Assembly: GCA_028280575.1 (NCBI GenBank)
Contig: JANQLN010000021.1
Span: 35,164-99,163 of the forward strand
DNA from: Clostridia bacterium
GTDB taxonomy: Bacteria; Bacillota; Clostridia; Acetivibrionales; STF1-152
Reading direction: 5' to 3'
DNA: 64,000 nucleotides
The notes below the pieces were generated by a model. That model did no database searches. It saw only the letters and a program-made list of their open reading frames with translations, and had not been told where the DNA came from. The position numbers and the translations under genes were made by a program. Positions 1 through 64,000 of the stretch are shown piece by piece (position 1 is the first letter of the stretch; each line of letters opens with the position of its first letter).

Positions 1-206
1 AAGGTTACAGGAGACGTATCCAATTTCCATCCCGGCACATCAGGGTCCAATACCTTGTTATCTTCACTGGTTTTTGCAGCCTTTTCAGAGACCGGCCCCT
101 CTGTTTGGTTTTTCTTCGGCGCTGATTGTGCACAACCTGCAAGAAGAGCCGCGGTAAGCAAAACAGCAAGCTTCAGGCAAATAAACCTTTTTAGAACATT
201 TGACAT
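1..206 (-). CDS. N-terminal part of an extracellular solute-binding lipoprotein (partial, runs off left edge)
   Basis: Reverse strand reads MSNVLKRFICLKLAVLLTAALLAGCAQSAPKKNQTEG...; lipobox LLAGC; AAAAGGAGG RBS before ATG at 206; directly upstream of two sugar ABC permeases. Confidence 0.8.
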   Translation of the reverse strand, partial: MSNVLKRFICLKLAVLLTAALLAGCAQSAPKKNQTEGPVSEKAAKTSEDNKVLDPDVPGWKLDTSPVT

Positions 207-291
207 TTAAAAAACCTCCTTTTGATATTTTTTTATTTTGATTTGTTCCTCAAACAAAACCATTCATAAAAGTTACGGTCGGGATAGAATT

Positions 292-1209
292 CTATCCCTT
301 GAGCGATCCCATCATCAACCCCTTTACAAAATATTTTTGGAGGAAAGGGTAAACAAGAACAATAGGCAAGGTAGCAATAACCATAGCCGCAAATTTAATG
401 GAATCCGGGGATATCCTCTTTCCCAGGGCTTCCATAGCCTGCTGCTGGATTACACTGGCGGCACTTTCTGAAACTATCTTATAAAGTACGGTCTGTATGG
501 GACGAAGCTTATCGTTGTCAATGTACATAACCCCCATAAAATAATCATTCCAATTGTATACGCCTACAAAAAGTGCCAGAGTTGCAAACACTGCCTTTGA
601 GCAGGGTATAATTATCCTGGTAAAAATTAAAAATTCTTTGGCACCGTCCACTTTAGCCGATTCTTCAAGGCTTTGGGGCAAACTGTTAAAAAAGCTGGCA
701 AATATTATAAGATTATAAAAATTGAACATTGCAGGTATTATATAAACAATAAACCTGTCATACATACCCAGGTTTTTGATAAGTAAAAATGTAGGAATCA
801 ATCCTCCCTGGAACAGCATGGTTACTATGCCTATAAGCATATATATTTTTCTGCCTGCCAGGTATTTTTTGGAAAGCCCGTATGCTACCATACCTGTGAA
901 AAAGATATGTATAAAAGTTGCTGTTACTGTTCTGAGAACACTTATCAAAAATGCATTTGCTATACCACCGTCCTTAAAAACCGCCAGGTAATTTCCCAGA
1001 TACAATGTTTTCGGCCACCAATTGACAGATGTTGTCAAAGCTTCATCCGCTCCGGCAATTGAGTTAACAAAAATAAACCATACAGGATAAATTGTGGAAA
1101 ATCCTATAAGCAGCATAATGGCAACATTGCATATATCAAATAAACTTGTTGGATAATACCTGCTTTTCCCACGTGCCTTGCCCATTGAATCCATTTCCTT
1201 CCTCCTCAA
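292..1209 (-). CDS. Carbohydrate ABC transporter permease (LplC/YtcP-like)
   Basis: 305 aa multi-TM; permease motif EESAKVDGAKEFLIFTRIIIPCSKAVFATLALF. Confidence 0.9.
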   Translation of the reverse strand: MRRKEMDSMGKARGKSRYYPTSLFDICNVAIMLLIGFSTIYPVWFIFVNSIAGADEALTTSVNWWPKTLYLGNYLAVFKDGGIANAFLISVLRTVTATFIHIFFTGMVAYGLSKKYLAGRKIYMLIGIVTMLFQGGLIPTFLLIKNLGMYDRFIVYIIPAMFNFYNLIIFASFFNSLPQSLEESAKVDGAKEFLIFTRIIIPCSKAVFATLALFVGVYNWNDYFMGVMYIDNDKLRPIQTVLYKIVSESAASVIQQQAMEALGKRISPDSIKFAAMVIATLPIVLVYPFLQKYFVKGLMMGSLKG

Positions 1210-2123
1210 AAAAGTGATTCCCCGGTTAGTTTTCCTGATGCATAATTCGCCATAAGCAAAAAAAGAAGTGAAAGTACGGATCTTAAGAGTATGACTGCAG
1301 TTGAGTAAGAGAACCTGCCCTGTGAAATGCCCATATTATATACGAATATATCTATGGTTTCACTTGCAGGCAAATTCATGCTGTTCCTTATTACAAATAT
1401 CTGTTCAAAGCTTCCATTAAAAACATTGCTGACAGCCAGTATGAACAGGATTGCAATAGTCGGCCTGATGCTCTGTACAGTTATATGCCACATTTTTTTG
1501 AACCGTCCCGCACCATCAACATGAGCAGCATCATAAAGGTTTAAATCAATTCCTGAAATGGCACACAGATAAATAATTGCATTCCAGCCCAGCTCTTTCC
1601 ATACATCTGAAATTACAGCAATCCACCAGAAATACCTGGGGTCGGAATTATAGAGTATTCTTTCATTCTGGATATTCAAAGCAACCATTATATTGTTTAC
1701 AAGTCCAGTGGTTGACAGCCAATTCAACAGAATGCCGCCAAATATGGCCCATGATATGAAATGGGGCAGATATGAAATAGTCTGTATTGTCCTTTTGAAT
1801 TTGATATTTTTAAGTTCATTAAGAAATAATGCAAATATAACCGGTATGGGAAAAGCTGCAATAAGCTTGTAAAAGCTGATACCCAGGGTATTCTTTATCA
1901 CTCCCCAAAAGCGGTCATCTGAAAATATTTCCTTAAAATGAAATAAGCCGACCCAGGGTGAATCCCACATCGGTTTGGTGATATCATACTCTTTGAAAGA
2001 AATTACCAACCATATCATGGGAACATAACAAAATACCAGCATCCATGCCATACCAGGCAATACCATAAAATGTAAATTTCTTTGCTGCTTAATTCTCTTT
2101 AATAAACTCATGCCATCCATCAT
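1206..2123 (-). CDS. ABC transporter permease (LplB/YteP-like)
   Basis: 305 aa multi-TM; EAA-loop-like YDAAHVDGAGRFKKMWHITVQSIRPTI; overlaps next permease by 4 nt. Confidence 0.9.
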   Translation of the reverse strand: MMDGMSLLKRIKQQRNLHFMVLPGMAWMLVFCYVPMIWLVISFKEYDITKPMWDSPWVGLFHFKEIFSDDRFWGVIKNTLGISFYKLIAAFPIPVIFALFLNELKNIKFKRTIQTISYLPHFISWAIFGGILLNWLSTTGLVNNIMVALNIQNERILYNSDPRYFWWIAVISDVWKELGWNAIIYLCAISGIDLNLYDAAHVDGAGRFKKMWHITVQSIRPTIAILFILAVSNVFNGSFEQIFVIRNSMNLPASETIDIFVYNMGISQGRFSYSTAVILLRSVLSLLFLLMANYASGKLTGESLF

Positions 2124-2251
2124 CCACTCAACACCAAATAAAAAGTTATAAGAAAAGCTTTAGCCATATTGATTATATATAAAACATATGGCTAAAAAAA
2201 CATTCTTTTTTTAGATGAAGGATCATTTTTTTGGCTTTTACCTGCAATTAC

Positions 2252-3667
2252 TCAGGGTATTTTATCTACTATTGCTTTGTGTTCCATCTTCCCAAGAATT
2301 TTGACGGGGTCCTGTATTTCTCTTTGAGAATCAAAAAGACCCAGGTCATATTTGCTTTTTATTATCCTTTTAACGGAAATATTTATTTTCTCCACACTTA
2401 TCAAGCCGTCTTCAACTGCCTTTATAACACCTTTATAGGCTTCTTCAAAGGATAGGGGCATTAGCAGGATATCTGCTCCTGCATTTATTGCAAGCAAAGA
2501 AGCCTGTTCGCTTGACCAGTATTTTGATATGGCTCCCATTTCCAGGGCATCCGTAATTATCAGGCCTTTGAATTCAAGCTTATCACGTAATATTCCTGTT
2601 AAAACATCCCTTGATAATGTAGCCGGTTTGCTGTCTTGCGTAATCTTGTCCATTCTTATATGAGCTGTCATGATTCCGCCGATGCCGTTCCCAATCCCGC
2701 TTATGAATGGTACAAATTCTACCAACATGAGCCTATCCATATCATGGTCTACAATTACCTGTCCATTATGGGTATCAAGTATTGTATCTCCATGTCCGGG
2801 AAAATGCTTCATCACCGGAAATACCCCTTCTTCCATTAATCCCTCGGCTAAATTTACGGCCATATCGGCTACCAGCTTCGGGTCACTGCCAAATGCCCTG
2901 TCACTTATGACCCTGTTAAGCGGATTTGTTTTAATATCTGCTACCGGAGCAAAATTCATGTTAAAACCAAGAGCATATAATTCCCTTCCAATAATTTTCC
3001 CCACTTCATAGGCAAGCTCTGGGTCTCCTGTATTACCTATCTTTTCCATAGAAGGAATTTTAGTTGCATTCAACTCGTTTTCACCTGTGATTCTGCTAAC
3101 ACGTCCGCCTTCTTCATCAACTGCTATGAATAATGGTATTTCTGATATGCGCTGTAAATCGTCTATATATCTTACAGTCTGGTCTACACCCGCTATGTTT
3201 TCATTAAACAGTATTATTCCTCCGGGCTTGTACTTATTCATAATCCCGGTTATGCTGTCATTGACCCGTGTTACGGGATTTCCGCCTATATCCTGTCTAA
3301 ATGCTATTATGAAAAGCTGCCCAACTCTTTCCTCAATTGACATTGAGCCCATAATTCTATCTGCAAAATCTTCCTCACTGCCGCGGACTTTATTTTCCAA
3401 AGCTCCGTTATTTTTTAACGTTGATGGCTTATAAGCTTTTTCCATATTTTCAGAAGCCTTGCCGGGATTTTTTATTGAATGCCCGGGCTCTCTTTTGCTC
3501 CCAGTAATTGCAGGCTTGACTGCAGCCTGATTACCCTCCTGTGCTTTGCCGGCTTCTCTGCCTCCTGATAAAAATGCAATGAAGCCTAAGACCATGGTGC
3601 ATATTACAACAATAAAAACATAAATAACTTTCTTTCTTTTGATTAACAAAAAAACATGCTTTTTCAT
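2252..3667 (-). CDS. Glycoside hydrolase family 3 beta-N-acetylhexosaminidase (NagZ-like), membrane-anchored N-terminus
   Basis: KHFPGHGDTILDTH and GLIITDALEMGAI motifs of NagZ; N-terminal TM segment. Confidence 0.93.
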   Translation of the reverse strand: MKKHVFLLIKRKKVIYVFIVVICTMVLGFIAFLSGGREAGKAQEGNQAAVKPAITGSKREPGHSIKNPGKASENMEKAYKPSTLKNNGALENKVRGSEEDFADRIMGSMSIEERVGQLFIIAFRQDIGGNPVTRVNDSITGIMNKYKPGGIILFNENIAGVDQTVRYIDDLQRISEIPLFIAVDEEGGRVSRITGENELNATKIPSMEKIGNTGDPELAYEVGKIIGRELYALGFNMNFAPVADIKTNPLNRVISDRAFGSDPKLVADMAVNLAEGLMEEGVFPVMKHFPGHGDTILDTHNGQVIVDHDMDRLMLVEFVPFISGIGNGIGGIMTAHIRMDKITQDSKPATLSRDVLTGILRDKLEFKGLIITDALEMGAISKYWSSEQASLLAINAGADILLMPLSFEEAYKGVIKAVEDGLISVEKINISVKRIIKSKYDLGLFDSQREIQDPVKILGKMEHKAIVDKIP

Positions 3668-4989
3668 TTCTTTTCCATAAATTTGCTCTTTACAAGCAGC
3701 GAACCATATTTATGAGCCAGGTCGAGCAGCCTTTCATAAACATCCTTTTTAAAACCGTCAACAACTATGCCTGCTCTTCCGTTATATATTCTCAAAGTAT
3801 TGTCCAGGTCCGACGTATCCGATGTTCTGAATATAAAAGGCTCTTTCAGGTAACCTTGAGTATTTTTCACCATTTTTGCCAGCAGGTTATTGCTTTTGCT
3901 TACCCCCGTCATATCAAAGCATATGGCATCATGCCCCTCCGAAGACATATCCACCGCATAATCTATTAAAATATCATTATTACCGCTCTGTATGGCCTTT
4001 AAATCCTTTTTTGATATCTTTTTAATAAAATCATTTGTGCTTATGTCATCATTTACAGCAGCATGCTTTGTTGACGATGTTATTATCTGCTCTATGGCAG
4101 GTCCGGGGTGGGATATTTTAGTATTCTTGATCATTTTGCCTATTTCCTTTATAAAATCCGGAGTTGTACCGCAGCAGCCGCCTATAAGCCTGGCACCATT
4201 GCTTACATATTCTTCAATATGCCTGCAAAAATCCCCCGGTGTTTCATTGTAAACAACATTATCCCCTTCGACTTGAGGAATCCCTGCATTAGGCTTGACA
4301 CATATTAAAATATCCCCTGCTCTTTTTATCTGCTCAACAATCCCAACATGCTTTTCAGGTCCGAATGAACAATTGGTTCCCGTAATTTCAGCACCTAGAT
4401 GCCTAAGTGTTATCGCTGCTGTCAAAGGCTCGTTACCCATTAATGTCCTGCCGTTTTCCTCATATGCCATCGAACATATCACAGGTTTGCCGGTTGTCTC
4501 CTTACAGGCAATCAAAGCCGCTCTCATCTCAGCAATATCAGTGAATGTTTCAAAATTTATCAAATCCGCTCCTCCGTCAACCAGAGCCTTGACCTGCTCA
4601 GCATACACATCGTATGCCAGGTTGAAATCCAATTTTCCGGAGGGTTCAAAAAGTATTCCGGTAGGTCCTATTGAACCCGCAACATGGCCGTCTTCTCCCA
4701 TAATTTCCTTTGCAAGGCAAGCACCTTGATAATTAAGCCTGTAAACCTTTTTCCCAAGACCATATTTTTCAAGCTGTATTCGATTTCCCTGGAATGTATT
4801 TGTCTGGATTACATCGGAGCCCGCATCTTTGTACATCCTGTATATTTCAGACACTTTGCCACTATGTTTTATGTTCCAGAGCTCGGGGCATTCACCGCCT
4901 TTAAGCCCCATTTGCTGGAGAATATAACCTTTCGAGCCGTCATAAACCATCACTCTGTTTGACATGCCCGTCATAAAATCCTTCATCAT
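3664..4989 (-). CDS. Homocysteine S-methyltransferase family protein with C-terminal partial pterin-binding-like region
   Basis: GADLINFETFTDIAEMRAAL, GTNCSFGPE, GARLIGGCCGTTPDFI (Zn-binding GGCCG). Confidence 0.85.
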   Translation of the reverse strand: MMKDFMTGMSNRVMVYDGSKGYILQQMGLKGGECPELWNIKHSGKVSEIYRMYKDAGSDVIQTNTFQGNRIQLEKYGLGKKVYRLNYQGACLAKEIMGEDGHVAGSIGPTGILFEPSGKLDFNLAYDVYAEQVKALVDGGADLINFETFTDIAEMRAALIACKETTGKPVICSMAYEENGRTLMGNEPLTAAITLRHLGAEITGTNCSFGPEKHVGIVEQIKRAGDILICVKPNAGIPQVEGDNVVYNETPGDFCRHIEEYVSNGARLIGGCCGTTPDFIKEIGKMIKNTKISHPGPAIEQIITSSTKHAAVNDDISTNDFIKKISKKDLKAIQSGNNDILIDYAVDMSSEGHDAICFDMTGVSKSNNLLAKMVKNTQGYLKEPFIFRTSDTSDLDNTLRIYNGRAGIVVDGFKKDVYERLLDLAHKYGSLLVKSKFMEKK

Positions 4990-5099
4990 AATATTTAACC
5001 CCCGGTATTTAATGTTAAGGCATCATAATTATAACATGCCGGAACTTGTTTTCGCAAACTTCGGACTTCTAGTGGTCTGTACAGAATTCTTACCTTCCA

Positions 5100-5714
5100 C
5101 TATATATGCGGATTGTTTTTTCTTTCATATCCAACCGTACTGGAGGCGCCATGTCCCGGATATATGATAACATCGTCGTCAAGCTTCATAATCTTCTTTT
5201 TTATGGAATTTATAATATCCTTATGGCTTCCTGTCCCCAGGTCGGTCCTTCCTATAGACATTCTAAAAAGAGTATCGCCTGTAAAAAGGCTCTTTCCTAC
5301 CTTTATGCAAATACCTCCGGGAGTGTGTCCGGGAGTATGGATTATTGAAAGCTCAAGCCCGCCGGCACTTAGAACATCACCATGATTTACAAGCCTGTCG
5401 GCCTCTTTAAAGGCAGTATTCATCCCAAACAGCTGAGCTCCGTTATACCGGGGATCATTAAGATAACCTGCTTCACTTTCATGGAGGATTACCTCTGCTC
5501 CGCTCTCTTTTCTCAAGGCTTCCATGGAAAGCATATGATCTAAATGAGCGTGGGTCAAAATTATATATTTTATTTTCAATCCCGTTTTTTCAACCCCATC
5601 CATAATTTTACCCGCTTTTGCTCCCGGATCTATTATTACGCCTTCACCATTATCTCCGATTATATAACAATTCTCTTCGATCATTCCCTTGACCCTTTTA
5701 TATATCATAATCAT
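5100..5714 (-). CDS. MBL-fold metallo-hydrolase (glyoxalase II-like)
   Basis: THAHLDHMLS, HTPGHTPGG, FTGDTLF, YPGHG motifs. Confidence 0.93.
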   Translation of the reverse strand: MIMIYKRVKGMIEENCYIIGDNGEGVIIDPGAKAGKIMDGVEKTGLKIKYIILTHAHLDHMLSMEALRKESGAEVILHESEAGYLNDPRYNGAQLFGMNTAFKEADRLVNHGDVLSAGGLELSIIHTPGHTPGGICIKVGKSLFTGDTLFRMSIGRTDLGTGSHKDIINSIKKKIMKLDDDVIIYPGHGASSTVGYERKNNPHI

Positions 5715-5745
5715 TCACCATTCCTTTAAATGCCAATTGCTTTCA

Positions 5746-6183
5746 TTAACTTTCAACGATAAAAGTTACCGGTCCGTCGTTATTTATTTTAACGTCCATC
5801 ATGGCACCAAACCGGCCGGTTTGCACATCAACACCGTATCCTTTACAATATTCTATAAATTTCTCATACAAAACCAAAGCCTCAGCTGGTTTTTCTGCTT
5901 TATCAAATCCGGGCCTGTTGCCCTTCCTCAAGTCTCCATACAAGGTAAACTGTGACACTACAAGAAGCTGTCCCTTTATATCCAGAAGGGAAATATTCAT
6001 TTTTCCGTTATCATCCCTAAATATCCTCAGGTTCAATATCTTATCTGCTATATATTTAATATCCTTTTCACTATCACCCTTGCCTATACCCAGGAGTAAA
6101 AGTATGCCCCTGCCTATACTCCCCACTGTTTCCCTGCCAACAGTAACCCTGGCACCGGATACTCTTTGTATTACCGCACGCAA
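5746..6183 (-). CDS. dtd: D-aminoacyl-tRNA deacylase
   Basis: [15 protein letters not shown]..., [35 protein letters not shown]. Confidence 0.97.
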
Positions 6184-6224
6184 CCTATCACCCTCCCTTT
6201 AAACTGTCTGCCCGATTTAAAACC

Positions 6225-8399
6225 TCATTTTTTGTTCCTGGTTACTTCAAACACACCCTGCACTCTCCTTAATTTCTTTACCATTTTATCAAGCTGGTCA
6301 GTATCGGTGATTTCAACGGTAAGGTTCATTATTGCAACATGGTCCCTGGTTGTTCTTGCGTTAATTGCCTTAAGGGGAATTTTCATATCACCTATAACAT
6401 TCGTCAATTCCATAAGCAACTGGGTACGGTCGTTAGCCAATATGGTAATATCTGCCGTATAGGCAACGTTGCTGGCAATATGCCAGTTGACATCAATTAT
6501 CCTGCTGCTGTCATTTTCAAGGCTCTTGACGTTAGAGCAGTCGGAGCGGTGTACGGATACTCCTCTGCCTCTTGTTATATAACCTACTATATCATCCCCG
6601 GGCACAGGATTACAGCACCTGGACAGCCTTACAAGGCAGTTGTCTATCCCCTTTACCTCAATGCCGCTTTCGGGCACCGACCTCTTAGCCTTGTAAGCTT
6701 TTTCTTCCTCCTGCCCGCTGCTTAATTTTTCATCCGCACTTTCAGGGTGGGCTTTCCTGTATTCCTCCTTTAGTCTTGTTATAACCTTGTTTACAGACAT
6801 GGAACCAAAGCCTATTGCTGCGAATAAATCATCCAGGGCATGAAAATTATACCTTTTAAGTACAATATCCACCCATTCGTCCTTAAAAAGTTCATGATAT
6901 TCCATCCCCTGCTTTTTCAATTCCTTTTCAACAGTCAGCTTTCCCTTTTCCGCATTCCTCTCCTTGCCTTCCTTTTTAAACCATTGATTTATTTTGCTCC
7001 TGGCCTGTGAGCTTTTTACTATCTTTAGCCAGTCACGACTGGGCCCCTTTGAGCCGGAAGATGTTAAAATTTCAACTATATCCCCATTTTTCAGTTCATA
7101 ACCAAGGGGTACGATTTTACTGTTTACCTTTGCACCCATCATCTTGTTACCTACGGCACTATGGATGGAATAAGCAAAGTCAACGGGAGTTGATCCTACC
7201 GGCAAATTTACAACGTCTCCTTTGGGAGTAAACACAAAAACCTCGTCTGTGAAAAGATCAATTCTCAAAGTTTCCATAAATTCGTTTGCATCCCGCATTT
7301 CCTTCTGCCATTCAAGAAGCTGTCTTAACCATAAAAGCTTGGTATCGTCTTCCGTCTTTCCAGTGCCCTCCTTGTAGCGCCAGTGAGCTGCAATACCAAC
7401 CTCGGCTACCCTGTGCATATCCCATGTCCTTATTTGCACCTCAAAAGGCATCCCTTTTTCTCCCATCAGGGTTGTGTGAAGAGATTGGTACATATTGGGT
7501 TTAGGCATTGCTATATAGTCTTTGAACCTTCCGGGTATGGGCTTGTAAAACTCATGTACAAGTCCCAGCACCGAATAGCAGTCCTTAACGCTTTCCACAA
7601 TAATTCTTACTGCAAATATGTCATAAATCTGATCAATAGTCTTATTCTGGGCTTTCATTTTTTTGTATATACTGTAAAAATGTTTGGGCCTTCCTTCTAT
7701 GTGATGTTCAATCTCAAGTTTTCCAACCTTTGTCTGCAAATTTTCTATAATACCTTTAATGAATTCTTCCCGTTCTTTTCTCTTTTGTGAAATGCTTTCA
7801 ACCAGTTCATAATATCCTTCAGGGTCTATATAACGAAGACTAATATCCTCAAGCTCCCATTTAATTTTGGATATTCCAAGCCTGTGAGCAATTGGTGCAT
7901 AAATTTCAAGTGATTCCTTGGCCTTTTCCACCTGTTTTTCCAAAGTTTTAAATCTGAGCGTTCTAAGATTATGAAGTCTGTCCGCCAGTTTGATAAGTAT
8001 GACTCTAATATCCTTGGCCATGGCGAGAAACATTTTCCTATAGTTTTCTGCCTGCTGCTGTTCCTTTGTGGTATAGGGAATCTGGCCCAGCTTGGTTACA
8101 CCATCTACCAGAAGGGCAATCTCCTGTCCAAAGCTTTCTTTTAACTGCTCAAATGTACATTTGGTATCCTCAATGGTATCATGGAGTACTCCGGCAATAA
8201 TAGCAGTGCAGTCAACCTCAAGGTCTGCCAGTATCTTTGCAACTTCAACCGGATGGGTTATAAAAGGTTCGCCCGAGGCTCTCTTTTGTCCTTCATGTGC
8301 ATTTAAAGACATAGCATATGCTTTTTCAAGCTTGCTGTGATCGCATTTTATGCCTTTATTTTTGATTTTTTCCAATAGTTCGTTATAGCCATGCGGCAT
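6225..8399 (-). CDS. relA: Bifunctional (p)ppGpp synthetase/hydrolase RelA/SpoT
   Basis: 724 aa; HD HDTIEDT, synthetase YQSLHTT, TGS and ACT domains. Confidence 0.97.
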   Translation of the reverse strand: MPHGYNELLEKIKNKGIKCDHSKLEKAYAMSLNAHEGQKRASGEPFITHPVEVAKILADLEVDCTAIIAGVLHDTIEDTKCTFEQLKESFGQEIALLVDGVTKLGQIPYTTKEQQQAENYRKMFLAMAKDIRVILIKLADRLHNLRTLRFKTLEKQVEKAKESLEIYAPIAHRLGISKIKWELEDISLRYIDPEGYYELVESISQKRKEREEFIKGIIENLQTKVGKLEIEHHIEGRPKHFYSIYKKMKAQNKTIDQIYDIFAVRIIVESVKDCYSVLGLVHEFYKPIPGRFKDYIAMPKPNMYQSLHTTLMGEKGMPFEVQIRTWDMHRVAEVGIAAHWRYKEGTGKTEDDTKLLWLRQLLEWQKEMRDANEFMETLRIDLFTDEVFVFTPKGDVVNLPVGSTPVDFAYSIHSAVGNKMMGAKVNSKIVPLGYELKNGDIVEILTSSGSKGPSRDWLKIVKSSQARSKINQWFKKEGKERNAEKGKLTVEKELKKQGMEYHELFKDEWVDIVLKRYNFHALDDLFAAIGFGSMSVNKVITRLKEEYRKAHPESADEKLSSGQEEEKAYKAKRSVPESGIEVKGIDNCLVRLSRCCNPVPGDDIVGYITRGRGVSVHRSDCSNVKSLENDSSRIIDVNWHIASNVAYTADITILANDRTQLLMELTNVIGDMKIPLKAINARTTRDHVAIMNLTVEITDTDQLDKMVKKLRRVQGVFEVTRNKK

Positions 8400-8412
8400 A
8401 AAAATACTCCCT

Positions 8413-8934
8413 TTAGCTATCGATTTTAACTACTGAATCAACTTTATATCCTGATAAATTATCTCTGCCTTTTAAATATGTTAATTCTACGAAATACAAA
8501 ATCCCTGATACTTCTCCTCCCACTTTCTCTATCAATTCAATATTGCACCCACTGGTACCACCCGTAGCAAGCAGATCATCAACTATAACCACTTTTTGTC
8601 CCGGTTTTATTGCATCCTCATGCATTTCCTGAATATTGGACCCATATTCAAGCTTGTATTCCGCCATTATTGATTTGTAGGGAAGCTTGCCTTTTTTTCT
8701 TATTGGGACAAACGCTTTTCCCAGCACATAAGCCAGTGCCGCACCAAATATGAAACCCCTGGCTTCCGAACCTACAATAACGTCAAAGCTTCCAAACTTC
8801 TCAATCCTGCTTTTCATTTCATCCATTGCAAATTTGTAAGCTTTTGCATCTTGAAGGACGGTGGTAATATCAATAAAATCTATTCCTTCCTTCGGAAAAT
8901 TCATAACATGTCTTAATTTTTCTTTCAAATCCAT
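8413..8934 (-). CDS. apt: Adenine phosphoribosyltransferase
   Basis: SEARGFIFG, VVIVDDLLATGGT PRPP motif. Confidence 0.97.
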   Translation of the reverse strand: MDLKEKLRHVMNFPKEGIDFIDITTVLQDAKAYKFAMDEMKSRIEKFGSFDVIVGSEARGFIFGAALAYVLGKAFVPIRKKGKLPYKSIMAEYKLEYGSNIQEMHEDAIKPGQKVVIVDDLLATGGTSGCNIELIEKVGGEVSGILYFVELTYLKGRDNLSGYKVDSVVKIDS

Positions 8935-8936
8935 TT

Positions 8937-11417
8937 TTATGCCTCCAATCTTTTATTTTCTTTTATAAGCTGTAATGTCCTGTAAATTTCTGATTTTTCC
9001 AGATCCTTTTTAGGACCTGCATGTTCCATAAAGCAAATTTCCGCACCAAACCTGCCAACCTCTTTTTTTTCAATAAGCTTTACTTCATCAAATATATCCA
9101 GGATTCTTTTCAGTTTAAAATAGTTCATATCCACCCTGTTATTCCTGGTTATAATGTTTGATTGCTCAAAGAGATTATCAATTATAATTTTCCCGCGTCC
9201 TTTTGCCTTTAAATATCCGTAGACTTCAGCCATATCGTCTCTTTTAGGTATAATATCTGTTAAAATGTCAAAGCTTTCCGCTATATTACTGCATACAAAA
9301 ATACTTTCGACCTCTTGTGAAAACCTTTCAACCAAAACTTCAACGTATCGCCTGTCAACCCATGGACCATAAATAAATAGGCTCGTATTCTTTTCCTCCA
9401 TCAAAAAAGGCCTATTCAAATCAGGGTTTATTACTATATTTAAATGGGCTTTGTTAAAAGTCTCCACTCTATAATAGCATATTTTACAACGAATGTTGAA
9501 TTTGCCCTCAAATTTTTCTTTCAGCTTCCCGGCATAATTAACGGAATTTACAAAAAAGACAATATTATTGCTTCTTTCCATGCCTTTATTCACATTTTCA
9601 AGAATTTCTTTGTGATCAATCAATACCTTTTCATCTACCGGAGCCGAAAAGACCTTTTGAGATGCAAATTTGGCGAAAACCCTGTCAAGGCTATAATAAT
9701 ATCTGTCAATTAATGCAGGTTTGCCCGACGGCATCAAGTCTACAATATTCATCTGGATAAGATTTCTGTTATTCCAATTGTTTATTTCAATCCTGAATGC
9801 GGCATCAAGATATTCATACGAATCCACAAATGTTTTTGACACACCTTTGTTGAACCCTATCCCGTTAATTATCTTCCCCCGGACATCAAATTCCAGCTTG
9901 AGATGTCTTCCCTCTCCCACAGTTCGGACATTATCCTTCTTAAGGCCGCAGCAAGATAAAACCGGTATCTGGTTGCCTGTTCCAAAAGGGGCAAGCATAA
10001 CTACCTCTTTTGCAAGTTCCATGGTAATATCCTCAGGTTTAACCTGTAGATCTATTTTTAATTCCGGCATGTATATATTATCATTTAATTGGGATGAGGT
10101 TTTGTTAACCATTTTTCTAAAGCTTTCAATATTCTCTTTCCTTATCGTTATTCCTGCCGCCATCTCATGGCCACCGAACTTTTCCAGGCACTCGGAACAA
10201 CTGTTTAATTCATTAAAAATATTAATTCCTTCAATGCTTCTTGCCGATCCCTTACCTTCACTCTCTTCAAAGGAGATAACAATACTGGGTTTATAGAATT
10301 TCTCTGTTATACGGGATGCGGTAATGCCTATTACTCCAACGTGCCAGTTATCATTTGCAACTACAATGACATTGTCTTTATAAAGCTCTTGTGTTTCAAT
10401 AATATTAACAGCCTCGTCCAGTATCCCCCTTTCCAGAATCTGACGCTCTCTATTCATTCTATCCAGCCGGGAGGCAAGAAGTGTCATTTCTTTATCGTCT
10501 TCACTTGTAAAAAGCTTAAAAGCTTTATAGGCATGTCCCATTCTTCCTGCGGCATTTACCCTGGGAGCTATGCCAAAGGCAAGTCCTGTAGTATCAATAC
10601 CATTTTTACCGTATTTTGATACATCAATCAATTTTTTCAAACCATTACAGGGAGAACGGTTTATTTTCTCCAATCCATGTTTGACAATAATCCTGTTTTC
10701 ATCAACCAATGGCACTAAATCGGCTACTGTTCCCAGGGAAACAAGGTCTAAAAAATCAAGATGGCAAAAGCCCCTGTCACTTATGCTGCATAAGGCTTCT
10801 ATTAGCTTGAAAACCACTCCTACCCCGGCAAGGTGTTTGAAAGGGTAACCGCAGTCATTTCTGCAAGGATTTATCACCGCATAGGCGTCAGGGAGAGATT
10901 CACCGCACTGATGGTGGTCTGTAATAATTACGTCCATACCCATAATCTTAATTTGTTCTACTTCTGAAAAAGCCGTAATACCACAATCTACGGTTATTAT
11001 AATATCTGCATTCCATTCTTTTATTATGTTTATGCCCTTGTCTGAAATACCGTATCCTTCATCCAGCCTGTCGGGTATATAGCAAAAGATATCTGTTTCA
11101 TAGGCTTTTAGGAACTTGTACAGGACAGATGCCGAAGTTATTCCATCTACATCATAATCACCATATATTGCAATCCGTTCCTTCTTTTTTATGGATTCCA
11201 TTATACGATTAACTGCTTTTTCCATATCAGCTAATAAAAACGGGTTATGCAGGTCCTTCAAGGAAACATCAAGGAATGACCTGACCTTGCCGGCAGTGTC
11301 AATTCCTCTGTTTACCAGTATTTCGGCAAGCTTTGGAGAAATTTTTATATCATCTTCCAGCTTATTTATTTTTTCTTTATCAGATTCATTGTATATCCAT
11401 TTCTTTTTATTCAGCAT
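8937..11417 (-). CDS. recJ: Single-stranded-DNA-specific exonuclease RecJ
   Basis: YGDYDVDGITSA, DHHQCGE, GFGIAPRVNAAGRMG, FGGHEMAAG motifs. Confidence 0.96.
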   Translation of the reverse strand: MLNKKKWIYNESDKEKINKLEDDIKISPKLAEILVNRGIDTAGKVRSFLDVSLKDLHNPFLLADMEKAVNRIMESIKKKERIAIYGDYDVDGITSASVLYKFLKAYETDIFCYIPDRLDEGYGISDKGINIIKEWNADIIITVDCGITAFSEVEQIKIMGMDVIITDHHQCGESLPDAYAVINPCRNDCGYPFKHLAGVGVVFKLIEALCSISDRGFCHLDFLDLVSLGTVADLVPLVDENRIIVKHGLEKINRSPCNGLKKLIDVSKYGKNGIDTTGLAFGIAPRVNAAGRMGHAYKAFKLFTSEDDKEMTLLASRLDRMNRERQILERGILDEAVNIIETQELYKDNVIVVANDNWHVGVIGITASRITEKFYKPSIVISFEESEGKGSARSIEGINIFNELNSCSECLEKFGGHEMAAGITIRKENIESFRKMVNKTSSQLNDNIYMPELKIDLQVKPEDITMELAKEVVMLAPFGTGNQIPVLSCCGLKKDNVRTVGEGRHLKLEFDVRGKIINGIGFNKGVSKTFVDSYEYLDAAFRIEINNWNNRNLIQMNIVDLMPSGKPALIDRYYYSLDRVFAKFASQKVFSAPVDEKVLIDHKEILENVNKGMERSNNIVFFVNSVNYAGKLKEKFEGKFNIRCKICYYRVETFNKAHLNIVINPDLNRPFLMEEKNTSLFIYGPWVDRRYVEVLVERFSQEVESIFVCSNIAESFDILTDIIPKRDDMAEVYGYLKAKGRGKIIIDNLFEQSNIITRNNRVDMNYFKLKRILDIFDEVKLIEKKEVGRFGAEICFMEHAGPKKDLEKSEIYRTLQLIKENKRLEA

Positions 11418-11448
11418 CCTAATTCATCACCAATACAATTATTATAAT

Positions 11449-11479
11449 AAAAAAAGTCCTCTTACAGGACTTTTTTTAT
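11449..11479. terminator. Probable bidirectional Rho-independent terminator
   Basis: aaaaaaagtcct-ctta-caggacttttttt hairpin with A- and T-tracts. Confidence 0.75.
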
Positions 11480-11508
11480 TGCAGTATTACTCTATCATTC
11501 TAAAAAAT

Positions 11509-11732
11509 TATTGTCTTTTATTAACTCTGTCTTACACCTTTGGCACTACTTCCTTTATAGCTTCCATATATTATAGCTTATATAACATATCCTTTTTAAA
11601 AAGGGACCTGTTTATCTTTTGAAACCTGAAGCACTGCCTTCCTGATCATTGTACTGCATTCCTGGCTTTTGAGTCCTTATTCCTCACGGCATTCTTCATA
11701 TGTTTGAACAACTTCTTTATACTTAGAGACAT
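11509..11732 (-). pseudogene. yqeY: Decayed yqeY (GatB/YqeY-like) remnant
   Basis: From 11732: MSLSIKKLFKHMKNAVRNKDSKARNAVQ*, then shifted frame MIRKAVLQVSKDKQ; further down MEAIKEVVPKV*DRVNKR resembling the YqeY C-terminus; located directly downstream of rpsU, as yqeY commonly is. Confidence 0.6.
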
Positions 11733-11746
11733 TGTTGCATTCTCCA

Positions 11747-11923
11747 TTATTTAAACTTGCGCTTTCTAGCTGCTTCAGATTTCTTTTTTCTTTTTACACT
11801 GGGTTTTTCATAGTGTTCTCTCTTTCTGACTTCGGCAAGAACACCTGATTTGGCACATTGCCTTTTAAACCTTCTCAAAGCACTATCCAGTGTTTCATTA
11901 TCCTTAACTTTAATTTCAGCCAT
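11747..11923 (-). CDS. rpsU: 30S ribosomal protein S21
   Basis: 58 aa [58 protein letters not shown]; below the length cutoff of the supplied ORF track; GGAGGGAGGG RBS. Confidence 0.97.
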
Positions 11924-12201
11924 ACAAATTTCCCTCCCTCCAATGTTACAATAATGCCGGGAATAAGCTTATTGCAAAATAAGTCGCTTTTCTGTAATAC
12001 ATAAATCTACCCATAATTTTATATGTTACAGACCATTAGCTGCTTATTACACAATTAAGCCTGACCTTATATAAATCTGCCAGGCATCAATATAACCACT
12101 AACGGGGCACAATTTAATCACATATACTATTATATATAACTTTTGTACAAAGTCAATAGCCTAGGAGCCCGCCCGTAAAATCCTTCACGCAGCTTTTATC
12201 C

Positions 12202-12546
12202 TTATATTATTGCCGTTCCCAAATTTTTCCCGCCTATCATGTGATAGTGAATATGCATTACGGTCTGGCCGGCTTCTGACCCGCAATTATTTATAAGCCT
12301 GTATCCCTTATCCTTAAGTCCGTTTTCTTCCGCAATTTTTTTAGCTGCCAGATGGATATCTGCTACGGTATTTACATTACTTTCATTTAATTCATTTACA
12401 CTTTCAATATGTACTTTAGGTATAATCAAAACATGAAAAGGTGCCACAGGATTTATATCCTTGAACGCAAGGACCTTGTCATCTTCATATACCCTGTTGG
12501 AGGGTATTTCTCCGTCTCTGATTTTACAAAAAATGCAACCGCTCAA
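12202..12546 (-). CDS. HIT family protein (HinT-like); start probably TTG at 12546 rather than ATG at 12633
   Basis: SGCIFCKIRDGEIPS...HVLIIPKVH...VMHIHYHMIGG (HIT triad); GGGAGG RBS before TTG; the longer ORF would overlap alaS. Confidence 0.92.
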   Translation of the reverse strand: MSGCIFCKIRDGEIPSNRVYEDDKVLAFKDINPVAPFHVLIIPKVHIESVNELNESNVNTVADIHLAAKKIAEENGLKDKGYRLINNCGSEAGQTVMHIHYHMIGGKNLGTAII

Positions 12547-12589
12547 ATTTAAATCCTCCCTTTCGCAAAATGCTCTTCCTTTTCTTAAG

Positions 12590-15241
12590 TCAGCGTGAGA
12601 GCTGCTGCCCGGCAATTTCAACTGCCTTTTCAAGTGCCCCGGTAATTCCTCCGGGATTCTTCCCGCCTGCCTGTGCCATATCCGCTCTTCCTCCGCCGCC
12701 GCCTCCTACAAGGCGTGCTGCTTCCTTTACTATATTACCGCAGTGTATTCCTTTTTTGTTTGCTCCTTTAGTTGCCGTAACAATCAGATTAACCTTTCCG
12801 TCATTTGACGCTGCCAGAATGACTACACTGTCGCCAACTCTGTTTTTAAGCTCATCCCCGGTATTCCTTAAAGCCTGTACATCCATATTATCAAAGCTTG
12901 AGCTTATAATCTGCACCCCATTTACGTTCCGGGAGGCAGCTATTACACCATCCAATTTACTGCCCACAAGCTTGCTCCGAAGTGCTTCAATCTCTTTTTT
13001 TGCTTCTTTCAATTGTGCCGTCATACCTTCAACTTTTCTTACAACTTCTAAAGGGGCTGTTTTAAGGACAGACGATAGCTTATCAAGTATTTTCTCTTTT
13101 TCATTAAAGTATGAAACGGCGGTTTTGCCTGTAAGTGCTTCAATTCTTCTTACACCCGCAGCTATTCCGCTTTCGCCTGCTATCTTAAAAACTCCTGCCT
13201 GTGACGTGGAGGCAAGATGTGTACCTCCGCATAACTCTACACTGTAATCTCCAATTGAAACAACCCTGACACTGTCTCCATACTTTTCGCCAAACAAAGC
13301 CAAAGCTCCTTTTTTTTTGGCTTCGCCCAGCTCCATTTCCTCCGTACAAACGGATAGGTTTTTAAATATTTTTTCATTTACTTCATTCTCCACCTTATCA
13401 AGCTCTTCCTGTGTCAATGGTGCAAAGTGGGTAAAGTCAAACCTGAGCCTGTCGGGTTGGACCAGCGAACCGGCCTGGGTTACATGGTCGCCCAGCCTGT
13501 TTTTGAGGGCCTTTTGAAGAAGATGAGTAACGGTATGGTTTCTGGCTATGTCAATACGCCTGCCGTTTTCAACCTCTATGGAAATATCATCTCCCTTACA
13601 AAGCCGGCCTTCATTAACCATGCCTATATGCATTGCCTTACCGTCAACGGTTTTTTTTGTATCCTCAACGGAAAACGACCCATTTTGTGAAAAAATGCTC
13701 CCTGTGTCTCCTACCTGGCCCCCGCTCTCTGCATACATTGGGGTTACCGGAGATATAATTGCCGCCCTTTCTCCTTTCGTAATTGAGTCAACAAGCATGC
13801 CATCCTTTATTATATATGCTATTTCACTTTTATCCTTTGTCCTCAAATATCCTGAAAAAGCAGTAACAAAACCTGGATCAATACCCTCAACGGTATTACC
13901 TCCCCAGGCCTGGGATTCTTTGTGCTTTAAAGCTTCCCTTGCTTTTTCCTTCTGCCTGCCCATATTCAGGATAAATCCATCCTCATCCACCTTTAACCCA
14001 TTTTCATCAGCAATTTCCCTTGTCAGATCAAGTGGAAACCCATATGTGTCATGAAGCTTGAAAGCCATATCTCCTGGGATTGTATCCTTTCGCTTTTCCT
14101 TAAGCGATTCAACCATTTCATTTAGAATAACCAGTCCCTGGTCAATTGTTGTTTCAAACCTTTCTTCTTCCATTTTAATTACCTTTTTGATATAATCACT
14201 TTTTTCCTTTAGCCCGGGATAGGCATCACCTGATTCATTTATCACTACATCCACAAGACCATATAAGAAAAGTCCGCTCAGCCCAAGCAGCCTTCCATGC
14301 CTTGAAGCTCTTCTCAAAAGCCTCCTCAACACATAACCTCTTCCTTCATTTGAAGGAATTATGCCGTCGGAAACCATAAAAACAGTGCTCCTGATATGAT
14401 CGGTTATTACTCTTATGGAAACATCATTTTTATAAGCTTTGCCATACTCTTTTCCGGTAATTTCACACACCCTGTCAAGTACATTCCTTATTGTATCCAC
14501 CTCAAACAGGCTGTCCGCATCCTGGATAACTGCAGCCAGCCTCTCAAGCCCCATTCCCGTATCTATGTTTTTCTTTTCAAGCTTTGTATACTCCCCATCC
14601 TCATTTTTGGAAAACTGGGTAAATACAAGATTCCAAACTTCTATATAGCGGTCACAATCACAGCCCACCTTGCACCCGGGCTTTTTGCAGCCTTTATCCG
14701 CACCCCTGTCAAAATGTATCTCCGAGCACGGACCGCACGGGCCTGTCCCATGCTCCCAGAAGTTATCTTCCTTCCCCAGCCTCACTATTTTGCCGGGGGG
14801 AATTCCAACATGATTCTTCCATATGTCGTATGCTTCATCATCTTCTTCATATATGGATACCCACAGTTTGTCCTCAGGCATCTTAAGGTCTTCTGTGAAG
14901 AATTCCCACGCCCATGAGGCTGCTTCCTTTTTGAAATAATCCCCAAATGAAAAGTTCCCAAGCATTTCAAAAAAGGTTCCATGCCTTGCGGTCTTGCCAA
15001 CTCTTTCAATATCAGGAGTCCTGATACATTTCTGGCAGGTTGCCACCCTCAGTGAAGGAGGCTTCTGCTCTCCGGTAAAATACGGCTTCAAAGGAGTCAT
15101 GCCTGCATTTATAAGTAAAATGCTCGGATCATTTTGAGGAACCAGTGAAAAGCTTGGCATCACCAAATGTCCCTTGCTTTCAAAAAATTTTAAAAATCTC
15201 TCCCTCAGTTCATTCAATCCCGGTTTTTTCATTGCAACCAT
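12590..15241 (-). CDS. alaS: Alanyl-tRNA synthetase
   Basis: 883 aa; FFESKGH, GCDCDRYIEVWNLVFTQF, NHTVTHLLQKAL, CGGTH motifs. Confidence 0.98.
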   Translation of the reverse strand: MVAMKKPGLNELRERFLKFFESKGHLVMPSFSLVPQNDPSILLINAGMTPLKPYFTGEQKPPSLRVATCQKCIRTPDIERVGKTARHGTFFEMLGNFSFGDYFKKEAASWAWEFFTEDLKMPEDKLWVSIYEEDDEAYDIWKNHVGIPPGKIVRLGKEDNFWEHGTGPCGPCSEIHFDRGADKGCKKPGCKVGCDCDRYIEVWNLVFTQFSKNEDGEYTKLEKKNIDTGMGLERLAAVIQDADSLFEVDTIRNVLDRVCEITGKEYGKAYKNDVSIRVITDHIRSTVFMVSDGIIPSNEGRGYVLRRLLRRASRHGRLLGLSGLFLYGLVDVVINESGDAYPGLKEKSDYIKKVIKMEEERFETTIDQGLVILNEMVESLKEKRKDTIPGDMAFKLHDTYGFPLDLTREIADENGLKVDEDGFILNMGRQKEKAREALKHKESQAWGGNTVEGIDPGFVTAFSGYLRTKDKSEIAYIIKDGMLVDSITKGERAAIISPVTPMYAESGGQVGDTGSIFSQNGSFSVEDTKKTVDGKAMHIGMVNEGRLCKGDDISIEVENGRRIDIARNHTVTHLLQKALKNRLGDHVTQAGSLVQPDRLRFDFTHFAPLTQEELDKVENEVNEKIFKNLSVCTEEMELGEAKKKGALALFGEKYGDSVRVVSIGDYSVELCGGTHLASTSQAGVFKIAGESGIAAGVRRIEALTGKTAVSYFNEKEKILDKLSSVLKTAPLEVVRKVEGMTAQLKEAKKEIEALRSKLVGSKLDGVIAASRNVNGVQIISSSFDNMDVQALRNTGDELKNRVGDSVVILAASNDGKVNLIVTATKGANKKGIHCGNIVKEAARLVGGGGGGRADMAQAGGKNPGGITGALEKAVEIAGQQLSR

Positions 15242-15525
15242 CCTTAATTCAAGCGTTTTTATCCATTCTATAGCAGCTCAACATACGTGTCAAGTAATAT
15301 TCACCCTTTGAGCATTCCCCATTTTTTATATCGGGAAGATTCATGCATATTATAAAACAGTTATCAGTCCATTTATTAATAAACAGCCTTAATACAGTAT
15401 TATTGTTTAAATATTAAAGAATTAAATTCGGGATAAATAATATGGTATGCTTTTTAAAAGAATTATGGTGTGATATACTATAGAAAGGTAGAAGATGGAT
15501 ATTATGGATTCGGAGTTGAGAGCAT

Positions 15526-17247
15526 ATGAAGAAAAAGCTGCCTATTGGACTGAGTGATTTTAAAAGGATGATTGAGGAAGATTATTATTATGTTGATAAA
15601 AGCCTGTTCATTAAAGATATTTTAGACAGTGGAAGTACAGTTATTTTACTGCCGCGCCCGAGACGATTCGGTAAAACTCTCAACCTGTCAATGTTAAGAT
15701 ACTTTTATGAAAAAACGAAAGTAAATAAAAGCTACCTCTTTAAAAACCTAAATATATGGAAAGCTGGAGAGCTATACAAAAACAAGCAGGGAAAGTATCC
15801 GGTTATATTTCTTACTTTTAAAGACATTAAGAATGATAAATGGGAAATTGCACTTAATAAGATCAAAATACTAATAGGAGATGAATATTTAAGGCATAAA
15901 TATCTATTGGAACAAGATATTCTAGAAGAACGAGAAAAGGACATATACAGACAAATAATGAACCTGAATGCCGATTCATCATTTTATGAAGACAGTATCA
16001 GGATCCTTTCAAACTATCTTGAAAAGTATCATGGAGAAAAAGCTGTCATACTGATTGACGAATATGATGCACCTATTCAGAGCGGATATGTCTATAAATA
16101 CTATAATGAAGTGATAAACTTTATGAGAAATCTTTTAAGCGGGGCATTCAAAGATAATTCCAGCCTTGAAAAAGGTGTACTTACAGGTATACTAAGGATA
16201 GCAAAGGAAAGTATATTTTCCGGATTGAATAATCTGGAAGTATGTACATTACTAAGAGAAAAATATAGTACATACTTTGGACTTTTAGAAAATGAAGTTG
16301 AAGAAATGCTTAAATTCTATGGAATAGAATGTGAGATGGATGATGTAAGAGACTGGTATAACGGATACTTATTTGGTGAAGATACCGTTTATAATCCCTG
16401 GTCCATTGTTAATTATACAGACAGCTGGCGTGACGGATTAAGACCGCATTGGGTAAATACCAGCAGCAATGAAATAGTAAGACAGATTATTACCCGTAGT
16501 GGAAAAGAAGTAAAGGAAGATCTTGAAAAATTAATTACCGGACAGTGTATAACAAAAATAGTAGATGATAATATCATATTTGGAGAAATTGAGAAAGATT
16601 CAAATTCCATATGGAGCTTCCTTTTGTTCAGTGGATATTTAAAACTCATATCCAAGGAAATAAAAAACAAGAGGCTTTACTGTGATTTAGAAATCCCTAA
16701 TGCAGAAGTTGAGTACCTTTATGAAAAAATTATAATGGAATGGTTTGATAGAAGCATATACAACGACAAGCTTAATATGATGCTTAAAAGCCTCACTGCA
16801 GGAGATATAAAAACATTCGGTAAAATATTCAGGGAGTTCGTTGTCAAAACCTTCAGCTATTTTGACACAGGCGGCAGTGAATCTGAGAAGGTATATCATG
16901 CTTTTGTACTCGGCCTGTTGGTGCATCTTAATGAAAATTATGAAATAAAATCCAACAGGGAAAGTGGCTACGGCAGGTATGATGTAATGGTTATACCGAA
17001 AGACACTTCTAAAACAGGTATTGTTTTTGAATTTAAAAAGGTTGACAAATATGAAAATGAAGACCTGGCAAAAGCTGCACAAGCGGCATTAGGGCAAATA
17101 GAAGAAAAAAATTACAGACAGGAGCTTCTCCACAGGGGCATCAGAAATATTATAGAGATTGGAATTGCATTTGAAGGCAAGGATGTATTGATTAAGGAAG
17201 TGTATATCAACACCCCTTCTGCGAAATCATCGAATTCTTTAGAATAA
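15526..17247 (+). CDS. AAA-ATPase-like / PD-(D/E)XK nuclease family protein (DUF1703-type)
   Basis: FKRMIEEDYYYVDKS, RPRRFGKTLNLSML (Walker A-like), VILIDEYDAPI, C-terminal GRYDVMVIPKD...GIVFEFKKV nuclease-like motif. Confidence 0.88.
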   Translation: MKKKLPIGLSDFKRMIEEDYYYVDKSLFIKDILDSGSTVILLPRPRRFGKTLNLSMLRYFYEKTKVNKSYLFKNLNIWKAGELYKNKQGKYPVIFLTFKDIKNDKWEIALNKIKILIGDEYLRHKYLLEQDILEEREKDIYRQIMNLNADSSFYEDSIRILSNYLEKYHGEKAVILIDEYDAPIQSGYVYKYYNEVINFMRNLLSGAFKDNSSLEKGVLTGILRIAKESIFSGLNNLEVCTLLREKYSTYFGLLENEVEEMLKFYGIECEMDDVRDWYNGYLFGEDTVYNPWSIVNYTDSWRDGLRPHWVNTSSNEIVRQIITRSGKEVKEDLEKLITGQCITKIVDDNIIFGEIEKDSNSIWSFLLFSGYLKLISKEIKNKRLYCDLEIPNAEVEYLYEKIIMEWFDRSIYNDKLNMMLKSLTAGDIKTFGKIFREFVVKTFSYFDTGGSESEKVYHAFVLGLLVHLNENYEIKSNRESGYGRYDVMVIPKDTSKTGIVFEFKKVDKYENEDLAKAAQAALGQIEEKNYRQELLHRGIRNIIEIGIAFEGKDVLIKEVYINTPSAKSSNSLE

Positions 17248-17448
17248 TTTGCTTTCCCATAAAATTGGAAGAAAAATCTATTCAAAAGTGTGGTACTCCT
17301 ATTTATTGCATTAAAGATTATATTCTTATAAAAGATAACGAGATTACCCAGTTGTCGTAATCTGTCAGACGGTTCTTCTTGCTTTCTATCACTTGTTACG
17401 TCAGTATGGTGATAGAAACTGATAGAAGATGATGGAAGGAGCGGTATT

Positions 17449-17511
17449 ATGAAGTTGTATGAAAGTGAAACAGTTGAATTAAAGGAAATCTATACCTCTG
17501 ATTTTATGTAG
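17449..17511 (+). pseudogene. Truncated remnant of an AlbA_2/Schlafen-AAA_4 type putative DNA-binding protein
   Basis: MKLYESETVELKEIYTSDFM* after a GGAGCGG-type RBS; matches the usual N-terminus ESETVELKE.Y...; stops after 20 aa. Confidence 0.5.
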
Positions 17512-17589
17512 GATGTGTGCTAAGATTGATACGGCTTTTAAAGAAAAAACAGATGCTTGCGCTAACTTTAAATTAATTGAGTATTTAAC

Positions 17590-18630
17590 TCATACTATAG
17601 CATCCACAACATGCTTTATTATAACCTTGCACACAGCTGTTACCGGAACGGCGAGGAGAAGGCCTGCCAATCCGAACAGTTCACCTCCTGCAAGTACAAC
17701 AAGTATGGTAGTTACGGGATGAAGTCCCAGCCTGTCCTGCATTATTCTTGGAGAAATCAAATTATTTTCTACCTGCTGGACTATTATAAATACAAGGGAT
17801 GCCCAAACAGCTTTTACGGGTGAGTCCAGAAAGGCAACTATAACTGCAGGTATTGCACCGATGAAAGGTCCGAAATATGGAATCAGATTGGCAACACCAC
17901 CTATGACACCTAAAAAAAACGCGTATTCAACTCCTATTATATAAAGCCCTATTATTTCCAGAAACCCGTCGATTGCAGCAACAAGCAGTTGGCCCTGTAT
18001 AAATTTGGAGATTACATGGTTTACATCTTTTGCAGCATCAATGAATCCTTTTCTCCATTTTCTCGGTATCAGCTTAAGAGCAGCGGTTTTAAAAAATTCA
18101 ATATCCTTGAGCAGGTAAAATGCTACCACTGCGGCTACGCTAAATTGAAATAACAGCCCAACCGTTCCAATCATACCCTCTATTGTATTCTCAAGCATGG
18201 AAGATAAGTAACCTTGAGCAATACTTAAGGCTGATTGAATTTCGTTATACACTGCCTTTTTCATTTCACCTGACCAACCGCTGTATTCAATAATTGAAAC
18301 AATTCCTTCAAGGGTATTTTGCAGCTCGTCAAGTATGCCTGGAAGTTTAGAAACAAATTCGGTCAGGCTGTCCATAAGTACTGGGACAATAAAAAAACCC
18401 ACAGCTGTAATCAAGGTCAAAAAAAGAGTATATACCAATAATATGCTCAAGCTTCTGGATAGTCTTTTTTCAAAAAGCTTAACTGCAGGATTAATAAGGT
18501 ATGCAATGACCAGAGCCATAAAAAAAGGTGTCAATAGCCTTATTATGCTATCCCTTTCCAAATAAAGAACTGTTATCAATGCTGCTGCGGCTGCCAGGAA
18601 GATTATACTAAAAGAAGTTTTTCTGTGCAT
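17590..18630 (-). CDS. AI-2E family transporter (YtvI/PerM-like)
   Basis: 346 aa, 7-8 TM; GGVANLIPYFGPFIGAIPAVIVA, QQVENNLISPRIM. Confidence 0.92.
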   Translation of the reverse strand: MHRKTSFSIIFLAAAAALITVLYLERDSIIRLLTPFFMALVIAYLINPAVKLFEKRLSRSLSILLVYTLFLTLITAVGFFIVPVLMDSLTEFVSKLPGILDELQNTLEGIVSIIEYSGWSGEMKKAVYNEIQSALSIAQGYLSSMLENTIEGMIGTVGLLFQFSVAAVVAFYLLKDIEFFKTAALKLIPRKWRKGFIDAAKDVNHVISKFIQGQLLVAAIDGFLEIIGLYIIGVEYAFFLGVIGGVANLIPYFGPFIGAIPAVIVAFLDSPVKAVWASLVFIIVQQVENNLISPRIMQDRLGLHPVTTILVVLAGGELFGLAGLLLAVPVTAVCKVIIKHVVDAIV

Positions 18631-18653
18631 ACTACCAATCCTTAAATATTTTT

Positions 18654-18682
18654 AAAGGGACAGCTATTTGCCGTCCCTTTTT
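18654..18682. terminator. Rho-independent terminator-like hairpin
   Basis: aaagggac-agctatttgcc-gtcccttttt. Confidence 0.65.
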
Positions 18683-18870
18683 GAGGATTTGAGCGTATCC
18701 GGTATTTATAATCCTTTATTGCAATGCTCTTAGGAGTCTGCCGGTAAAACCATATATACAGATTTTTTATAAATCTTCATGTTCTATGCAATATGACATT
18801 CCATATTATCTGAATACATGCCGTTTCCGGCAGACTCCCTGCCGATTATAATTACCGGAAAAATAAAATA

Positions 18871-19056
18871 TTACCTGAAAAGCTCCACAACATCACTTAT
18901 AATCTGTCCCGATTTTCTCATAAAATCCCTTCCGTCATGCATCATTTTACGCTTGTATTTCTTCCTGGACATATCGCCGTTCATCATCATGCTCATTGAA
19001 GCTCCTATAATGCCTCCTATTATTAATCCTTTTGTAAATCCGCCTCTTTGCATCAT
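18871..19056 (-). CDS. Small YtxH-like protein
   Basis: 61 aa; one Gly-rich TM segment (GGFTKGLIIGGIIGASMSMMM) followed by a basic tail; start overlaps the stop of the upstream PRC-barrel ORF. Confidence 0.6.
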   Translation of the reverse strand: MMQRGGFTKGLIIGGIIGASMSMMMNGDMSRKKYKRKMMHDGRDFMRKSGQIISDVVELFR

Positions 19057-19607
19057 TGTCGCTGTTCACTCCCTCCAAATAGTTTTTTAAGTCCTTTACC
19101 TGAGCTGATCATTTCTTCAAGCGACTGTTTGCCAACAATCATTTGATCTTTTCCAAATTCAACATTCCCTATGAGCGGAATGACATTTCTTCCTTCTATT
19201 ATGTCCTGCATTATACCATCTGTTATTTCTACACCTTCCATTATTCCATACTCAAAATCAAACAAAATATCTCTTACGGCTCCCAGCTCATCTCCTGAAT
19301 CTGAAAATATTTTGTAGCCTCTTACTGAATTTTTTTTACCGAACCTTTTTTTAAATTCCCCATTACTCATCTTTTTAATACATGAATGCTCGGTTACCAC
19401 AATAGCATCTCTTCCCAGGCTTAAAATATTATCTTTTTCAATTACCTTTTTTTTTAGCTCGTAGCCATTTTGCTCAATCAATATACCTTTTAGCTTCCTT
19501 GTCTTTATATCAAACAGTACATCCTTGACAGCTCCCATTTTAACGCCCTGTTTTGAATCAATAACAGGAAGGCCTATAACCTCATTACATTTAAGCAATA
19601 TTATCAC
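19053..19607 (-). CDS. PRC-barrel domain protein (two barrel repeats)
   Basis: GLPVIDSKQGVKMGAVKDVLFDIKTRKLKGILIE... and GYKIFSDSGDELGAVRDILFDFEYGIMEGVEI. Confidence 0.85.
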   Translation of the reverse strand: MIILLKCNEVIGLPVIDSKQGVKMGAVKDVLFDIKTRKLKGILIEQNGYELKKKVIEKDNILSLGRDAIVVTEHSCIKKMSNGEFKKRFGKKNSVRGYKIFSDSGDELGAVRDILFDFEYGIMEGVEITDGIMQDIIEGRNVIPLIGNVEFGKDQMIVGKQSLEEMISSGKGLKKLFGGSEQRQ

Positions 19608-19700
19608 CTTTTGTATTTTAAAAAAAATGATTTTAATCTTATTATTGCAATTAACCTTTAAGAAAATTCATATTTTTAAGAGTGGAATAATTTACAATCA

Positions 19701-19721
19701 AATTGAATTTGAAATTCAATT
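19701..19721. promoter_or_regulatory. Perfect palindrome in the divergent intergenic region
   Basis: AATTGAATTT-G-AAATTCAATT between the divergent genes at 19607 and 19779. Confidence 0.4.
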
Positions 19722-19778
19722 GATTATTATAGACAGTTATGTGGTAAAGTATTAATAAAAGATTTTTGTGAGGTGCTT

Positions 19779-21128
19779 ATGAATTATAGAGAAGAGTTTT
19801 TGGCTTTGGGAATAAATATACCTGAAATTATACTTCCCAATAATAGTATTGATATGAACAAATGGTCTGTTGTCGCATGTGACCAGTTTACTTCCCAGCC
19901 GGATTACTGGAAGCAGGTAGAAAATATAGTTGGCAGCGCTCCCTCCACATTAAAAATGATTCTTCCTGAAGTCTATCTTGGAGCTGAAGATGAAACGGAC
20001 AGAATAAAAAAAATTAACAATAATATGTATGAATACTTGCAAAAAGGCATACTGCAAACCCACAAGCCCGGTTTCATCTATGTGGAACGTACTGTAAACG
20101 GCAAGAACAGGAAGGGTCTTGTAATATCTATTGACCTGGAAAAATATGATTATTCTGAAGATGCCGCGTCCTTAATCCGTGCTACGGAAGGCACCGTAAT
20201 TGACAGGCTGCCACCCCGAATCAGAATCAGGAAAAATGCTCCGCTGGAAATTCCCCATGTAATGGTGCTTATTGATGATGCTGACAAGAAAATTATTGAA
20301 CCGATTAAAGAGCATAAAAAAAACCTGCCAAGAGCTTATGATTTTAAGCTCATGCAAGGGGGCGGCAGTATTGCAGGATACCATGTAAATGACAGCTTCC
20401 TTTTTGAATCAATTATTTCAGGCCTTAAAAATCTTAAAGACCCTGCAAATTACAAAAGCAGGTACCGGCTTACGCCGGACACTCCGGTGATGCTTTTTGC
20501 AATAGGAGACGGCAACCATTCTCTGGCATCTGCAAAAGCGCATTGGGAAAATATAAAGGCGGGCAATGACCCTGGACTGCTAAAAAATCATCCGGCAAGA
20601 TATGCTCTTGTGGAGCTTGTTAATATTCACGATAAAGGCCTTGAATTTGAGCCCATACACAGGGTTATATTCAATGCAGATACGGATTCGTTTTTTGAAG
20701 GTATGAAAAAATTCTTAAATGATAATAATGCTTCGCTGAAAATAGAATATACGGCTTCCCTGGAAGAGGCAAAGCTGCTGGCATTAAAGCTCTCCGGCAT
20801 TACTACCCATGTTATTCCTTTCATGTCAGCAAATTCCTTCGGGACAATTATCATAAATAATCCTCCCCATACCATTTCTATTGGAAGCTTGCAGGGATTT
20901 ATTGATTTTTATTGTCCAAAAAACGGTATAGAGGTGGATTACATCCATGGAAGCAGCCAGCTTGTCAAATTGGGAACTAAAAAAGGCAACATCGGCTTTT
21001 ATATGCCTTCAATGGATAAGGGTGATTTTTTTAAAACAATTATAAATGAGGGTGTTCTTCCTAAAAAATCATTTTCAATGGGTGAGGCGGAGGAAAAGAG
21101 ATATTATATCGAATGCAGGAGGATATGA
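19779..21128 (+). CDS. DUF1015 family protein
   Basis: VACDQFTSQPDYW, ADGNHS-like AIGDGNHSLASAK; RBS GAGG fits ATG at 19779. Confidence 0.88.
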   Translation: MNYREEFLALGINIPEIILPNNSIDMNKWSVVACDQFTSQPDYWKQVENIVGSAPSTLKMILPEVYLGAEDETDRIKKINNNMYEYLQKGILQTHKPGFIYVERTVNGKNRKGLVISIDLEKYDYSEDAASLIRATEGTVIDRLPPRIRIRKNAPLEIPHVMVLIDDADKKIIEPIKEHKKNLPRAYDFKLMQGGGSIAGYHVNDSFLFESIISGLKNLKDPANYKSRYRLTPDTPVMLFAIGDGNHSLASAKAHWENIKAGNDPGLLKNHPARYALVELVNIHDKGLEFEPIHRVIFNADTDSFFEGMKKFLNDNNASLKIEYTASLEEAKLLALKLSGITTHVIPFMSANSFGTIIINNPPHTISIGSLQGFIDFYCPKNGIEVDYIHGSSQLVKLGTKKGNIGFYMPSMDKGDFFKTIINEGVLPKKSFSMGEAEEKRYYIECRRI

Positions 21129-21134
21129 AGTATC

Positions 21135-21159
21135 AAATGCTGAATAAAAAAGCATTTTT
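21135..21159 (+). terminator. Rho-independent terminator-like hairpin
   Basis: aaatgct-gaataaaaa-agcattttta. Confidence 0.55.
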
Positions 21160-21180
21160 ATTACGAATAGGTTAAAATGT

Positions 21181-21209
21181 TTGATTTTAAGGTTTCAGTA
21201 TTGTATAAT
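21181..21209 (+). promoter_or_regulatory. Sigma-A-like promoter for the exopolysaccharide operon
   Basis: TTGATT - 17 nt - TATAAT about 100 nt upstream of the PelF-like ORF. Confidence 0.55.
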
Positions 21210-21312
21210 CTTCAATATATTTATAGAAAAAAGGTATTTTTAATATGCTATATATAGATTTTGGACATAATTTAAAAATTTAGCGCATTTTTATATTTGT
21301 GGGGAATGCTTC

Positions 21313-23061
21313 ATGAATAGCAAGTTAAAGGTTATGATGGCTACTGAAGGTACTTACCCCTTTCACCTCGGAGGTGTCAGTAGCTGGTGTGATATGCTTG
21401 TTAATAATTTAAGCAAGAATATTGAATTCACTGTTTTTAGTATAATGATGAATCCTTTTGTTGAGGAAAAGTTTACCCTGCCCTATAATGCAAAGCTTAT
21501 CAAGGTACCCCTGTGGGGAACGGAAGAGCCGAGCGAGCACCTGGAAATACCATTTTCTCAGGTATATATTGCAAAAAAGTACACGGTTGACAAAATAGTA
21601 TCTGAAAAATTTATACCTCTTTTTGATGTATTTATTGAAGAAATCATCAGCCTTGACAAATCTCCGGAAAGGCTGGCAAACGTCATTTTGGAAATGTACA
21701 GGTTTTTTACCGAATACGAATATAAAAAGAGCTTTAAATCAAAGCTTGTATGGGACCATTACAAAAAAATGATACTTGATTATGCCAAGGATAAAAATAA
21801 CAATATGGCCCAGCCTGATATATATTCCCTTATACAGAGCCTGGGTTGGCTGTACAGGTTCTTTAATATAATTAATACTCCCATGCCGGCTGTTCATGTT
21901 TGCCATTCGGCTGCTGCGGCATTTTGCGGAGTGCCCTGTGTTTTGCTGAAATTACTCAACAAAACACCTTACCTGCTCACTGAGCATGGGATTTATTTAA
22001 GAGAACAATACCTTGCATTGTCAAAAAGGAACTATTCTTCCTTTTTAAATACTTTTTTAACAAGGATGATATTATCTATAGTAACATTAAGCTACCATTT
22101 TGCAGACCAGGTTTCGCCGGTATGCAGCTATAATACAAGATGGGAGAAAAAATTTGGTGTGGATAGCAAACGCCTTACCGTAATATATAACGGTGTGGAT
22201 AAAAATGTTTTTACACCGTCTGGCAATGCCAAAAAAAATAAAGTGCCTACGGTAGTTTCCATTGCCAGAATAGATCCTGTAAAGGATATAAAAACTCTGA
22301 TAAAATCTGCTGCCGTCGTAAAACAGCAGCTGCCGGATGTTAAATTTATTGTATATGGCTCAGTAGCAGTTCCTGAATATTTTGAAGAATGTAAAAAGCT
22401 TAAAGATGATCTTAAGCTTGATGATACCTTTATCTTTGGCGGACATCTGAAAAATGTAGCTGCCGGTTATTCTGCCGGAGATGTGATAGTACTGACAAGT
22501 ATAACCGAGGGGTTTCCATATTCGGTTATTGAAGCAATGATGTCGGGCAAGCCCGTTGTAGCTACCGATGTTGGAGGCATAAAGGAAGCCCTTGGAGGCG
22601 GTGGCATAGTAGTACAGCCACAAAACCGGGAGCAGATCGCAAGCGGTATATTAAAGCTTTTGAAAAACCCGTCCCTTAGATTCGAACTGGGACAAGAAGC
22701 AAGAGAGCGTGCGCTGAATTATTTCACAACGGGAAGCTTTCTATCAATGTATTTAAGGAGCTACTTAAAGCTTGCACTCGCTCAAAAAACGGGTGAGAGG
22801 CCTAAAAGTATTACAAGGCTTAAGGAGCAAAAAATATTATTGGAAGACGGCATGGTGCTGTTAAACAGAGGTCATGCCGCGGAGGCAATTAGTAAATTAA
22901 GAATGGCGGCAGATCAATATCCGACTTCACTTTCTGTTCCGGTAATACTTACCCAGATTGCATATGCATATAATATACTGGGTGAATACGACAGGTCGTT
23001 TAATGAACTTGAAAAAGCAAATATTATGAACAGTTTGTTAGGGCAAAGGAGTACGGGATAA
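21313..23061 (+). CDS. PelF-like GT4 glycosyltransferase with C-terminal TPR-like extension
   Basis: N-terminus ATEGTYPFHLGGVSSWCDMLV matches PelF EGTWPY.RGGVSSW; HVCHSAAAAFCGVPCVLL, LLTEHGIYLREQYL, EGFPYSVIEAMMSGKPVVATDVGGIKEAL. Confidence 0.9.
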   Translation: MNSKLKVMMATEGTYPFHLGGVSSWCDMLVNNLSKNIEFTVFSIMMNPFVEEKFTLPYNAKLIKVPLWGTEEPSEHLEIPFSQVYIAKKYTVDKIVSEKFIPLFDVFIEEIISLDKSPERLANVILEMYRFFTEYEYKKSFKSKLVWDHYKKMILDYAKDKNNNMAQPDIYSLIQSLGWLYRFFNIINTPMPAVHVCHSAAAAFCGVPCVLLKLLNKTPYLLTEHGIYLREQYLALSKRNYSSFLNTFLTRMILSIVTLSYHFADQVSPVCSYNTRWEKKFGVDSKRLTVIYNGVDKNVFTPSGNAKKNKVPTVVSIARIDPVKDIKTLIKSAAVVKQQLPDVKFIVYGSVAVPEYFEECKKLKDDLKLDDTFIFGGHLKNVAAGYSAGDVIVLTSITEGFPYSVIEAMMSGKPVVATDVGGIKEALGGGGIVVQPQNREQIASGILKLLKNPSLRFELGQEARERALNYFTTGSFLSMYLRSYLKLALAQKTGERPKSITRLKEQKILLEDGMVLLNRGHAAEAISKLRMAADQYPTSLSVPVILTQIAYAYNILGEYDRSFNELEKANIMNSLLGQRSTG

Positions 23062-23077
23062 GCCAGGAGGTTGCTGC

Positions 23078-23461
23078 ATGGAATTCAAAAGACAAATATT
23101 TGGTTACAGACCTGAAGATGTCTATACTAAATTGGAAAAGATGAACGAAGAACACACTGAATTGGTGAATAAATTAAAATCGGATATGGCACTTGTCAAT
23201 GAGGAAATAGATAATCTTGAAAAGCAAAAAAAGGCTCTGGAACAAGAAATTGAAAATAATGCCCGGGACAGGCTTTTAGAAATTCTTTATGACAAATATA
23301 TGAATGCTGTTAAAAAAGTATATCAAGTAAACAAAATAATTACGACAAATATAGAAGATGAAAAATTTATTTTAAATGGTCTTAAGGAAAGGCAGGAAAA
23401 AATATCCAAGTCGATGGAGGAGTACATGGATAATTTGAAAAGTATAATTGATAGCCATTAA
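23078..23461 (+). CDS. DivIVA-like coiled-coil protein
   Basis: 127 aa; RQIFGYRPEDVYTKLEKM (DivIVA N-terminal GY..eV-like) followed by coiled coil. Confidence 0.55.
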   Translation: MEFKRQIFGYRPEDVYTKLEKMNEEHTELVNKLKSDMALVNEEIDNLEKQKKALEQEIENNARDRLLEILYDKYMNAVKKVYQVNKIITTNIEDEKFILNGLKERQEKISKSMEEYMDNLKSIIDSH

Positions 23462-23477
23462 GGGGGAATATGGCAAA

Positions 23478-24641
23478 ATGGGAAGCAAATATTTCGACCT
23501 CTCCTTTAAAGGTCTTAATATTAAAGAAGTTAATAAATATATTAAAAATATGGAAAATAGTTACAAAGAACAATTGGATTTACTGGACGGAGAGTTGAAA
23601 AGCTTATCCGACAGGCGTACTATGCTCGAAAAAGATATGGAAAAATTAAAAAATAAAAACCCCGGATATAATTTGGAGCTTCTTGAATTTGCGTTAAAAT
23701 ATACCGAAAAGCTTGATCTTCTTTTTAAGGATTTTATAAAAAAGGAGTGTGTTGATTTAAATTCAGCATATAATGATAAATTAGGTAAATATAGGGAAAA
23801 GGCTAAAAATATGGAAAGTGGTATTTACAAGACAAAAGATTATTTACGCCTTTTTATGCAGGACATTGTAAAACTGATTAATAAAAGCAACGATACACCC
23901 CTACCGGAGTCTGATCCTTCAAAATCCAAAGAGAATAAACCAAGTATTCTATTGTTTAAAAAGGGACAGGAGCATTTAAAAGAAAAAAAACAATTGGAAA
24001 AAATAACGGCAGACGGCATTTCCTCATGGAATGGTGAAGGCATGAGGGAGGATAAAACAAAAGAAGCTGATGTATTGAATAAAGATACCATATTGCCGTT
24101 TAACAAAAAGGGTAAAACCCAAACCTCCCCCGGCAAAAGCGATTTTTGGGATATAGATGTTGATGAATTAACCGATGAATCCTTACCTGGAAGCGGGGAC
24201 GGGGGCTTATTGGATGAAAATATCATTTTACCGGGCGTACCTCCGGCTTATAAAGAGCCTGAAGGGAATGATCCACGTGACTGCGAAGAAAGGGATGAAC
24301 CACACACAAACCAAGGAGATGGCAAAGCAGCGGAAAATGAAGAGAAAAACCCGGATACTGAAAATATGGATATGGCTAAAAGTTACAAGGAAGCTGCCGA
24401 TGAAAAAGAAAGACCCGGTATTGTATCAAAATCAAGCAAGGCCCTGGAGATTGAAATTGACGAATTGAGAATTAAATATATAGTAGGTAAATTGGCAGGC
24501 AAGGATATTTTTGACAAGAACGGCAATATTGTGATAAGTGAAGGGAGCAAAATAACGCCGGAAGTTATTCAAAATGCTGAGAATGAAGAAAAGCTTGCCG
24601 AGCTTATTATAAATATGAAAATACCGGAATTTGGTGAATAA
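23478..24641 (+). CDS. DivIVA-like coiled-coil protein with acidic linker and C-terminal PRC-barrel-like tail
   Basis: MGSKYFDLSFKGLNIKEVNKYIKNMENSYKEQLD; charged linker; C-terminal GKDIFDKNGNIVISEGSKITPEVIQNAENEEKLAELIINM; start at MGSK preceded by AGGGGG. Confidence 0.55.
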   Translation: MGSKYFDLSFKGLNIKEVNKYIKNMENSYKEQLDLLDGELKSLSDRRTMLEKDMEKLKNKNPGYNLELLEFALKYTEKLDLLFKDFIKKECVDLNSAYNDKLGKYREKAKNMESGIYKTKDYLRLFMQDIVKLINKSNDTPLPESDPSKSKENKPSILLFKKGQEHLKEKKQLEKITADGISSWNGEGMREDKTKEADVLNKDTILPFNKKGKTQTSPGKSDFWDIDVDELTDESLPGSGDGGLLDENIILPGVPPAYKEPEGNDPRDCEERDEPHTNQGDGKAAENEEKNPDTENMDMAKSYKEAADEKERPGIVSKSSKALEIEIDELRIKYIVGKLAGKDIFDKNGNIVISEGSKITPEVIQNAENEEKLAELIINMKIPEFGE

Positions 24642-24646
24642 AGCTT

Positions 24647-26251
24647 ATGGAAAAAACAATAGCAGCACCAATTAATATTAATAGCAAGGCTTTTGATGCC
24701 CTGGTAGAGGAAATATGCAAAAGGAACAGTTCACCGCAGGACCACTACGAGGTTGCAGCTATTATTGAATCTATAGGCTGGAACGATACTATGATATCCC
24801 AAACTTTCGGGTGCGAAGATGTATTTGACCTGGCCTACGAAGTATATATGTCCATAACGGGCAACACAATCTATACTTCTGCGGCACCAAAACAAAAAAC
24901 AAGCTTTATAATGCTTATATTTATGTTTATCAAAAACTTTCTAAGGGGAGCAATTTTTGCGCTGCCTATGGCAGTATCTGTATTTTCCATGCTGACCCTT
25001 AAATTTTCATTATGGTCATATCTATATCTTTCAACCGAGCTTGCAACCAGTATCGCAATCGGTACAATATTGAGCTTTATGACAGTCGGGGGTTTTACAC
25101 AGGCTATAGCAAGGAAGGGTTTTGCATATGTAAAGCAGGGATACTACCACCTGGCAAAAAGGATTGTAATCAAATTTGTTAAATTCGGATATTTTACATG
25201 CTTTATAATATCCTGCCTGATGCTTTTTACAAATCTTTTCATTGAAGCCTTTCCCTACAGGATGACGATAGTTATAGTATTATTTTACTTTTTCCTGTCA
25301 TCCATCTGGCTTTCCACAACAGTTATGTATATCCTGGAAAAAGAGCTGGCATTTACAGGCCTTACCATACTGGGTATTTTTATGGTTTACATTCTTTTTA
25401 GGGTTAAGAATCTTGATATAATTTTTTCTCAGATAATATCACTTATTGTTGTTTCCATACTGGCATTTTTGTATATTTTATATGTTTTTAAAAAGGCAGG
25501 AAAAAAACAGGAAGAAGGAAAAAAAGCTTCACTTCCCAGGATGTCCATAACACTTTATTCAATACTGCCCTACTTCACATACGGTTTTTTGTATTTTACA
25601 CTCCTTTTTTCAGACCGGCTGACGGCCTGGTCTACAAATAACACGTATATGCCTTATATCATATGGTTCAGAGGTGAATACGAGCTAGGGCTGGATTTCG
25701 CACTTTTACTATTGATAGTTCCAATGGGAATAATTGAAGTGGTTGTCAATAAATTTATGGTAGACATTGAAAAAGGCATGAAAAATTTCATGGGATATGA
25801 ATCCCAGAGAATGAACAACCACTTTCTAAGGCAATACTATCGTATTATTCCGGTAATTTTCCTGTTTTCTGCCGTAAGCGCGGTAATCGTATATTTTGTA
25901 GTTATGAATATAACCCATATACCTGTATTCAACATACCTGTGGATCTAATCCCAAGCCAGGTAACACATTTTGTTTTTATTGTTGCACTTATTTCATATG
26001 CAGTTATTGCAATTGCTCTTATGAATGCCGTGATTCTTTTCTCTTTATCCCAGCCTGATTTTGCCGGACGTTCAACCCTGATTGCACTTATTTCCAATCT
26101 GGTTGTGGGATTTTTGCTGAGCAGGTGGATTGAATACCATTATGCTGCTTTCGGTCTTATGGCAGGGGCAATTGTATTTCTAATCATGACAACAATTATG
26201 GTAATACGTGTATTGAAGGATCTGGATTATTATTTATACGCCGGAGCATAA
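24647..26251 (+). CDS. PelG-like polysaccharide exporter (MATE/MOP-like)
   Basis: 534 aa, about 12 TM; FSDRLTAW..., YELGLDFALLLLIVPMGIIEVVVNKFMVDIEKGM and terminal LKDLDYYLYAGA parallel PelG segments; downstream of the pelF-like gene. Confidence 0.7.
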   Translation: MEKTIAAPININSKAFDALVEEICKRNSSPQDHYEVAAIIESIGWNDTMISQTFGCEDVFDLAYEVYMSITGNTIYTSAAPKQKTSFIMLIFMFIKNFLRGAIFALPMAVSVFSMLTLKFSLWSYLYLSTELATSIAIGTILSFMTVGGFTQAIARKGFAYVKQGYYHLAKRIVIKFVKFGYFTCFIISCLMLFTNLFIEAFPYRMTIVIVLFYFFLSSIWLSTTVMYILEKELAFTGLTILGIFMVYILFRVKNLDIIFSQIISLIVVSILAFLYILYVFKKAGKKQEEGKKASLPRMSITLYSILPYFTYGFLYFTLLFSDRLTAWSTNNTYMPYIIWFRGEYELGLDFALLLLIVPMGIIEVVVNKFMVDIEKGMKNFMGYESQRMNNHFLRQYYRIIPVIFLFSAVSAVIVYFVVMNITHIPVFNIPVDLIPSQVTHFVFIVALISYAVIAIALMNAVILFSLSQPDFAGRSTLIALISNLVVGFLLSRWIEYHYAAFGLMAGAIVFLIMTTIMVIRVLKDLDYYLYAGA

Positions 26252-26259
26252 AGGAGGCT

Positions 26260-28269
26260 ATGATTTTGTACCTGCAATATGATTACAGCAGTTTTACAAG
26301 CCAGGCATCCCAATCGGTCAGGTATATAATGGCTTTTGTTTTCCTGTTTGTAATTGTACCAAGATTAATTTTAACGGGATATAAAAAAATATCTTTTGAA
26401 AATATTGTTTCCTGCTATATAAGGATTGTATTTTTTTATATCCTTACAGGTTATTTGCTCGTAGCCCTCAAGCTCTATGAAGTGCTGGCGATTTTGCTCG
26501 TTCTCCTCGCCTTATATATTCGTAAATATGTATCTGAGAATAATATAGCCAATTTCCTTGAGCTCCTTTCAGTAGTACAATTGAAAATTTTGAACTACGC
26601 AGACGGTTTGAATTCTCCTTTAAATGCATTAAAAAAAACATATTCAAAAATCTTAAAAGGCATTCACACTCTATTTTCATTAATTACAAGCACTCCTCAG
26701 GCAATCGTAAATAATTTATTATTAACGGCAGTCGTTGCCTATTCGGCATGGTTGAGATTTTATGACGCAATGCTTAACGCCGCACCTGCCATGTCCGACG
26801 CATATGTAACCCTTGCATGGATGAAATATATTGACCGCAGGATACTTTTTCATGATGAAATATATCCACAGGGTTTTCACATTTATCTTTCCTTTATACA
26901 AAAATTTTCAACGATAGACCCTCTTTATGTATTGAGGTACACAGGCCCGTTAAATGGCGTACTTATTGCATTAGGCCTTTATTTTACAATATCGGGACTT
27001 ACAAAAAACAAAACTGCAGGAATAATTTCCGCTTTCCTGTACGGTGTCTGCGGTAATTTTATGACCCTGGAATGGGCACGGCAAGCATCTACAAACTCAC
27101 AGGAATTCGCTTTCGTTTTCATTCTCCCCTCACTTTATTTTCTTTATAAATATATAAAGGAAAATAAAAAATCAGACCTTATTACGGCGGGGATTGGCAT
27201 TACAATAACCGGTCTTGTACACACACTGGCTTTCATGCTATGTGGTATTGGAATGGGTGTAATACTTTTTATTGTCCTGACGGAAAAAAACAAAATTAAC
27301 AGATGGAATACCGGTTTGAAAATAATTATTACCGGAATCCTATCGGTCCTTATATCAATGACCCCAATAGGATTAGGCCTGCTTTTAAAGAAAAGGGCAA
27401 ATGAATCCGCAGCAAATTATCTGGCCAGTACGGCAAATGACATCCTTTCCCCTACCCTTATAACATCTGATTACATTGCCCTTTTTGCAATATCCGTCAT
27501 TTTTTTATTTGTATTGTTCAACTTATTCAAGTGGAACAAATTATCCATGGAAAAGTTCATACTGTTATTTTCCATTTCAACTTTTACTCTCCACTATATG
27601 GGGGGGCCGATTACAAAAAGTATAATGGTATCTTCACGTTCGGGTGAATTGTGGGCAATTGTATCAGCAGCTTCAATCGGTACAGGTTTTTATATCCTTA
27701 CAAGGATATTCAAGCATGCGAAAAACAGCAGTCTGATAATTTCGCTTGCAGGCTTTGCAGCCGTGGCATTTGTTGTTTTCTCAATAAATCCCCAACATAT
27801 TGCTCCTTATAAAATGGAATGGAACAGTACGGTGGAGCAATATTTAAGTATAAGCAAGAATTTCAGGCCCACAAACTGGACTATTGTCTCTTCACAGTAT
27901 GAAAGCTATGACCTGGCCTTAGGCAAAGGCTATCACAATTATGTCGACAGCCTGCTGGAAAAAATAGACCCTGAAAAAGACCCAAAGGATAGCTTCGGCA
28001 TTGATTACGGTGAAGATATTTTTATTTACTATGAAAAAGTCATATTCCAGCTTCCCCAAAGCAATCACATATATGACCTTTTAGAAGAGGATTATGAAAG
28101 GAGAAAGCTGGAAAGAGAACAATTAGAGCAATGGATTGCGGACTATAAAAAAAATAATGACAACATGACCGTATATTACGAGGATGAAGTTTTAAAAGTA
28201 TACCATATTAAAATAAAAATGGATGAAGAAGAGAAAAATAAAAGGATATGGGGGTCAGGACGGGTATGA
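26260..28269 (+). CDS. Large multi-pass membrane protein, GT-C-like candidate (paralog of the next ORF)
   Basis: 669 aa, >10 TM; loop SDAYVTLAWMKYIDRRILFHDEIYPQGFH; C-terminal soluble NWTIVSSQYESY...KKNNDNMTVYYEDEVLKVYHIK. Confidence 0.6.
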   Translation: MILYLQYDYSSFTSQASQSVRYIMAFVFLFVIVPRLILTGYKKISFENIVSCYIRIVFFYILTGYLLVALKLYEVLAILLVLLALYIRKYVSENNIANFLELLSVVQLKILNYADGLNSPLNALKKTYSKILKGIHTLFSLITSTPQAIVNNLLLTAVVAYSAWLRFYDAMLNAAPAMSDAYVTLAWMKYIDRRILFHDEIYPQGFHIYLSFIQKFSTIDPLYVLRYTGPLNGVLIALGLYFTISGLTKNKTAGIISAFLYGVCGNFMTLEWARQASTNSQEFAFVFILPSLYFLYKYIKENKKSDLITAGIGITITGLVHTLAFMLCGIGMGVILFIVLTEKNKINRWNTGLKIIITGILSVLISMTPIGLGLLLKKRANESAANYLASTANDILSPTLITSDYIALFAISVIFLFVLFNLFKWNKLSMEKFILLFSISTFTLHYMGGPITKSIMVSSRSGELWAIVSAASIGTGFYILTRIFKHAKNSSLIISLAGFAAVAFVVFSINPQHIAPYKMEWNSTVEQYLSISKNFRPTNWTIVSSQYESYDLALGKGYHNYVDSLLEKIDPEKDPKDSFGIDYGEDIFIYYEKVIFQLPQSNHIYDLLEEDYERRKLEREQLEQWIADYKKNNDNMTVYYEDEVLKVYHIKIKMDEEEKNKRIWGSGRV

Positions 28270-30332
28270 TAGATACGCCAAATACAATATTCATGTTTAT
28301 AAAGGTTATTTTAGCATTTTTTCTTCTATATGCAGTAATTCCCTCCAAAATAATAAAATTTGACAGTGAAGCTGACGGACTTCTTGACAAGCTGTTTATC
28401 AGCTTTGTCCATACCAACTTTTTTATAATAATATTTGTGCATGCCCTATCTTTTCTAAAAATATATGAAACCTTTTCACTGCTGTTCCTGCTGATCGGAA
28501 CCTATCTTTTTCTTACCAGGGTAAAGGGCAGGACTCTTGTCAAAAGGGCCGATACATTTTTGAAAAAAACCGTTATGAGAATACTTGATATGTCCGAAGG
28601 CAGAATAAGCCTAAAAAAACAGGTGTTTCAACTGGCAAAAGAAAAATATGCCCAGCTTGCACTCCGTTTTAAAAAAAGCATATCAAGGCTGTTCACCAAT
28701 CCGTTTAAAGGCATATTAACCGCATTGCTTCTCGCTTTAGGAGCATACATAAGATTTCACCATTCCTTTACGCACCTTTACTTTGGTGCTTCGGATTGTT
28801 ACACCCACCTTTTGTGGACAAAACATATAGGCAACAACAACATATATATGGACAGGATTTATCCTAACGGCTACCATGCAATAATATCTGCTTTGCACAA
28901 GCTCACCCTTATTGACGTATATTATATCGCCAGGTTTCTCGGTCCGTTGGCAGGCTTTATGATTATATTATCACTTCTGTATGTTTTAAAAAGAAATTTT
29001 AAAAACCCTCATATAGTGTGGCTTGCATTGTTAATATATATTGTGGATTTTACCCTTCCCAGCGGAGTATGGCGGCAAATATCTCCCCTGCCCCAGGAGT
29101 ATGCAGCAATCTTCTTTCTTCCGGGCATACATTTTTTTAATATCTTTACGAAGACAATGCAGAAAAAATACTTGCTGCTTACCGCACAATGCCTTGCCCT
29201 CACACTTTTAATCCACCAGTATTCCACCGTATTTATATTGCTGGGATGTTTTATTATTTCCATATTAAACATCAGGTTCATCCTTAAAAAGGAAATTTTC
29301 TTCAAGGTTTTTACATATTTTGGTGCATCAGCTGTTGTAGGTGCCTTACCCTTGCTCATAGGCCGGCTTATGGGACATGAATGGCATGGCTCTTTGCGGT
29401 ATATCATAAATATGGTATCCCTTCCCGGTAAAGATTCTGCAGCCCGTGAAGCTTTCAGCTTCAGTGAACCCAAAAAAACCCTGGTAGTTTTTTTACTCTG
29501 TGGTGCTCTTCTTACAATTTTAATAGTAAAAAGCTACATTCAAAAAAGCAGGCTTGCCTCAAATATTAATACAAAAACCATAACCGGATTTTTACTGACT
29601 TCCCTGGCAGTATATATGATGTACAGGGCTAAAATCTTTGGACTGCCCAGGATAATGGATACTTCAAGAGTTGGTGTGTTTATGACTATGATTGTAGTAA
29701 TCATAATCGCTTCCTCCCTCTATTTCTTTGATTTGTTCCCGGCAAACCGAAAAATCAAATACATGCTTAGAACAGTTGTATGTGCAGCGGCGGCAGTATT
29801 ATTCATATTACCGTTAAGATTAAATCCTCCCAGCGGGCTAAGATATGAGTATGATGGCGGAATTTTGGCATATTTAAAAATAAATAGGGAAGATTTTCCC
29901 TCCCAGAATTGGACCATAATTTCACCGGTTGAACAGTACCAGCTGGTTATGAATTACGGCTGGCATACCGAACTTTGGGAATTTATATATGCTATTGAAG
30001 ACAAGCATCCCCACAAAGAAGACAATGTGCTCCAGATTCCAACGGAATATGTATTTATATACGTGGAGAAAAAACCGCTAAAAATAGGATATACAAGTAC
30101 TCCCATGGAACCAGTCAGCAGAGAAGATGCCGAAAAAGACCTGCCCCCGATACCTTCTAATTTATCATATTTTTACTATAATTACGAATCAAGAAGAATT
30201 CTCCAGTCAAAAGCATATTACTGGGCAGAGGATTATATGAAAAACAATGATAACATGGAGTTATATTATGAAGATAACGATATGAAAGTATATTTGCTAA
30301 AGCAAGTTCCTAAAAAATTCATTAAGTTTTAA
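28266..30332 (+). CDS. Large multi-pass membrane protein, GT-C-like candidate (tandem paralog); start may be ATG 28266 or upstream alternative 28248
   Basis: SDCYTHLLWTKHIGNNNIYMDRIYPNGYHAI; C-terminal NWTIISPVEQYQ...MKNNDNMELYYEDNDMKVYLLK shares motifs with the preceding ORF. Confidence 0.6.
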   Translation: MIDTPNTIFMFIKVILAFFLLYAVIPSKIIKFDSEADGLLDKLFISFVHTNFFIIIFVHALSFLKIYETFSLLFLLIGTYLFLTRVKGRTLVKRADTFLKKTVMRILDMSEGRISLKKQVFQLAKEKYAQLALRFKKSISRLFTNPFKGILTALLLALGAYIRFHHSFTHLYFGASDCYTHLLWTKHIGNNNIYMDRIYPNGYHAIISALHKLTLIDVYYIARFLGPLAGFMIILSLLYVLKRNFKNPHIVWLALLIYIVDFTLPSGVWRQISPLPQEYAAIFFLPGIHFFNIFTKTMQKKYLLLTAQCLALTLLIHQYSTVFILLGCFIISILNIRFILKKEIFFKVFTYFGASAVVGALPLLIGRLMGHEWHGSLRYIINMVSLPGKDSAAREAFSFSEPKKTLVVFLLCGALLTILIVKSYIQKSRLASNINTKTITGFLLTSLAVYMMYRAKIFGLPRIMDTSRVGVFMTMIVVIIIASSLYFFDLFPANRKIKYMLRTVVCAAAAVLFILPLRLNPPSGLRYEYDGGILAYLKINREDFPSQNWTIISPVEQYQLVMNYGWHTELWEFIYAIEDKHPHKEDNVLQIPTEYVFIYVEKKPLKIGYTSTPMEPVSREDAEKDLPPIPSNLSYFYYNYESRRILQSKAYYWAEDYMKNNDNMELYYEDNDMKVYLLKQVPKKFIKF

Positions 30333-30343
30333 GGAGTGGTATA

Positions 30344-31543
30344 ATGAATATATTAATCATAAGCTCGAGTACACCTGTTAGGGGCGGTGTTGCCACATAC
30401 ATGGAGATTTTGCTTAAAACCTTAAAGGATAAAGGGTATAATGCCCAAATGCTGAATATTTTAAGCAGCAAATCAAATAGCTTTTCCCTTCTTGGAAATA
30501 ATATGCTAAAATTAACTAGATTTTTGTCAGGATTTGACACTCTGTTTAAATTAATGCTTTTTATATCAAGACTTATAATTATCATCAGGACAAGAATAAA
30601 ATGTATAAACAAAAACATTGATATAATACACACACAAGACATTAATTCCTGCAACGCGGTGTACAGGTTCTGCAGAAAAAAGCATATCCGTCTTATCTTA
30701 ACCATACATGGGTATTTATCAAGAGGAGATTCTTCACTTCGTGCAATAAAAAATGAAAGCAAAATAGGTAAATATGTTTCAATTCAAGAAATCAAAGCCT
30801 TTAATAGAAGTGATTTCATTATAACTGTTTCCAAACAGTCCATGAATAGGGTAATTAAATATGTAAATAAAAAAAAGGTAGCGGTTTTCAGGAATTTCAT
30901 AGATGGCTGTCTATTTCACCCTCTTGCTTTAACAAAAAAATCGGCTTTAAAAAAGCAGTTTAATTATTCCCACGATGATTTTATACTATTATATGCGGGC
31001 AGGCTGTCATCTGCCAAAGGTACAATTTATATAATTGAAGCCTTAAACAGGCTGGATGAAAATTACAGGGTTAAACTTGTAATAGCAGGTGACGGGCCGG
31101 AATTTGAAAACCTTAAAAAGCTAAGCCTTTCCCTGTCATTATCACACAGGATTAGTTTTCTCGGTGATATTGCCAGGGAAAGGCTTATAACTCTTTACCA
31201 GATTTCGGATGGGTTTATAATGTCTTCCGTATCGGATGAAGGTGCGGCAGAAGGTGCTCCAATGGCTCTGCTTGAAGCAATGGCATGTGGTTTGCCAATC
31301 ATTACCACAAAAGCCGGAGGTATAAATGAAATAGTTTCTAATAAAAATATATGCTTAATAACTGAAGAAAGAAACAGTGATTCAATAGCAGGGGCAATAA
31401 AACGGCTCTATGATGACCCTTTACTGAGGTCAGAGCTTTCAGCCAATGCATTGAAGGAAGTAGATTTAAATTATTCAAATCATAAAATGATAGATTTTCT
31501 CTTAAAAGCATATAAAGGAGTAAAAACAATTGATAAATCCTAG
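30344..31543 (+). CDS. GT4 family glycosyltransferase
   Basis: SSSTPVRGGVATYMEILL, LLYAGRLSSAKGTIYIIEAL, EGAPMALLEAMACGLPIITTKAGGINEIV. Confidence 0.93.
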   Translation: MNILIISSSTPVRGGVATYMEILLKTLKDKGYNAQMLNILSSKSNSFSLLGNNMLKLTRFLSGFDTLFKLMLFISRLIIIIRTRIKCINKNIDIIHTQDINSCNAVYRFCRKKHIRLILTIHGYLSRGDSSLRAIKNESKIGKYVSIQEIKAFNRSDFIITVSKQSMNRVIKYVNKKKVAVFRNFIDGCLFHPLALTKKSALKKQFNYSHDDFILLYAGRLSSAKGTIYIIEALNRLDENYRVKLVIAGDGPEFENLKKLSLSLSLSHRISFLGDIARERLITLYQISDGFIMSSVSDEGAAEGAPMALLEAMACGLPIITTKAGGINEIVSNKNICLITEERNSDSIAGAIKRLYDDPLLRSELSANALKEVDLNYSNHKMIDFLLKAYKGVKTIDKS

Positions 31544-32702
31544 AGTTTTAATAACCAACGGACAGCTAAGAAAATCACTTGCATCGGCAAGGTCTTTAGG
31601 GGAAAAAGGCATCCCGGTATTTTCCGGAGAAGTGACACGTTTTAATATTACGGCATTTTCACGATACTGCGTTAAAAGCTTTATATATCCGGACCCGTCT
31701 GATAAACCCGGTCACTTTTATCAATGGCTTTTAAATTTTGTCAGGGATAATCCCGGTACATTACTATTGCCCATGGATGACAGCGTACTGGAAATTGTTT
31801 TCAAGCACAGGATTGAGCTTAAAAAATACTGCATTCTGTCCCTTCCTCCTTTATCAAGCTATGAAATAGCTTCAGACAAAGGATTATCTGCCTTAGCTGC
31901 CATTGATTGCGGTTTGGACTGTCCCGGTACTTATATACCCTCAAGCATTGACGATGCATTTAATCATGCCAAAGCATCAGAATACCCTCTGGTTATCAAA
32001 CCCAGAAAAAGCTCGGGCTCAAGAGGAATAAGAATAGTAAAGGACCGCAATGAATTTAAAATAAACTATGAAAAAATTGCCAGGATATACGGACTCCCTG
32101 TTATACAGGAGTTTATTCCCACCGGTGAAAGGTATGATGTATGTCTTTTTTACAACAGCAGCAACGACTTGAAAGCCTCCTTTGTCCAAAAGGAATTGAG
32201 ACATTTTCCTCCGGATATAGGCCCTAGTACCTTGCAGGAAAGTATATCCATGCCCGGATTAAGTCTTAAAGCTTTAAAGCTTATGGAAAAATTGCCATGG
32301 GAAGGTGTAGTTGAAATTGAGTTTATGAAGGATCCAAGGGACGGCAAATTTAAATTTATGGAAATAAACCCCAGGTTTTGGAATTCGCTTCACCTTTCTA
32401 TTATTTCAGGCGTGGACTTCCCGGTCATGTTTTATAACAACGCAATTGGCATAAATGTAGAAAATATCCGGACTTATAAAAAGGGTATTTTGTGCAGATG
32501 GCTTCTGCCCGGTGACATCCTCCGTTTTATTTTTGATAAAAAAGGTTTTAGCCCAAGCTTTAAGCGGGTAAAAATAAAGGGTAGAAAAATATATGACGAT
32601 ATATTGTCAATAAGAGATTTGGGCCCGTTACTTGGCTTTATACTCTCATTTACAAGATACGTTTTTGATATTAGAATGTGGCGTTTTATCTTTAAAAGGT
32701 AA
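31530..32702 (+). CDS. ATP-grasp domain protein
   Basis: YPLVIKPRKSSGSRGIRIV, VIQEFIPTGERYDV, EIEFMKDPRDGKFKFMEINPRFWNS. Confidence 0.9.
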   Translation: MINPRVLITNGQLRKSLASARSLGEKGIPVFSGEVTRFNITAFSRYCVKSFIYPDPSDKPGHFYQWLLNFVRDNPGTLLLPMDDSVLEIVFKHRIELKKYCILSLPPLSSYEIASDKGLSALAAIDCGLDCPGTYIPSSIDDAFNHAKASEYPLVIKPRKSSGSRGIRIVKDRNEFKINYEKIARIYGLPVIQEFIPTGERYDVCLFYNSSNDLKASFVQKELRHFPPDIGPSTLQESISMPGLSLKALKLMEKLPWEGVVEIEFMKDPRDGKFKFMEINPRFWNSLHLSIISGVDFPVMFYNNAIGINVENIRTYKKGILCRWLLPGDILRFIFDKKGFSPSFKRVKIKGRKIYDDILSIRDLGPLLGFILSFTRYVFDIRMWRFIFKR

Positions 32703-32743
32703 ATAGTACTACAGAGATTTTTGCTTTGGCATTAGTGGAGATT

Positions 32744-33592
32744 ATGATGAAAAACATACTTGCAATAGATATTGAGGACTGGTATCATACCAGGGACTTT
32801 AACTTTGAAATTGAAAGATGGCCGGATTTTGAAGAAAGGATTGAGAATAATACCCAAAATATTTTGGACTTACTGTCAAAATATGATGTAAAAGCCACCT
32901 TTTTTGTATTGGGCTATGTTGCGCAAAACCATCCGGAACTAATTAAATCCATTTCAGACAATGGTCATGAAATAGGTTCACACGGATTCTGGCATAAAAT
33001 GGTCAACGAGCAATCCAGGGATGCATTCAAAAACGATATTGTGACGTCGAAAAAAATACTGGAGAGCATTACCGGTAAAAAAGTTGATAAATTTAGAGCT
33101 TCCACATGGTCTGTTACCAGGGAGAATCTATGGACTTTTGATATAATCAGGGAAGCAGGCTTTTTATACGATTCAAGTATGCAGCCCTTTAAAACTCCTC
33201 TATCCGGAACAACAAATATACCCTTGTTCCCTTTCAAGCCTGTGATAAAAGGCAAAAAGACTAACATTATTGAAGTTCCGCCAACTGTTTTAAAGGTCGG
33301 AAAAATACTTTTACCATTTTCCGGCGGCTTATATTTCAGACTGATGCCCTACTGTTTTATCAAAACCGCCTTAAAAAAAATTAACAGGAAGGCGCCTGGT
33401 ATGATATATCTCCATCCATGGGAATTTGATACGGGCCAGCCGGTTCTTAAGGTACCTCTGCATATAAAGGCGGCGCATTATTATGGAATAAAGCATACAT
33501 ATAAGAAGCTTGAAAAGATGCTTCAAGCTTTTGATTTCGCTCCAATGGGGGAGGTTATTAATGATTTTAACATACAGGATTTCAGTTTTTAA
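32744..33592 (+). CDS. Polysaccharide deacetylase (CE4; DUF3473/PEP-CTERM-locus type), no obvious signal peptide
   Basis: AIDIEDWYHTRDF, KATFFVLGYVAQNHPELIKSISDNGHEIGSHGFWH, IYLHPWEFD. Confidence 0.92.
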   Translation: MMKNILAIDIEDWYHTRDFNFEIERWPDFEERIENNTQNILDLLSKYDVKATFFVLGYVAQNHPELIKSISDNGHEIGSHGFWHKMVNEQSRDAFKNDIVTSKKILESITGKKVDKFRASTWSVTRENLWTFDIIREAGFLYDSSMQPFKTPLSGTTNIPLFPFKPVIKGKKTNIIEVPPTVLKVGKILLPFSGGLYFRLMPYCFIKTALKKINRKAPGMIYLHPWEFDTGQPVLKVPLHIKAAHYYGIKHTYKKLEKMLQAFDFAPMGEVINDFNIQDFSF

Positions 33593-33678
33593 TGCCATTA
33601 TACCAATGTATTGGCAGCATTATATTGTTGCAAAGCACTGAAAAATGCTCTATAATGGGTTTTGAGGGGGGTGGGATT

Positions 33679-34395
33679 ATGTCAAAATCATTGATATTGA
33701 TACCTGCATATAATGAAGCGGGCATTATCTGCGATGTACTGGACGAAATAAAAGGCTTGATTAAAGACATCGACATACTTGTCATTGATGACGGTTCAAC
33801 CGATAATACTTCATACCTGGCAAGTAAAAAAGGCGCCCTGGTAATTAAACTCCCTTATAACATTGGATATGGCGGTGCATTACAAACAGGTTTTAAATAT
33901 GCCGTTGGAAATAGCTATGAGTATATAATACAGTTTGACGGAGACGGACAGCACGACCCCAATAATATACGTGAAATTTTAGCCATACTGGAAGAAAAAA
34001 GCTATGATATTGTAATCGGTTCAAGGTTTTTGAGTACATCATATAAGTCAGGATTTATGAAGATGATTGCCATAAAATTATTCAGGTTAATAATAAAGCT
34101 TTCCACAGGAACAAAAATAACGGATCCTACTTCAGGCCTGCAGGGGCTGACGAGAAAGGTTTTTTCCTATTATGCCATGATGGGGAATTATCCCATAGAT
34201 TTCCCGGATGCAGATATACTAATAACCATGTTAAGATTTAATTACAGAATTAAGGAAATACCTGCCAACATAAGAAAAAGGCAGTGCGGTAAAAGCATGC
34301 ATTCAGGCATGAAACCATTATTTTATTTTATGAAAATTATGTTAAGTATTTTTATTGTTCTTATACGTATGAAAATTGCTGATGGAGGTAAATAA
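33679..34395 (+). CDS. GT2 family glycosyltransferase
   Basis: LILIPAYNEAG, VIDDGSTDNT, IIQFDGDGQHDPNNI; start at MSKSL after GAGGGGGG. Confidence 0.94.
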   Translation: MSKSLILIPAYNEAGIICDVLDEIKGLIKDIDILVIDDGSTDNTSYLASKKGALVIKLPYNIGYGGALQTGFKYAVGNSYEYIIQFDGDGQHDPNNIREILAILEEKSYDIVIGSRFLSTSYKSGFMKMIAIKLFRLIIKLSTGTKITDPTSGLQGLTRKVFSYYAMMGNYPIDFPDADILITMLRFNYRIKEIPANIRKRQCGKSMHSGMKPLFYFMKIMLSIFIVLIRMKIADGGK

Positions 34396-34396
34396 T

Positions 34397-34792
34397 ATGA
34401 ATGTTATTCTTGAAGGATTTATTCTGCTTTGCGGGTTATTTTTTGTATTCCTTATCATAAGACTGCTGGTAAAAAAGAAAATAAATGAAACAAACTCCTT
34501 AATATGGCTAATCGGATCGATAATCATACTGGTTCTTTCCGTAATGCCTGAAACTCTCCATATATTGTCCGGTTTAGTAGGCATAGACTATCCGCCCTCG
34601 CTTTTGTTTTTGCTGTCAATTTTGGTTCTGCTTTTTATTGTATTCAATCAATCTATACAAATATCTGCATTAAGCAGTCAGCTTAAGGAATTAACACAGT
34701 ATATTTCTATATTGCAAATGGATAAGGAATACAATGAAAGAGAAAAGAACAAGCTTTGCAATGCTGCCGGCGATAAAACACAGGTGGTTTAA
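34397..34792 (+). CDS. DUF2304 family membrane protein
   Basis: MNVILEGFILLCGLFFVFLIIRLLVKKKINETNSLIWLIGSIIILVLSVMPETL; downstream of a GT2 as is usual; GGAGG before ATG 34397. Confidence 0.85.
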   Translation: MNVILEGFILLCGLFFVFLIIRLLVKKKINETNSLIWLIGSIIILVLSVMPETLHILSGLVGIDYPPSLLFLLSILVLLFIVFNQSIQISALSSQLKELTQYISILQMDKEYNEREKNKLCNAAGDKTQVV

Positions 34793-36693
34793 TGCAAAAT
34801 AAAATTTTAGATAAATTATTGTATTATGTTGAATATGTGTCTGATTTATATGCAAATTTAAACACTGAGTCAAAAACTATCTTCGGTGTACTTTTTTTAA
34901 TTGCATTTATCTTTTCTATTACAGGCTTCTTTCTGCTGAAAAAAAATAAAAGCTACAAAGCAGGAAAAAATATTATTGATAAACTCTTAAACGAAACTTA
35001 CTATTCCAATGGCAGTAATGCATCAATTAACACCTTTCTAAAGATAATTTCTGAGGTTATACCTTCACAAACATATTCGTTTTACGTAAAGTCGGCAAAC
35101 AACAATTATATTTTAAGAGCACTGAAAGACGCCGCATCGGATAAGGGTGGTATAACTCCTTCATATGACGGGCTTCCCCCGTACAAGGGGGAAATATATG
35201 CTCCTAAGCAAAATGTGGATTTTCAAAGCGTACCTTCCGGTCCGGAGATTATTGAAGAGGGAAATTTAAAGATAATTTCAATTCCTACGAGGACAAAAAA
35301 ATGCCTGCTTAGAATCGGACCCGTAAAGGGTAAACAAAAGGGACTTATTAATACATTGGCAGGCCTGGTAAAGGCATATGAAAATTACATTGAAGCAATC
35401 ATAGAAAACGATTTCTTAAAAAGCCGCCATGAGGAACTGGAAAAAAGAATATCAGGCTCTAAAAATATTTCAAATATGATATCCGATTATAAGGTTGTTG
35501 TTTCAAATCTTCTTAATTCGGCTATAAATGCTGTTAGTGGAAAAGGTGGTGCTTTTCTCCTTTATAAAAAAAGCGGGGTTGAGGTGGTAGCCTCCTCTGG
35601 AATAAAGGATAATGCAGCTAAAATAATAGAAAATAATTCTGATTTCACTGATTATATTAAAGACTGCACCGGTAATAACAACATGGCTGTTTTGGCTTTT
35701 AAACAGCTAAAATCTCTGAATATTCCCGATTTTTTCAATGTTCTCGAAGTAAACAGGCTTTTTGTTTTCAAATCCTATTCGGATATTGGTCCCGGTATAC
35801 TCCTTTTATGGCAAAACAATGGTCAAATAAAAGAATACAGGATTACCGCGCTTTTAATAATATCAAGAATAATATGTAATACAATCAACCATAATTTAAA
35901 GTTTAAGCAATTGACCATATCCTCTGTCGACATGTTAAAATCCCTTTCGCAGGTAATGGATAACCTGACACATTATACAATTGGGAGATCAGAGCTGACA
36001 TCAAGATTTTCATTGATAATCGGTAATGAGATGGGTCTTGATAAAAAGACATTATATGACCTTTCCATGGCTGCTTTTTTAAGTAATATAGGTATTATAG
36101 GCATTTCGGAAGATATATTCTTAAAGCAGGGCAAATATGCCAAAACCGAATATGAATTAATGAAGCTTCACTGCGACATTGGGGCATCAATTGTTGAATC
36201 CACTACAGGTAATAAAAATGCATCAAAGTATATTCTGCAGCATCATGAAAGAATTGACGGAAACGGATATCCAAACGGGCTAAAAGGCGGGGAGATAGAA
36301 TTGCCCGCGCGTATTATTTCCGTCGTACAGACCTTCCTCGCCAAAATAAAGGGGCGTGAAGACAGAGAACCTCTCAGCTTTGAAACAGCTTTGGATTTAA
36401 TAAAATCCTCCTCTTCCTCCCAGCTCGACAAAGATGTAGTGGAAACACTCACACAATGGTTTAATAAAAAACGGGAACCCATGCTCAATGTTAAAAAATC
36501 CCTGGGGCCTTGCTGGGAAATGCTGTGTATTCCAGAAGAAATATGTTCTTCATGCCCCGCTTACAGGAATACTGAAATAAACTGCTGGGAAAATGCAAAA
36601 AACAATTGCAAAGGGCATGGTGACAATTGTGAAACCTGCTATGTCCATACGGAATACTTATCCAGAATAAAACTAAGGAGTATCAGTCTTTGA
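34792..36693 (+). CDS. Membrane protein with degenerate HD-GYP domain and Cys-rich C-terminal tail
   Basis: One TM near N-term; HD-GYP-like LHCDIGASIVE...HHERIDGNGYPNGLKGGEIELPARII, but HDIGK replaced by SNIGI; C-term CWEMLCIPEEICSSCPAYRNTEINCWENAKNNC...C..C. Confidence 0.8.
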   Translation: MQNKILDKLLYYVEYVSDLYANLNTESKTIFGVLFLIAFIFSITGFFLLKKNKSYKAGKNIIDKLLNETYYSNGSNASINTFLKIISEVIPSQTYSFYVKSANNNYILRALKDAASDKGGITPSYDGLPPYKGEIYAPKQNVDFQSVPSGPEIIEEGNLKIISIPTRTKKCLLRIGPVKGKQKGLINTLAGLVKAYENYIEAIIENDFLKSRHEELEKRISGSKNISNMISDYKVVVSNLLNSAINAVSGKGGAFLLYKKSGVEVVASSGIKDNAAKIIENNSDFTDYIKDCTGNNNMAVLAFKQLKSLNIPDFFNVLEVNRLFVFKSYSDIGPGILLLWQNNGQIKEYRITALLIISRIICNTINHNLKFKQLTISSVDMLKSLSQVMDNLTHYTIGRSELTSRFSLIIGNEMGLDKKTLYDLSMAAFLSNIGIIGISEDIFLKQGKYAKTEYELMKLHCDIGASIVESTTGNKNASKYILQHHERIDGNGYPNGLKGGEIELPARIISVVQTFLAKIKGREDREPLSFETALDLIKSSSSSQLDKDVVETLTQWFNKKREPMLNVKKSLGPCWEMLCIPEEICSSCPAYRNTEINCWENAKNNCKGHGDNCETCYVHTEYLSRIKLRSISL

Positions 36694-37427
36694 GAAAACA
36701 GACCCTTTCGGAAGCAAAAAATTTTGCCGTATATTATGGCAGGGATAATATTGATAGGCTAAAGGGCTTTGATATTCTGGTTGTAGAATCTGCTGCCTGG
36801 AATAAGAACAGTCTTTCTATGCTTAAACATAAAAACAAGCTTGTAATTGCATACCTTAGTATGATTGAAGTCTCTGTGGATTCGTCCTTTTTTGGACTTT
36901 TAAATGAAGAAGACTTTATAAAACACAATAAAAAAATATTAGTAAACGAAGAATACAACACCTGCCTTGCAAGCCTAAAATCTGATAAATGGAAGGCAAT
37001 ATTATGTGAGCAATTCCGAAATCTTTTAAATGAAGGATATGACGGTCTTTTTCTTGATACACTTGGTGATATTATACATTTTGAAATGGAATCCCGGTTA
37101 AAAAACGAACTTATAATGGAAGCTTCATCATTTCTCTTGAAATTAAAAACTCTCTTTCCTGACCATATTCTTATACAAAACAACGGTCTGGAAATTGCTA
37201 ATTATACATCTTTGTACCTTGATGCAATCTGTTGGGAAAATCCCCCTTTGTCGGGCAAAAAACTGACCAGGTGGAGTAAGAGCATTGTAAAATACCTTTC
37301 AGGGCTTCAAAAGGAAAGGGATATGAAAATCCTTGCTCTGACTGAGAATTATACTGTGGATATTGTAAAAAGATTTGCCGAAAAAAAGGGCTTTCTCCAT
37401 TATAATGCTCCAAAGGGTTATATTTAG
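36690..37427 (+). CDS. GH114-like endo-alpha-1,4-polygalactosaminidase-type protein (PelA N-domain-like), TTG start, no signal peptide
   Basis: FAVYYGRDNIDRLKGFDILVVES, KLVIAYLSMIEV, EGYDGLFLDTLGDI, DHILIQNNGLEI; AGGAG RBS upstream of TTG. Confidence 0.8.
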   Translation: MRKQTLSEAKNFAVYYGRDNIDRLKGFDILVVESAAWNKNSLSMLKHKNKLVIAYLSMIEVSVDSSFFGLLNEEDFIKHNKKILVNEEYNTCLASLKSDKWKAILCEQFRNLLNEGYDGLFLDTLGDIIHFEMESRLKNELIMEASSFLLKLKTLFPDHILIQNNGLEIANYTSLYLDAICWENPPLSGKKLTRWSKSIVKYLSGLQKERDMKILALTENYTVDIVKRFAEKKGFLHYNAPKGYI

Positions 37428-37512
37428 TGTGTTATTGATTTGTTTTGTTGAAAAATCATCCGGTTAAGGGTATACTACAGTCATACTTGTTTAAAATCGG
37501 GCGTTCTGGGGA

Positions 37513-38685
37513 GTGAACTCGAATATGCAGAAACTGCTCTACCTTGGAATATTTTTGTTTGACAATAAATTGGAAACGGGTGTGGTAAACAAAATGAAAG
37601 GACAGGTAAGAGCCTTTAAAAAAAGAGGCTTTGATGTTTATTATACTTCTATATACAATGATTCCATGTTTATAGAAAGCAATACTGACCATGTACGAAT
37701 TGCTAAAAATCCCAAAGACCCATATGCAATCAGGTATTTTTTATATAAGGGAGTAAAAAAGTGGTTAAAAAATAATCCTATGGATATTTGCTATATACGG
37801 TATGCCTTTTGCGATCCCATATTTCTTTGCTTAATACGCTATATGAAATACCGGGGAATAAAAATAATAATAGAAGTGCCGACTTACCCCTACGGAGAAG
37901 AAATGAACTGCTGGCCTTTTTTAAGAAGATATGCCGGCAAGGCTGTCGAATATATCTTAAACAAAAGGCTAAAAAAATATATATCTCTTGTTACCACATA
38001 TACATCTTCCGAATTGATTTTTGGTGTAAAAACCGTTAAGATAGAAAATGGTGTTGATGTGGAAAAAATCAAACCATGGCGTCACAGCCCAAAAGATTCT
38101 GATATTCACATTATTGCCGTATCCTCAATGCACTCATGGCACGGCTATGACAGGGCAATCAAAGGAATGGCCGGGTATTATTCCCGCCCGGTAAAAACAA
38201 AGGTTTTCCTGCACCTGGTTGGAGACGGAGTAATGAGACGCGAATGGGAAAAACTGTCCCAAAAACTCATTGTAGACAAATATGTAATATTCCATGGACC
38301 CCTGGTAAATGAAGAGCTTGATTTGCTTTTTGATAAGTGTGATATTGCCCTGGGATGCCTTGGAATTTACAGGAAAAAACTAACCCAGCCTTCCACACTT
38401 AAAAACAAGGAATATTGTGCAAGAGGTATTCCTTTTGCCTTTGCCTGTGAAGAAAAATATCTTCATCCAGGACTGGAATTTGTAAAAATTCTGCCTGATA
38501 ATGATGAATTGATAAATATGGATGAATTGATTGAATTCTGCAATAGTATGAAAGCACTTAATAATATATCCCATGCTATGAGGGATTATGCCAATAAACA
38601 TTTTTTATGGGATACACAGATTGAAAGAATATTCACAGCTTTATCAGGCAGTCTTATACCTGTTAATAAGCCCGGAGAGCGATAA
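37513..38685 (+). CDS. GT4-like glycosyltransferase
   Basis: TVKIENGVDVEKIKPW, HIIAVSSMHSWHGYDRAIKGM, FLHLVGDG, LVNEELDLLFDKCDIALGCLG. Confidence 0.85.
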   Translation: MNSNMQKLLYLGIFLFDNKLETGVVNKMKGQVRAFKKRGFDVYYTSIYNDSMFIESNTDHVRIAKNPKDPYAIRYFLYKGVKKWLKNNPMDICYIRYAFCDPIFLCLIRYMKYRGIKIIIEVPTYPYGEEMNCWPFLRRYAGKAVEYILNKRLKKYISLVTTYTSSELIFGVKTVKIENGVDVEKIKPWRHSPKDSDIHIIAVSSMHSWHGYDRAIKGMAGYYSRPVKTKVFLHLVGDGVMRREWEKLSQKLIVDKYVIFHGPLVNEELDLLFDKCDIALGCLGIYRKKLTQPSTLKNKEYCARGIPFAFACEEKYLHPGLEFVKILPDNDELINMDELIEFCNSMKALNNISHAMRDYANKHFLWDTQIERIFTALSGSLIPVNKPGER

Positions 38686-39960
38686 ATGACCGGATATGTG
38701 AAGCTTATCAAAAAAAAGTTATTTACTTCATATATAAAAAATATGGTTACCTTAACTCTTGGTACCCTTATAGCCCAGTGTGCAATAGTCATAGCCGCTC
38801 CGGCACTAACACGTCTTTATTCTCCGGAGCAGTTAGGTATGTATACCCTTATTTTTACCATAGCTTCCATTATAGGACCATTGGTTAACGGACGCTATGA
38901 TATGTCCATAGTATCTGCCTCCCATGAGAGGGAATCCCACGCCGTTATGAAGGCAAGCATGCTTGTATGCTTCTTTATAAGCGCCCTTGCAGGCATTATT
39001 ATAACATGCTTGATACTTTTTGACTCTCCCATTCTTGTGAATATAAATTCAAGGATAATTTATGTTTTTCCTTTATTACTGCTGTTTGGATTCATAAATG
39101 CTATAACAAGCTATAATAATAGAAATAAGGAATATAAGCTGATTGCAAAATTTTCGGCAGTAAGAACGCTAACGCTTTTGTTTGGACAGGTTCTTTTCGG
39201 AGTTTTCAAGGCCGGTATAACAGGCCTGCTTGTCAGCCAGCTGGCCTCTTTTTTTATAAGCCTTTTGTACCAGCTTAAAAATACTGCGATTAATTACAAA
39301 AGCGTATTATCTATAAGCTTCAAAGAAGTATCTGCCGTTTTAAGAAAATTTCGAAACCAGCCCTTTTATTCTACTCCTGCACTACTGCTTAACTCTTTAT
39401 CATATTCAATAATACCCTTTTTAATAAGTACTCTTTACGGGCTTAAAGATGTGGGATATTACTCCCTTTCATTTACCTTGCTCGGCATGCCTATACAGTT
39501 ATTCAGCGTCAATGTGGCAAAAGTTTTTTTTGAAAAAGCAAACCGTGAAAAAAAAGCTTGCGGTAATTTTTATAAGACCTTTAAAACTACATTATTCTTG
39601 CTGTTATTTATATCCATACCTTTTTTTACCTTTTTAATGCTGTTTTCAAGAAATATTTTCAATATCGTATTCGGCCCAGGCTGGGAAAGGGCGGGCCTTT
39701 TTGTGGAAATTTTATCTCCAATGTACACATTCAGGTTTATTTCAGCTTCACTTGCAGCCGGCCTTATTATTGGGCACAGGCAAAAAATAGAATTTATTAT
39801 CCAGTCCGTCTTTTTTATTGAGGCTATCGGAGCTTTTTTGCTTTCTAAACAACTGTTTTTTTCTATAGAACAATTTTTAACCATAATAAGTATTCTTTTT
39901 GCAGTCAGCTATATAGTTTTAATTTTTGCTATCTTTCTTGCCAGCAAAAGTAAAGATTAA
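38686..39960 (+). CDS. Oligosaccharide flippase family protein (Wzx/MOP)
   Basis: 424 aa, ~12 TM; ITRLYSPEQLG-like APALTRLYSPEQLGMYTLIFTIASIIGPLVNGRYDMSIV. Confidence 0.92.
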   Translation: MTGYVKLIKKKLFTSYIKNMVTLTLGTLIAQCAIVIAAPALTRLYSPEQLGMYTLIFTIASIIGPLVNGRYDMSIVSASHERESHAVMKASMLVCFFISALAGIIITCLILFDSPILVNINSRIIYVFPLLLLFGFINAITSYNNRNKEYKLIAKFSAVRTLTLLFGQVLFGVFKAGITGLLVSQLASFFISLLYQLKNTAINYKSVLSISFKEVSAVLRKFRNQPFYSTPALLLNSLSYSIIPFLISTLYGLKDVGYYSLSFTLLGMPIQLFSVNVAKVFFEKANREKKACGNFYKTFKTTLFLLLFISIPFFTFLMLFSRNIFNIVFGPGWERAGLFVEILSPMYTFRFISASLAAGLIIGHRQKIEFIIQSVFFIEAIGAFLLSKQLFFSIEQFLTIISILFAVSYIVLIFAIFLASKSKD

Positions 39961-40105
39961 AGCCGTCAATTATACATTTATCGGCAAGTTTTCTTCTAAG
40001 CAAGCAATATAAAGATAAAAAAAAGTAAAATGCTATAAATAATGTCAAGTGAATTTTCGTCTTCTAAATTACTAAAAGTAAAACTCGGGAGTATAATTTG
40101 TATGT

Positions 40106-40708
40106 TTAAGGTATTTCAATTGATGTACTATCAGCTCCAAGTATCTTACTGCCGTCTTTTTCATCAGAACCAACTGCAACCATAATATTATATTTCTCTG
40201 ATTTCTGTACTGCGTTTTTATCAGCAACCAAATCAATCACAACAGTTCCCGTGCCGCCTCCCCTTGGCTTATAATTACTGCTTCTTCCAATTTCTATCCA
40301 TTTATCCCATTTATATCTATCAGAAGCAGTACTCCATATTGTTATATAGTCCGCAGGTTTTATCTGATCTCCATTTTCGGGATAACTGCTTACGATATCA
40401 GAAATATTCCATTTTTTAGGTATATAAAAAGCAATCCCTCCCCAATCTTCGGGATCTATCTCAATCCGGGCAACAATCTGTATATGCTCAGGAACTCCTT
40501 TGGCTCCTTTTACAAATATCTCTCCTTTTGCCAAAGTATTAAGCTCCGTTGAATCGGAATTTACACTGAATTTTTTGACCTGGATCAGGTTTTCATTAAT
40601 CCTTGTCTTGTCAGTAGTATTGTCATTTTGGCTGCAGCTAAAAAGAAGTATAGTAATCACTGTTATAATCAATATAGTTAGCAGTATGTATATGGATTGA
40701 ATTTTCAT
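40106..40708 (-). CDS. Predicted lipoprotein of unknown function
   Basis: Signal peptide with LLFSC lipobox; 200 aa; no family recognised. Confidence 0.6.
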   Translation of the reverse strand: MKIQSIYILLTILIITVITILLFSCSQNDNTTDKTRINENLIQVKKFSVNSDSTELNTLAKGEIFVKGAKGVPEHIQIVARIEIDPEDWGGIAFYIPKKWNISDIVSSYPENGDQIKPADYITIWSTASDRYKWDKWIEIGRSSNYKPRGGGTGTVVIDLVADKNAVQKSEKYNIMVAVGSDEKDGSKILGADSTSIEIP

Positions 40709-40971
40709 ATTTTGCCTCTCTTACACAAGGTTGGAATCGTATATAAAAATTATATATTCATATTATTTATTATCCTTGTTTTTTGTAAATACTTTACCAT
40801 TTTTATACCTTTCCTTCAAGAACCAATTTGTAATTGAGTACAATGTACTATATAAATACAAGCTCAAATAACCATCTTAATTTTAATAGTTTGAAGATTA
40901 TTTATATTCGTCTTTTTACTGCAAAAATTGAGCGGAAAAATGAACAGAAAATCTGCATACACGAGTTTTGT

Positions 40972-41541
40972 CTATAGCTCCTTCTTCTCCTTAAGCCTGC
41001 CGTTAACCAGATCGTATTTTCTGCCGCACTTATTGCATATCAAGCCGTTTTTAAGATGTAAACCGCACTCACAAACCCATCCGATTTGCCTTGCAGGCAC
41101 GCCTGCCACCAGTGCATGGTCAGGAACATCTTTAGTCACCACCGCACCGGAAGCAGTCATTGACCATCTGCCAATAATATTCCCGCAGAGAATGGTGGCA
41201 TTGGCACCTATGGATGCACCATGCTTGACGAGGGTCTTTATGTACCCTTCACTGCTTTCAGGATACTTACTCCTTGGGGTTAAAACATTAGTAAACACCA
41301 TGGACGGTCCACAGAATACATAATCTTCCAATTCTACTCCTTCGTATACGGATACGTTATTTTGGATTTTTACTCCGTTTCCTATCTTAACATTGGAAGA
41401 TATATTGACATTCTGTCCTAAAGTACAATTTTCTCCAATTTGCGCTCTTTTTTGAACATGGCTGAAATGCCATATTTTTGTGCCGTTTCCTATTATTACA
41501 CCATCATCTATATAACTGCTTTCATGTACAAAATAACTCAT
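40972..41541 (-). CDS. Left-handed beta-helix acyltransferase (WbpD/WlbB-like N-acetyltransferase)
   Basis: Hexapeptide repeats NGTKIWHFSHVQKRAQIGENCTLGQNVNI; C-terminal Cys-rich CECGLHLKNGLICNKCGRKY. Confidence 0.88.
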   Translation of the reverse strand: MSYFVHESSYIDDGVIIGNGTKIWHFSHVQKRAQIGENCTLGQNVNISSNVKIGNGVKIQNNVSVYEGVELEDYVFCGPSMVFTNVLTPRSKYPESSEGYIKTLVKHGASIGANATILCGNIIGRWSMTASGAVVTKDVPDHALVAGVPARQIGWVCECGLHLKNGLICNKCGRKYDLVNGRLKEKKEL

Positions 41542-42626
41542 CTGTCAAACCTGCCTTTAAAATCCAAAGCAGCGCACTTTTCCATAGGCAGCTTGACTTT
41601 CCGGCCTTCCGCTGCCGACTTATATATGGCAAGCACCAGCTCCAATGCTCTTCTTCCATCTTCTGCCGTAACATAAGGCTCCCTGTCGTTTTTTATAGCT
41701 TCTATGACATCCGCATAAAGAGGTTTATGTCCAAATCCATACACATTGGGTGGATTCTCACTATAATTTGCTATTACTTCCTCAGGGTCATCCAATAAAT
41801 CTGCAAAACGCCATTCTTCAATGAAGTTTACGGACTGGCCCCCGGCTTTAACAGTTCCTTTTTCACCAAAGATATATAATGTTTCCTCCAGGTTTTGAGG
41901 GTATACATCCGTAGTACCCTCAATAATCCCATAACTGCCGTTAGAAAATTTGATAAGGGCAATGCCGAAATCTTCGGCCTCTATATAGCTGTGGTTCAAA
42001 TTATCGGTCATGCCGGCAACTTCTACAATGTCGTTACCCATAATCCACCTTAGTAAATCTATATTGTGAATGCATTGGTTCATAAGGGTTCCTCCGTCTT
42101 GTTCCCATGTTCCCCTCCACTTTGCCCTGGAATAATATTCATATCCACGGTTCCAGCGTACATGTGCCGCTCCGTAAAACAATCTGCCGAAGCGTTTTTT
42201 TTCAACAGCTTCTCTGATTTTCAGGATTGACTTATTGAACCTGTTTTGATGGCATGGGCTAACCTTTACCCCTTTTTCTCCAGCCCTTCCAATTATCCGG
42301 TCTGCTTCCCCGAGTGAAAGGGTCATTGGTTTTTCTATGATAAGATTGCATCCTGCATCAATACAATCCAATGCAATTTGACCATGCTTTCCGCTTTCAG
42401 TACAAATCGCTACCAATGCAGGTTTTTCTTTTTCAAGCAGTTCTTTGTAATCCCTGTATTTGCGGATTTTCTCCGGAAGATTAAATTTAAGTATTTTATC
42501 CTCCATGTTTTCTGTTTCAATGTCGCACAACGCTGCAAATTCAAGGTTATTTTCAACTGCTGCCACTATATGATTTGGCGAAATCCTTCCACATCCTATT
42601 AATGCATATTCAAGACTCAAAATCAT
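41538..42626 (-). CDS. Gfo/Idh/MocA family oxidoreductase (WbpB/WlbA-like)
   Basis: ALIGCGRISPNHI, LIIEKPMTLSLGEAD, QDGGTLMNQCIHNIDLLRWIMG. Confidence 0.92.
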   Translation of the reverse strand: MILSLEYALIGCGRISPNHIVAAVENNLEFAALCDIETENMEDKILKFNLPEKIRKYRDYKELLEKEKPALVAICTESGKHGQIALDCIDAGCNLIIEKPMTLSLGEADRIIGRAGEKGVKVSPCHQNRFNKSILKIREAVEKKRFGRLFYGAAHVRWNRGYEYYSRAKWRGTWEQDGGTLMNQCIHNIDLLRWIMGNDIVEVAGMTDNLNHSYIEAEDFGIALIKFSNGSYGIIEGTTDVYPQNLEETLYIFGEKGTVKAGGQSVNFIEEWRFADLLDDPEEVIANYSENPPNVYGFGHKPLYADVIEAIKNDREPYVTAEDGRRALELVLAIYKSAAEGRKVKLPMEKCAALDFKGRFDR

Positions 42627-42844
42627 CAGCCCCTTAAATAATTCTACTTCTTAAAAAATTCATTTATATCAACCGCTGTTTTTTCAAATTGGCATGAAAA
42701 ATAACCTATAATCTTTATATTTTTAATTAAATTGATAGATATTATTGCTTATTTTTAACCATATTACTTTAACAATAATTATACTTCCCATTCCATTTTT
42801 TGTCAAGCCCAACTTTCATTTGTATAATGTGTTTACATTTTTTG

Positions 42845-42873
42845 TGTACATGCTGCTTTATTGATGCTATAAT
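42845..42873 (+). promoter_or_regulatory. Sigma-A-like promoter with extended -10 upstream of the radical SAM operon
   Basis: TGTACA - 17 nt - TATAAT with TGc before the -10. Confidence 0.5.
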
Positions 42874-42912
42874 AGTAGAGAAAATCGGAGTATTTAAAAC
42901 GTTGGAGGTATA

Positions 42913-43923
42913 ATGATAAGGCAGTTAAAACAGGATTTTCGTGAAAAAGCAAGAAATGCAAATATACCATTAGAAGTAACTTTTGAGCTTACTTACCGCT
43001 GCAATTTGTCATGCGTTCATTGTTATCTTAAGGGTGAAACCTGTGAAGAAATGACAACTGGTGAAATCTTTGCTGTTATTGATCAATTGGCTGAATGCGG
43101 TACCTTACATCTAATCTTCACAGGCGGGGAATGCTTGCTGAGAGAAGACTTTTTTGATATTGCCGGTTATGCAAGAAGCAAAAACCTGGCACTCAGCCTG
43201 ATAACAAATGCTACCTTGATTGACGGGCCTACAGCGAAAAAATTCAAGGATTTAAATTTCCTTGAAGTGTCCGTCAGTATTTATGGACTTAACTGCCATG
43301 ACCGTATAACTTCAACTAAAGGCTCTTTTATCAAAAGCCATGAAGCAATCAAGCATCTTATCAGGGAAAATGTTTCAGTTCAGGTTAAAACTCCGGTAAT
43401 GAATTTGAATTTTAATGAAATTGAACAATTATCTGTTTTCTGCGAGCAGCTGGGATTGGATTTCGCTCCTAATCCTTTTATTACAATGTGTTCCGACGGT
43501 ACAAGAAAGACCCTGGCTCTAAGAATGGACGATGGACAATTGTCAAGGTATACCTGTGAAAGAATAGAATCCGGCGAAAGGGCCTCAGGTTTTAATTCAT
43601 TTTGCAATACCGGCCGTTCGGTAGCTGCCATATCACCGTCAGGAGATGTGTTTCCATGTATAGCTTTTAAAAAAAGTATTGGAAGCTTGAAAAAACAAAG
43701 CTTTTCAGATATATGGAATAATTCTCCTTACCTTAGCTTCCTGCGAAGCCTTGAGCTGGCGCATATGAAGGAATGCAGCGTATGTACTGTGAGAAATGTT
43801 TGCCGGTTGTGTCCTGCGGAAGCATTGGAGGAGGACGGCGATATACTGTCACCCCACAAGGAAGCTTGCAGGATTGCATATATGAGGCATAAGCTGATTA
43901 ATGAAAGGAAATGTAAATGCTGA
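42913..43923 (+). CDS. Radical SAM/SPASM protein (peptide maturase type)
   Basis: TYRCNLSCVHCYL (CxxxCxxC), FTGGECLLRED, SPASM Cys set GDVFPC...CSVCTVRNVCRLCP...C. Confidence 0.92.
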   Translation: MIRQLKQDFREKARNANIPLEVTFELTYRCNLSCVHCYLKGETCEEMTTGEIFAVIDQLAECGTLHLIFTGGECLLREDFFDIAGYARSKNLALSLITNATLIDGPTAKKFKDLNFLEVSVSIYGLNCHDRITSTKGSFIKSHEAIKHLIRENVSVQVKTPVMNLNFNEIEQLSVFCEQLGLDFAPNPFITMCSDGTRKTLALRMDDGQLSRYTCERIESGERASGFNSFCNTGRSVAAISPSGDVFPCIAFKKSIGSLKKQSFSDIWNNSPYLSFLRSLELAHMKECSVCTVRNVCRLCPAEALEEDGDILSPHKEACRIAYMRHKLINERKCKC

Positions 43924-44207
43924 TGGAAAAACTCAACATTAACAATTATGTAAAAAGGAAAAAGGAAATCGCATTTCAAAATATGGATCAAGAGCTTGTT
44001 TTATTAAATCTCGAAAGCGGAGTATATTACAGCACAAATAAGGTAGGACAAAGAATATGGCAGCTTTGCGACGGCAGCATGAATATAAGGGAAATAATCC
44101 TTAAGCTGTCCGATGACTTTGATAAGTCTTCCGACGATATAAAAAATGACGTGCTGGAATATATTAATGACCTTATAAATGAAGACCTTTTAAGCCTTTA
44201 CAGTTAA
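43917..44207 (+). CDS. PqqD family peptide-binding protein (RRE)
   Basis: 96 aa; ELVLLNLESGVYYSTNKVGQRIWQLCDGSMNIREIILKLSDDF. Confidence 0.88.
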   Translation: MLMEKLNINNYVKRKKEIAFQNMDQELVLLNLESGVYYSTNKVGQRIWQLCDGSMNIREIILKLSDDFDKSSDDIKNDVLEYINDLINEDLLSLYS

Positions 44208-44220
44208 AACAGGAGCTTTA

Positions 44221-44640
44221 GTGAAAATGATCCTCCAAAAAAAAGCGTCAAGATACCTGTTATTAATAAAAATAATTATTGCGGGAGTTATATTGACCCT
44301 TTTATTAAAACTTATTAAATTCGGAAAACTGGCCAAGCTATTGGAAAGCAAAAGGGTTAAATATAAAGGAAAAGATAAAATTAATGAATTGATAGAGCTT
44401 GTAGACAAAGTCAGCAGGGCAAGATTCTTTTTAATAAGAAAAAACTGCTATAAAAAATGCTTGCTGCTCTATTACTTTTTAAACAAAACAGACTGTGAAA
44501 ATCTTGTACTGGCTATTGGAATTTCAAAAATCAACGGCAAGCTGCAAGGGCATAGCTGGGTTATATTTAATAATCAGCTTTTATTGGATGATAAGGAATT
44601 TATTAAAAATTATAAAATAATGCATACGCTAAGGAGATGA
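44221..44640 (+). CDS. Lasso peptide biosynthesis B2-type protein (transglutaminase-like protease)
   Basis: NCYKKCLLLYYFL (Cys), GHSWVIFNN (His), LLLDDKEF (Asp); lasso B2-like architecture. Confidence 0.82.
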   Translation: MKMILQKKASRYLLLIKIIIAGVILTLLLKLIKFGKLAKLLESKRVKYKGKDKINELIELVDKVSRARFFLIRKNCYKKCLLLYYFLNKTDCENLVLAIGISKINGKLQGHSWVIFNNQLLLDDKEFIKNYKIMHTLRR

Positions 44641-45626
44641 ATATGCCTGAAAAGCTTTATTCTTCCACTTTTAAAATAAGCAATACGTCTGTTATAATAA
44701 GTACAGACGATGGAATCCTTCACAATGGCATAAGAAATTGGCTTAATACCTTTAATGCTGATTTTCATGGGTATGGAGATGCGGTAAAAATTAAAATATT
44801 GGGTTTGCATAAAAGCGACACTATGCCGATTCCTATTCCGGAAAATGCCAGGTGCATATATGAAGGCCATACTGCAAGGTACTTGACCAATAATCATATA
44901 TGGTATTTTGAAATACCGGAGATAGGAAGAATGGCAATTGATTTGAATAATAAAGAAATAAATGCCTGCGCATATGTTGAAAATATTTTTTCCGAAGCAT
45001 GGCACCTGCAGGATTTCATGCACCCTTTGTTTGAGCTTTTAAGAATGGAAGAGCTTTATTTATTCCATTCGGGAGCAGTATGTATTGATAATTGGGGCCT
45101 AATGCTTGCAGGCAGGTCGGGCCGCGGCAAATCAACGCTGTCTCTTCACCTGCTGGCAAATGGTTTTAGCTTTATGTCGGACGACAGATGTTTTATTGAA
45201 AGGACAAAAACAGGTTATGATTTAACAGGTTTTTTAGAGCCTGTTAAATTCTGGCCTCAAAATGTAAGGCACATTACCAGTATCAATAATATTGAACAAT
45301 CCGGCCAAAATGATAAAACAGTTATTGACATCAAAGATTATTTTCCTTACAGCATATCAAAAAAATGTACTTTGAAGGCAATAATCTTTCCCAGGTGGTG
45401 TCCCGGCAAAAGCAGCAGGTTGGAAGCCATTAAACCTGCAAAAGCTATTGTTGAAATACTGCCCTTAACTATGGAATGCCTGTTTTCCAATACTTCAAAA
45501 AAACACTTTGAATTTAATTGTGAACTGGTGGAAAGGCTGCCTATGGCAGTCCTCACTTTAGGTAAGGATAAAAGCGTGTGGCATAAGCTTATAAGGAGCT
45601 TTTTAGTTAATGGGGTGGTTCAATGA
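44637..45626 (+). CDS. HPr kinase-like (HprK-fold) protein
   Basis: LYLFHSGAVCIDNWGLMLAGRSGRGKSTLSLHLLANGFSFMSDDRCFI (P-loop and downstream acidic DD). Confidence 0.85.
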   Translation: MNMPEKLYSSTFKISNTSVIISTDDGILHNGIRNWLNTFNADFHGYGDAVKIKILGLHKSDTMPIPIPENARCIYEGHTARYLTNNHIWYFEIPEIGRMAIDLNNKEINACAYVENIFSEAWHLQDFMHPLFELLRMEELYLFHSGAVCIDNWGLMLAGRSGRGKSTLSLHLLANGFSFMSDDRCFIERTKTGYDLTGFLEPVKFWPQNVRHITSINNIEQSGQNDKTVIDIKDYFPYSISKKCTLKAIIFPRWCPGKSSRLEAIKPAKAIVEILPLTMECLFSNTSKKHFEFNCELVERLPMAVLTLGKDKSVWHKLIRSFLVNGVVQ

Positions 45627-46684
45627 ATTTGAATGATATCCCGGGCCTGGATGCCTTATATTTCATCCCTTTAATTGATTTTTGCAATAATCCTCCAGGC
45701 TTTAATATGGAAAATTACAGCAGTGAATCAAAAAAATATATCAGGAGAACAGCGGCCAGAAACCTTTTGCTCCAAAGCCAGTTAAATGAAATACTAACCT
45801 TGTTTGACAAAAATAGTATTGATGCTGCCGTATTGAAAGGCTCCTACCTGGATAAACTCCTTTACCCTCCCGGAATACGGCCTGTAGGAGATATCGATTT
45901 GCTGGTTCACAAGGAAGACCATACCAAAGTTAGCGAAGCTTTAAGAAAAATTTCATACTTTGCTGAAACAAAAGGTATGCCCCTTGATATGCAAAAAAAC
46001 ATATCAGGCAGAGTTTCATATCTAAAAGATTCTGAACTGGGCATTCCCCTGGACATACATTACAGCCTTGGACCTTATCCTTACCTTGCTAAAATTGAAA
46101 CGGAAATTCTCTGGCATAACCTGGTACGGGCAAAAATTAACGGATTAAATGTAAATGTTTTAGATCCCGGGTTTGCTTTTTTACACCATTTATTGCATTT
46201 ATTTCATCATATAGATGGTAACTGGATTGTTTCATGCTGTGATATAGCTGCTATGGTACACTCGGAAGATTTTGAAATCAATTGGAACAGATTTCTTAAG
46301 CATGCAAAGGAATATAACCTGCACCTTCCGGTCCTGTATTCCCTTAATAAGATATTGGAGGTTTTCGGCCCTATAATTCCAGAAATTGTTACCGGAGAGC
46401 TTAGCCTGCATAATCCGTCGTTAAAGGAAAAAGTGTTGTTTAATCTTTCCATAAGAAAAAGCGAAAAAACTGACAAGAATATTAATTATCTGATTCAGTT
46501 TTTATCCACTCCAGGAATTTTATTTAAATTCCGCTGTATTATTCGCATTCTGATTCCCTATCAGGGTGTATTGCCTGAAAGCAGCCGAACAGGCGGAAGG
46601 ATTTTAAGATACCTGCATTATTATTTGAACCTGTGTAAATCTTTTATATTCCTTTTTAAAAGCCTTTTCAGGAGGTGTAAGTAA
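45623..46684 (+). CDS. Nucleotidyltransferase family protein (NTP_transf_5-like)
   Basis: AAVLKGSYLDKLLYPPGIRPVGDIDLLVHKED; DIHYSLGPY. Confidence 0.85.
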   Translation: MNLNDIPGLDALYFIPLIDFCNNPPGFNMENYSSESKKYIRRTAARNLLLQSQLNEILTLFDKNSIDAAVLKGSYLDKLLYPPGIRPVGDIDLLVHKEDHTKVSEALRKISYFAETKGMPLDMQKNISGRVSYLKDSELGIPLDIHYSLGPYPYLAKIETEILWHNLVRAKINGLNVNVLDPGFAFLHHLLHLFHHIDGNWIVSCCDIAAMVHSEDFEINWNRFLKHAKEYNLHLPVLYSLNKILEVFGPIIPEIVTGELSLHNPSLKEKVLFNLSIRKSEKTDKNINYLIQFLSTPGILFKFRCIIRILIPYQGVLPESSRTGGRILRYLHYYLNLCKSFIFLFKSLFRRCK

Positions 46685-47457
46685 TGTCATATATAATATC
46701 CACCCATAACCTTTGTAAGGAATATAAAAAAAACAGTGCTTTATGGAGAAGAAGCAAATCAAAAGCTGTGCTTACCAACATTAATCTTAATATAGCAAAT
46801 GGGGAGTCATTTGCACTTTTAGGTCCTAACGGTTCCGGTAAAACTACCTTGATTAAAATATTTTGCGGCCTTATACTCCCTACTTCCGGCTCAGTATTTA
46901 TTGACGGGCTGGACGCGGTGAAGCATACAAAAAGGGCTGTAATGTCCTCCGGTTTCTGCTTGGACAGCGAACGAAGCTTTTATTACAGGTTATCCGGCAG
47001 GAGGAATCTTTATTTTTTTGCATCCCTTAATAAACTCAAACCTCCGGCAGCCTATAAAAAAGTGGAAGAATTGATTGATGAGCTTGGAATATATGATTTC
47101 ATAGATAGACCTTTCATGCAATATTCTTCAGGGCAAAAACAAAAGCTCTCACTAGCAAGAGCACTGCTGGCAAATCCTAAAATAATTTTTCTGGACGAAC
47201 CTACAAAAAGCCTTGATGCCAGTGCTTTAAAAAGCTTCTGGCAGCTTATAGGAAAAATACAAAAGAGCAGAATGCTGACAGTTTTTGTGGCTACCCATAA
47301 CCTGAATGAAGTGGAGGACTTTTGCAGCAATACTGCATTTATCAGCAAGGGACAAATAATTGCCCGGGGCAGGCTGGAATCCCTGCTGTATGACTCCGGG
47401 TGCAACCGCTTGTCCGAGCTTTATAATACAATATTTGCGGAGGAAGACAATGAATAA
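46684..47457 (+). CDS. ABC transporter ATP-binding protein
   Basis: LLGPNGSGKTTLIKI, YSSGQKQKLSLARALLANPKIIFLDEPTKSLD. Confidence 0.95.
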   Translation: MSYIISTHNLCKEYKKNSALWRRSKSKAVLTNINLNIANGESFALLGPNGSGKTTLIKIFCGLILPTSGSVFIDGLDAVKHTKRAVMSSGFCLDSERSFYYRLSGRRNLYFFASLNKLKPPAAYKKVEELIDELGIYDFIDRPFMQYSSGQKQKLSLARALLANPKIIFLDEPTKSLDASALKSFWQLIGKIQKSRMLTVFVATHNLNEVEDFCSNTAFISKGQIIARGRLESLLYDSGCNRLSELYNTIFAEEDNE

Positions 47458-48259
47458 TATTTTATTCCAGGCAGCCGCCTTTATTAAAAGAGATTTTAGA
47501 ATAGACATCAGCTACAAGCTAAGCTTTTCACTGAGTATTCTAAGTATTGTATTCCGTATCCCCGTGTTTTTCTTTCTATCCGTTTTTATTGACAGGGCCA
47601 ACGTTTCACAGATGATATCATATGGATACTTCCCTTTCGTAATAATCGGTATTGCTGCTTCCGACTACTTTTCGGGCATTATGAATTCCTTTTCGGATGC
47701 TGTAAGACAAGCCCAACAGGAAGGAACACTGGAACCCCTTGCAGCGTCAAAAAGCAGTTTGCTGGTTATCATTCTTCTTTCAGGTTTGTATCCTGCTTTA
47801 TACAGCATCCTGCGCTCAATAATTTATTTTTCAGCAGCCATAATAATATCAGATATACCGTTTACGGATATTAATATCCTGTCAACGCTGGTTTCCTTGA
47901 CGGTGTCAACAATATCCTTTTATTCCTTGGCCCTGTTATCAAGCATATTTGTGCTTTTATTCAAGCGAGGAAATCCCATCAACTGGATAATAAAAAATGT
48001 CTCCTGGCTCCTGTCGGGTATACTGTATCCCATTGAAATACTTCCGCTATGGCTTAAAGAAATATCACAGCTTTTACCTCTTACCCATTATGCCAAAGCA
48101 ATAAGGCTTTCAATGCTGGAAGGGGCAAATCTGCAAACAATTGCTCCCAGTATTATAACCCTCGGTATATTCACCATTATCACTTTACCGCTTGCAATAG
48201 CATTATATGGGTCCGCAGTAAAGAAAATCAAAAAAAACAATGGATTTTCCCACTATTGA
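47450..48259 (+). CDS. ABC-2 type transporter permease
   Basis: MNNILFQAAAFIKRDFRIDISYKLSF..., 6 TM; start at ATG 47450 overlapping the ATPase stop. Confidence 0.88.
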   Translation: MNNILFQAAAFIKRDFRIDISYKLSFSLSILSIVFRIPVFFFLSVFIDRANVSQMISYGYFPFVIIGIAASDYFSGIMNSFSDAVRQAQQEGTLEPLAASKSSLLVIILLSGLYPALYSILRSIIYFSAAIIISDIPFTDINILSTLVSLTVSTISFYSLALLSSIFVLLFKRGNPINWIIKNVSWLLSGILYPIEILPLWLKEISQLLPLTHYAKAIRLSMLEGANLQTIAPSIITLGIFTIITLPLAIALYGSAVKKIKKNNGFSHY

Positions 48260-48269
48260 TGAAAATCAG

Positions 48270-48413
48270 CTAATCGTCATCATCTTCATCTTCATCCCCG
48301 CGGCATGTGCTGCACCCTCCCCTGCTTCTGCTGGACATTGTTACCTCTTTAAGGGTTTCATGCTTGACAAGCTCAGGCTTTTCATAAGCTCCAATTAGAT
48401 TTCTCTTTTCCAT
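48270..48413 (-). CDS. Candidate RiPP precursor peptide (47 aa), lasso-like leader
   Basis: MEKRNLIGAYEKPELVKHETLKEVTMSSRSRGGCSTCRGDEDEDDDD; YxxPxL leader motif and penultimate-Thr-like VTM before core; GGGGAG RBS 11 nt upstream; TATAAT further upstream; adjacent to PqqD/B2/radical SAM genes. Confidence 0.75.
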   Translation of the reverse strand: MEKRNLIGAYEKPELVKHETLKEVTMSSRSRGGCSTCRGDEDEDDDD

Positions 48414-48515
48414 TATACCATTATCTCCCCATTAAAAATTATTATAGTAAAATCTACTGCAAGTTTTTTCTGATTATATATCTATATTACATTTTTTCTG
48501 TTAAAGTGTCAATTG

Positions 48516-49796
48516 CTAACAAAAGTTCCTGATCAAATCTTCAAAAGTGTCTCTTCTCCTTATAAGCCTTACTGCGCCTCCTTCTTCAATCAAAACCTCT
48601 GCAGGCCTGAACCTGTTGTTATAGTTTGAAGCCATTGAATAACAATAGGCACCCGCATCCATAACCCCCAACAAGTCCCCCTCTTCTATTACGGGAAGAA
48701 ACCGGTTTTTTGCCACTATATCTCCACTTTCGCATATGTTGCCCACAACAGTTACCGTTTCCCCCTGGTCCGATTTAACCATATGTCCCTTTCTATATAT
48801 CTCAATATCATGGTGGGACTCGTACATAACAGGCCTTTTAATAACATTAAAGCCTATATCAGTACCTATAAACTTTATTCCATAATTATTCTTGATTGCA
48901 TTAACCGTCCCAATCAATATGCCGGCTTCAGCAGCAACGTATCTTCCCGGCTCTATCCTGAACATAATTTGCTTCCCATACTGGTCAACCCATCTTGTCA
49001 AAATATCATTGAACTTAAATCCGAATTCCTCCAGTTCCATAGGCGCTTGCCCTTCCTGCTTCTTATAAGGGACACCGAATCCGCCTCCGAAATCCACAAA
49101 ATCAAGGTTTTCAAACTGCCGGGCAGAATCAAGCACCGATTGAACTCCTGTCAAATATGCGTCCCCTTTCATAAAAAGGGAGCCTATATGCTGGTTTATT
49201 CCAACAATCTCTAAATTATATTTTTTTGCAATTTTCTTTATTTCATCAATTTTGTCCAAATTTATTCCAAATTTGCTTTTCTTGCCTCCTGTTACCACTT
49301 TTTCATGATGACCGGCACCTATTCCCGGATTCAAACGTACTGCAACCTTCCCCCCCGGGTTAATCTGTCCATACATCCCAAGCTGTGAAAGCGAATCAAC
49401 ACTTGTCATAATTCCTCTTTCCACCGCATAGCTCATTTCCTTCCTTGACACATTATTGCTTATGTAAAAAATTTCATTTGCTTCAAAGCCCGCCTTTGTT
49501 AAAACAAATATCTCTCCGGGAGACATTGCGTCTGCGTGCATACCTTCTTTCCTTGCAATTTTAAGCAATTCAAGATTAGAATTTGCCTTAATTGAATAAG
49601 TCACCTTAAAATTGGGATATTCTATGAGACTTGTCATTTCCCTGCATTTTTTTCTAAATACCCTTTGGTTATAGACATATATTGGGCTTCCGTATTCCTC
49701 TATGAGCCGCATTGGGTTCGTGTTTTGAAAAAAATTAGTCTTCTCCGAATAGTAGTTATCCATATAGTATTTAACCTCCGCTTTTTCTTTGTACAT
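48516..49796 (-). CDS. lysA: Diaminopimelate decarboxylase
   Basis: YGSPIYVYNQRVFR, VTYSIKANSN, GQHIGSLF-like NQHIGSLFMKGDAY, ICESGDIVAKNR. Confidence 0.95.
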   Translation of the reverse strand: MYKEKAEVKYYMDNYYSEKTNFFQNTNPMRLIEEYGSPIYVYNQRVFRKKCREMTSLIEYPNFKVTYSIKANSNLELLKIARKEGMHADAMSPGEIFVLTKAGFEANEIFYISNNVSRKEMSYAVERGIMTSVDSLSQLGMYGQINPGGKVAVRLNPGIGAGHHEKVVTGGKKSKFGINLDKIDEIKKIAKKYNLEIVGINQHIGSLFMKGDAYLTGVQSVLDSARQFENLDFVDFGGGFGVPYKKQEGQAPMELEEFGFKFNDILTRWVDQYGKQIMFRIEPGRYVAAEAGILIGTVNAIKNNYGIKFIGTDIGFNVIKRPVMYESHHDIEIYRKGHMVKSDQGETVTVVGNICESGDIVAKNRFLPVIEEGDLLGVMDAGAYCYSMASNYNNRFRPAEVLIEEGGAVRLIRRRDTFEDLIRNFC

Positions 49797-49870
49797 AAAA
49801 ACAATCTCTCATTTGTATTTACAAATATTTTAATTACTTTATATTGATTAGTCAACTTTCTATGTAATTT

Positions 49871-50218
49871 TTATTGTTTTTTTCTTAAGATTTCATTTAT
49901 ACCTACCACAAGTAAAAATACTCCAAACATTTTCTTTAAAATGCCTGCATTAATTGAAACCGCTGCCAAAGCACCGGCAACTGCTCCTAAAATACCTGAA
50001 AAAACTATGGGTATGCCTGCTTTGAATTCCACCTGCTTCTCTTTAATATGCACTGTTAAAGCCACAACTGCCGTTGGTATGAAATAAACAAGATTTGCTC
50101 CCTGGACCGACTGCTGCTGCAAGCCTGTAAAAAATACAAGAGCCGGAATAAGGATTGCCCCTCCGCCTATGCCCATGCCACTTATTATTCCTGCAATAAA
50201 ACCTAATATATATAGAAT
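49871..50218 (-). CDS. TauE/SafE family half-size membrane protein; start codon uncertain (no in-frame ATG/GTG/TTG at the expected place)
   Basis: NILYILGFIAGIISGMGIGGGAILIPALVFF; SD-like AGGTGG upstream of NILYIL; the supplied ORF starts at an internal Met (50176). Confidence 0.75.
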   Translation of the reverse strand: MLYILGFIAGIISGMGIGGGAILIPALVFFTGLQQQSVQGANLVYFIPTAVVALTVHIKEKQVEFKAGIPIVFSGILGAVAGALAAVSINAGILKKMFGVFLLVVGINEILRKKQ

Positions 50219-50252
50219 ATTCCCACCTCTTATATGCTGCCAGCCGGCGTCT

Positions 50253-50606
50253 TTAAACCAGCATTTTTATTGCCGCTGCAATTATAAACACTCCAAAAAC
50301 CTTTCTCAAAACCTTTTCCGGACATATGGACAATAGCCTTGCCCCCGCATATCCACCGGCTATTCCTCCAACTGCCACCTTCCAGGTGACATTCCAGTCA
50401 ATATGATTTCCTTTGACATAAATGAAAGTACTTGCCAGGGTTAACGGAAGTATGATAAAAATAGCCGTAGCATGTGACTTGCGCTCATTCATTCCAAGCA
50501 ATATTGTCATTGCGGGAACGGCAATCATACCTCCTCCGGATCCGAAAAGCCCGTTTGAAAGACCTGTACATATACCTATGATTAAATATTTATAATACTT
50601 TTTCAT
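50253..50606 (-). CDS. TauE/SafE family half-size membrane protein
   Basis: GLSNGLFGSGGGMIAVPAMTILLGMNERKSHATAIFIILPLTLAS. Confidence 0.9.
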   Translation of the reverse strand: MKKYYKYLIIGICTGLSNGLFGSGGGMIAVPAMTILLGMNERKSHATAIFIILPLTLASTFIYVKGNHIDWNVTWKVAVGGIAGGYAGARLLSICPEKVLRKVFGVFIIAAAIKMLV

Positions 50607-50662
50607 ACTTTTATTTTTGTATTCAATATTGATAGTTATACGCTTATAAAAAAATATATGTT

Positions 50663-51946
50663 TTATTTGTTATCTGAGCTTTTGCCAAACCCTCTGAACC
50701 GGTTTACAAGGTTTTTAATCAGAATAAGGTTTTCAAATGTGTCAATATTATAAGTAACCTCATGTTCCCTGGGAACTGTTATAATACCTAATTTATCAAT
50801 ACCCTGGGGGAAAAAGCTTCCGCTTAATACCTCCGACCTGCCATCCGGTTTTTTAATATCAATCCACACATACCTGGGAAAGTCTGTCAGGGCTTGAGTA
50901 AGTCCTTCAACTGTCTGCACGTCCCTGTTATTAACCCTTAGTACAATGTCCCCTCTCTCAAGGCCAAGCTTGCAGCCGCTTCCGCCTGGAAATACATCAA
51001 GAATCCTTATTCCCCTGCCAACCGGTTTATAGATAGGTTCCTTGTTTTGCTGCCGCTTTTTGTGTATATATAACATCAATTCCCTTCCCGCAGGGCAAAG
51101 AACTGCGCCAATTATGCCAAATATGGAAAAATATCTTGATATAACGGCAAAAACTCCTATAAACATGGAATATATTATAAAGCTTCCGGAAATTTTAATG
51201 CTTCGCCTTTTTGGACTTTCAGATACGGCAACATCCATATATCCTCCCACACCAATCAAAGAATCCAGGGCAAAGAAAGCCGCCAGTGGAAAAATGATTT
51301 CGGGTTTCATCACCTTCCACCATTGTGCATTAACAGGATTAAGCATAAATCCTGCATTATCAGATGCAAATGTAAAAAACGCAATAGGTAAGGGCCAGTA
51401 TTTATGTATTACGAATGCCCCTGTTATCCCTCCGTTATCTTTTATATAAACCGGTATACTCTCCCTGCCCTTGTGTATATATACAAGTATACCTTCAATA
51501 AGCTGGACAAAAGCCATCAGAATGAGAACAGATGTACTGTCCACCGTAGGTCCCCCCGGAATTAAACCGGCAAGTATTAGAATTCCCCCGGAATACACAA
51601 AGCTTATATACCTTATATTGATGACCGTAAGGGCCAATGCTATAAAAAGATAGTATATGAAAGCTTCCTGGCTGATTGTTATACCCAAAGTCAAAGAAAC
51701 AGCACTTAGTATGAACCCGCATACAAGATAAGTCAGAACAATTTCCTCAATTATTTTTCTTTTTCTCCCCAATCTATAATGTCCTATATTGTCCCCAAGC
51801 TCAAGATAATGTTTGTAGACGGTTTTAAAAAAATAAAATACCAGTAAAAAAAATATAATATTCTTAAGATCAAATATCGCACCGGCCAATTGTGAGGCAA
51901 CAGCAGACATCAAATCCATTATATACAATACATCACGTCCATTCAA
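50663..51946 (-). CDS. Polytopic membrane protein with C-terminal PDZ domain
   Basis: ~9 TM; IRILDVFPGGSGCKLGLERGDIVLRVNNRDVQTVEGLTQAL. Confidence 0.85.
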   Translation of the reverse strand: MNGRDVLYIMDLMSAVASQLAGAIFDLKNIIFFLLVFYFFKTVYKHYLELGDNIGHYRLGRKRKIIEEIVLTYLVCGFILSAVSLTLGITISQEAFIYYLFIALALTVINIRYISFVYSGGILILAGLIPGGPTVDSTSVLILMAFVQLIEGILVYIHKGRESIPVYIKDNGGITGAFVIHKYWPLPIAFFTFASDNAGFMLNPVNAQWWKVMKPEIIFPLAAFFALDSLIGVGGYMDVAVSESPKRRSIKISGSFIIYSMFIGVFAVISRYFSIFGIIGAVLCPAGRELMLYIHKKRQQNKEPIYKPVGRGIRILDVFPGGSGCKLGLERGDIVLRVNNRDVQTVEGLTQALTDFPRYVWIDIKKPDGRSEVLSGSFFPQGIDKLGIITVPREHEVTYNIDTFENLILIKNLVNRFRGFGKSSDNK

Positions 51947-52338
51947 TCAATGGGAGCCCTGCCCGGAACTCCCGCATACATATTTTTGATTCATTTTTTA
52001 TCCAATTTCAAAAAAACGGCGTCCGGCATTTACTTTTTAAAAAATTTTCTCTTATATTTATTTTGTATATTGCTTTATACCTTAATTTTCTTATGCAAAT
52101 ACAACTAAGCGCCGGATAACTCTTTTTTTGGATATTTAGTTGAAACAATGGACAAAAGGATATTTCACAGGGTTTTGCCCATGGCTCCTATTGGTGCTAT
52201 TATAACACATTGCGGACAATGCTTCAATCAAAGCCGATCCTTAAGTAAAATTACATTGTATAATTTTCAAGTGAGGAGTATACTAAATGCAGAGAATAAT
52301 TCTATACAATATGACAATATAATAAAAGGGGTATTTCA

Positions 52339-53196
52339 TTGGATAGGTACGGTTTAACACAAAGAATTTCACTTTTAGGAATAGCAGCAAATATTTTATT
52401 GCTTGTTTCAAAGCTTATTATAGGGTTTGTATCAAGAAGCCAGGCAATGATTGCCGATGGTTTTAACAGTGCCGGCGATGTTTTTGCGTCGGTTATGACT
52501 TATGCGGGAAACAAAATCGCGAGCAAACCTGTTGATGAAAACCATCCATATGGACATGGCAAAGCAGAATACATATTTTCAATGATAATAAGCTTTTCCC
52601 TGGTCCTGGTTGGGCTATCCATTTTAAGAAACTCCATTTTGTCCATAATAAAAAAGCAGGAATTTTTATTTTCCTGGTGGCTGGTAGGCATAGCTATAGG
52701 AACCATTATAATAAAATTGACTCTCTTTCTTTATACCAATTCGGCAGGCAAAGAAGAAGATAATCTTCTTATTCTAGCCAATAGCGAGGATCACAGGAAT
52801 GATGTATTCGTTACTGCTTCTACCCTGCTGGGAATAGTATTGGGCACATTTGGCATCTATTGGGTGGACGGGGTGGTAGGTATAGGTATTGCCATCTGGA
52901 TAGCTTTTACAGGTTACAGGATTTTTAGAAGCTCTTTCAGGGTCTTAATGGATACAAACATGGATACGGCTTTTGAGAAGGATGTAAAGACAGCCATACA
53001 TTCTATAAACGGTATTGACCACGTCGACAGTGTTATTGCAAAGCCTGTGGGCGTGAGATATATACTTATCGTAAAGGTATCGGTAAGTGGCAATATGACT
53101 GTAAATGAAAGCCATAGTATTGCTGGACAAATACGTGAAAAGCTCAAGGATTTCAAGAAGGTGGAGGATGTGGTTGTCCACATCAATCCTGCATGA
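52339..53196 (+). CDS. Cation diffusion facilitator family transporter
   Basis: MIADGFNSAGDVFAS, HPYGHGKAEYI, HRNDVFVT; TTG start with GGGG upstream. Confidence 0.95.
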   Translation: MDRYGLTQRISLLGIAANILLLVSKLIIGFVSRSQAMIADGFNSAGDVFASVMTYAGNKIASKPVDENHPYGHGKAEYIFSMIISFSLVLVGLSILRNSILSIIKKQEFLFSWWLVGIAIGTIIIKLTLFLYTNSAGKEEDNLLILANSEDHRNDVFVTASTLLGIVLGTFGIYWVDGVVGIGIAIWIAFTGYRIFRSSFRVLMDTNMDTAFEKDVKTAIHSINGIDHVDSVIAKPVGVRYILIVKVSVSGNMTVNESHSIAGQIREKLKDFKKVEDVVVHINPA

Positions 53197-53203
53197 AAAA
53201 CAC

Positions 53204-54466
53204 TCATCCTTTTCTTTTCATCTGTTTTGCAAGGCTTAAAAGTTTTTCCTTTTCATTCAGCTCAGGGTTTTTGACAACTGCTTCAAATAAATGATTTAAA
53301 ATACTGCCTATTTCCCTGCCTTCTTTGATTCCATCCTTTATCAAATCACTACCGCTTATTTCAAGATCGTTTATGCTCTTTGGAAAATATCCGTTTTCAG
53401 CCTGCAAAAGAATACTACAGGCAAAATCCAGGAATGCTTTTTCATCATCCTTAACTACAGGCAAACCAGATTTTAAAAAAGCATACCTTATCTCCAAAAT
53501 ACACTTAAATACGTTTAAACCAATTGTACATACAAGTTTTCTTATTCTATATGGATCATATTTAATTTCAACGAAAACAGACTTTAATACGTCCATAATA
53601 AACCTGAAAGTTATTCCCGGAAGCTTTAACCGGCTGAGGCATTTTTGAAATGTATCAAGCCCCATACTCCTGTTAAAGCACAGCAAAACAGCAAAAAAGG
53701 ATGCCCACCTGAACTGCGCCTTCTCATTAAAATATTTAAGCTGTTTAAAAATATCCCTAATACTCTCTATGGATATATCATTCATATCGGGAAAAATATA
53801 TATAAAAAGTCCTAAATCAAACAAATCCAATATTTTGCCGGGGTTTTTTGAAACAAGTATTTTTGAAAGTTCGGCTTGTATTCTCTCTTTACTTATATTG
53901 ATAATTAGTACACCATTTTTTTTTATGGCTTCTTTTGTATATTTTTCAATTTCAAAGTCCAGTTGAGCCGAAAACCTTATAGCTCTTAAAATACGCAGTG
54001 CATCCTCCGAAAATCGCTCATCAGGGCATCCCACTGCCATTATGGTTTTTTTTTGAATATCACCGGCTCCGTTAAACGGGTCGATAATTCCCCTTCGCCG
54101 GTTATAAGCTATTGCATTGACGGTAAAATCCCTTCTTTTAAGGTCATATCTGATAGAGCTTGTAAAATCAACTCTTCCGGGAAAACGATGGTTTATATAA
54201 TCATCTTCCACCCTGTATGTCGTAGCTTCATAATATTTGCCTTTATATTTTACCGTAACGGTACCATACTTAGAACCTGTATCCAAGGTACATTCAAATA
54301 TTTCCTTTATTTTATCCGGTGTTGCATTTGTAGTAATATCCCAGTCCTCCGGAGTTTTACCCATAATAATATCGCGTACGCATCCCCCCACAACAAAAGC
54401 TTCAAATCCGCTTTGCTCAAATTTTTTTATAATAGAATCTACCTCATCAGGTATTTTCAAGCTCAT
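53204..54466 (-). CDS. CCA tRNA nucleotidyltransferase / poly(A) polymerase family
   Basis: FVVGGCVRDIIMGKTPEDWDITTNATPD, RRDFTVNAIAYN, DALRILRAIRFSAQL. Confidence 0.95.
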   Translation of the reverse strand: MSLKIPDEVDSIIKKFEQSGFEAFVVGGCVRDIIMGKTPEDWDITTNATPDKIKEIFECTLDTGSKYGTVTVKYKGKYYEATTYRVEDDYINHRFPGRVDFTSSIRYDLKRRDFTVNAIAYNRRRGIIDPFNGAGDIQKKTIMAVGCPDERFSEDALRILRAIRFSAQLDFEIEKYTKEAIKKNGVLIINISKERIQAELSKILVSKNPGKILDLFDLGLFIYIFPDMNDISIESIRDIFKQLKYFNEKAQFRWASFFAVLLCFNRSMGLDTFQKCLSRLKLPGITFRFIMDVLKSVFVEIKYDPYRIRKLVCTIGLNVFKCILEIRYAFLKSGLPVVKDDEKAFLDFACSILLQAENGYFPKSINDLEISGSDLIKDGIKEGREIGSILNHLFEAVVKNPELNEKEKLLSLAKQMKRKG

Positions 54467-54544
54467 AGGTAATCTCCTGTTTTTATATAGTATAACAATA
54501 CTATTATAGTTAAAAAATAGCCTAAATAAAAGAAAAACAGGTAT

Positions 54545-55618
54545 TTATTTTTGTATTTTTTTGCGCAATAGTCTGGCTATTCCGGCTCCTGCCTTTTCTA
54601 CATTGAAGTTGCTGTCATATAACAGCTGCTTTATCCCCGGCACTCCGATAAATGCCAGTATTTTATCATAATCCTTCTGGCTTAATACGTTAAAGGTCTT
54701 CCTGAACTGCCTCATATAAAGATTTCTCTTAATAATATCCTTTATCTGTGCTTCATAGTCGACGCCTTTTGCAATTGTTCTGGCCGCACTTATACCCGTT
54801 ACCACAGAATTAAATAAACCAAACCCAAGATAAGGGTCTATTCCGCCTGCGGAATTTCCAACAAATATCTTATTTGTAACCTGCAGGGGATACACATAGC
54901 CTGCCTGGTGGTTGAGCTTAAATTCTTCAAGAATATTATAGTTATTGTCGGCATATGGGTAAAAAATATCCCAATAGCTGTCAACCTCGGATTCATTTAC
55001 ATCTGACACAATATTGATAATTGATGCTCTGTATTCGTCAAATGGAGTCATATAGGCATACCCGTGTTTACTAAAATCCTGGTTTATCCACATATACATT
55101 TTATGAGGCTTGAAGCTTCCTTCAATATATGCTCCCTTTACATAGCTGTTTGTCCACAACTGCCAGCATCCCAGCTCTTTTGCTATCTTATAATCTCCGG
55201 TAGCAATAACAACATAGTCATAAGCTTTTTCAAGCTCTTTGTAATCTGCCGTTACATTAAATATCACATTGGAGGCTTTCAGTTTATTATAAAGCTGCAT
55301 TTTTATTGTTTTTTCGCCCCTGTAATTATCCACAAGATAACCAAAATTACCTTTAAGTGTCCTGACGTTATGGGGAGATGTATGCACTATTTCATTCAAC
55401 GTTTTCAACGGCTCCAGCTCAAGCTTATATTTGTCCGCAAAAAAGCAAAATGCATCTTTTACAGTCCTGTGAGTTATATTTAATACAGCGGTTACATGGG
55501 GATAAGTTTCATCTACACTTGGATCCCTTTCAAAAACATCCGGTGTTATTCCATATTTTTCTAATTCCCAGGCACATGACAGTCCTGAATATCCTCCTCC
55601 TATTATTGCAACTTTCAT
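54545..55618 (-). CDS. NAD(P)/FAD-dependent oxidoreductase (geranylgeranyl-reductase-like)
   Basis: VAIIGGGYSGLSCAWELEKYGITPDVFER; IFVGNSAGGIDPYLGFGLFNSVVTG. Confidence 0.85.
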   Translation of the reverse strand: MKVAIIGGGYSGLSCAWELEKYGITPDVFERDPSVDETYPHVTAVLNITHRTVKDAFCFFADKYKLELEPLKTLNEIVHTSPHNVRTLKGNFGYLVDNYRGEKTIKMQLYNKLKASNVIFNVTADYKELEKAYDYVVIATGDYKIAKELGCWQLWTNSYVKGAYIEGSFKPHKMYMWINQDFSKHGYAYMTPFDEYRASIINIVSDVNESEVDSYWDIFYPYADNNYNILEEFKLNHQAGYVYPLQVTNKIFVGNSAGGIDPYLGFGLFNSVVTGISAARTIAKGVDYEAQIKDIIKRNLYMRQFRKTFNVLSQKDYDKILAFIGVPGIKQLLYDSNFNVEKAGAGIARLLRKKIQK

Positions 55619-55707
55619 TTGCGGGCCTCACTGCCGAAATACCTGAAAAACACGTATAAAATAATACCTATTATAACTGTAAAAATTGCATAAAGCAGTA
55701 TACTCAT
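55615..55707 (-). CDS. 30-aa single-TM microprotein
   Basis: MSILLYAIFTVIIGIILYVFFRYFGSEARK; stop overlaps the ATG of the downstream oxidoreductase (ATGA). Confidence 0.5.
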   Translation of the reverse strand: MSILLYAIFTVIIGIILYVFFRYFGSEARK

Positions 55708-56150
55708 TTAATACTTCCTTTCTTTACTACGACTATGGAAACCCAGCTTATAACTATAATTGCAGATAAATTTACCACCAAGCTGTCAACAAAATGCCAA
55801 TTATGGTAAATAAGAACTTTGCGTATTGTTAAAAACAACTCTTGAATTGAATATAAAGCGGTTAATACAACCACATATAAAACAGCCTTCCATCTTTTCA
55901 TGGGCTGAAACTGTGAAAGCAAGACTCCAATTACAAATACAGGCCCTAAAACAAACAATAATGACGAACCCGATATATGCACCACCGGATTTTCAACGCT
56001 GTAAAGCTTATGCGTCATGGCATTTGTATCTACCATAAGCTGCATAGACACAGCAGTCAGGCCGCACCATATATTCTTTTTTAGCTCTTTTAAGTCAACT
56101 AATAGTATAAGCAGTATCCAGCTTACAACAAACAAAATAATCCATTCCAT
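55704..56150 (-). CDS. Small polytopic membrane protein (CBO0543-like)
   Basis: MEWIILFVVSWILLILLVDLKELKKNIWCG...; AAGGAGG before ATG 56150; 4-5 TM. Confidence 0.65.
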   Translation of the reverse strand: MEWIILFVVSWILLILLVDLKELKKNIWCGLTAVSMQLMVDTNAMTHKLYSVENPVVHISGSSLLFVLGPVFVIGVLLSQFQPMKRWKAVLYVVVLTALYSIQELFLTIRKVLIYHNWHFVDSLVVNLSAIIVISWVSIVVVKKGSIK

Positions 56151-56166
56151 AAAATCCTCCTTATAT

Positions 56167-56397
56167 TTACCTGCCTGGTATAAATTTTGAAATAATAGTA
56201 GGCGGTGTTTCAAGCCTTTCCACCCTTTGTTGAAGCTCAGAAACGGCCCTTGTCTCATCATCTCTGAGCTGGGTGAACAATTGTCTCACTTCCGGATTTC
56301 TGGTTTCAATAATGCTCTTGTTATATATAAGCTGGCTTTCTGTCCTAAAGTACATAATATCCCTTAATATGTCCGCTTCTTTCATGTCAACCACCAT
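56167..56397 (-). CDS. Small ferritin-like/coat-type helical protein
   Basis: DIMYFRTESQLIYNKSIIETRNPEVRQLFTQLRDDETRAVSEL. Confidence 0.5.
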   Translation of the reverse strand: MVVDMKEADILRDIMYFRTESQLIYNKSIIETRNPEVRQLFTQLRDDETRAVSELQQRVERLETPPTIISKFIPGR

Positions 56398-56398
56398 C

Positions 56399-56626
56399 CT
56401 ATCCTTGAATATTTAGCTTGAGCATTTTATCCTTTAAAAGCTTTGTATGTTCATTTGCATTATCCAAATACCGTGTGATAAGATCTTTTACTTTTTTATC
56501 CTTTGTATTTTTAATACAAATACCATATTTTTTTACAAGGAATTCTTCCCTTTCTATTGCACGCTTAAAATTAAAGCTGAGTATGCATTCCTGTGAATTT
56601 TTTTCCACAAAACTACCTCCGGTCAA
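56399..56626 (-). CDS. Small ferritin-like helical protein
   Basis: FNFKRAIEREEFLVKKYGICIKNTKDKKVKDLITRYLDNANEHTKLLKDKM. Confidence 0.5.
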   Translation of the reverse strand: MTGGSFVEKNSQECILSFNFKRAIEREEFLVKKYGICIKNTKDKKVKDLITRYLDNANEHTKLLKDKMLKLNIQG

Positions 56627-56711
56627 TTATATGTAAACTTTTCATATTTAATATTTTTTGTTTATTTGCAAATAATATTCTTATATTCGAATTTAAAGTG
56701 CAGGTGGTATA

Positions 56712-57785
56712 ATGAAGGTTGCAATTGCCGGAGCAGGCATTTCGGGTCTATCCTGTGCATATGTTTTAAAATCAGGCGGTATTGAGCCTGTTATTTTTGA
56801 AAAAAAAGGCTATATTGGTGAAGTATTCGACTATGCCGGATTAAGGCTTAAAATTTTTGAAAACGGTAAGGATATTTTTAAAAAATATTTAAAAGAGTAC
56901 GGCCTGGATGATATTAAGCCCGTAAGTAAGCTTAAAAAAATACAAATGGCCGGTCCCAAAAGGAAAGTTACGGTTAGAGGCAGGAATTTGGGTTATGTAT
57001 ATAACAGAGGAGAAAATGAATATTCGGTAGAAAAACAGATATATAAAAGGTCTGATTTTAAAATACAGTTTAAAAAAAATGTAGATCCGCTTACACTAAA
57101 TGGTTTTGATTATATTATAGATGCTACTGGAAGGGGAACTACTCCGAAAAAACTCAATATATGGACCAGTGAATTAAACACAATTATTAAAATGGCCAAC
57201 ATATTAAATCCTGTTCCTATTGATACAGCCAAAATATGGTTTGACAAAAAATATACAAACAACTGCTTTGCTTTTCTGAACCCGTACAGTGATTCCCAGT
57301 CAAGACTTTGCCTGATAGTTGATAATGCTACAAAAAATGATATGAAATATTATTGGGAAAAATTTTTAACCGAAGAAAAGCTTGAATTTGACGCAGTTGA
57401 AACAAGGGAAATGTATTATGAAGTCGGTATGCTGCAAAAACCCCAATACAATAATATACTCTTTACAGGAAATGCAGGCGGATTTACAGATAATTTTATT
57501 GGATTCGGTATGTTAAGCGGTATGGCCAGCGGCATACTGGCTGCAAAATGCATACTAAACAAGCTCGATTATGCAATAGAGGCAAAACCTATGCTTGAAT
57601 ATGTTAAAAAAATCAATAAATTCAGGGCGTTAATCAACACTTTTGGACGGGAAGATTATGATAAGCTGCTTTCATTTTTAGGTACACCTGTCATAAAGCA
57701 GCTTATTTATAACAATCCCTTCTTCAGGGCTGTAAATTTAACTAAAATTGCTGAAAAAGCAGCCAGGAAAAAATTTAAAAAATAA
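56712..57785 (+). CDS. NAD(P)/FAD-dependent oxidoreductase, paralog of 54545-55618
   Basis: VAIAGAGISGLSCAYVLKSGGIEPVIFEKKG; ILFTGNAGGFTDNFIGFGMLSGMASG; same 357-aa length as the paralog. Confidence 0.85.
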   Translation: MKVAIAGAGISGLSCAYVLKSGGIEPVIFEKKGYIGEVFDYAGLRLKIFENGKDIFKKYLKEYGLDDIKPVSKLKKIQMAGPKRKVTVRGRNLGYVYNRGENEYSVEKQIYKRSDFKIQFKKNVDPLTLNGFDYIIDATGRGTTPKKLNIWTSELNTIIKMANILNPVPIDTAKIWFDKKYTNNCFAFLNPYSDSQSRLCLIVDNATKNDMKYYWEKFLTEEKLEFDAVETREMYYEVGMLQKPQYNNILFTGNAGGFTDNFIGFGMLSGMASGILAAKCILNKLDYAIEAKPMLEYVKKINKFRALINTFGREDYDKLLSFLGTPVIKQLIYNNPFFRAVNLTKIAEKAARKKFKK

Positions 57786-57860
57786 TTTATTTTCCTTAAA
57801 AAGCCAATCCGATTAATGGAAACCGTCTTTTGAACCAACCTCTTGCAAAGCTTATAAGTG

Positions 57861-60800
57861 TCAGCCGTAATAATCCACTCCGGCTTTGAATATCCCCTGA
57901 TCTTTTTCTCCCGGGACATTGACTGCAACATTTTTTCCAATCCTTTCAGAGTGCCCCATCTTTCCGAAAATCCTTCCGTCAGGGCTGAGCATGCCTTCTA
58001 TTGCGTGCATTGACCCATTTGGATTGCAGCTTATATCATAGCTTGCATTATTATTCATATCAACATATTGGGTAGCCACCTGGCCTTTTGCCATAAGGTC
58101 GGCTATCATACTTTCAGGTGCTACAAAGCGCCCTTCACCATGTGATACGGGAACAGTATGAATATCGCCAGGCCTTGTATTTGCAAGCCAGGGTGAACAG
58201 GCTGAAACAATTTTTGTTCTCACCATACATGATACATGCCTCCCTATTTTGTTGAATGTCAGTGCCGGACTTTCACCATTTAAATCCCTTATTTCACCAA
58301 ATGGCACAAGCCCGAGCTTCACAAGTGCCTGGAAGCCGTTGCATATACCGAGCATTAACCCATCCCTTTTATTAAGAAGCTTGGTAACAGCTTCAGAAAC
58401 ATAATGGTTTTTAAATATTGCAGCAATAAACTTACCTGAGCCTTCCGGTTCGTCCCCTGCACTGAATCCTCCAGGCAGCATTACAATCTGGCTTGAATTT
58501 ATTTTTTGCACTAAAATACCAATGGATGCTTTGAGGCCACTGGAACTAAGGTTACTGATAACATGAATATCAACCAACCCTCCTGCTCTCGTAAAAGCTC
58601 TTTCCGTATCATATTCACAGTTTGTCCCGGGGAAAACAGGAATTAATATTCTTGGCTTTGCTATTTTTAATTGCCCTTTACCTGACTTAACACCATTTTT
58701 ATATGCCGGAGAAGAAGGAGGCGCTTTATAATTCTTGCCCGCACCTGTTGGAAAAACGTTTTCCAGGGGCTTTACCCAGGCCTCCATAATTTTTTCAAGC
58801 TCAATTACAATATTTCTTACCGTAATATTACTGCTCTCATTAGTAAATCCAAGGTCAATTAATTCAATATCTTTAAAATTCCTGTCTGCCTTTTCAGAAA
58901 GCTCTATTATGATTGAACCATACTGCGGCATAAATAACTGTTTGACATCTACGGCATCATTAAATTCAAATCCGATTCCATTGCCCAGGCACATTTTGCT
59001 TACGGCTTCTGCAATACCTCCTGTCCTGACACTGTGAGCGGAGAGAATCAGCTTATGTTTATTCATTTGATAAACCGTATTAAGGTTTTTTATAAGCCTT
59101 TTTGTTTCCGGTATGCCAGCTTCGTCTATTTCGGCCTTAACCATAACAACCCTGCTTCCGGGCCTTTTAAATTCTGCCGAAACAATATTATCCGCATTAA
59201 TTGTATTTACTGCAAAGGCCACCAGCGTAGGCGGGACATCCATATCCTTAAAAGTACCCGACATGCTGTCCTTTCCGCCTATTGCCGGTATACCAAGCTT
59301 TTGTTGTATATAAAAGGCACCAAGCAATGCGCTGAAGGGTTTACCCCATCTGGAGGGCTCTTTGCCAAGCTTTTCAAAATATTCCTGCAACGTAAGTCTT
59401 ATTTTGCTGAAGTCTGCGCCCATTGCCGTTATTTTAGCAACAGCTTCCACAACTGCATATAAAGCACCGTGAAAAGGGCTCCATTTTGCAATTTTGGGAT
59501 TATAACCAAAAGACATGAGTGTGGCTGTTGATGTGTCACCTTCAAGAACCGGAATTTTTGCAGCCATACCTTCCTGGGGAGTCAGTTGATTTTTCCCTCC
59601 AAAAGGCATCAATACCGTTCCGGCACCGATAGTACTGTCAAATCTTTCCCCCAGGCCTTTTTGACTGCAAACATCAAGACCTTCCATGGTTTTAATCCAC
59701 TCATCTTTTAAATGGGATAAAAAACAGCCGGTATCTTTAACCGGACTATCAAAATATGAAAATGCACCGGGAGCAGTAACCTTTACTTCTGCATTCTGAG
59801 TTACGCCGTTGGTATCCAGAAAATCTCTGGCTATATCTACAATTGCCCTGCCGTTCCAGAGCATGCGGAGCCTTCTCTCTTTCTTTACCACCGCTACCGG
59901 AGTGGCCTCAAGATTTTCATTTGCGGCAGCTTTTATAAATGCTTCAACATTTGAAGGTGACAAAACCAGGGCCATTCTTTCCTGGGATTCGGATATTGCA
60001 AGCTCAGTCCCATCAAGACCCTCATACTTTTTTGGAATGGCATTTAAGTTTATATCAAGACCGTCTGCCAATTCTCCAATTGCAACGGACACACCTCCTG
60101 CTCCGAAATCATTGCACTTTTTTATCATGAGGCTGACTTCCCTGTCCCTGAAAAGCCTCTGTATTTTTCTCTCTGTAACAGGGTTTCCTTTTTGCACTTC
60201 CGCTCCGCAGCTCAAAAGGGATTCCTCCGTATGCTCCTTTGATGAACCCGTTGCACCTCCGCACCCGTCTCTGCCTGTCCTGCCGCCCAATAAAACTATT
60301 ACATCCTGGGGCTCAGGCTTTTTTCTTACAACAAAATCCCTTGGAGCAGCTCCTATAACTGCTCCTATCTCCATCCTTTTTGCTACATAACCTTCATCAT
60401 ATATTTCAGCAACCTGTCCTGTAGAGAGACCTATCTGGTTTCCATATGAGCTATAGCCCTGGGCCGCACCAGTTGTAATTTTCCTCTGGGGCAGTTTTCC
60501 CAAAAGAGTGGCTTCTATACCTTTCCTGGGATCTCCGCAGCCTGTTACCCTCATTGCCTGATAAACATATGACCTGCCTGAAAGAGGGTCTCTAATTGCA
60601 CCTCCAAGACAGGTAGCAGCTCCTCCAAAGGGTTCAATTTCAGTGGGATGGTTATGGGTTTCGTTTTTAAACATTACAAGCCATTTTTCATTCCTGCCGT
60701 CTATATCCACGTCAACTTCAATACTGCAGGCATTAATTTCTTCGGATACTTCAAGGTCGTCAAGCATGCCTTTTTTCCTGAATTCCTTCATTGCTATTGT

Positions 60801-61637
60801 GGCAATATCCATAAGGCAAACATCCTTCTGTTTTTCTCCATACACAAATTTTCTGGATTCCAGGTATTTTTCATAAGCATCTTTTATAAGGGCCGTATAT
60901 TTATTTTCTTCAAATTGGACATCGTTTATCCTGGTAAGAAAGGTAGTGTGCCTGCAATGGTCGGACCAATAAGTATCTATTACCTTAAGTTCGGCTATGG
61001 ACGGGTTCCTTTTTTCCGTATCCTTAAAGTAATCCCGGCAAAACAACAAATCCTCCAAAGACATGGCAAAGCCTCTTTCGGCCTTCATGTGCATTATTTC
61101 TTCTGCGCCCATTTTAATAAATCCGTTTACTGTTTCCACTTCATGAGGAACTTCCACATCGGACTCAAGAGAAAAAGGCTTGTCCATTGAAGCTTCCCTG
61201 CTTTCAACGGGATTGACACAATAATTCTTTATCCTATCCATATCACTGTCCGTAATCGTTCCTTTTATTACAATAAGCTTGGCAGTCTTTACAGCAGGTT
61301 TTTCGCCTCCTGTTATTATCTGGACACATTGTGAAGCTGAATCCGCTCTCTGGTCATACTGTCCGGGAAGATATTCCACGGCAAGAATTCTATCACCCTT
61401 TTCTATAAAAAGCTCTTCACCATATATTTTGTCAACAGGTGGTTCAGAAAAAACAGTCGTTCCTGCCTTAATAAAATCTTCGTCATTAATACCTTGTATG
61501 TCATATCTGTTTACAATCCTTACAGATTCAATGTTTTCTATCCCCAGGGTCTCTTTTAAATCTCTATATAAACCATGGGCTTCAATATCAAAACCCTTTT
61601 TCTTCTCTACAAAAATCCGTCTTACCATATCATCCAT
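57861..61637 (-). CDS. purL: Phosphoribosylformylglycinamidine synthase (fused PurL-PurQ type)
   Basis: 1258 aa; FKNETHNHPTEIEPFGGAATCLGG, GARTGRDG-like GGRTGRDGCGGATGSS, C-terminal glutaminase VFPGTNCEYDTERA, MLGICNGFQAL. Confidence 0.96.
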   Translation of the reverse strand: MDDMVRRIFVEKKKGFDIEAHGLYRDLKETLGIENIESVRIVNRYDIQGINDEDFIKAGTTVFSEPPVDKIYGEELFIEKGDRILAVEYLPGQYDQRADSASQCVQIITGGEKPAVKTAKLIVIKGTITDSDMDRIKNYCVNPVESREASMDKPFSLESDVEVPHEVETVNGFIKMGAEEIMHMKAERGFAMSLEDLLFCRDYFKDTEKRNPSIAELKVIDTYWSDHCRHTTFLTRINDVQFEENKYTALIKDAYEKYLESRKFVYGEKQKDVCLMDIATIAMKEFRKKGMLDDLEVSEEINACSIEVDVDIDGRNEKWLVMFKNETHNHPTEIEPFGGAATCLGGAIRDPLSGRSYVYQAMRVTGCGDPRKGIEATLLGKLPQRKITTGAAQGYSSYGNQIGLSTGQVAEIYDEGYVAKRMEIGAVIGAAPRDFVVRKKPEPQDVIVLLGGRTGRDGCGGATGSSKEHTEESLLSCGAEVQKGNPVTERKIQRLFRDREVSLMIKKCNDFGAGGVSVAIGELADGLDINLNAIPKKYEGLDGTELAISESQERMALVLSPSNVEAFIKAAANENLEATPVAVVKKERRLRMLWNGRAIVDIARDFLDTNGVTQNAEVKVTAPGAFSYFDSPVKDTGCFLSHLKDEWIKTMEGLDVCSQKGLGERFDSTIGAGTVLMPFGGKNQLTPQEGMAAKIPVLEGDTSTATLMSFGYNPKIAKWSPFHGALYAVVEAVAKITAMGADFSKIRLTLQEYFEKLGKEPSRWGKPFSALLGAFYIQQKLGIPAIGGKDSMSGTFKDMDVPPTLVAFAVNTINADNIVSAEFKRPGSRVVMVKAEIDEAGIPETKRLIKNLNTVYQMNKHKLILSAHSVRTGGIAEAVSKMCLGNGIGFEFNDAVDVKQLFMPQYGSIIIELSEKADRNFKDIELIDLGFTNESSNITVRNIVIELEKIMEAWVKPLENVFPTGAGKNYKAPPSSPAYKNGVKSGKGQLKIAKPRILIPVFPGTNCEYDTERAFTRAGGLVDIHVISNLSSSGLKASIGILVQKINSSQIVMLPGGFSAGDEPEGSGKFIAAIFKNHYVSEAVTKLLNKRDGLMLGICNGFQALVKLGLVPFGEIRDLNGESPALTFNKIGRHVSCMVRTKIVSACSPWLANTRPGDIHTVPVSHGEGRFVAPESMIADLMAKGQVATQYVDMNNNASYDISCNPNGSMHAIEGMLSPDGRIFGKMGHSERIGKNVAVNVPGEKDQGIFKAGVDYYG

Positions 61638-61773
61638 AATAAATAGCTCCTCAACAATCTGATTTATATATGATATCCTTTAAAGCATAATCAGTCAACA
61701 TTATCCCGCCGCAGCATTCAAAAATAAAAACCCATATCACGGCCTGCCATTTGTTTTTCTAATGAATAACGGC

Positions 61774-61810
61774 AAAAAAAAGTGACACACACTTTAATGC
61801 GTTGTCACTT
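61774..61810 (-). terminator. Terminator-like hairpin downstream of the EFR1-like gene
   Basis: aaaaaaaagtgaca...tgtcactt inverted repeat with A-tract on + (U-tract on - strand transcript). Confidence 0.65.
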
Positions 61811-61828
61811 TACTTATACAGCTGTCTC

Positions 61829-62647
61829 CTAACGGTATTGTATCGGTTTGAAAGATTTGCCTAAACCTTTATATCGTTTATAATTCTTTGTATTACTGCT
61901 TAAGGCCCCAATAAGTACACAGTCTTTCGGGCACAAATTGTAACATTTCAAGCAAAAGATGCACTTCTCATGGTTTATAGCAAAGTGGTTATCAACCTTT
62001 GATTCTTCTATCGCACCAACAGGGCAAATTTTATAACAAAGTCCGCACTCAATACATTTTTCCTTGTCAATATACATTTTCTTTTTAAAACGATCTACAA
62101 ACGGATTGTAATGGTTTCTCTGTCCGCGTCCTCCAATAGCTGCAATTATTCCTCTTCCTTGATATTTCCTTATATTGTTGTTAATATCAGAGCAAATATC
62201 TTCTAATCTTTTTTCTGCAATACGAACCATCTTATTTTTCTTGTCTATATCAGGTTGCTTAAAAAGGCTAAATCCCGGAAACACAATATTAATCGGCAGA
62301 AAAATATGGCACGCATAAACTGTATCGTAACCTTTTCTATCAGCAATCTTCTTGTAATATATACCTGTGTCACCAGAGAAAATACCCGCATTTCCGATAA
62401 AAAAAACTTTTGTTCCTCTTCCATTCTTCATTTTCTCAAGAATATCACGCTGCGGGTTTGGCATAGTCGAACCCCATACAGGATAAACAAAGCCGACCAT
62501 GTCACAATCTTCATAACACTCTTCACCACAAATTGTACTGTCATACATTGAGACTTCATGATTATAACGCTCAAAATTTTCCTTAATTCTATTTGCTGTC
62601 CATAATGTATTACCTGTTGATGTAAAATAATTAATTTTAATTTTCAA
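61829..62647 (-). CDS. EFR1-family flavodoxin/4Fe-4S ferredoxin protein
   Basis: YFTSTGNTLWTANRI (flavodoxin), CIECGLCYKICPVGAI and CIFCLKCYNLCPKDCV (two 4Fe-4S). Confidence 0.92.
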   Translation of the reverse strand: MKIKINYFTSTGNTLWTANRIKENFERYNHEVSMYDSTICGEECYEDCDMVGFVYPVWGSTMPNPQRDILEKMKNGRGTKVFFIGNAGIFSGDTGIYYKKIADRKGYDTVYACHIFLPINIVFPGFSLFKQPDIDKKNKMVRIAEKRLEDICSDINNNIRKYQGRGIIAAIGGRGQRNHYNPFVDRFKKKMYIDKEKCIECGLCYKICPVGAIEESKVDNHFAINHEKCIFCLKCYNLCPKDCVLIGALSSNTKNYKRYKGLGKSFKPIQYR

Positions 62648-62674
62648 CCTTCATTTCCCCTTTCACATATAAAC

Positions 62675-62716
62675 ATACGATAATATAAACTGACAAGTCA
62701 GTTTATATTATCGTAT
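62675..62716. promoter_or_regulatory. Perfect 42-bp palindrome, candidate TetR-type operator
   Basis: ATACGATAATATAAACTGAC-AA-GTCAGTTTATATTATCGTAT, 28 nt upstream of the EFR1-like start codon. Confidence 0.7.
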
Positions 62717-62796
62717 TATGAAATACTTGTCAATATACCCACAAATCATGAAATAATGAAGCATCAAATCGTTAAGAAAATAATGCTGTGAAGAAC

Positions 62797-63753
62797 TTAT
62801 TCTTTCCCTAAGCTATTATACACATTAATTGCATCAATAATATTGTACTGTTGTTCGGATTGATAATTCCCCTTAGCACCGGCTGTAACAAGGATATACT
62901 CTTTGTCTCCTTCTTTACCAAGGCTCGCAAGGCATAAACCGGCCTTATTGGTGTATCCGGTCTTTCCACCCAGGATTTTGCCGCTATTGCTGCCTATATC
63001 TTTGATTCTTTTAAACATAGTACTGTAAAAGGTTATCCCGTCGGGGTGCTTGTTTGTAGGTAAAGTAGAATATCGCACGGCAGTAAAAATCTCTCGGAAT
63101 GTTTCATTTTGCAAGGCATGGCAAAGTAAAACTGCCATATCTTTGACCGTTGTAGAGTGGTTTTCTTCATGAAGCCCAGTTGTATTGGTAAAATGAGTAT
63201 CATATAAGCCAATATCGGCTGCTTTGCGATTCATCATCTTTACAAAAGCCTGCTCAGAACCCGCTATTCTATCGGCAAGTCCAATACAACACTCTGCGCC
63301 GCTAGGCAACAGAGCACCATATAACAGGCTAATTGCCCTGACTTTTTCACCCGGTTGGAAACCGGCTGTTGTTGCATTTGCATCATACAATTTCTGGAAC
63401 ATTGAATCTTTAAGCTTAATTTCCTCTTGTAAATCTTTCAAATTCTCTATAGCAACCATTACCGTCATCATTTTAGTTAAGGAAGCCGGATAGATTTTTG
63501 CTTCGCTATTTTTTTCCATCAGGGTGGTTCGGTCATCCAGACACACCAGGATGGCATGGGAACTATACAAGCTATCTGTGGATATGGGAGCTGTAGAACC
63601 AGGCGCTGCTTCCTCGCTTTCAGTTTTTCGGTGCAAAGGCCTTTTTTCATAATCGCTAATGGAGCTATAAGCTATAGTAACTACAGCAACTAGTAAAACA
63701 AGAGCCAGCAATATCTGTAAGCTTAATTTTTTCTTTTTTGTTTTTTGTACCAT
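62797..63753 (-). CDS. Serine-type D-Ala-D-Ala carboxypeptidase (peptidase S11)
   Basis: YPASLTKMMTV (SxxK), PSGAECC (SxA/N-like), GGKTGYTNKAG (KTG); N-terminal TM. Confidence 0.92.
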   Translation of the reverse strand: MVQKTKKKKLSLQILLALVLLVAVVTIAYSSISDYEKRPLHRKTESEEAAPGSTAPISTDSLYSSHAILVCLDDRTTLMEKNSEAKIYPASLTKMMTVMVAIENLKDLQEEIKLKDSMFQKLYDANATTAGFQPGEKVRAISLLYGALLPSGAECCIGLADRIAGSEQAFVKMMNRKAADIGLYDTHFTNTTGLHEENHSTTVKDMAVLLCHALQNETFREIFTAVRYSTLPTNKHPDGITFYSTMFKRIKDIGSNSGKILGGKTGYTNKAGLCLASLGKEGDKEYILVTAGAKGNYQSEQQYNIIDAINVYNSLGKE

Positions 63754-63836
63754 AATACATGCATCTCCTCTTTCTGTAATAACTCAATTTAATCACAGAA
63801 TAAGGAATAATGTCGTAATTCTTCCTTAAGAATCTC

Positions 63837-64000
63837 TTAAGATTTTCTTAAATCTGTATCCCGGATTGGAAGTTTCACAGTGAACACAGTACGTTCTGCA
63901 CTGCTTTCTGCAGCGATAGTACCGCCGTGTGCCGTGACGATCTCTTTTGCAATCGATAATCCCAGTCCGGCACCGCCTGTTTTACTGGATCGTGAAATAT
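63837..64000 (-). CDS. C-terminal fragment of a VanS-like sensor histidine kinase (partial, runs off right edge)
   Basis: ISRSSKTGGAGLGLSIAKEIVTAHGGTIAAESSAERTVFTVKLPIRDTDLRKS; HATPase_c G2 box, closely VanS-like. Confidence 0.85.
   Translation of the reverse strand, partial: ISRSSKTGGAGLGLSIAKEIVTAHGGTIAAESSAERTVFTVKLPIRDTDLRKS

Follow-up and report, generated by a model that had tools for sequence, protein, structure and literature searches.

A probable sister system to Pel, with a proposed HD-GYP-type c-di-GMP receptor, in a Clostridia bacterium

The biofilm polymer Pel, canonically a partially deacetylated alpha-1,4 GalNAc, is widespread, and in Gram-positive bacteria it is controlled through PelD, which bears a degenerate GGDEF domain; to our knowledge, PelB and PelC are not to be expected in these organisms. 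Glycosylation modules that combine a GT2 enzyme, a small membrane protein and a GT-C enzyme, such as CsbB/GtcA/YfhO and GtrABS, serve teichoic acid or O-antigen. Genes encoding an epimerase, CotH and DUF4956 have been reported to accompany pel loci in Gram-positive bacteria (PMC7112168), and one survey, of 41 strains of Paenibacillus, concluded that pel is not common in the genus except in P. mucilaginosus (PMC9956331). PmGH binds its metals through E185, H189, H221, D222, H250, H276, H277 and D305 and contacts c-di-GMP through Tyr285 of the GYP motif, R314 and K317; it becomes inactive when alanine replaces the HD or HH residues (PMC4159591). DvhD, a protein of solved structure the HD motif of which reads SQ, binds c-di-GMP without cleaving it (PMC13090378).

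The window analyzed here is a stretch of 64,000 nucleotides from a Clostridia bacterium (contig JANQLN010000021.1), the genome of which is 99% complete and encodes Spo0A. An earlier sequence-only reading had recognized a long co-directional run at 21313-39960, and all 15 of its open reading frames were indeed found on one strand, the forward strand to which every coordinate below refers, with gaps of no more than 85 bp. That boundary proved too wide; a GT4 gene at 30344-31543 and a GT4/Wzx pair at 37513-39960 are missing in nearly all relatives. The conserved part of the locus is 21313-37427, apart from the one internal GT4, which like the last two genes of the run is not conserved. On balance, this conserved part probably encodes a c-di-GMP-controlled, synthase-dependent exopolysaccharide system that is a sister group to Pel.

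The PelG-like profile by itself, run against the GTDB genome collection, returned 23 related loci in Paenibacillus, Tumebacillus, Desulfosporosinus, Peptococcaceae and others; most of them have a gene set and order largely in common. Counted as best hits at an E-value of 1e-3, with some loci truncated at contig ends and a few of the hits possibly representing unrelated family members, the 23 loci include PelF in 23, a GT-C membrane protein of the M669 type in 21, the GT2 in 19, a long coiled-coil protein in 18, an HD-GYP protein in 17, the PelA-type hydrolase in 16, ATP-grasp in 15, DUF2304 in 14 and the CE4 deacetylase in 12. The cluster is uncommon; within the class, a single-sequence search gave a PelG-like match in 2 of 292 genomes. 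Companions of the pel type also occur among the relatives, with epimerase-like genes 5' of PelF in two loci (L020 and L032) and CotH and DUF4956 genes beside the cluster of a Paenibacillus relative (L023). No description of the cluster was found in the open-licence literature; a zetaproteobacterial stalk cluster was considered as a described relative and rejected, as its paper has no PelF or PelG.

The first gene of the run (21313-23061) encodes a GT4 protein of 582 amino acids with a weak TPR-like C-terminal extension. Its proposed likeness to PelF was confirmed with the NCBI PelF equivalog NF038011, against which it scored 160.5 bits (cut-off 100), and with DUF3492 (4e-38). Among 300 genomes drawn from the phylum, canonical PelF proteins scored 328-405 bits with NF038011 and those of the new type, including the window protein, approximately 131-161 bits. 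Among the 48 sequences of a tree, those of the new type (28 rows) and canonical PelF formed separate clades, each with support of 100/99, and the two were jointly split (99/96) from an outgroup of five other GT4 proteins that is small and long-branched; a protein from an Actinomycetes MAG (L042:7270) took an uncertain position on a long branch beside the canonical group. The window protein is hence a PelF by the family model, yet lies outside the canonical clade, in a group that adjoins canonical PelF and is nearest to it in the tree. The earlier view of a Pel-related but rewired system is upheld by the PelF tree, by PelG and PelA-hydrolase homology and by CotH/DUF4956, whereas derivation from Pel is not, the two groups standing side by side rather than as ancestor and descendant. 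For most canonical members, the EX7E-region motif reads SISEGQPLxxLE in the alignments, and for most of the new ones S[IV][ST]E[AG]FPYSV[VI]EAMM; with a donor loop that departs from the canonical one, donor specificity may differ and the sugar may not be GalNAc.

The presumed exporter, a membrane protein of 534 amino acids (24647-26251), had been called PelG-like. Remote homology to PelG was recovered by profile-profile comparison with hhalign (400 columns, E 2.5e-4, probability 43%), and a relative of the same family (G016, from L011 = L040) scored 52 bits with PF16933, above the cut-off of 29, but the window protein itself reached only 13.7 bits. The homology suggested by these profiles is remote and, taken alone, not strong, and no meaningful sequence match was found among solved structures. 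The possibility that a canonical pel operon lies elsewhere was rejected, with neither PelG nor PelD matched over cut-off genome-wide; Pfam recognized no PelD among 12 cluster genes, and no PelE surfaced in general Pfam and NCBIfam scans of the operon. The PelD model, PF16963, is known to miss PelD of Bacillus cereus (PMC7112168), and the absence of PelD is thus not proven by this model alone.

Two further genes recall PelA, the first of which (36690-37427) had been described as GH114-like and resembling the PelA N-domain. The likeness turned out to be sharper than claimed: its family profile matched the PelA hydrolase domain in the PDB with an E-value of 9e-25, the next natural enzyme following at 1e-7, and the acidic residues D123 and E183 of this GH114/GH166-type protein are invariant in the alignment. 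The CE4 deacetylase (32726-33592) was likewise borne out, as a member of the XrtA-system type (TIGR03006, 281 bits against a cut-off of 276). Judged by N-terminal sequence and hydrophobicity, no signal peptide is evident in either protein. In each of five relatives examined, a MurJ-like flippase gene adjoins or lies near the CE4 gene; the window has instead the terminal Wzx-type flippase (38686-39960; PF13440), which perhaps substitutes for it. The accessory GT4 that precedes it (37513-38685) and the internal, window-specific GT4 (30344-31543), both assigned with Pfam, have counterparts in none of the 23 relatives. Together with the ATP-grasp ligase (31530-32702; Pfam), the GT2, DUF2304, Wzx and two further GT4 proteins listed earlier were recovered in the domain searches.

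These data bear on the strongest of the alternatives, by which the locus would make a surface glycan unrelated to Pel (a capsule, spore-surface or cell-wall polymer), with PelF and PelG homologs recruited for another sugar and lipid-linked assembly by the GT2, flippase and GT-C proteins dominant. The flippase genes of most relatives examined and the Wzx of the window would fit such a route, as would GT-C proteins nearest to oligosaccharyltransferases, the altered PelF donor motif and a deacetylase of the XrtA type. We nevertheless regard this explanation as unlikely, given that a PelA-hydrolase-type protein accompanies 16 of the 23 loci, that the PelF group adjoins canonical PelF and that a regulator of the c-di-GMP type is encoded alongside.

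This regulator (34792-36693) was overlooked in the earlier gene list, the named domains of which otherwise stood. By sequence and structure model, it has a membrane anchor and a Cys-rich tail, along with sensor domains of the GAF type and one HD-GYP domain. When mapped by eye on the alignment, R399, S431 and N432 occupy the positions of PmGH H189, H221 and D222, and H460, H484, H485 and Q513 those of H250, H276, H277 and D305; GYP is kept at 492-494, with Arg 522 and 525 at the positions of R314 and K317. The GYP motif and an Arg at both of the latter, guanine-contacting positions are invariant among the aligned members, and the equivalents of H250, H276 and H277 are kept in all. Degeneration of the motif characterizes 10 of the 14 aligned members, in all 10 of which the motif Asp is replaced by N and the late Asp by Q, while the motif His is S in nine and A in one; another metal-ligand His, that at the H189 position (R in the window), is usually missing as well. 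The degenerate type, including the window protein, forms one clade with support of 100/99, and hence the ligands were probably lost once and the loss then kept. The remaining four members (L027, L032, L034 and L035) retain the ligands tested.

DvhD was found among the best structural matches of the window HD-GYP model, and by analogy with it the protein may act as a c-di-GMP receptor in the place of PelD. The earlier statement that no PelD is recognizable holds as regards matches over cut-off, but it was incomplete, a GAF/pseudo-HD-GYP protein being proposed here for PelD's task. With nine GGDEF matches in the genome, c-di-GMP is plausible as the messenger. That the protein is instead catalytically active, a phosphodiesterase reducing the local level of c-di-GMP, and no receptor, appears very doubtful: the four loci with all tested metal ligands and the retention, in all aligned members, of GYP and of the H250, H276 and H277 equivalents would be in keeping with catalysis, but the HD pair and the late Asp disappeared jointly in the clade of the window protein, which has stayed in that state, and PmGH was inactivated by alanine substitution of its HD or HH residues (PMC4159591). 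Given the four intact proteins, a receptor role cannot hold for all of the related loci in the same form.

The two giant membrane proteins noted previously are present and can now be refined to the GT-C type, the first, M669 (26260-28269; 669 amino acids), by fold and the second, M694 (28248-30332; 694 amino acids), as its paralog by alignment. Neither gave a meaningful sequence match to solved structures, and it was the fold search that settled their identity. The M669 model (mean pLDDT 86.8, pTM 0.87) matched STT3, PglB, DPY19, Pmt4 and ArnT with Foldseek, with a probability of 1.00 for STT3, PglB, DPY19 and ArnT, which identifies a GT-C-type enzyme; Asp180, a candidate for the acidic residue that such enzymes carry in the first external loop region, is nearly invariant in the alignment. 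Between the CE4 and HD-GYP genes lie those for a GT2 (33592-34395) resembling undecaprenyl-phosphate sugar transferases (best PDB match E 2.4e-12) and, adjoining it, a small DUF2304 membrane protein (34376-34792; PF10066, 84 bits). The simplest reading of the GT2, DUF2304 and GT-C proteins is a lipid-phosphate-sugar decoration module, the target of which could be the polymer, to be decorated or attached, or a protein. The weakest alternative, in which oligosaccharyltransferase-like GT-C proteins transfer the PelF/PelG polymer to surface proteins, would account for STT3 and PglB as top structural matches, but is improbable in view of the matches to DPY19, Pmt4 and ArnT, clusters in which no acceptor protein was seen to be conserved and a GT2/DUF2304 pair that suggests monosaccharide phospholipid donors.

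The proteins taken earlier as DivIVA-like are coiled-coil proteins, and their likeness to DivIVA is weak. The short one (23078-23461) has a weakly DivIVA-like N-terminus (PF05103, E 0.03, below cut-off) and similar genes at this place in eight relatives, while the long one (23448-24641), found in 18 of the 23 loci, ends in a conserved domain (VGKLAGxD...LIVNM) that bears a weak resemblance to part of RNA polymerase beta (PDB, E 9e-4). Upstream of pelF, the sigma-70-like promoter candidate TTGATT-17-TATAAT (21181-21209; 10 of 12 matches in a pattern scan) is present as previously written, but sites of this kind are not enriched in comparison with shuffled sequence (92 found, 76.7 +/- 10.4 expected), and no consistent promoter or sporulation-sigma site was seen 5' of PelF in the relatives. 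Riboswitch control was rejected; the window and 21 related loci held no Rfam riboswitch at the gathering threshold.

The favored reading, a c-di-GMP-controlled sister system to Pel, would operate as follows. Judged from their families, PelF would polymerize a nucleotide sugar of the cytosol into a chain, which the PelG-like protein would move across the single membrane, both being gated by the GAF/HD-GYP protein upon binding of c-di-GMP, as by PelD in canonical systems. From fold and gene partnership, the GT2 and DUF2304 proteins may supply a sugar linked to a lipid phosphate, with which the GT-C proteins would decorate the polymer, or attach it, on the outer side of the membrane. The PelA-type hydrolase and CE4 might trim and modify the chain or its precursor, probably in the cytosol, and the coiled-coil proteins may conceivably position the machine. 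This reading draws on the PelF equivalog and tree, PelG and PelA-hydrolase homology, gene order in 23 loci, identification of the GAF/HD-GYP protein by sequence and fold, the ligand-loss clade and the DvhD precedent, together with the GT-C fold, the Und-P transferase-like GT2, the GGDEF proteins of the genome and the pel-type companions in relatives. Against it stand the remote, sub-threshold PelG homology of the window protein, the non-canonical PelF donor loop, a hydrolase and CE4 without visible signal peptides (unlike the periplasm-acting PelA of P. aeruginosa), a MurJ-like or Wzx flippase gene that suggests a lipid-linked route too, and the four loci with intact-ligand HD-GYP proteins. 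More tentatively, the locus may represent a hybrid class, patchy in Firmicutes, in which a Pel-sister synthase and exporter are combined with a pseudo-HD-GYP receptor evolved independently from a phosphodiesterase, rather than from a cyclase (pseudo-GGDEF), and with lipid-phosphate-dependent GT-C decoration of the exported chain. If the receptor reading is right, synthases of one kind acquired c-di-GMP control on two occasions, by way of unrelated disabled enzymes derived from a cyclase in one case and from a phosphodiesterase in the other, and Pel-like machinery would extend to several Paenibacillus and Tumebacillus species. With both intact and degenerate HD-GYP proteins in related loci, the conversion of enzyme to receptor is directly testable.

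Comparison with pelDEADAFG of B. cereus ATCC 10987 (PMC7112168) reveals a shared PelF-family synthase, PelG-like exporter, deacetylase and membrane-anchored, GAF-bearing regulator of the c-di-GMP type, and PelA-hydrolase, epimerase, CotH and DUF4956 companions in the cluster or its relatives. The present locus differs in that no PelD was found above cut-off and PelE was not recognized, its regulator carries HD-GYP rather than GGDEF, its PelF belongs to another clade and differs in the donor-loop motif, and GT-C, GT2/DUF2304, ATP-grasp and flippase genes are added. With pelABCDEFG of P. aeruginosa it shares PelF, PelG and PelA-hydrolase homology, but PelA of that organism is a single periplasmic hydrolase and deacetylase, whereas here hydrolase and deacetylase each have their own gene, with no signal peptide visible in either product. 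DvhD of Desulfovibrio vulgaris (PMC13090378) is likewise a membrane-anchored sensor with an HD-GYP domain devoid of the HD motif (SQ in DvhD, SN here); unlike the window protein, it has PAS and dCache domains, controls adhesin cleavage and lost the HH pair kept here. The CE4 over the TIGR03006 cut-off is held in common with XrtA/PEP-CTERM exopolysaccharide clusters, but no exosortase was recognized among the operon genes scanned. Finally, as in the CsbB/GtcA/YfhO and GtrABS modules, an Und-P-transferase-like GT2, a small DUF2304 membrane protein and GT-C enzymes are encoded side by side, but here they would appear to be tied to a polymer system of the PelF/PelG type.

Among the loci recovered by the PelG-like profile scan, the gene content of the exopolysaccharide cluster was found to vary. 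With L032 and L034, the PelG-like exporter gene is followed by two adjoining GT-C genes, and in L032 two GT2/DUF2304 pairs flank the cluster; these paired genes suggest that the decoration module, comprising the GT-C membrane proteins with GT2 and DUF2304, has been duplicated independently. In L042 (7270-9947), from an Actinomycetes MAG outside the Bacillota, a tandem pair of PelF-like polymerase genes precedes a PelG-like gene, and one of the two encoded proteins was placed by the tree on a long branch near canonical PelF.

Within the operon itself, the proposed c-di-GMP receptor, an HD-GYP protein, ends in a Cys-rich tail (CxxxxCxxC...CxxC; window 36570-36690) that is possibly a metal or Fe-S site; alignment revealed it to be kept in most relatives and absent from those of L026 and L029. 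Conservation in the fast-changing long coiled-coil protein sits in its C-terminal domain (24435-24641, + strand), whose match to part of RNA polymerase beta is weak (E 9e-4).

Beyond the operon, lasso-peptide-like maturation genes were observed at 44221-48259 (+), perhaps including 42913-43923 (+). This same-strand group encodes a protein with a lasso B2 domain (37.8 bits to NF033537, whose cut-off is 33), an HprK-related kinase, an NTP_transf_5 nucleotidyltransferase and an ABC ATPase; a radical SAM/SPASM protein adjoins the lasso-peptide-like genes. Just past the operon, adjacent genes on the opposite strand (40972-42626, -) encode a hexapeptide acetyltransferase and a GFO/IDH/MocA oxidoreductase, and this pair, which resembles sugar-nucleotide genes of the WbpD/WbpB type, might therefore supply a diacetamido sugar.
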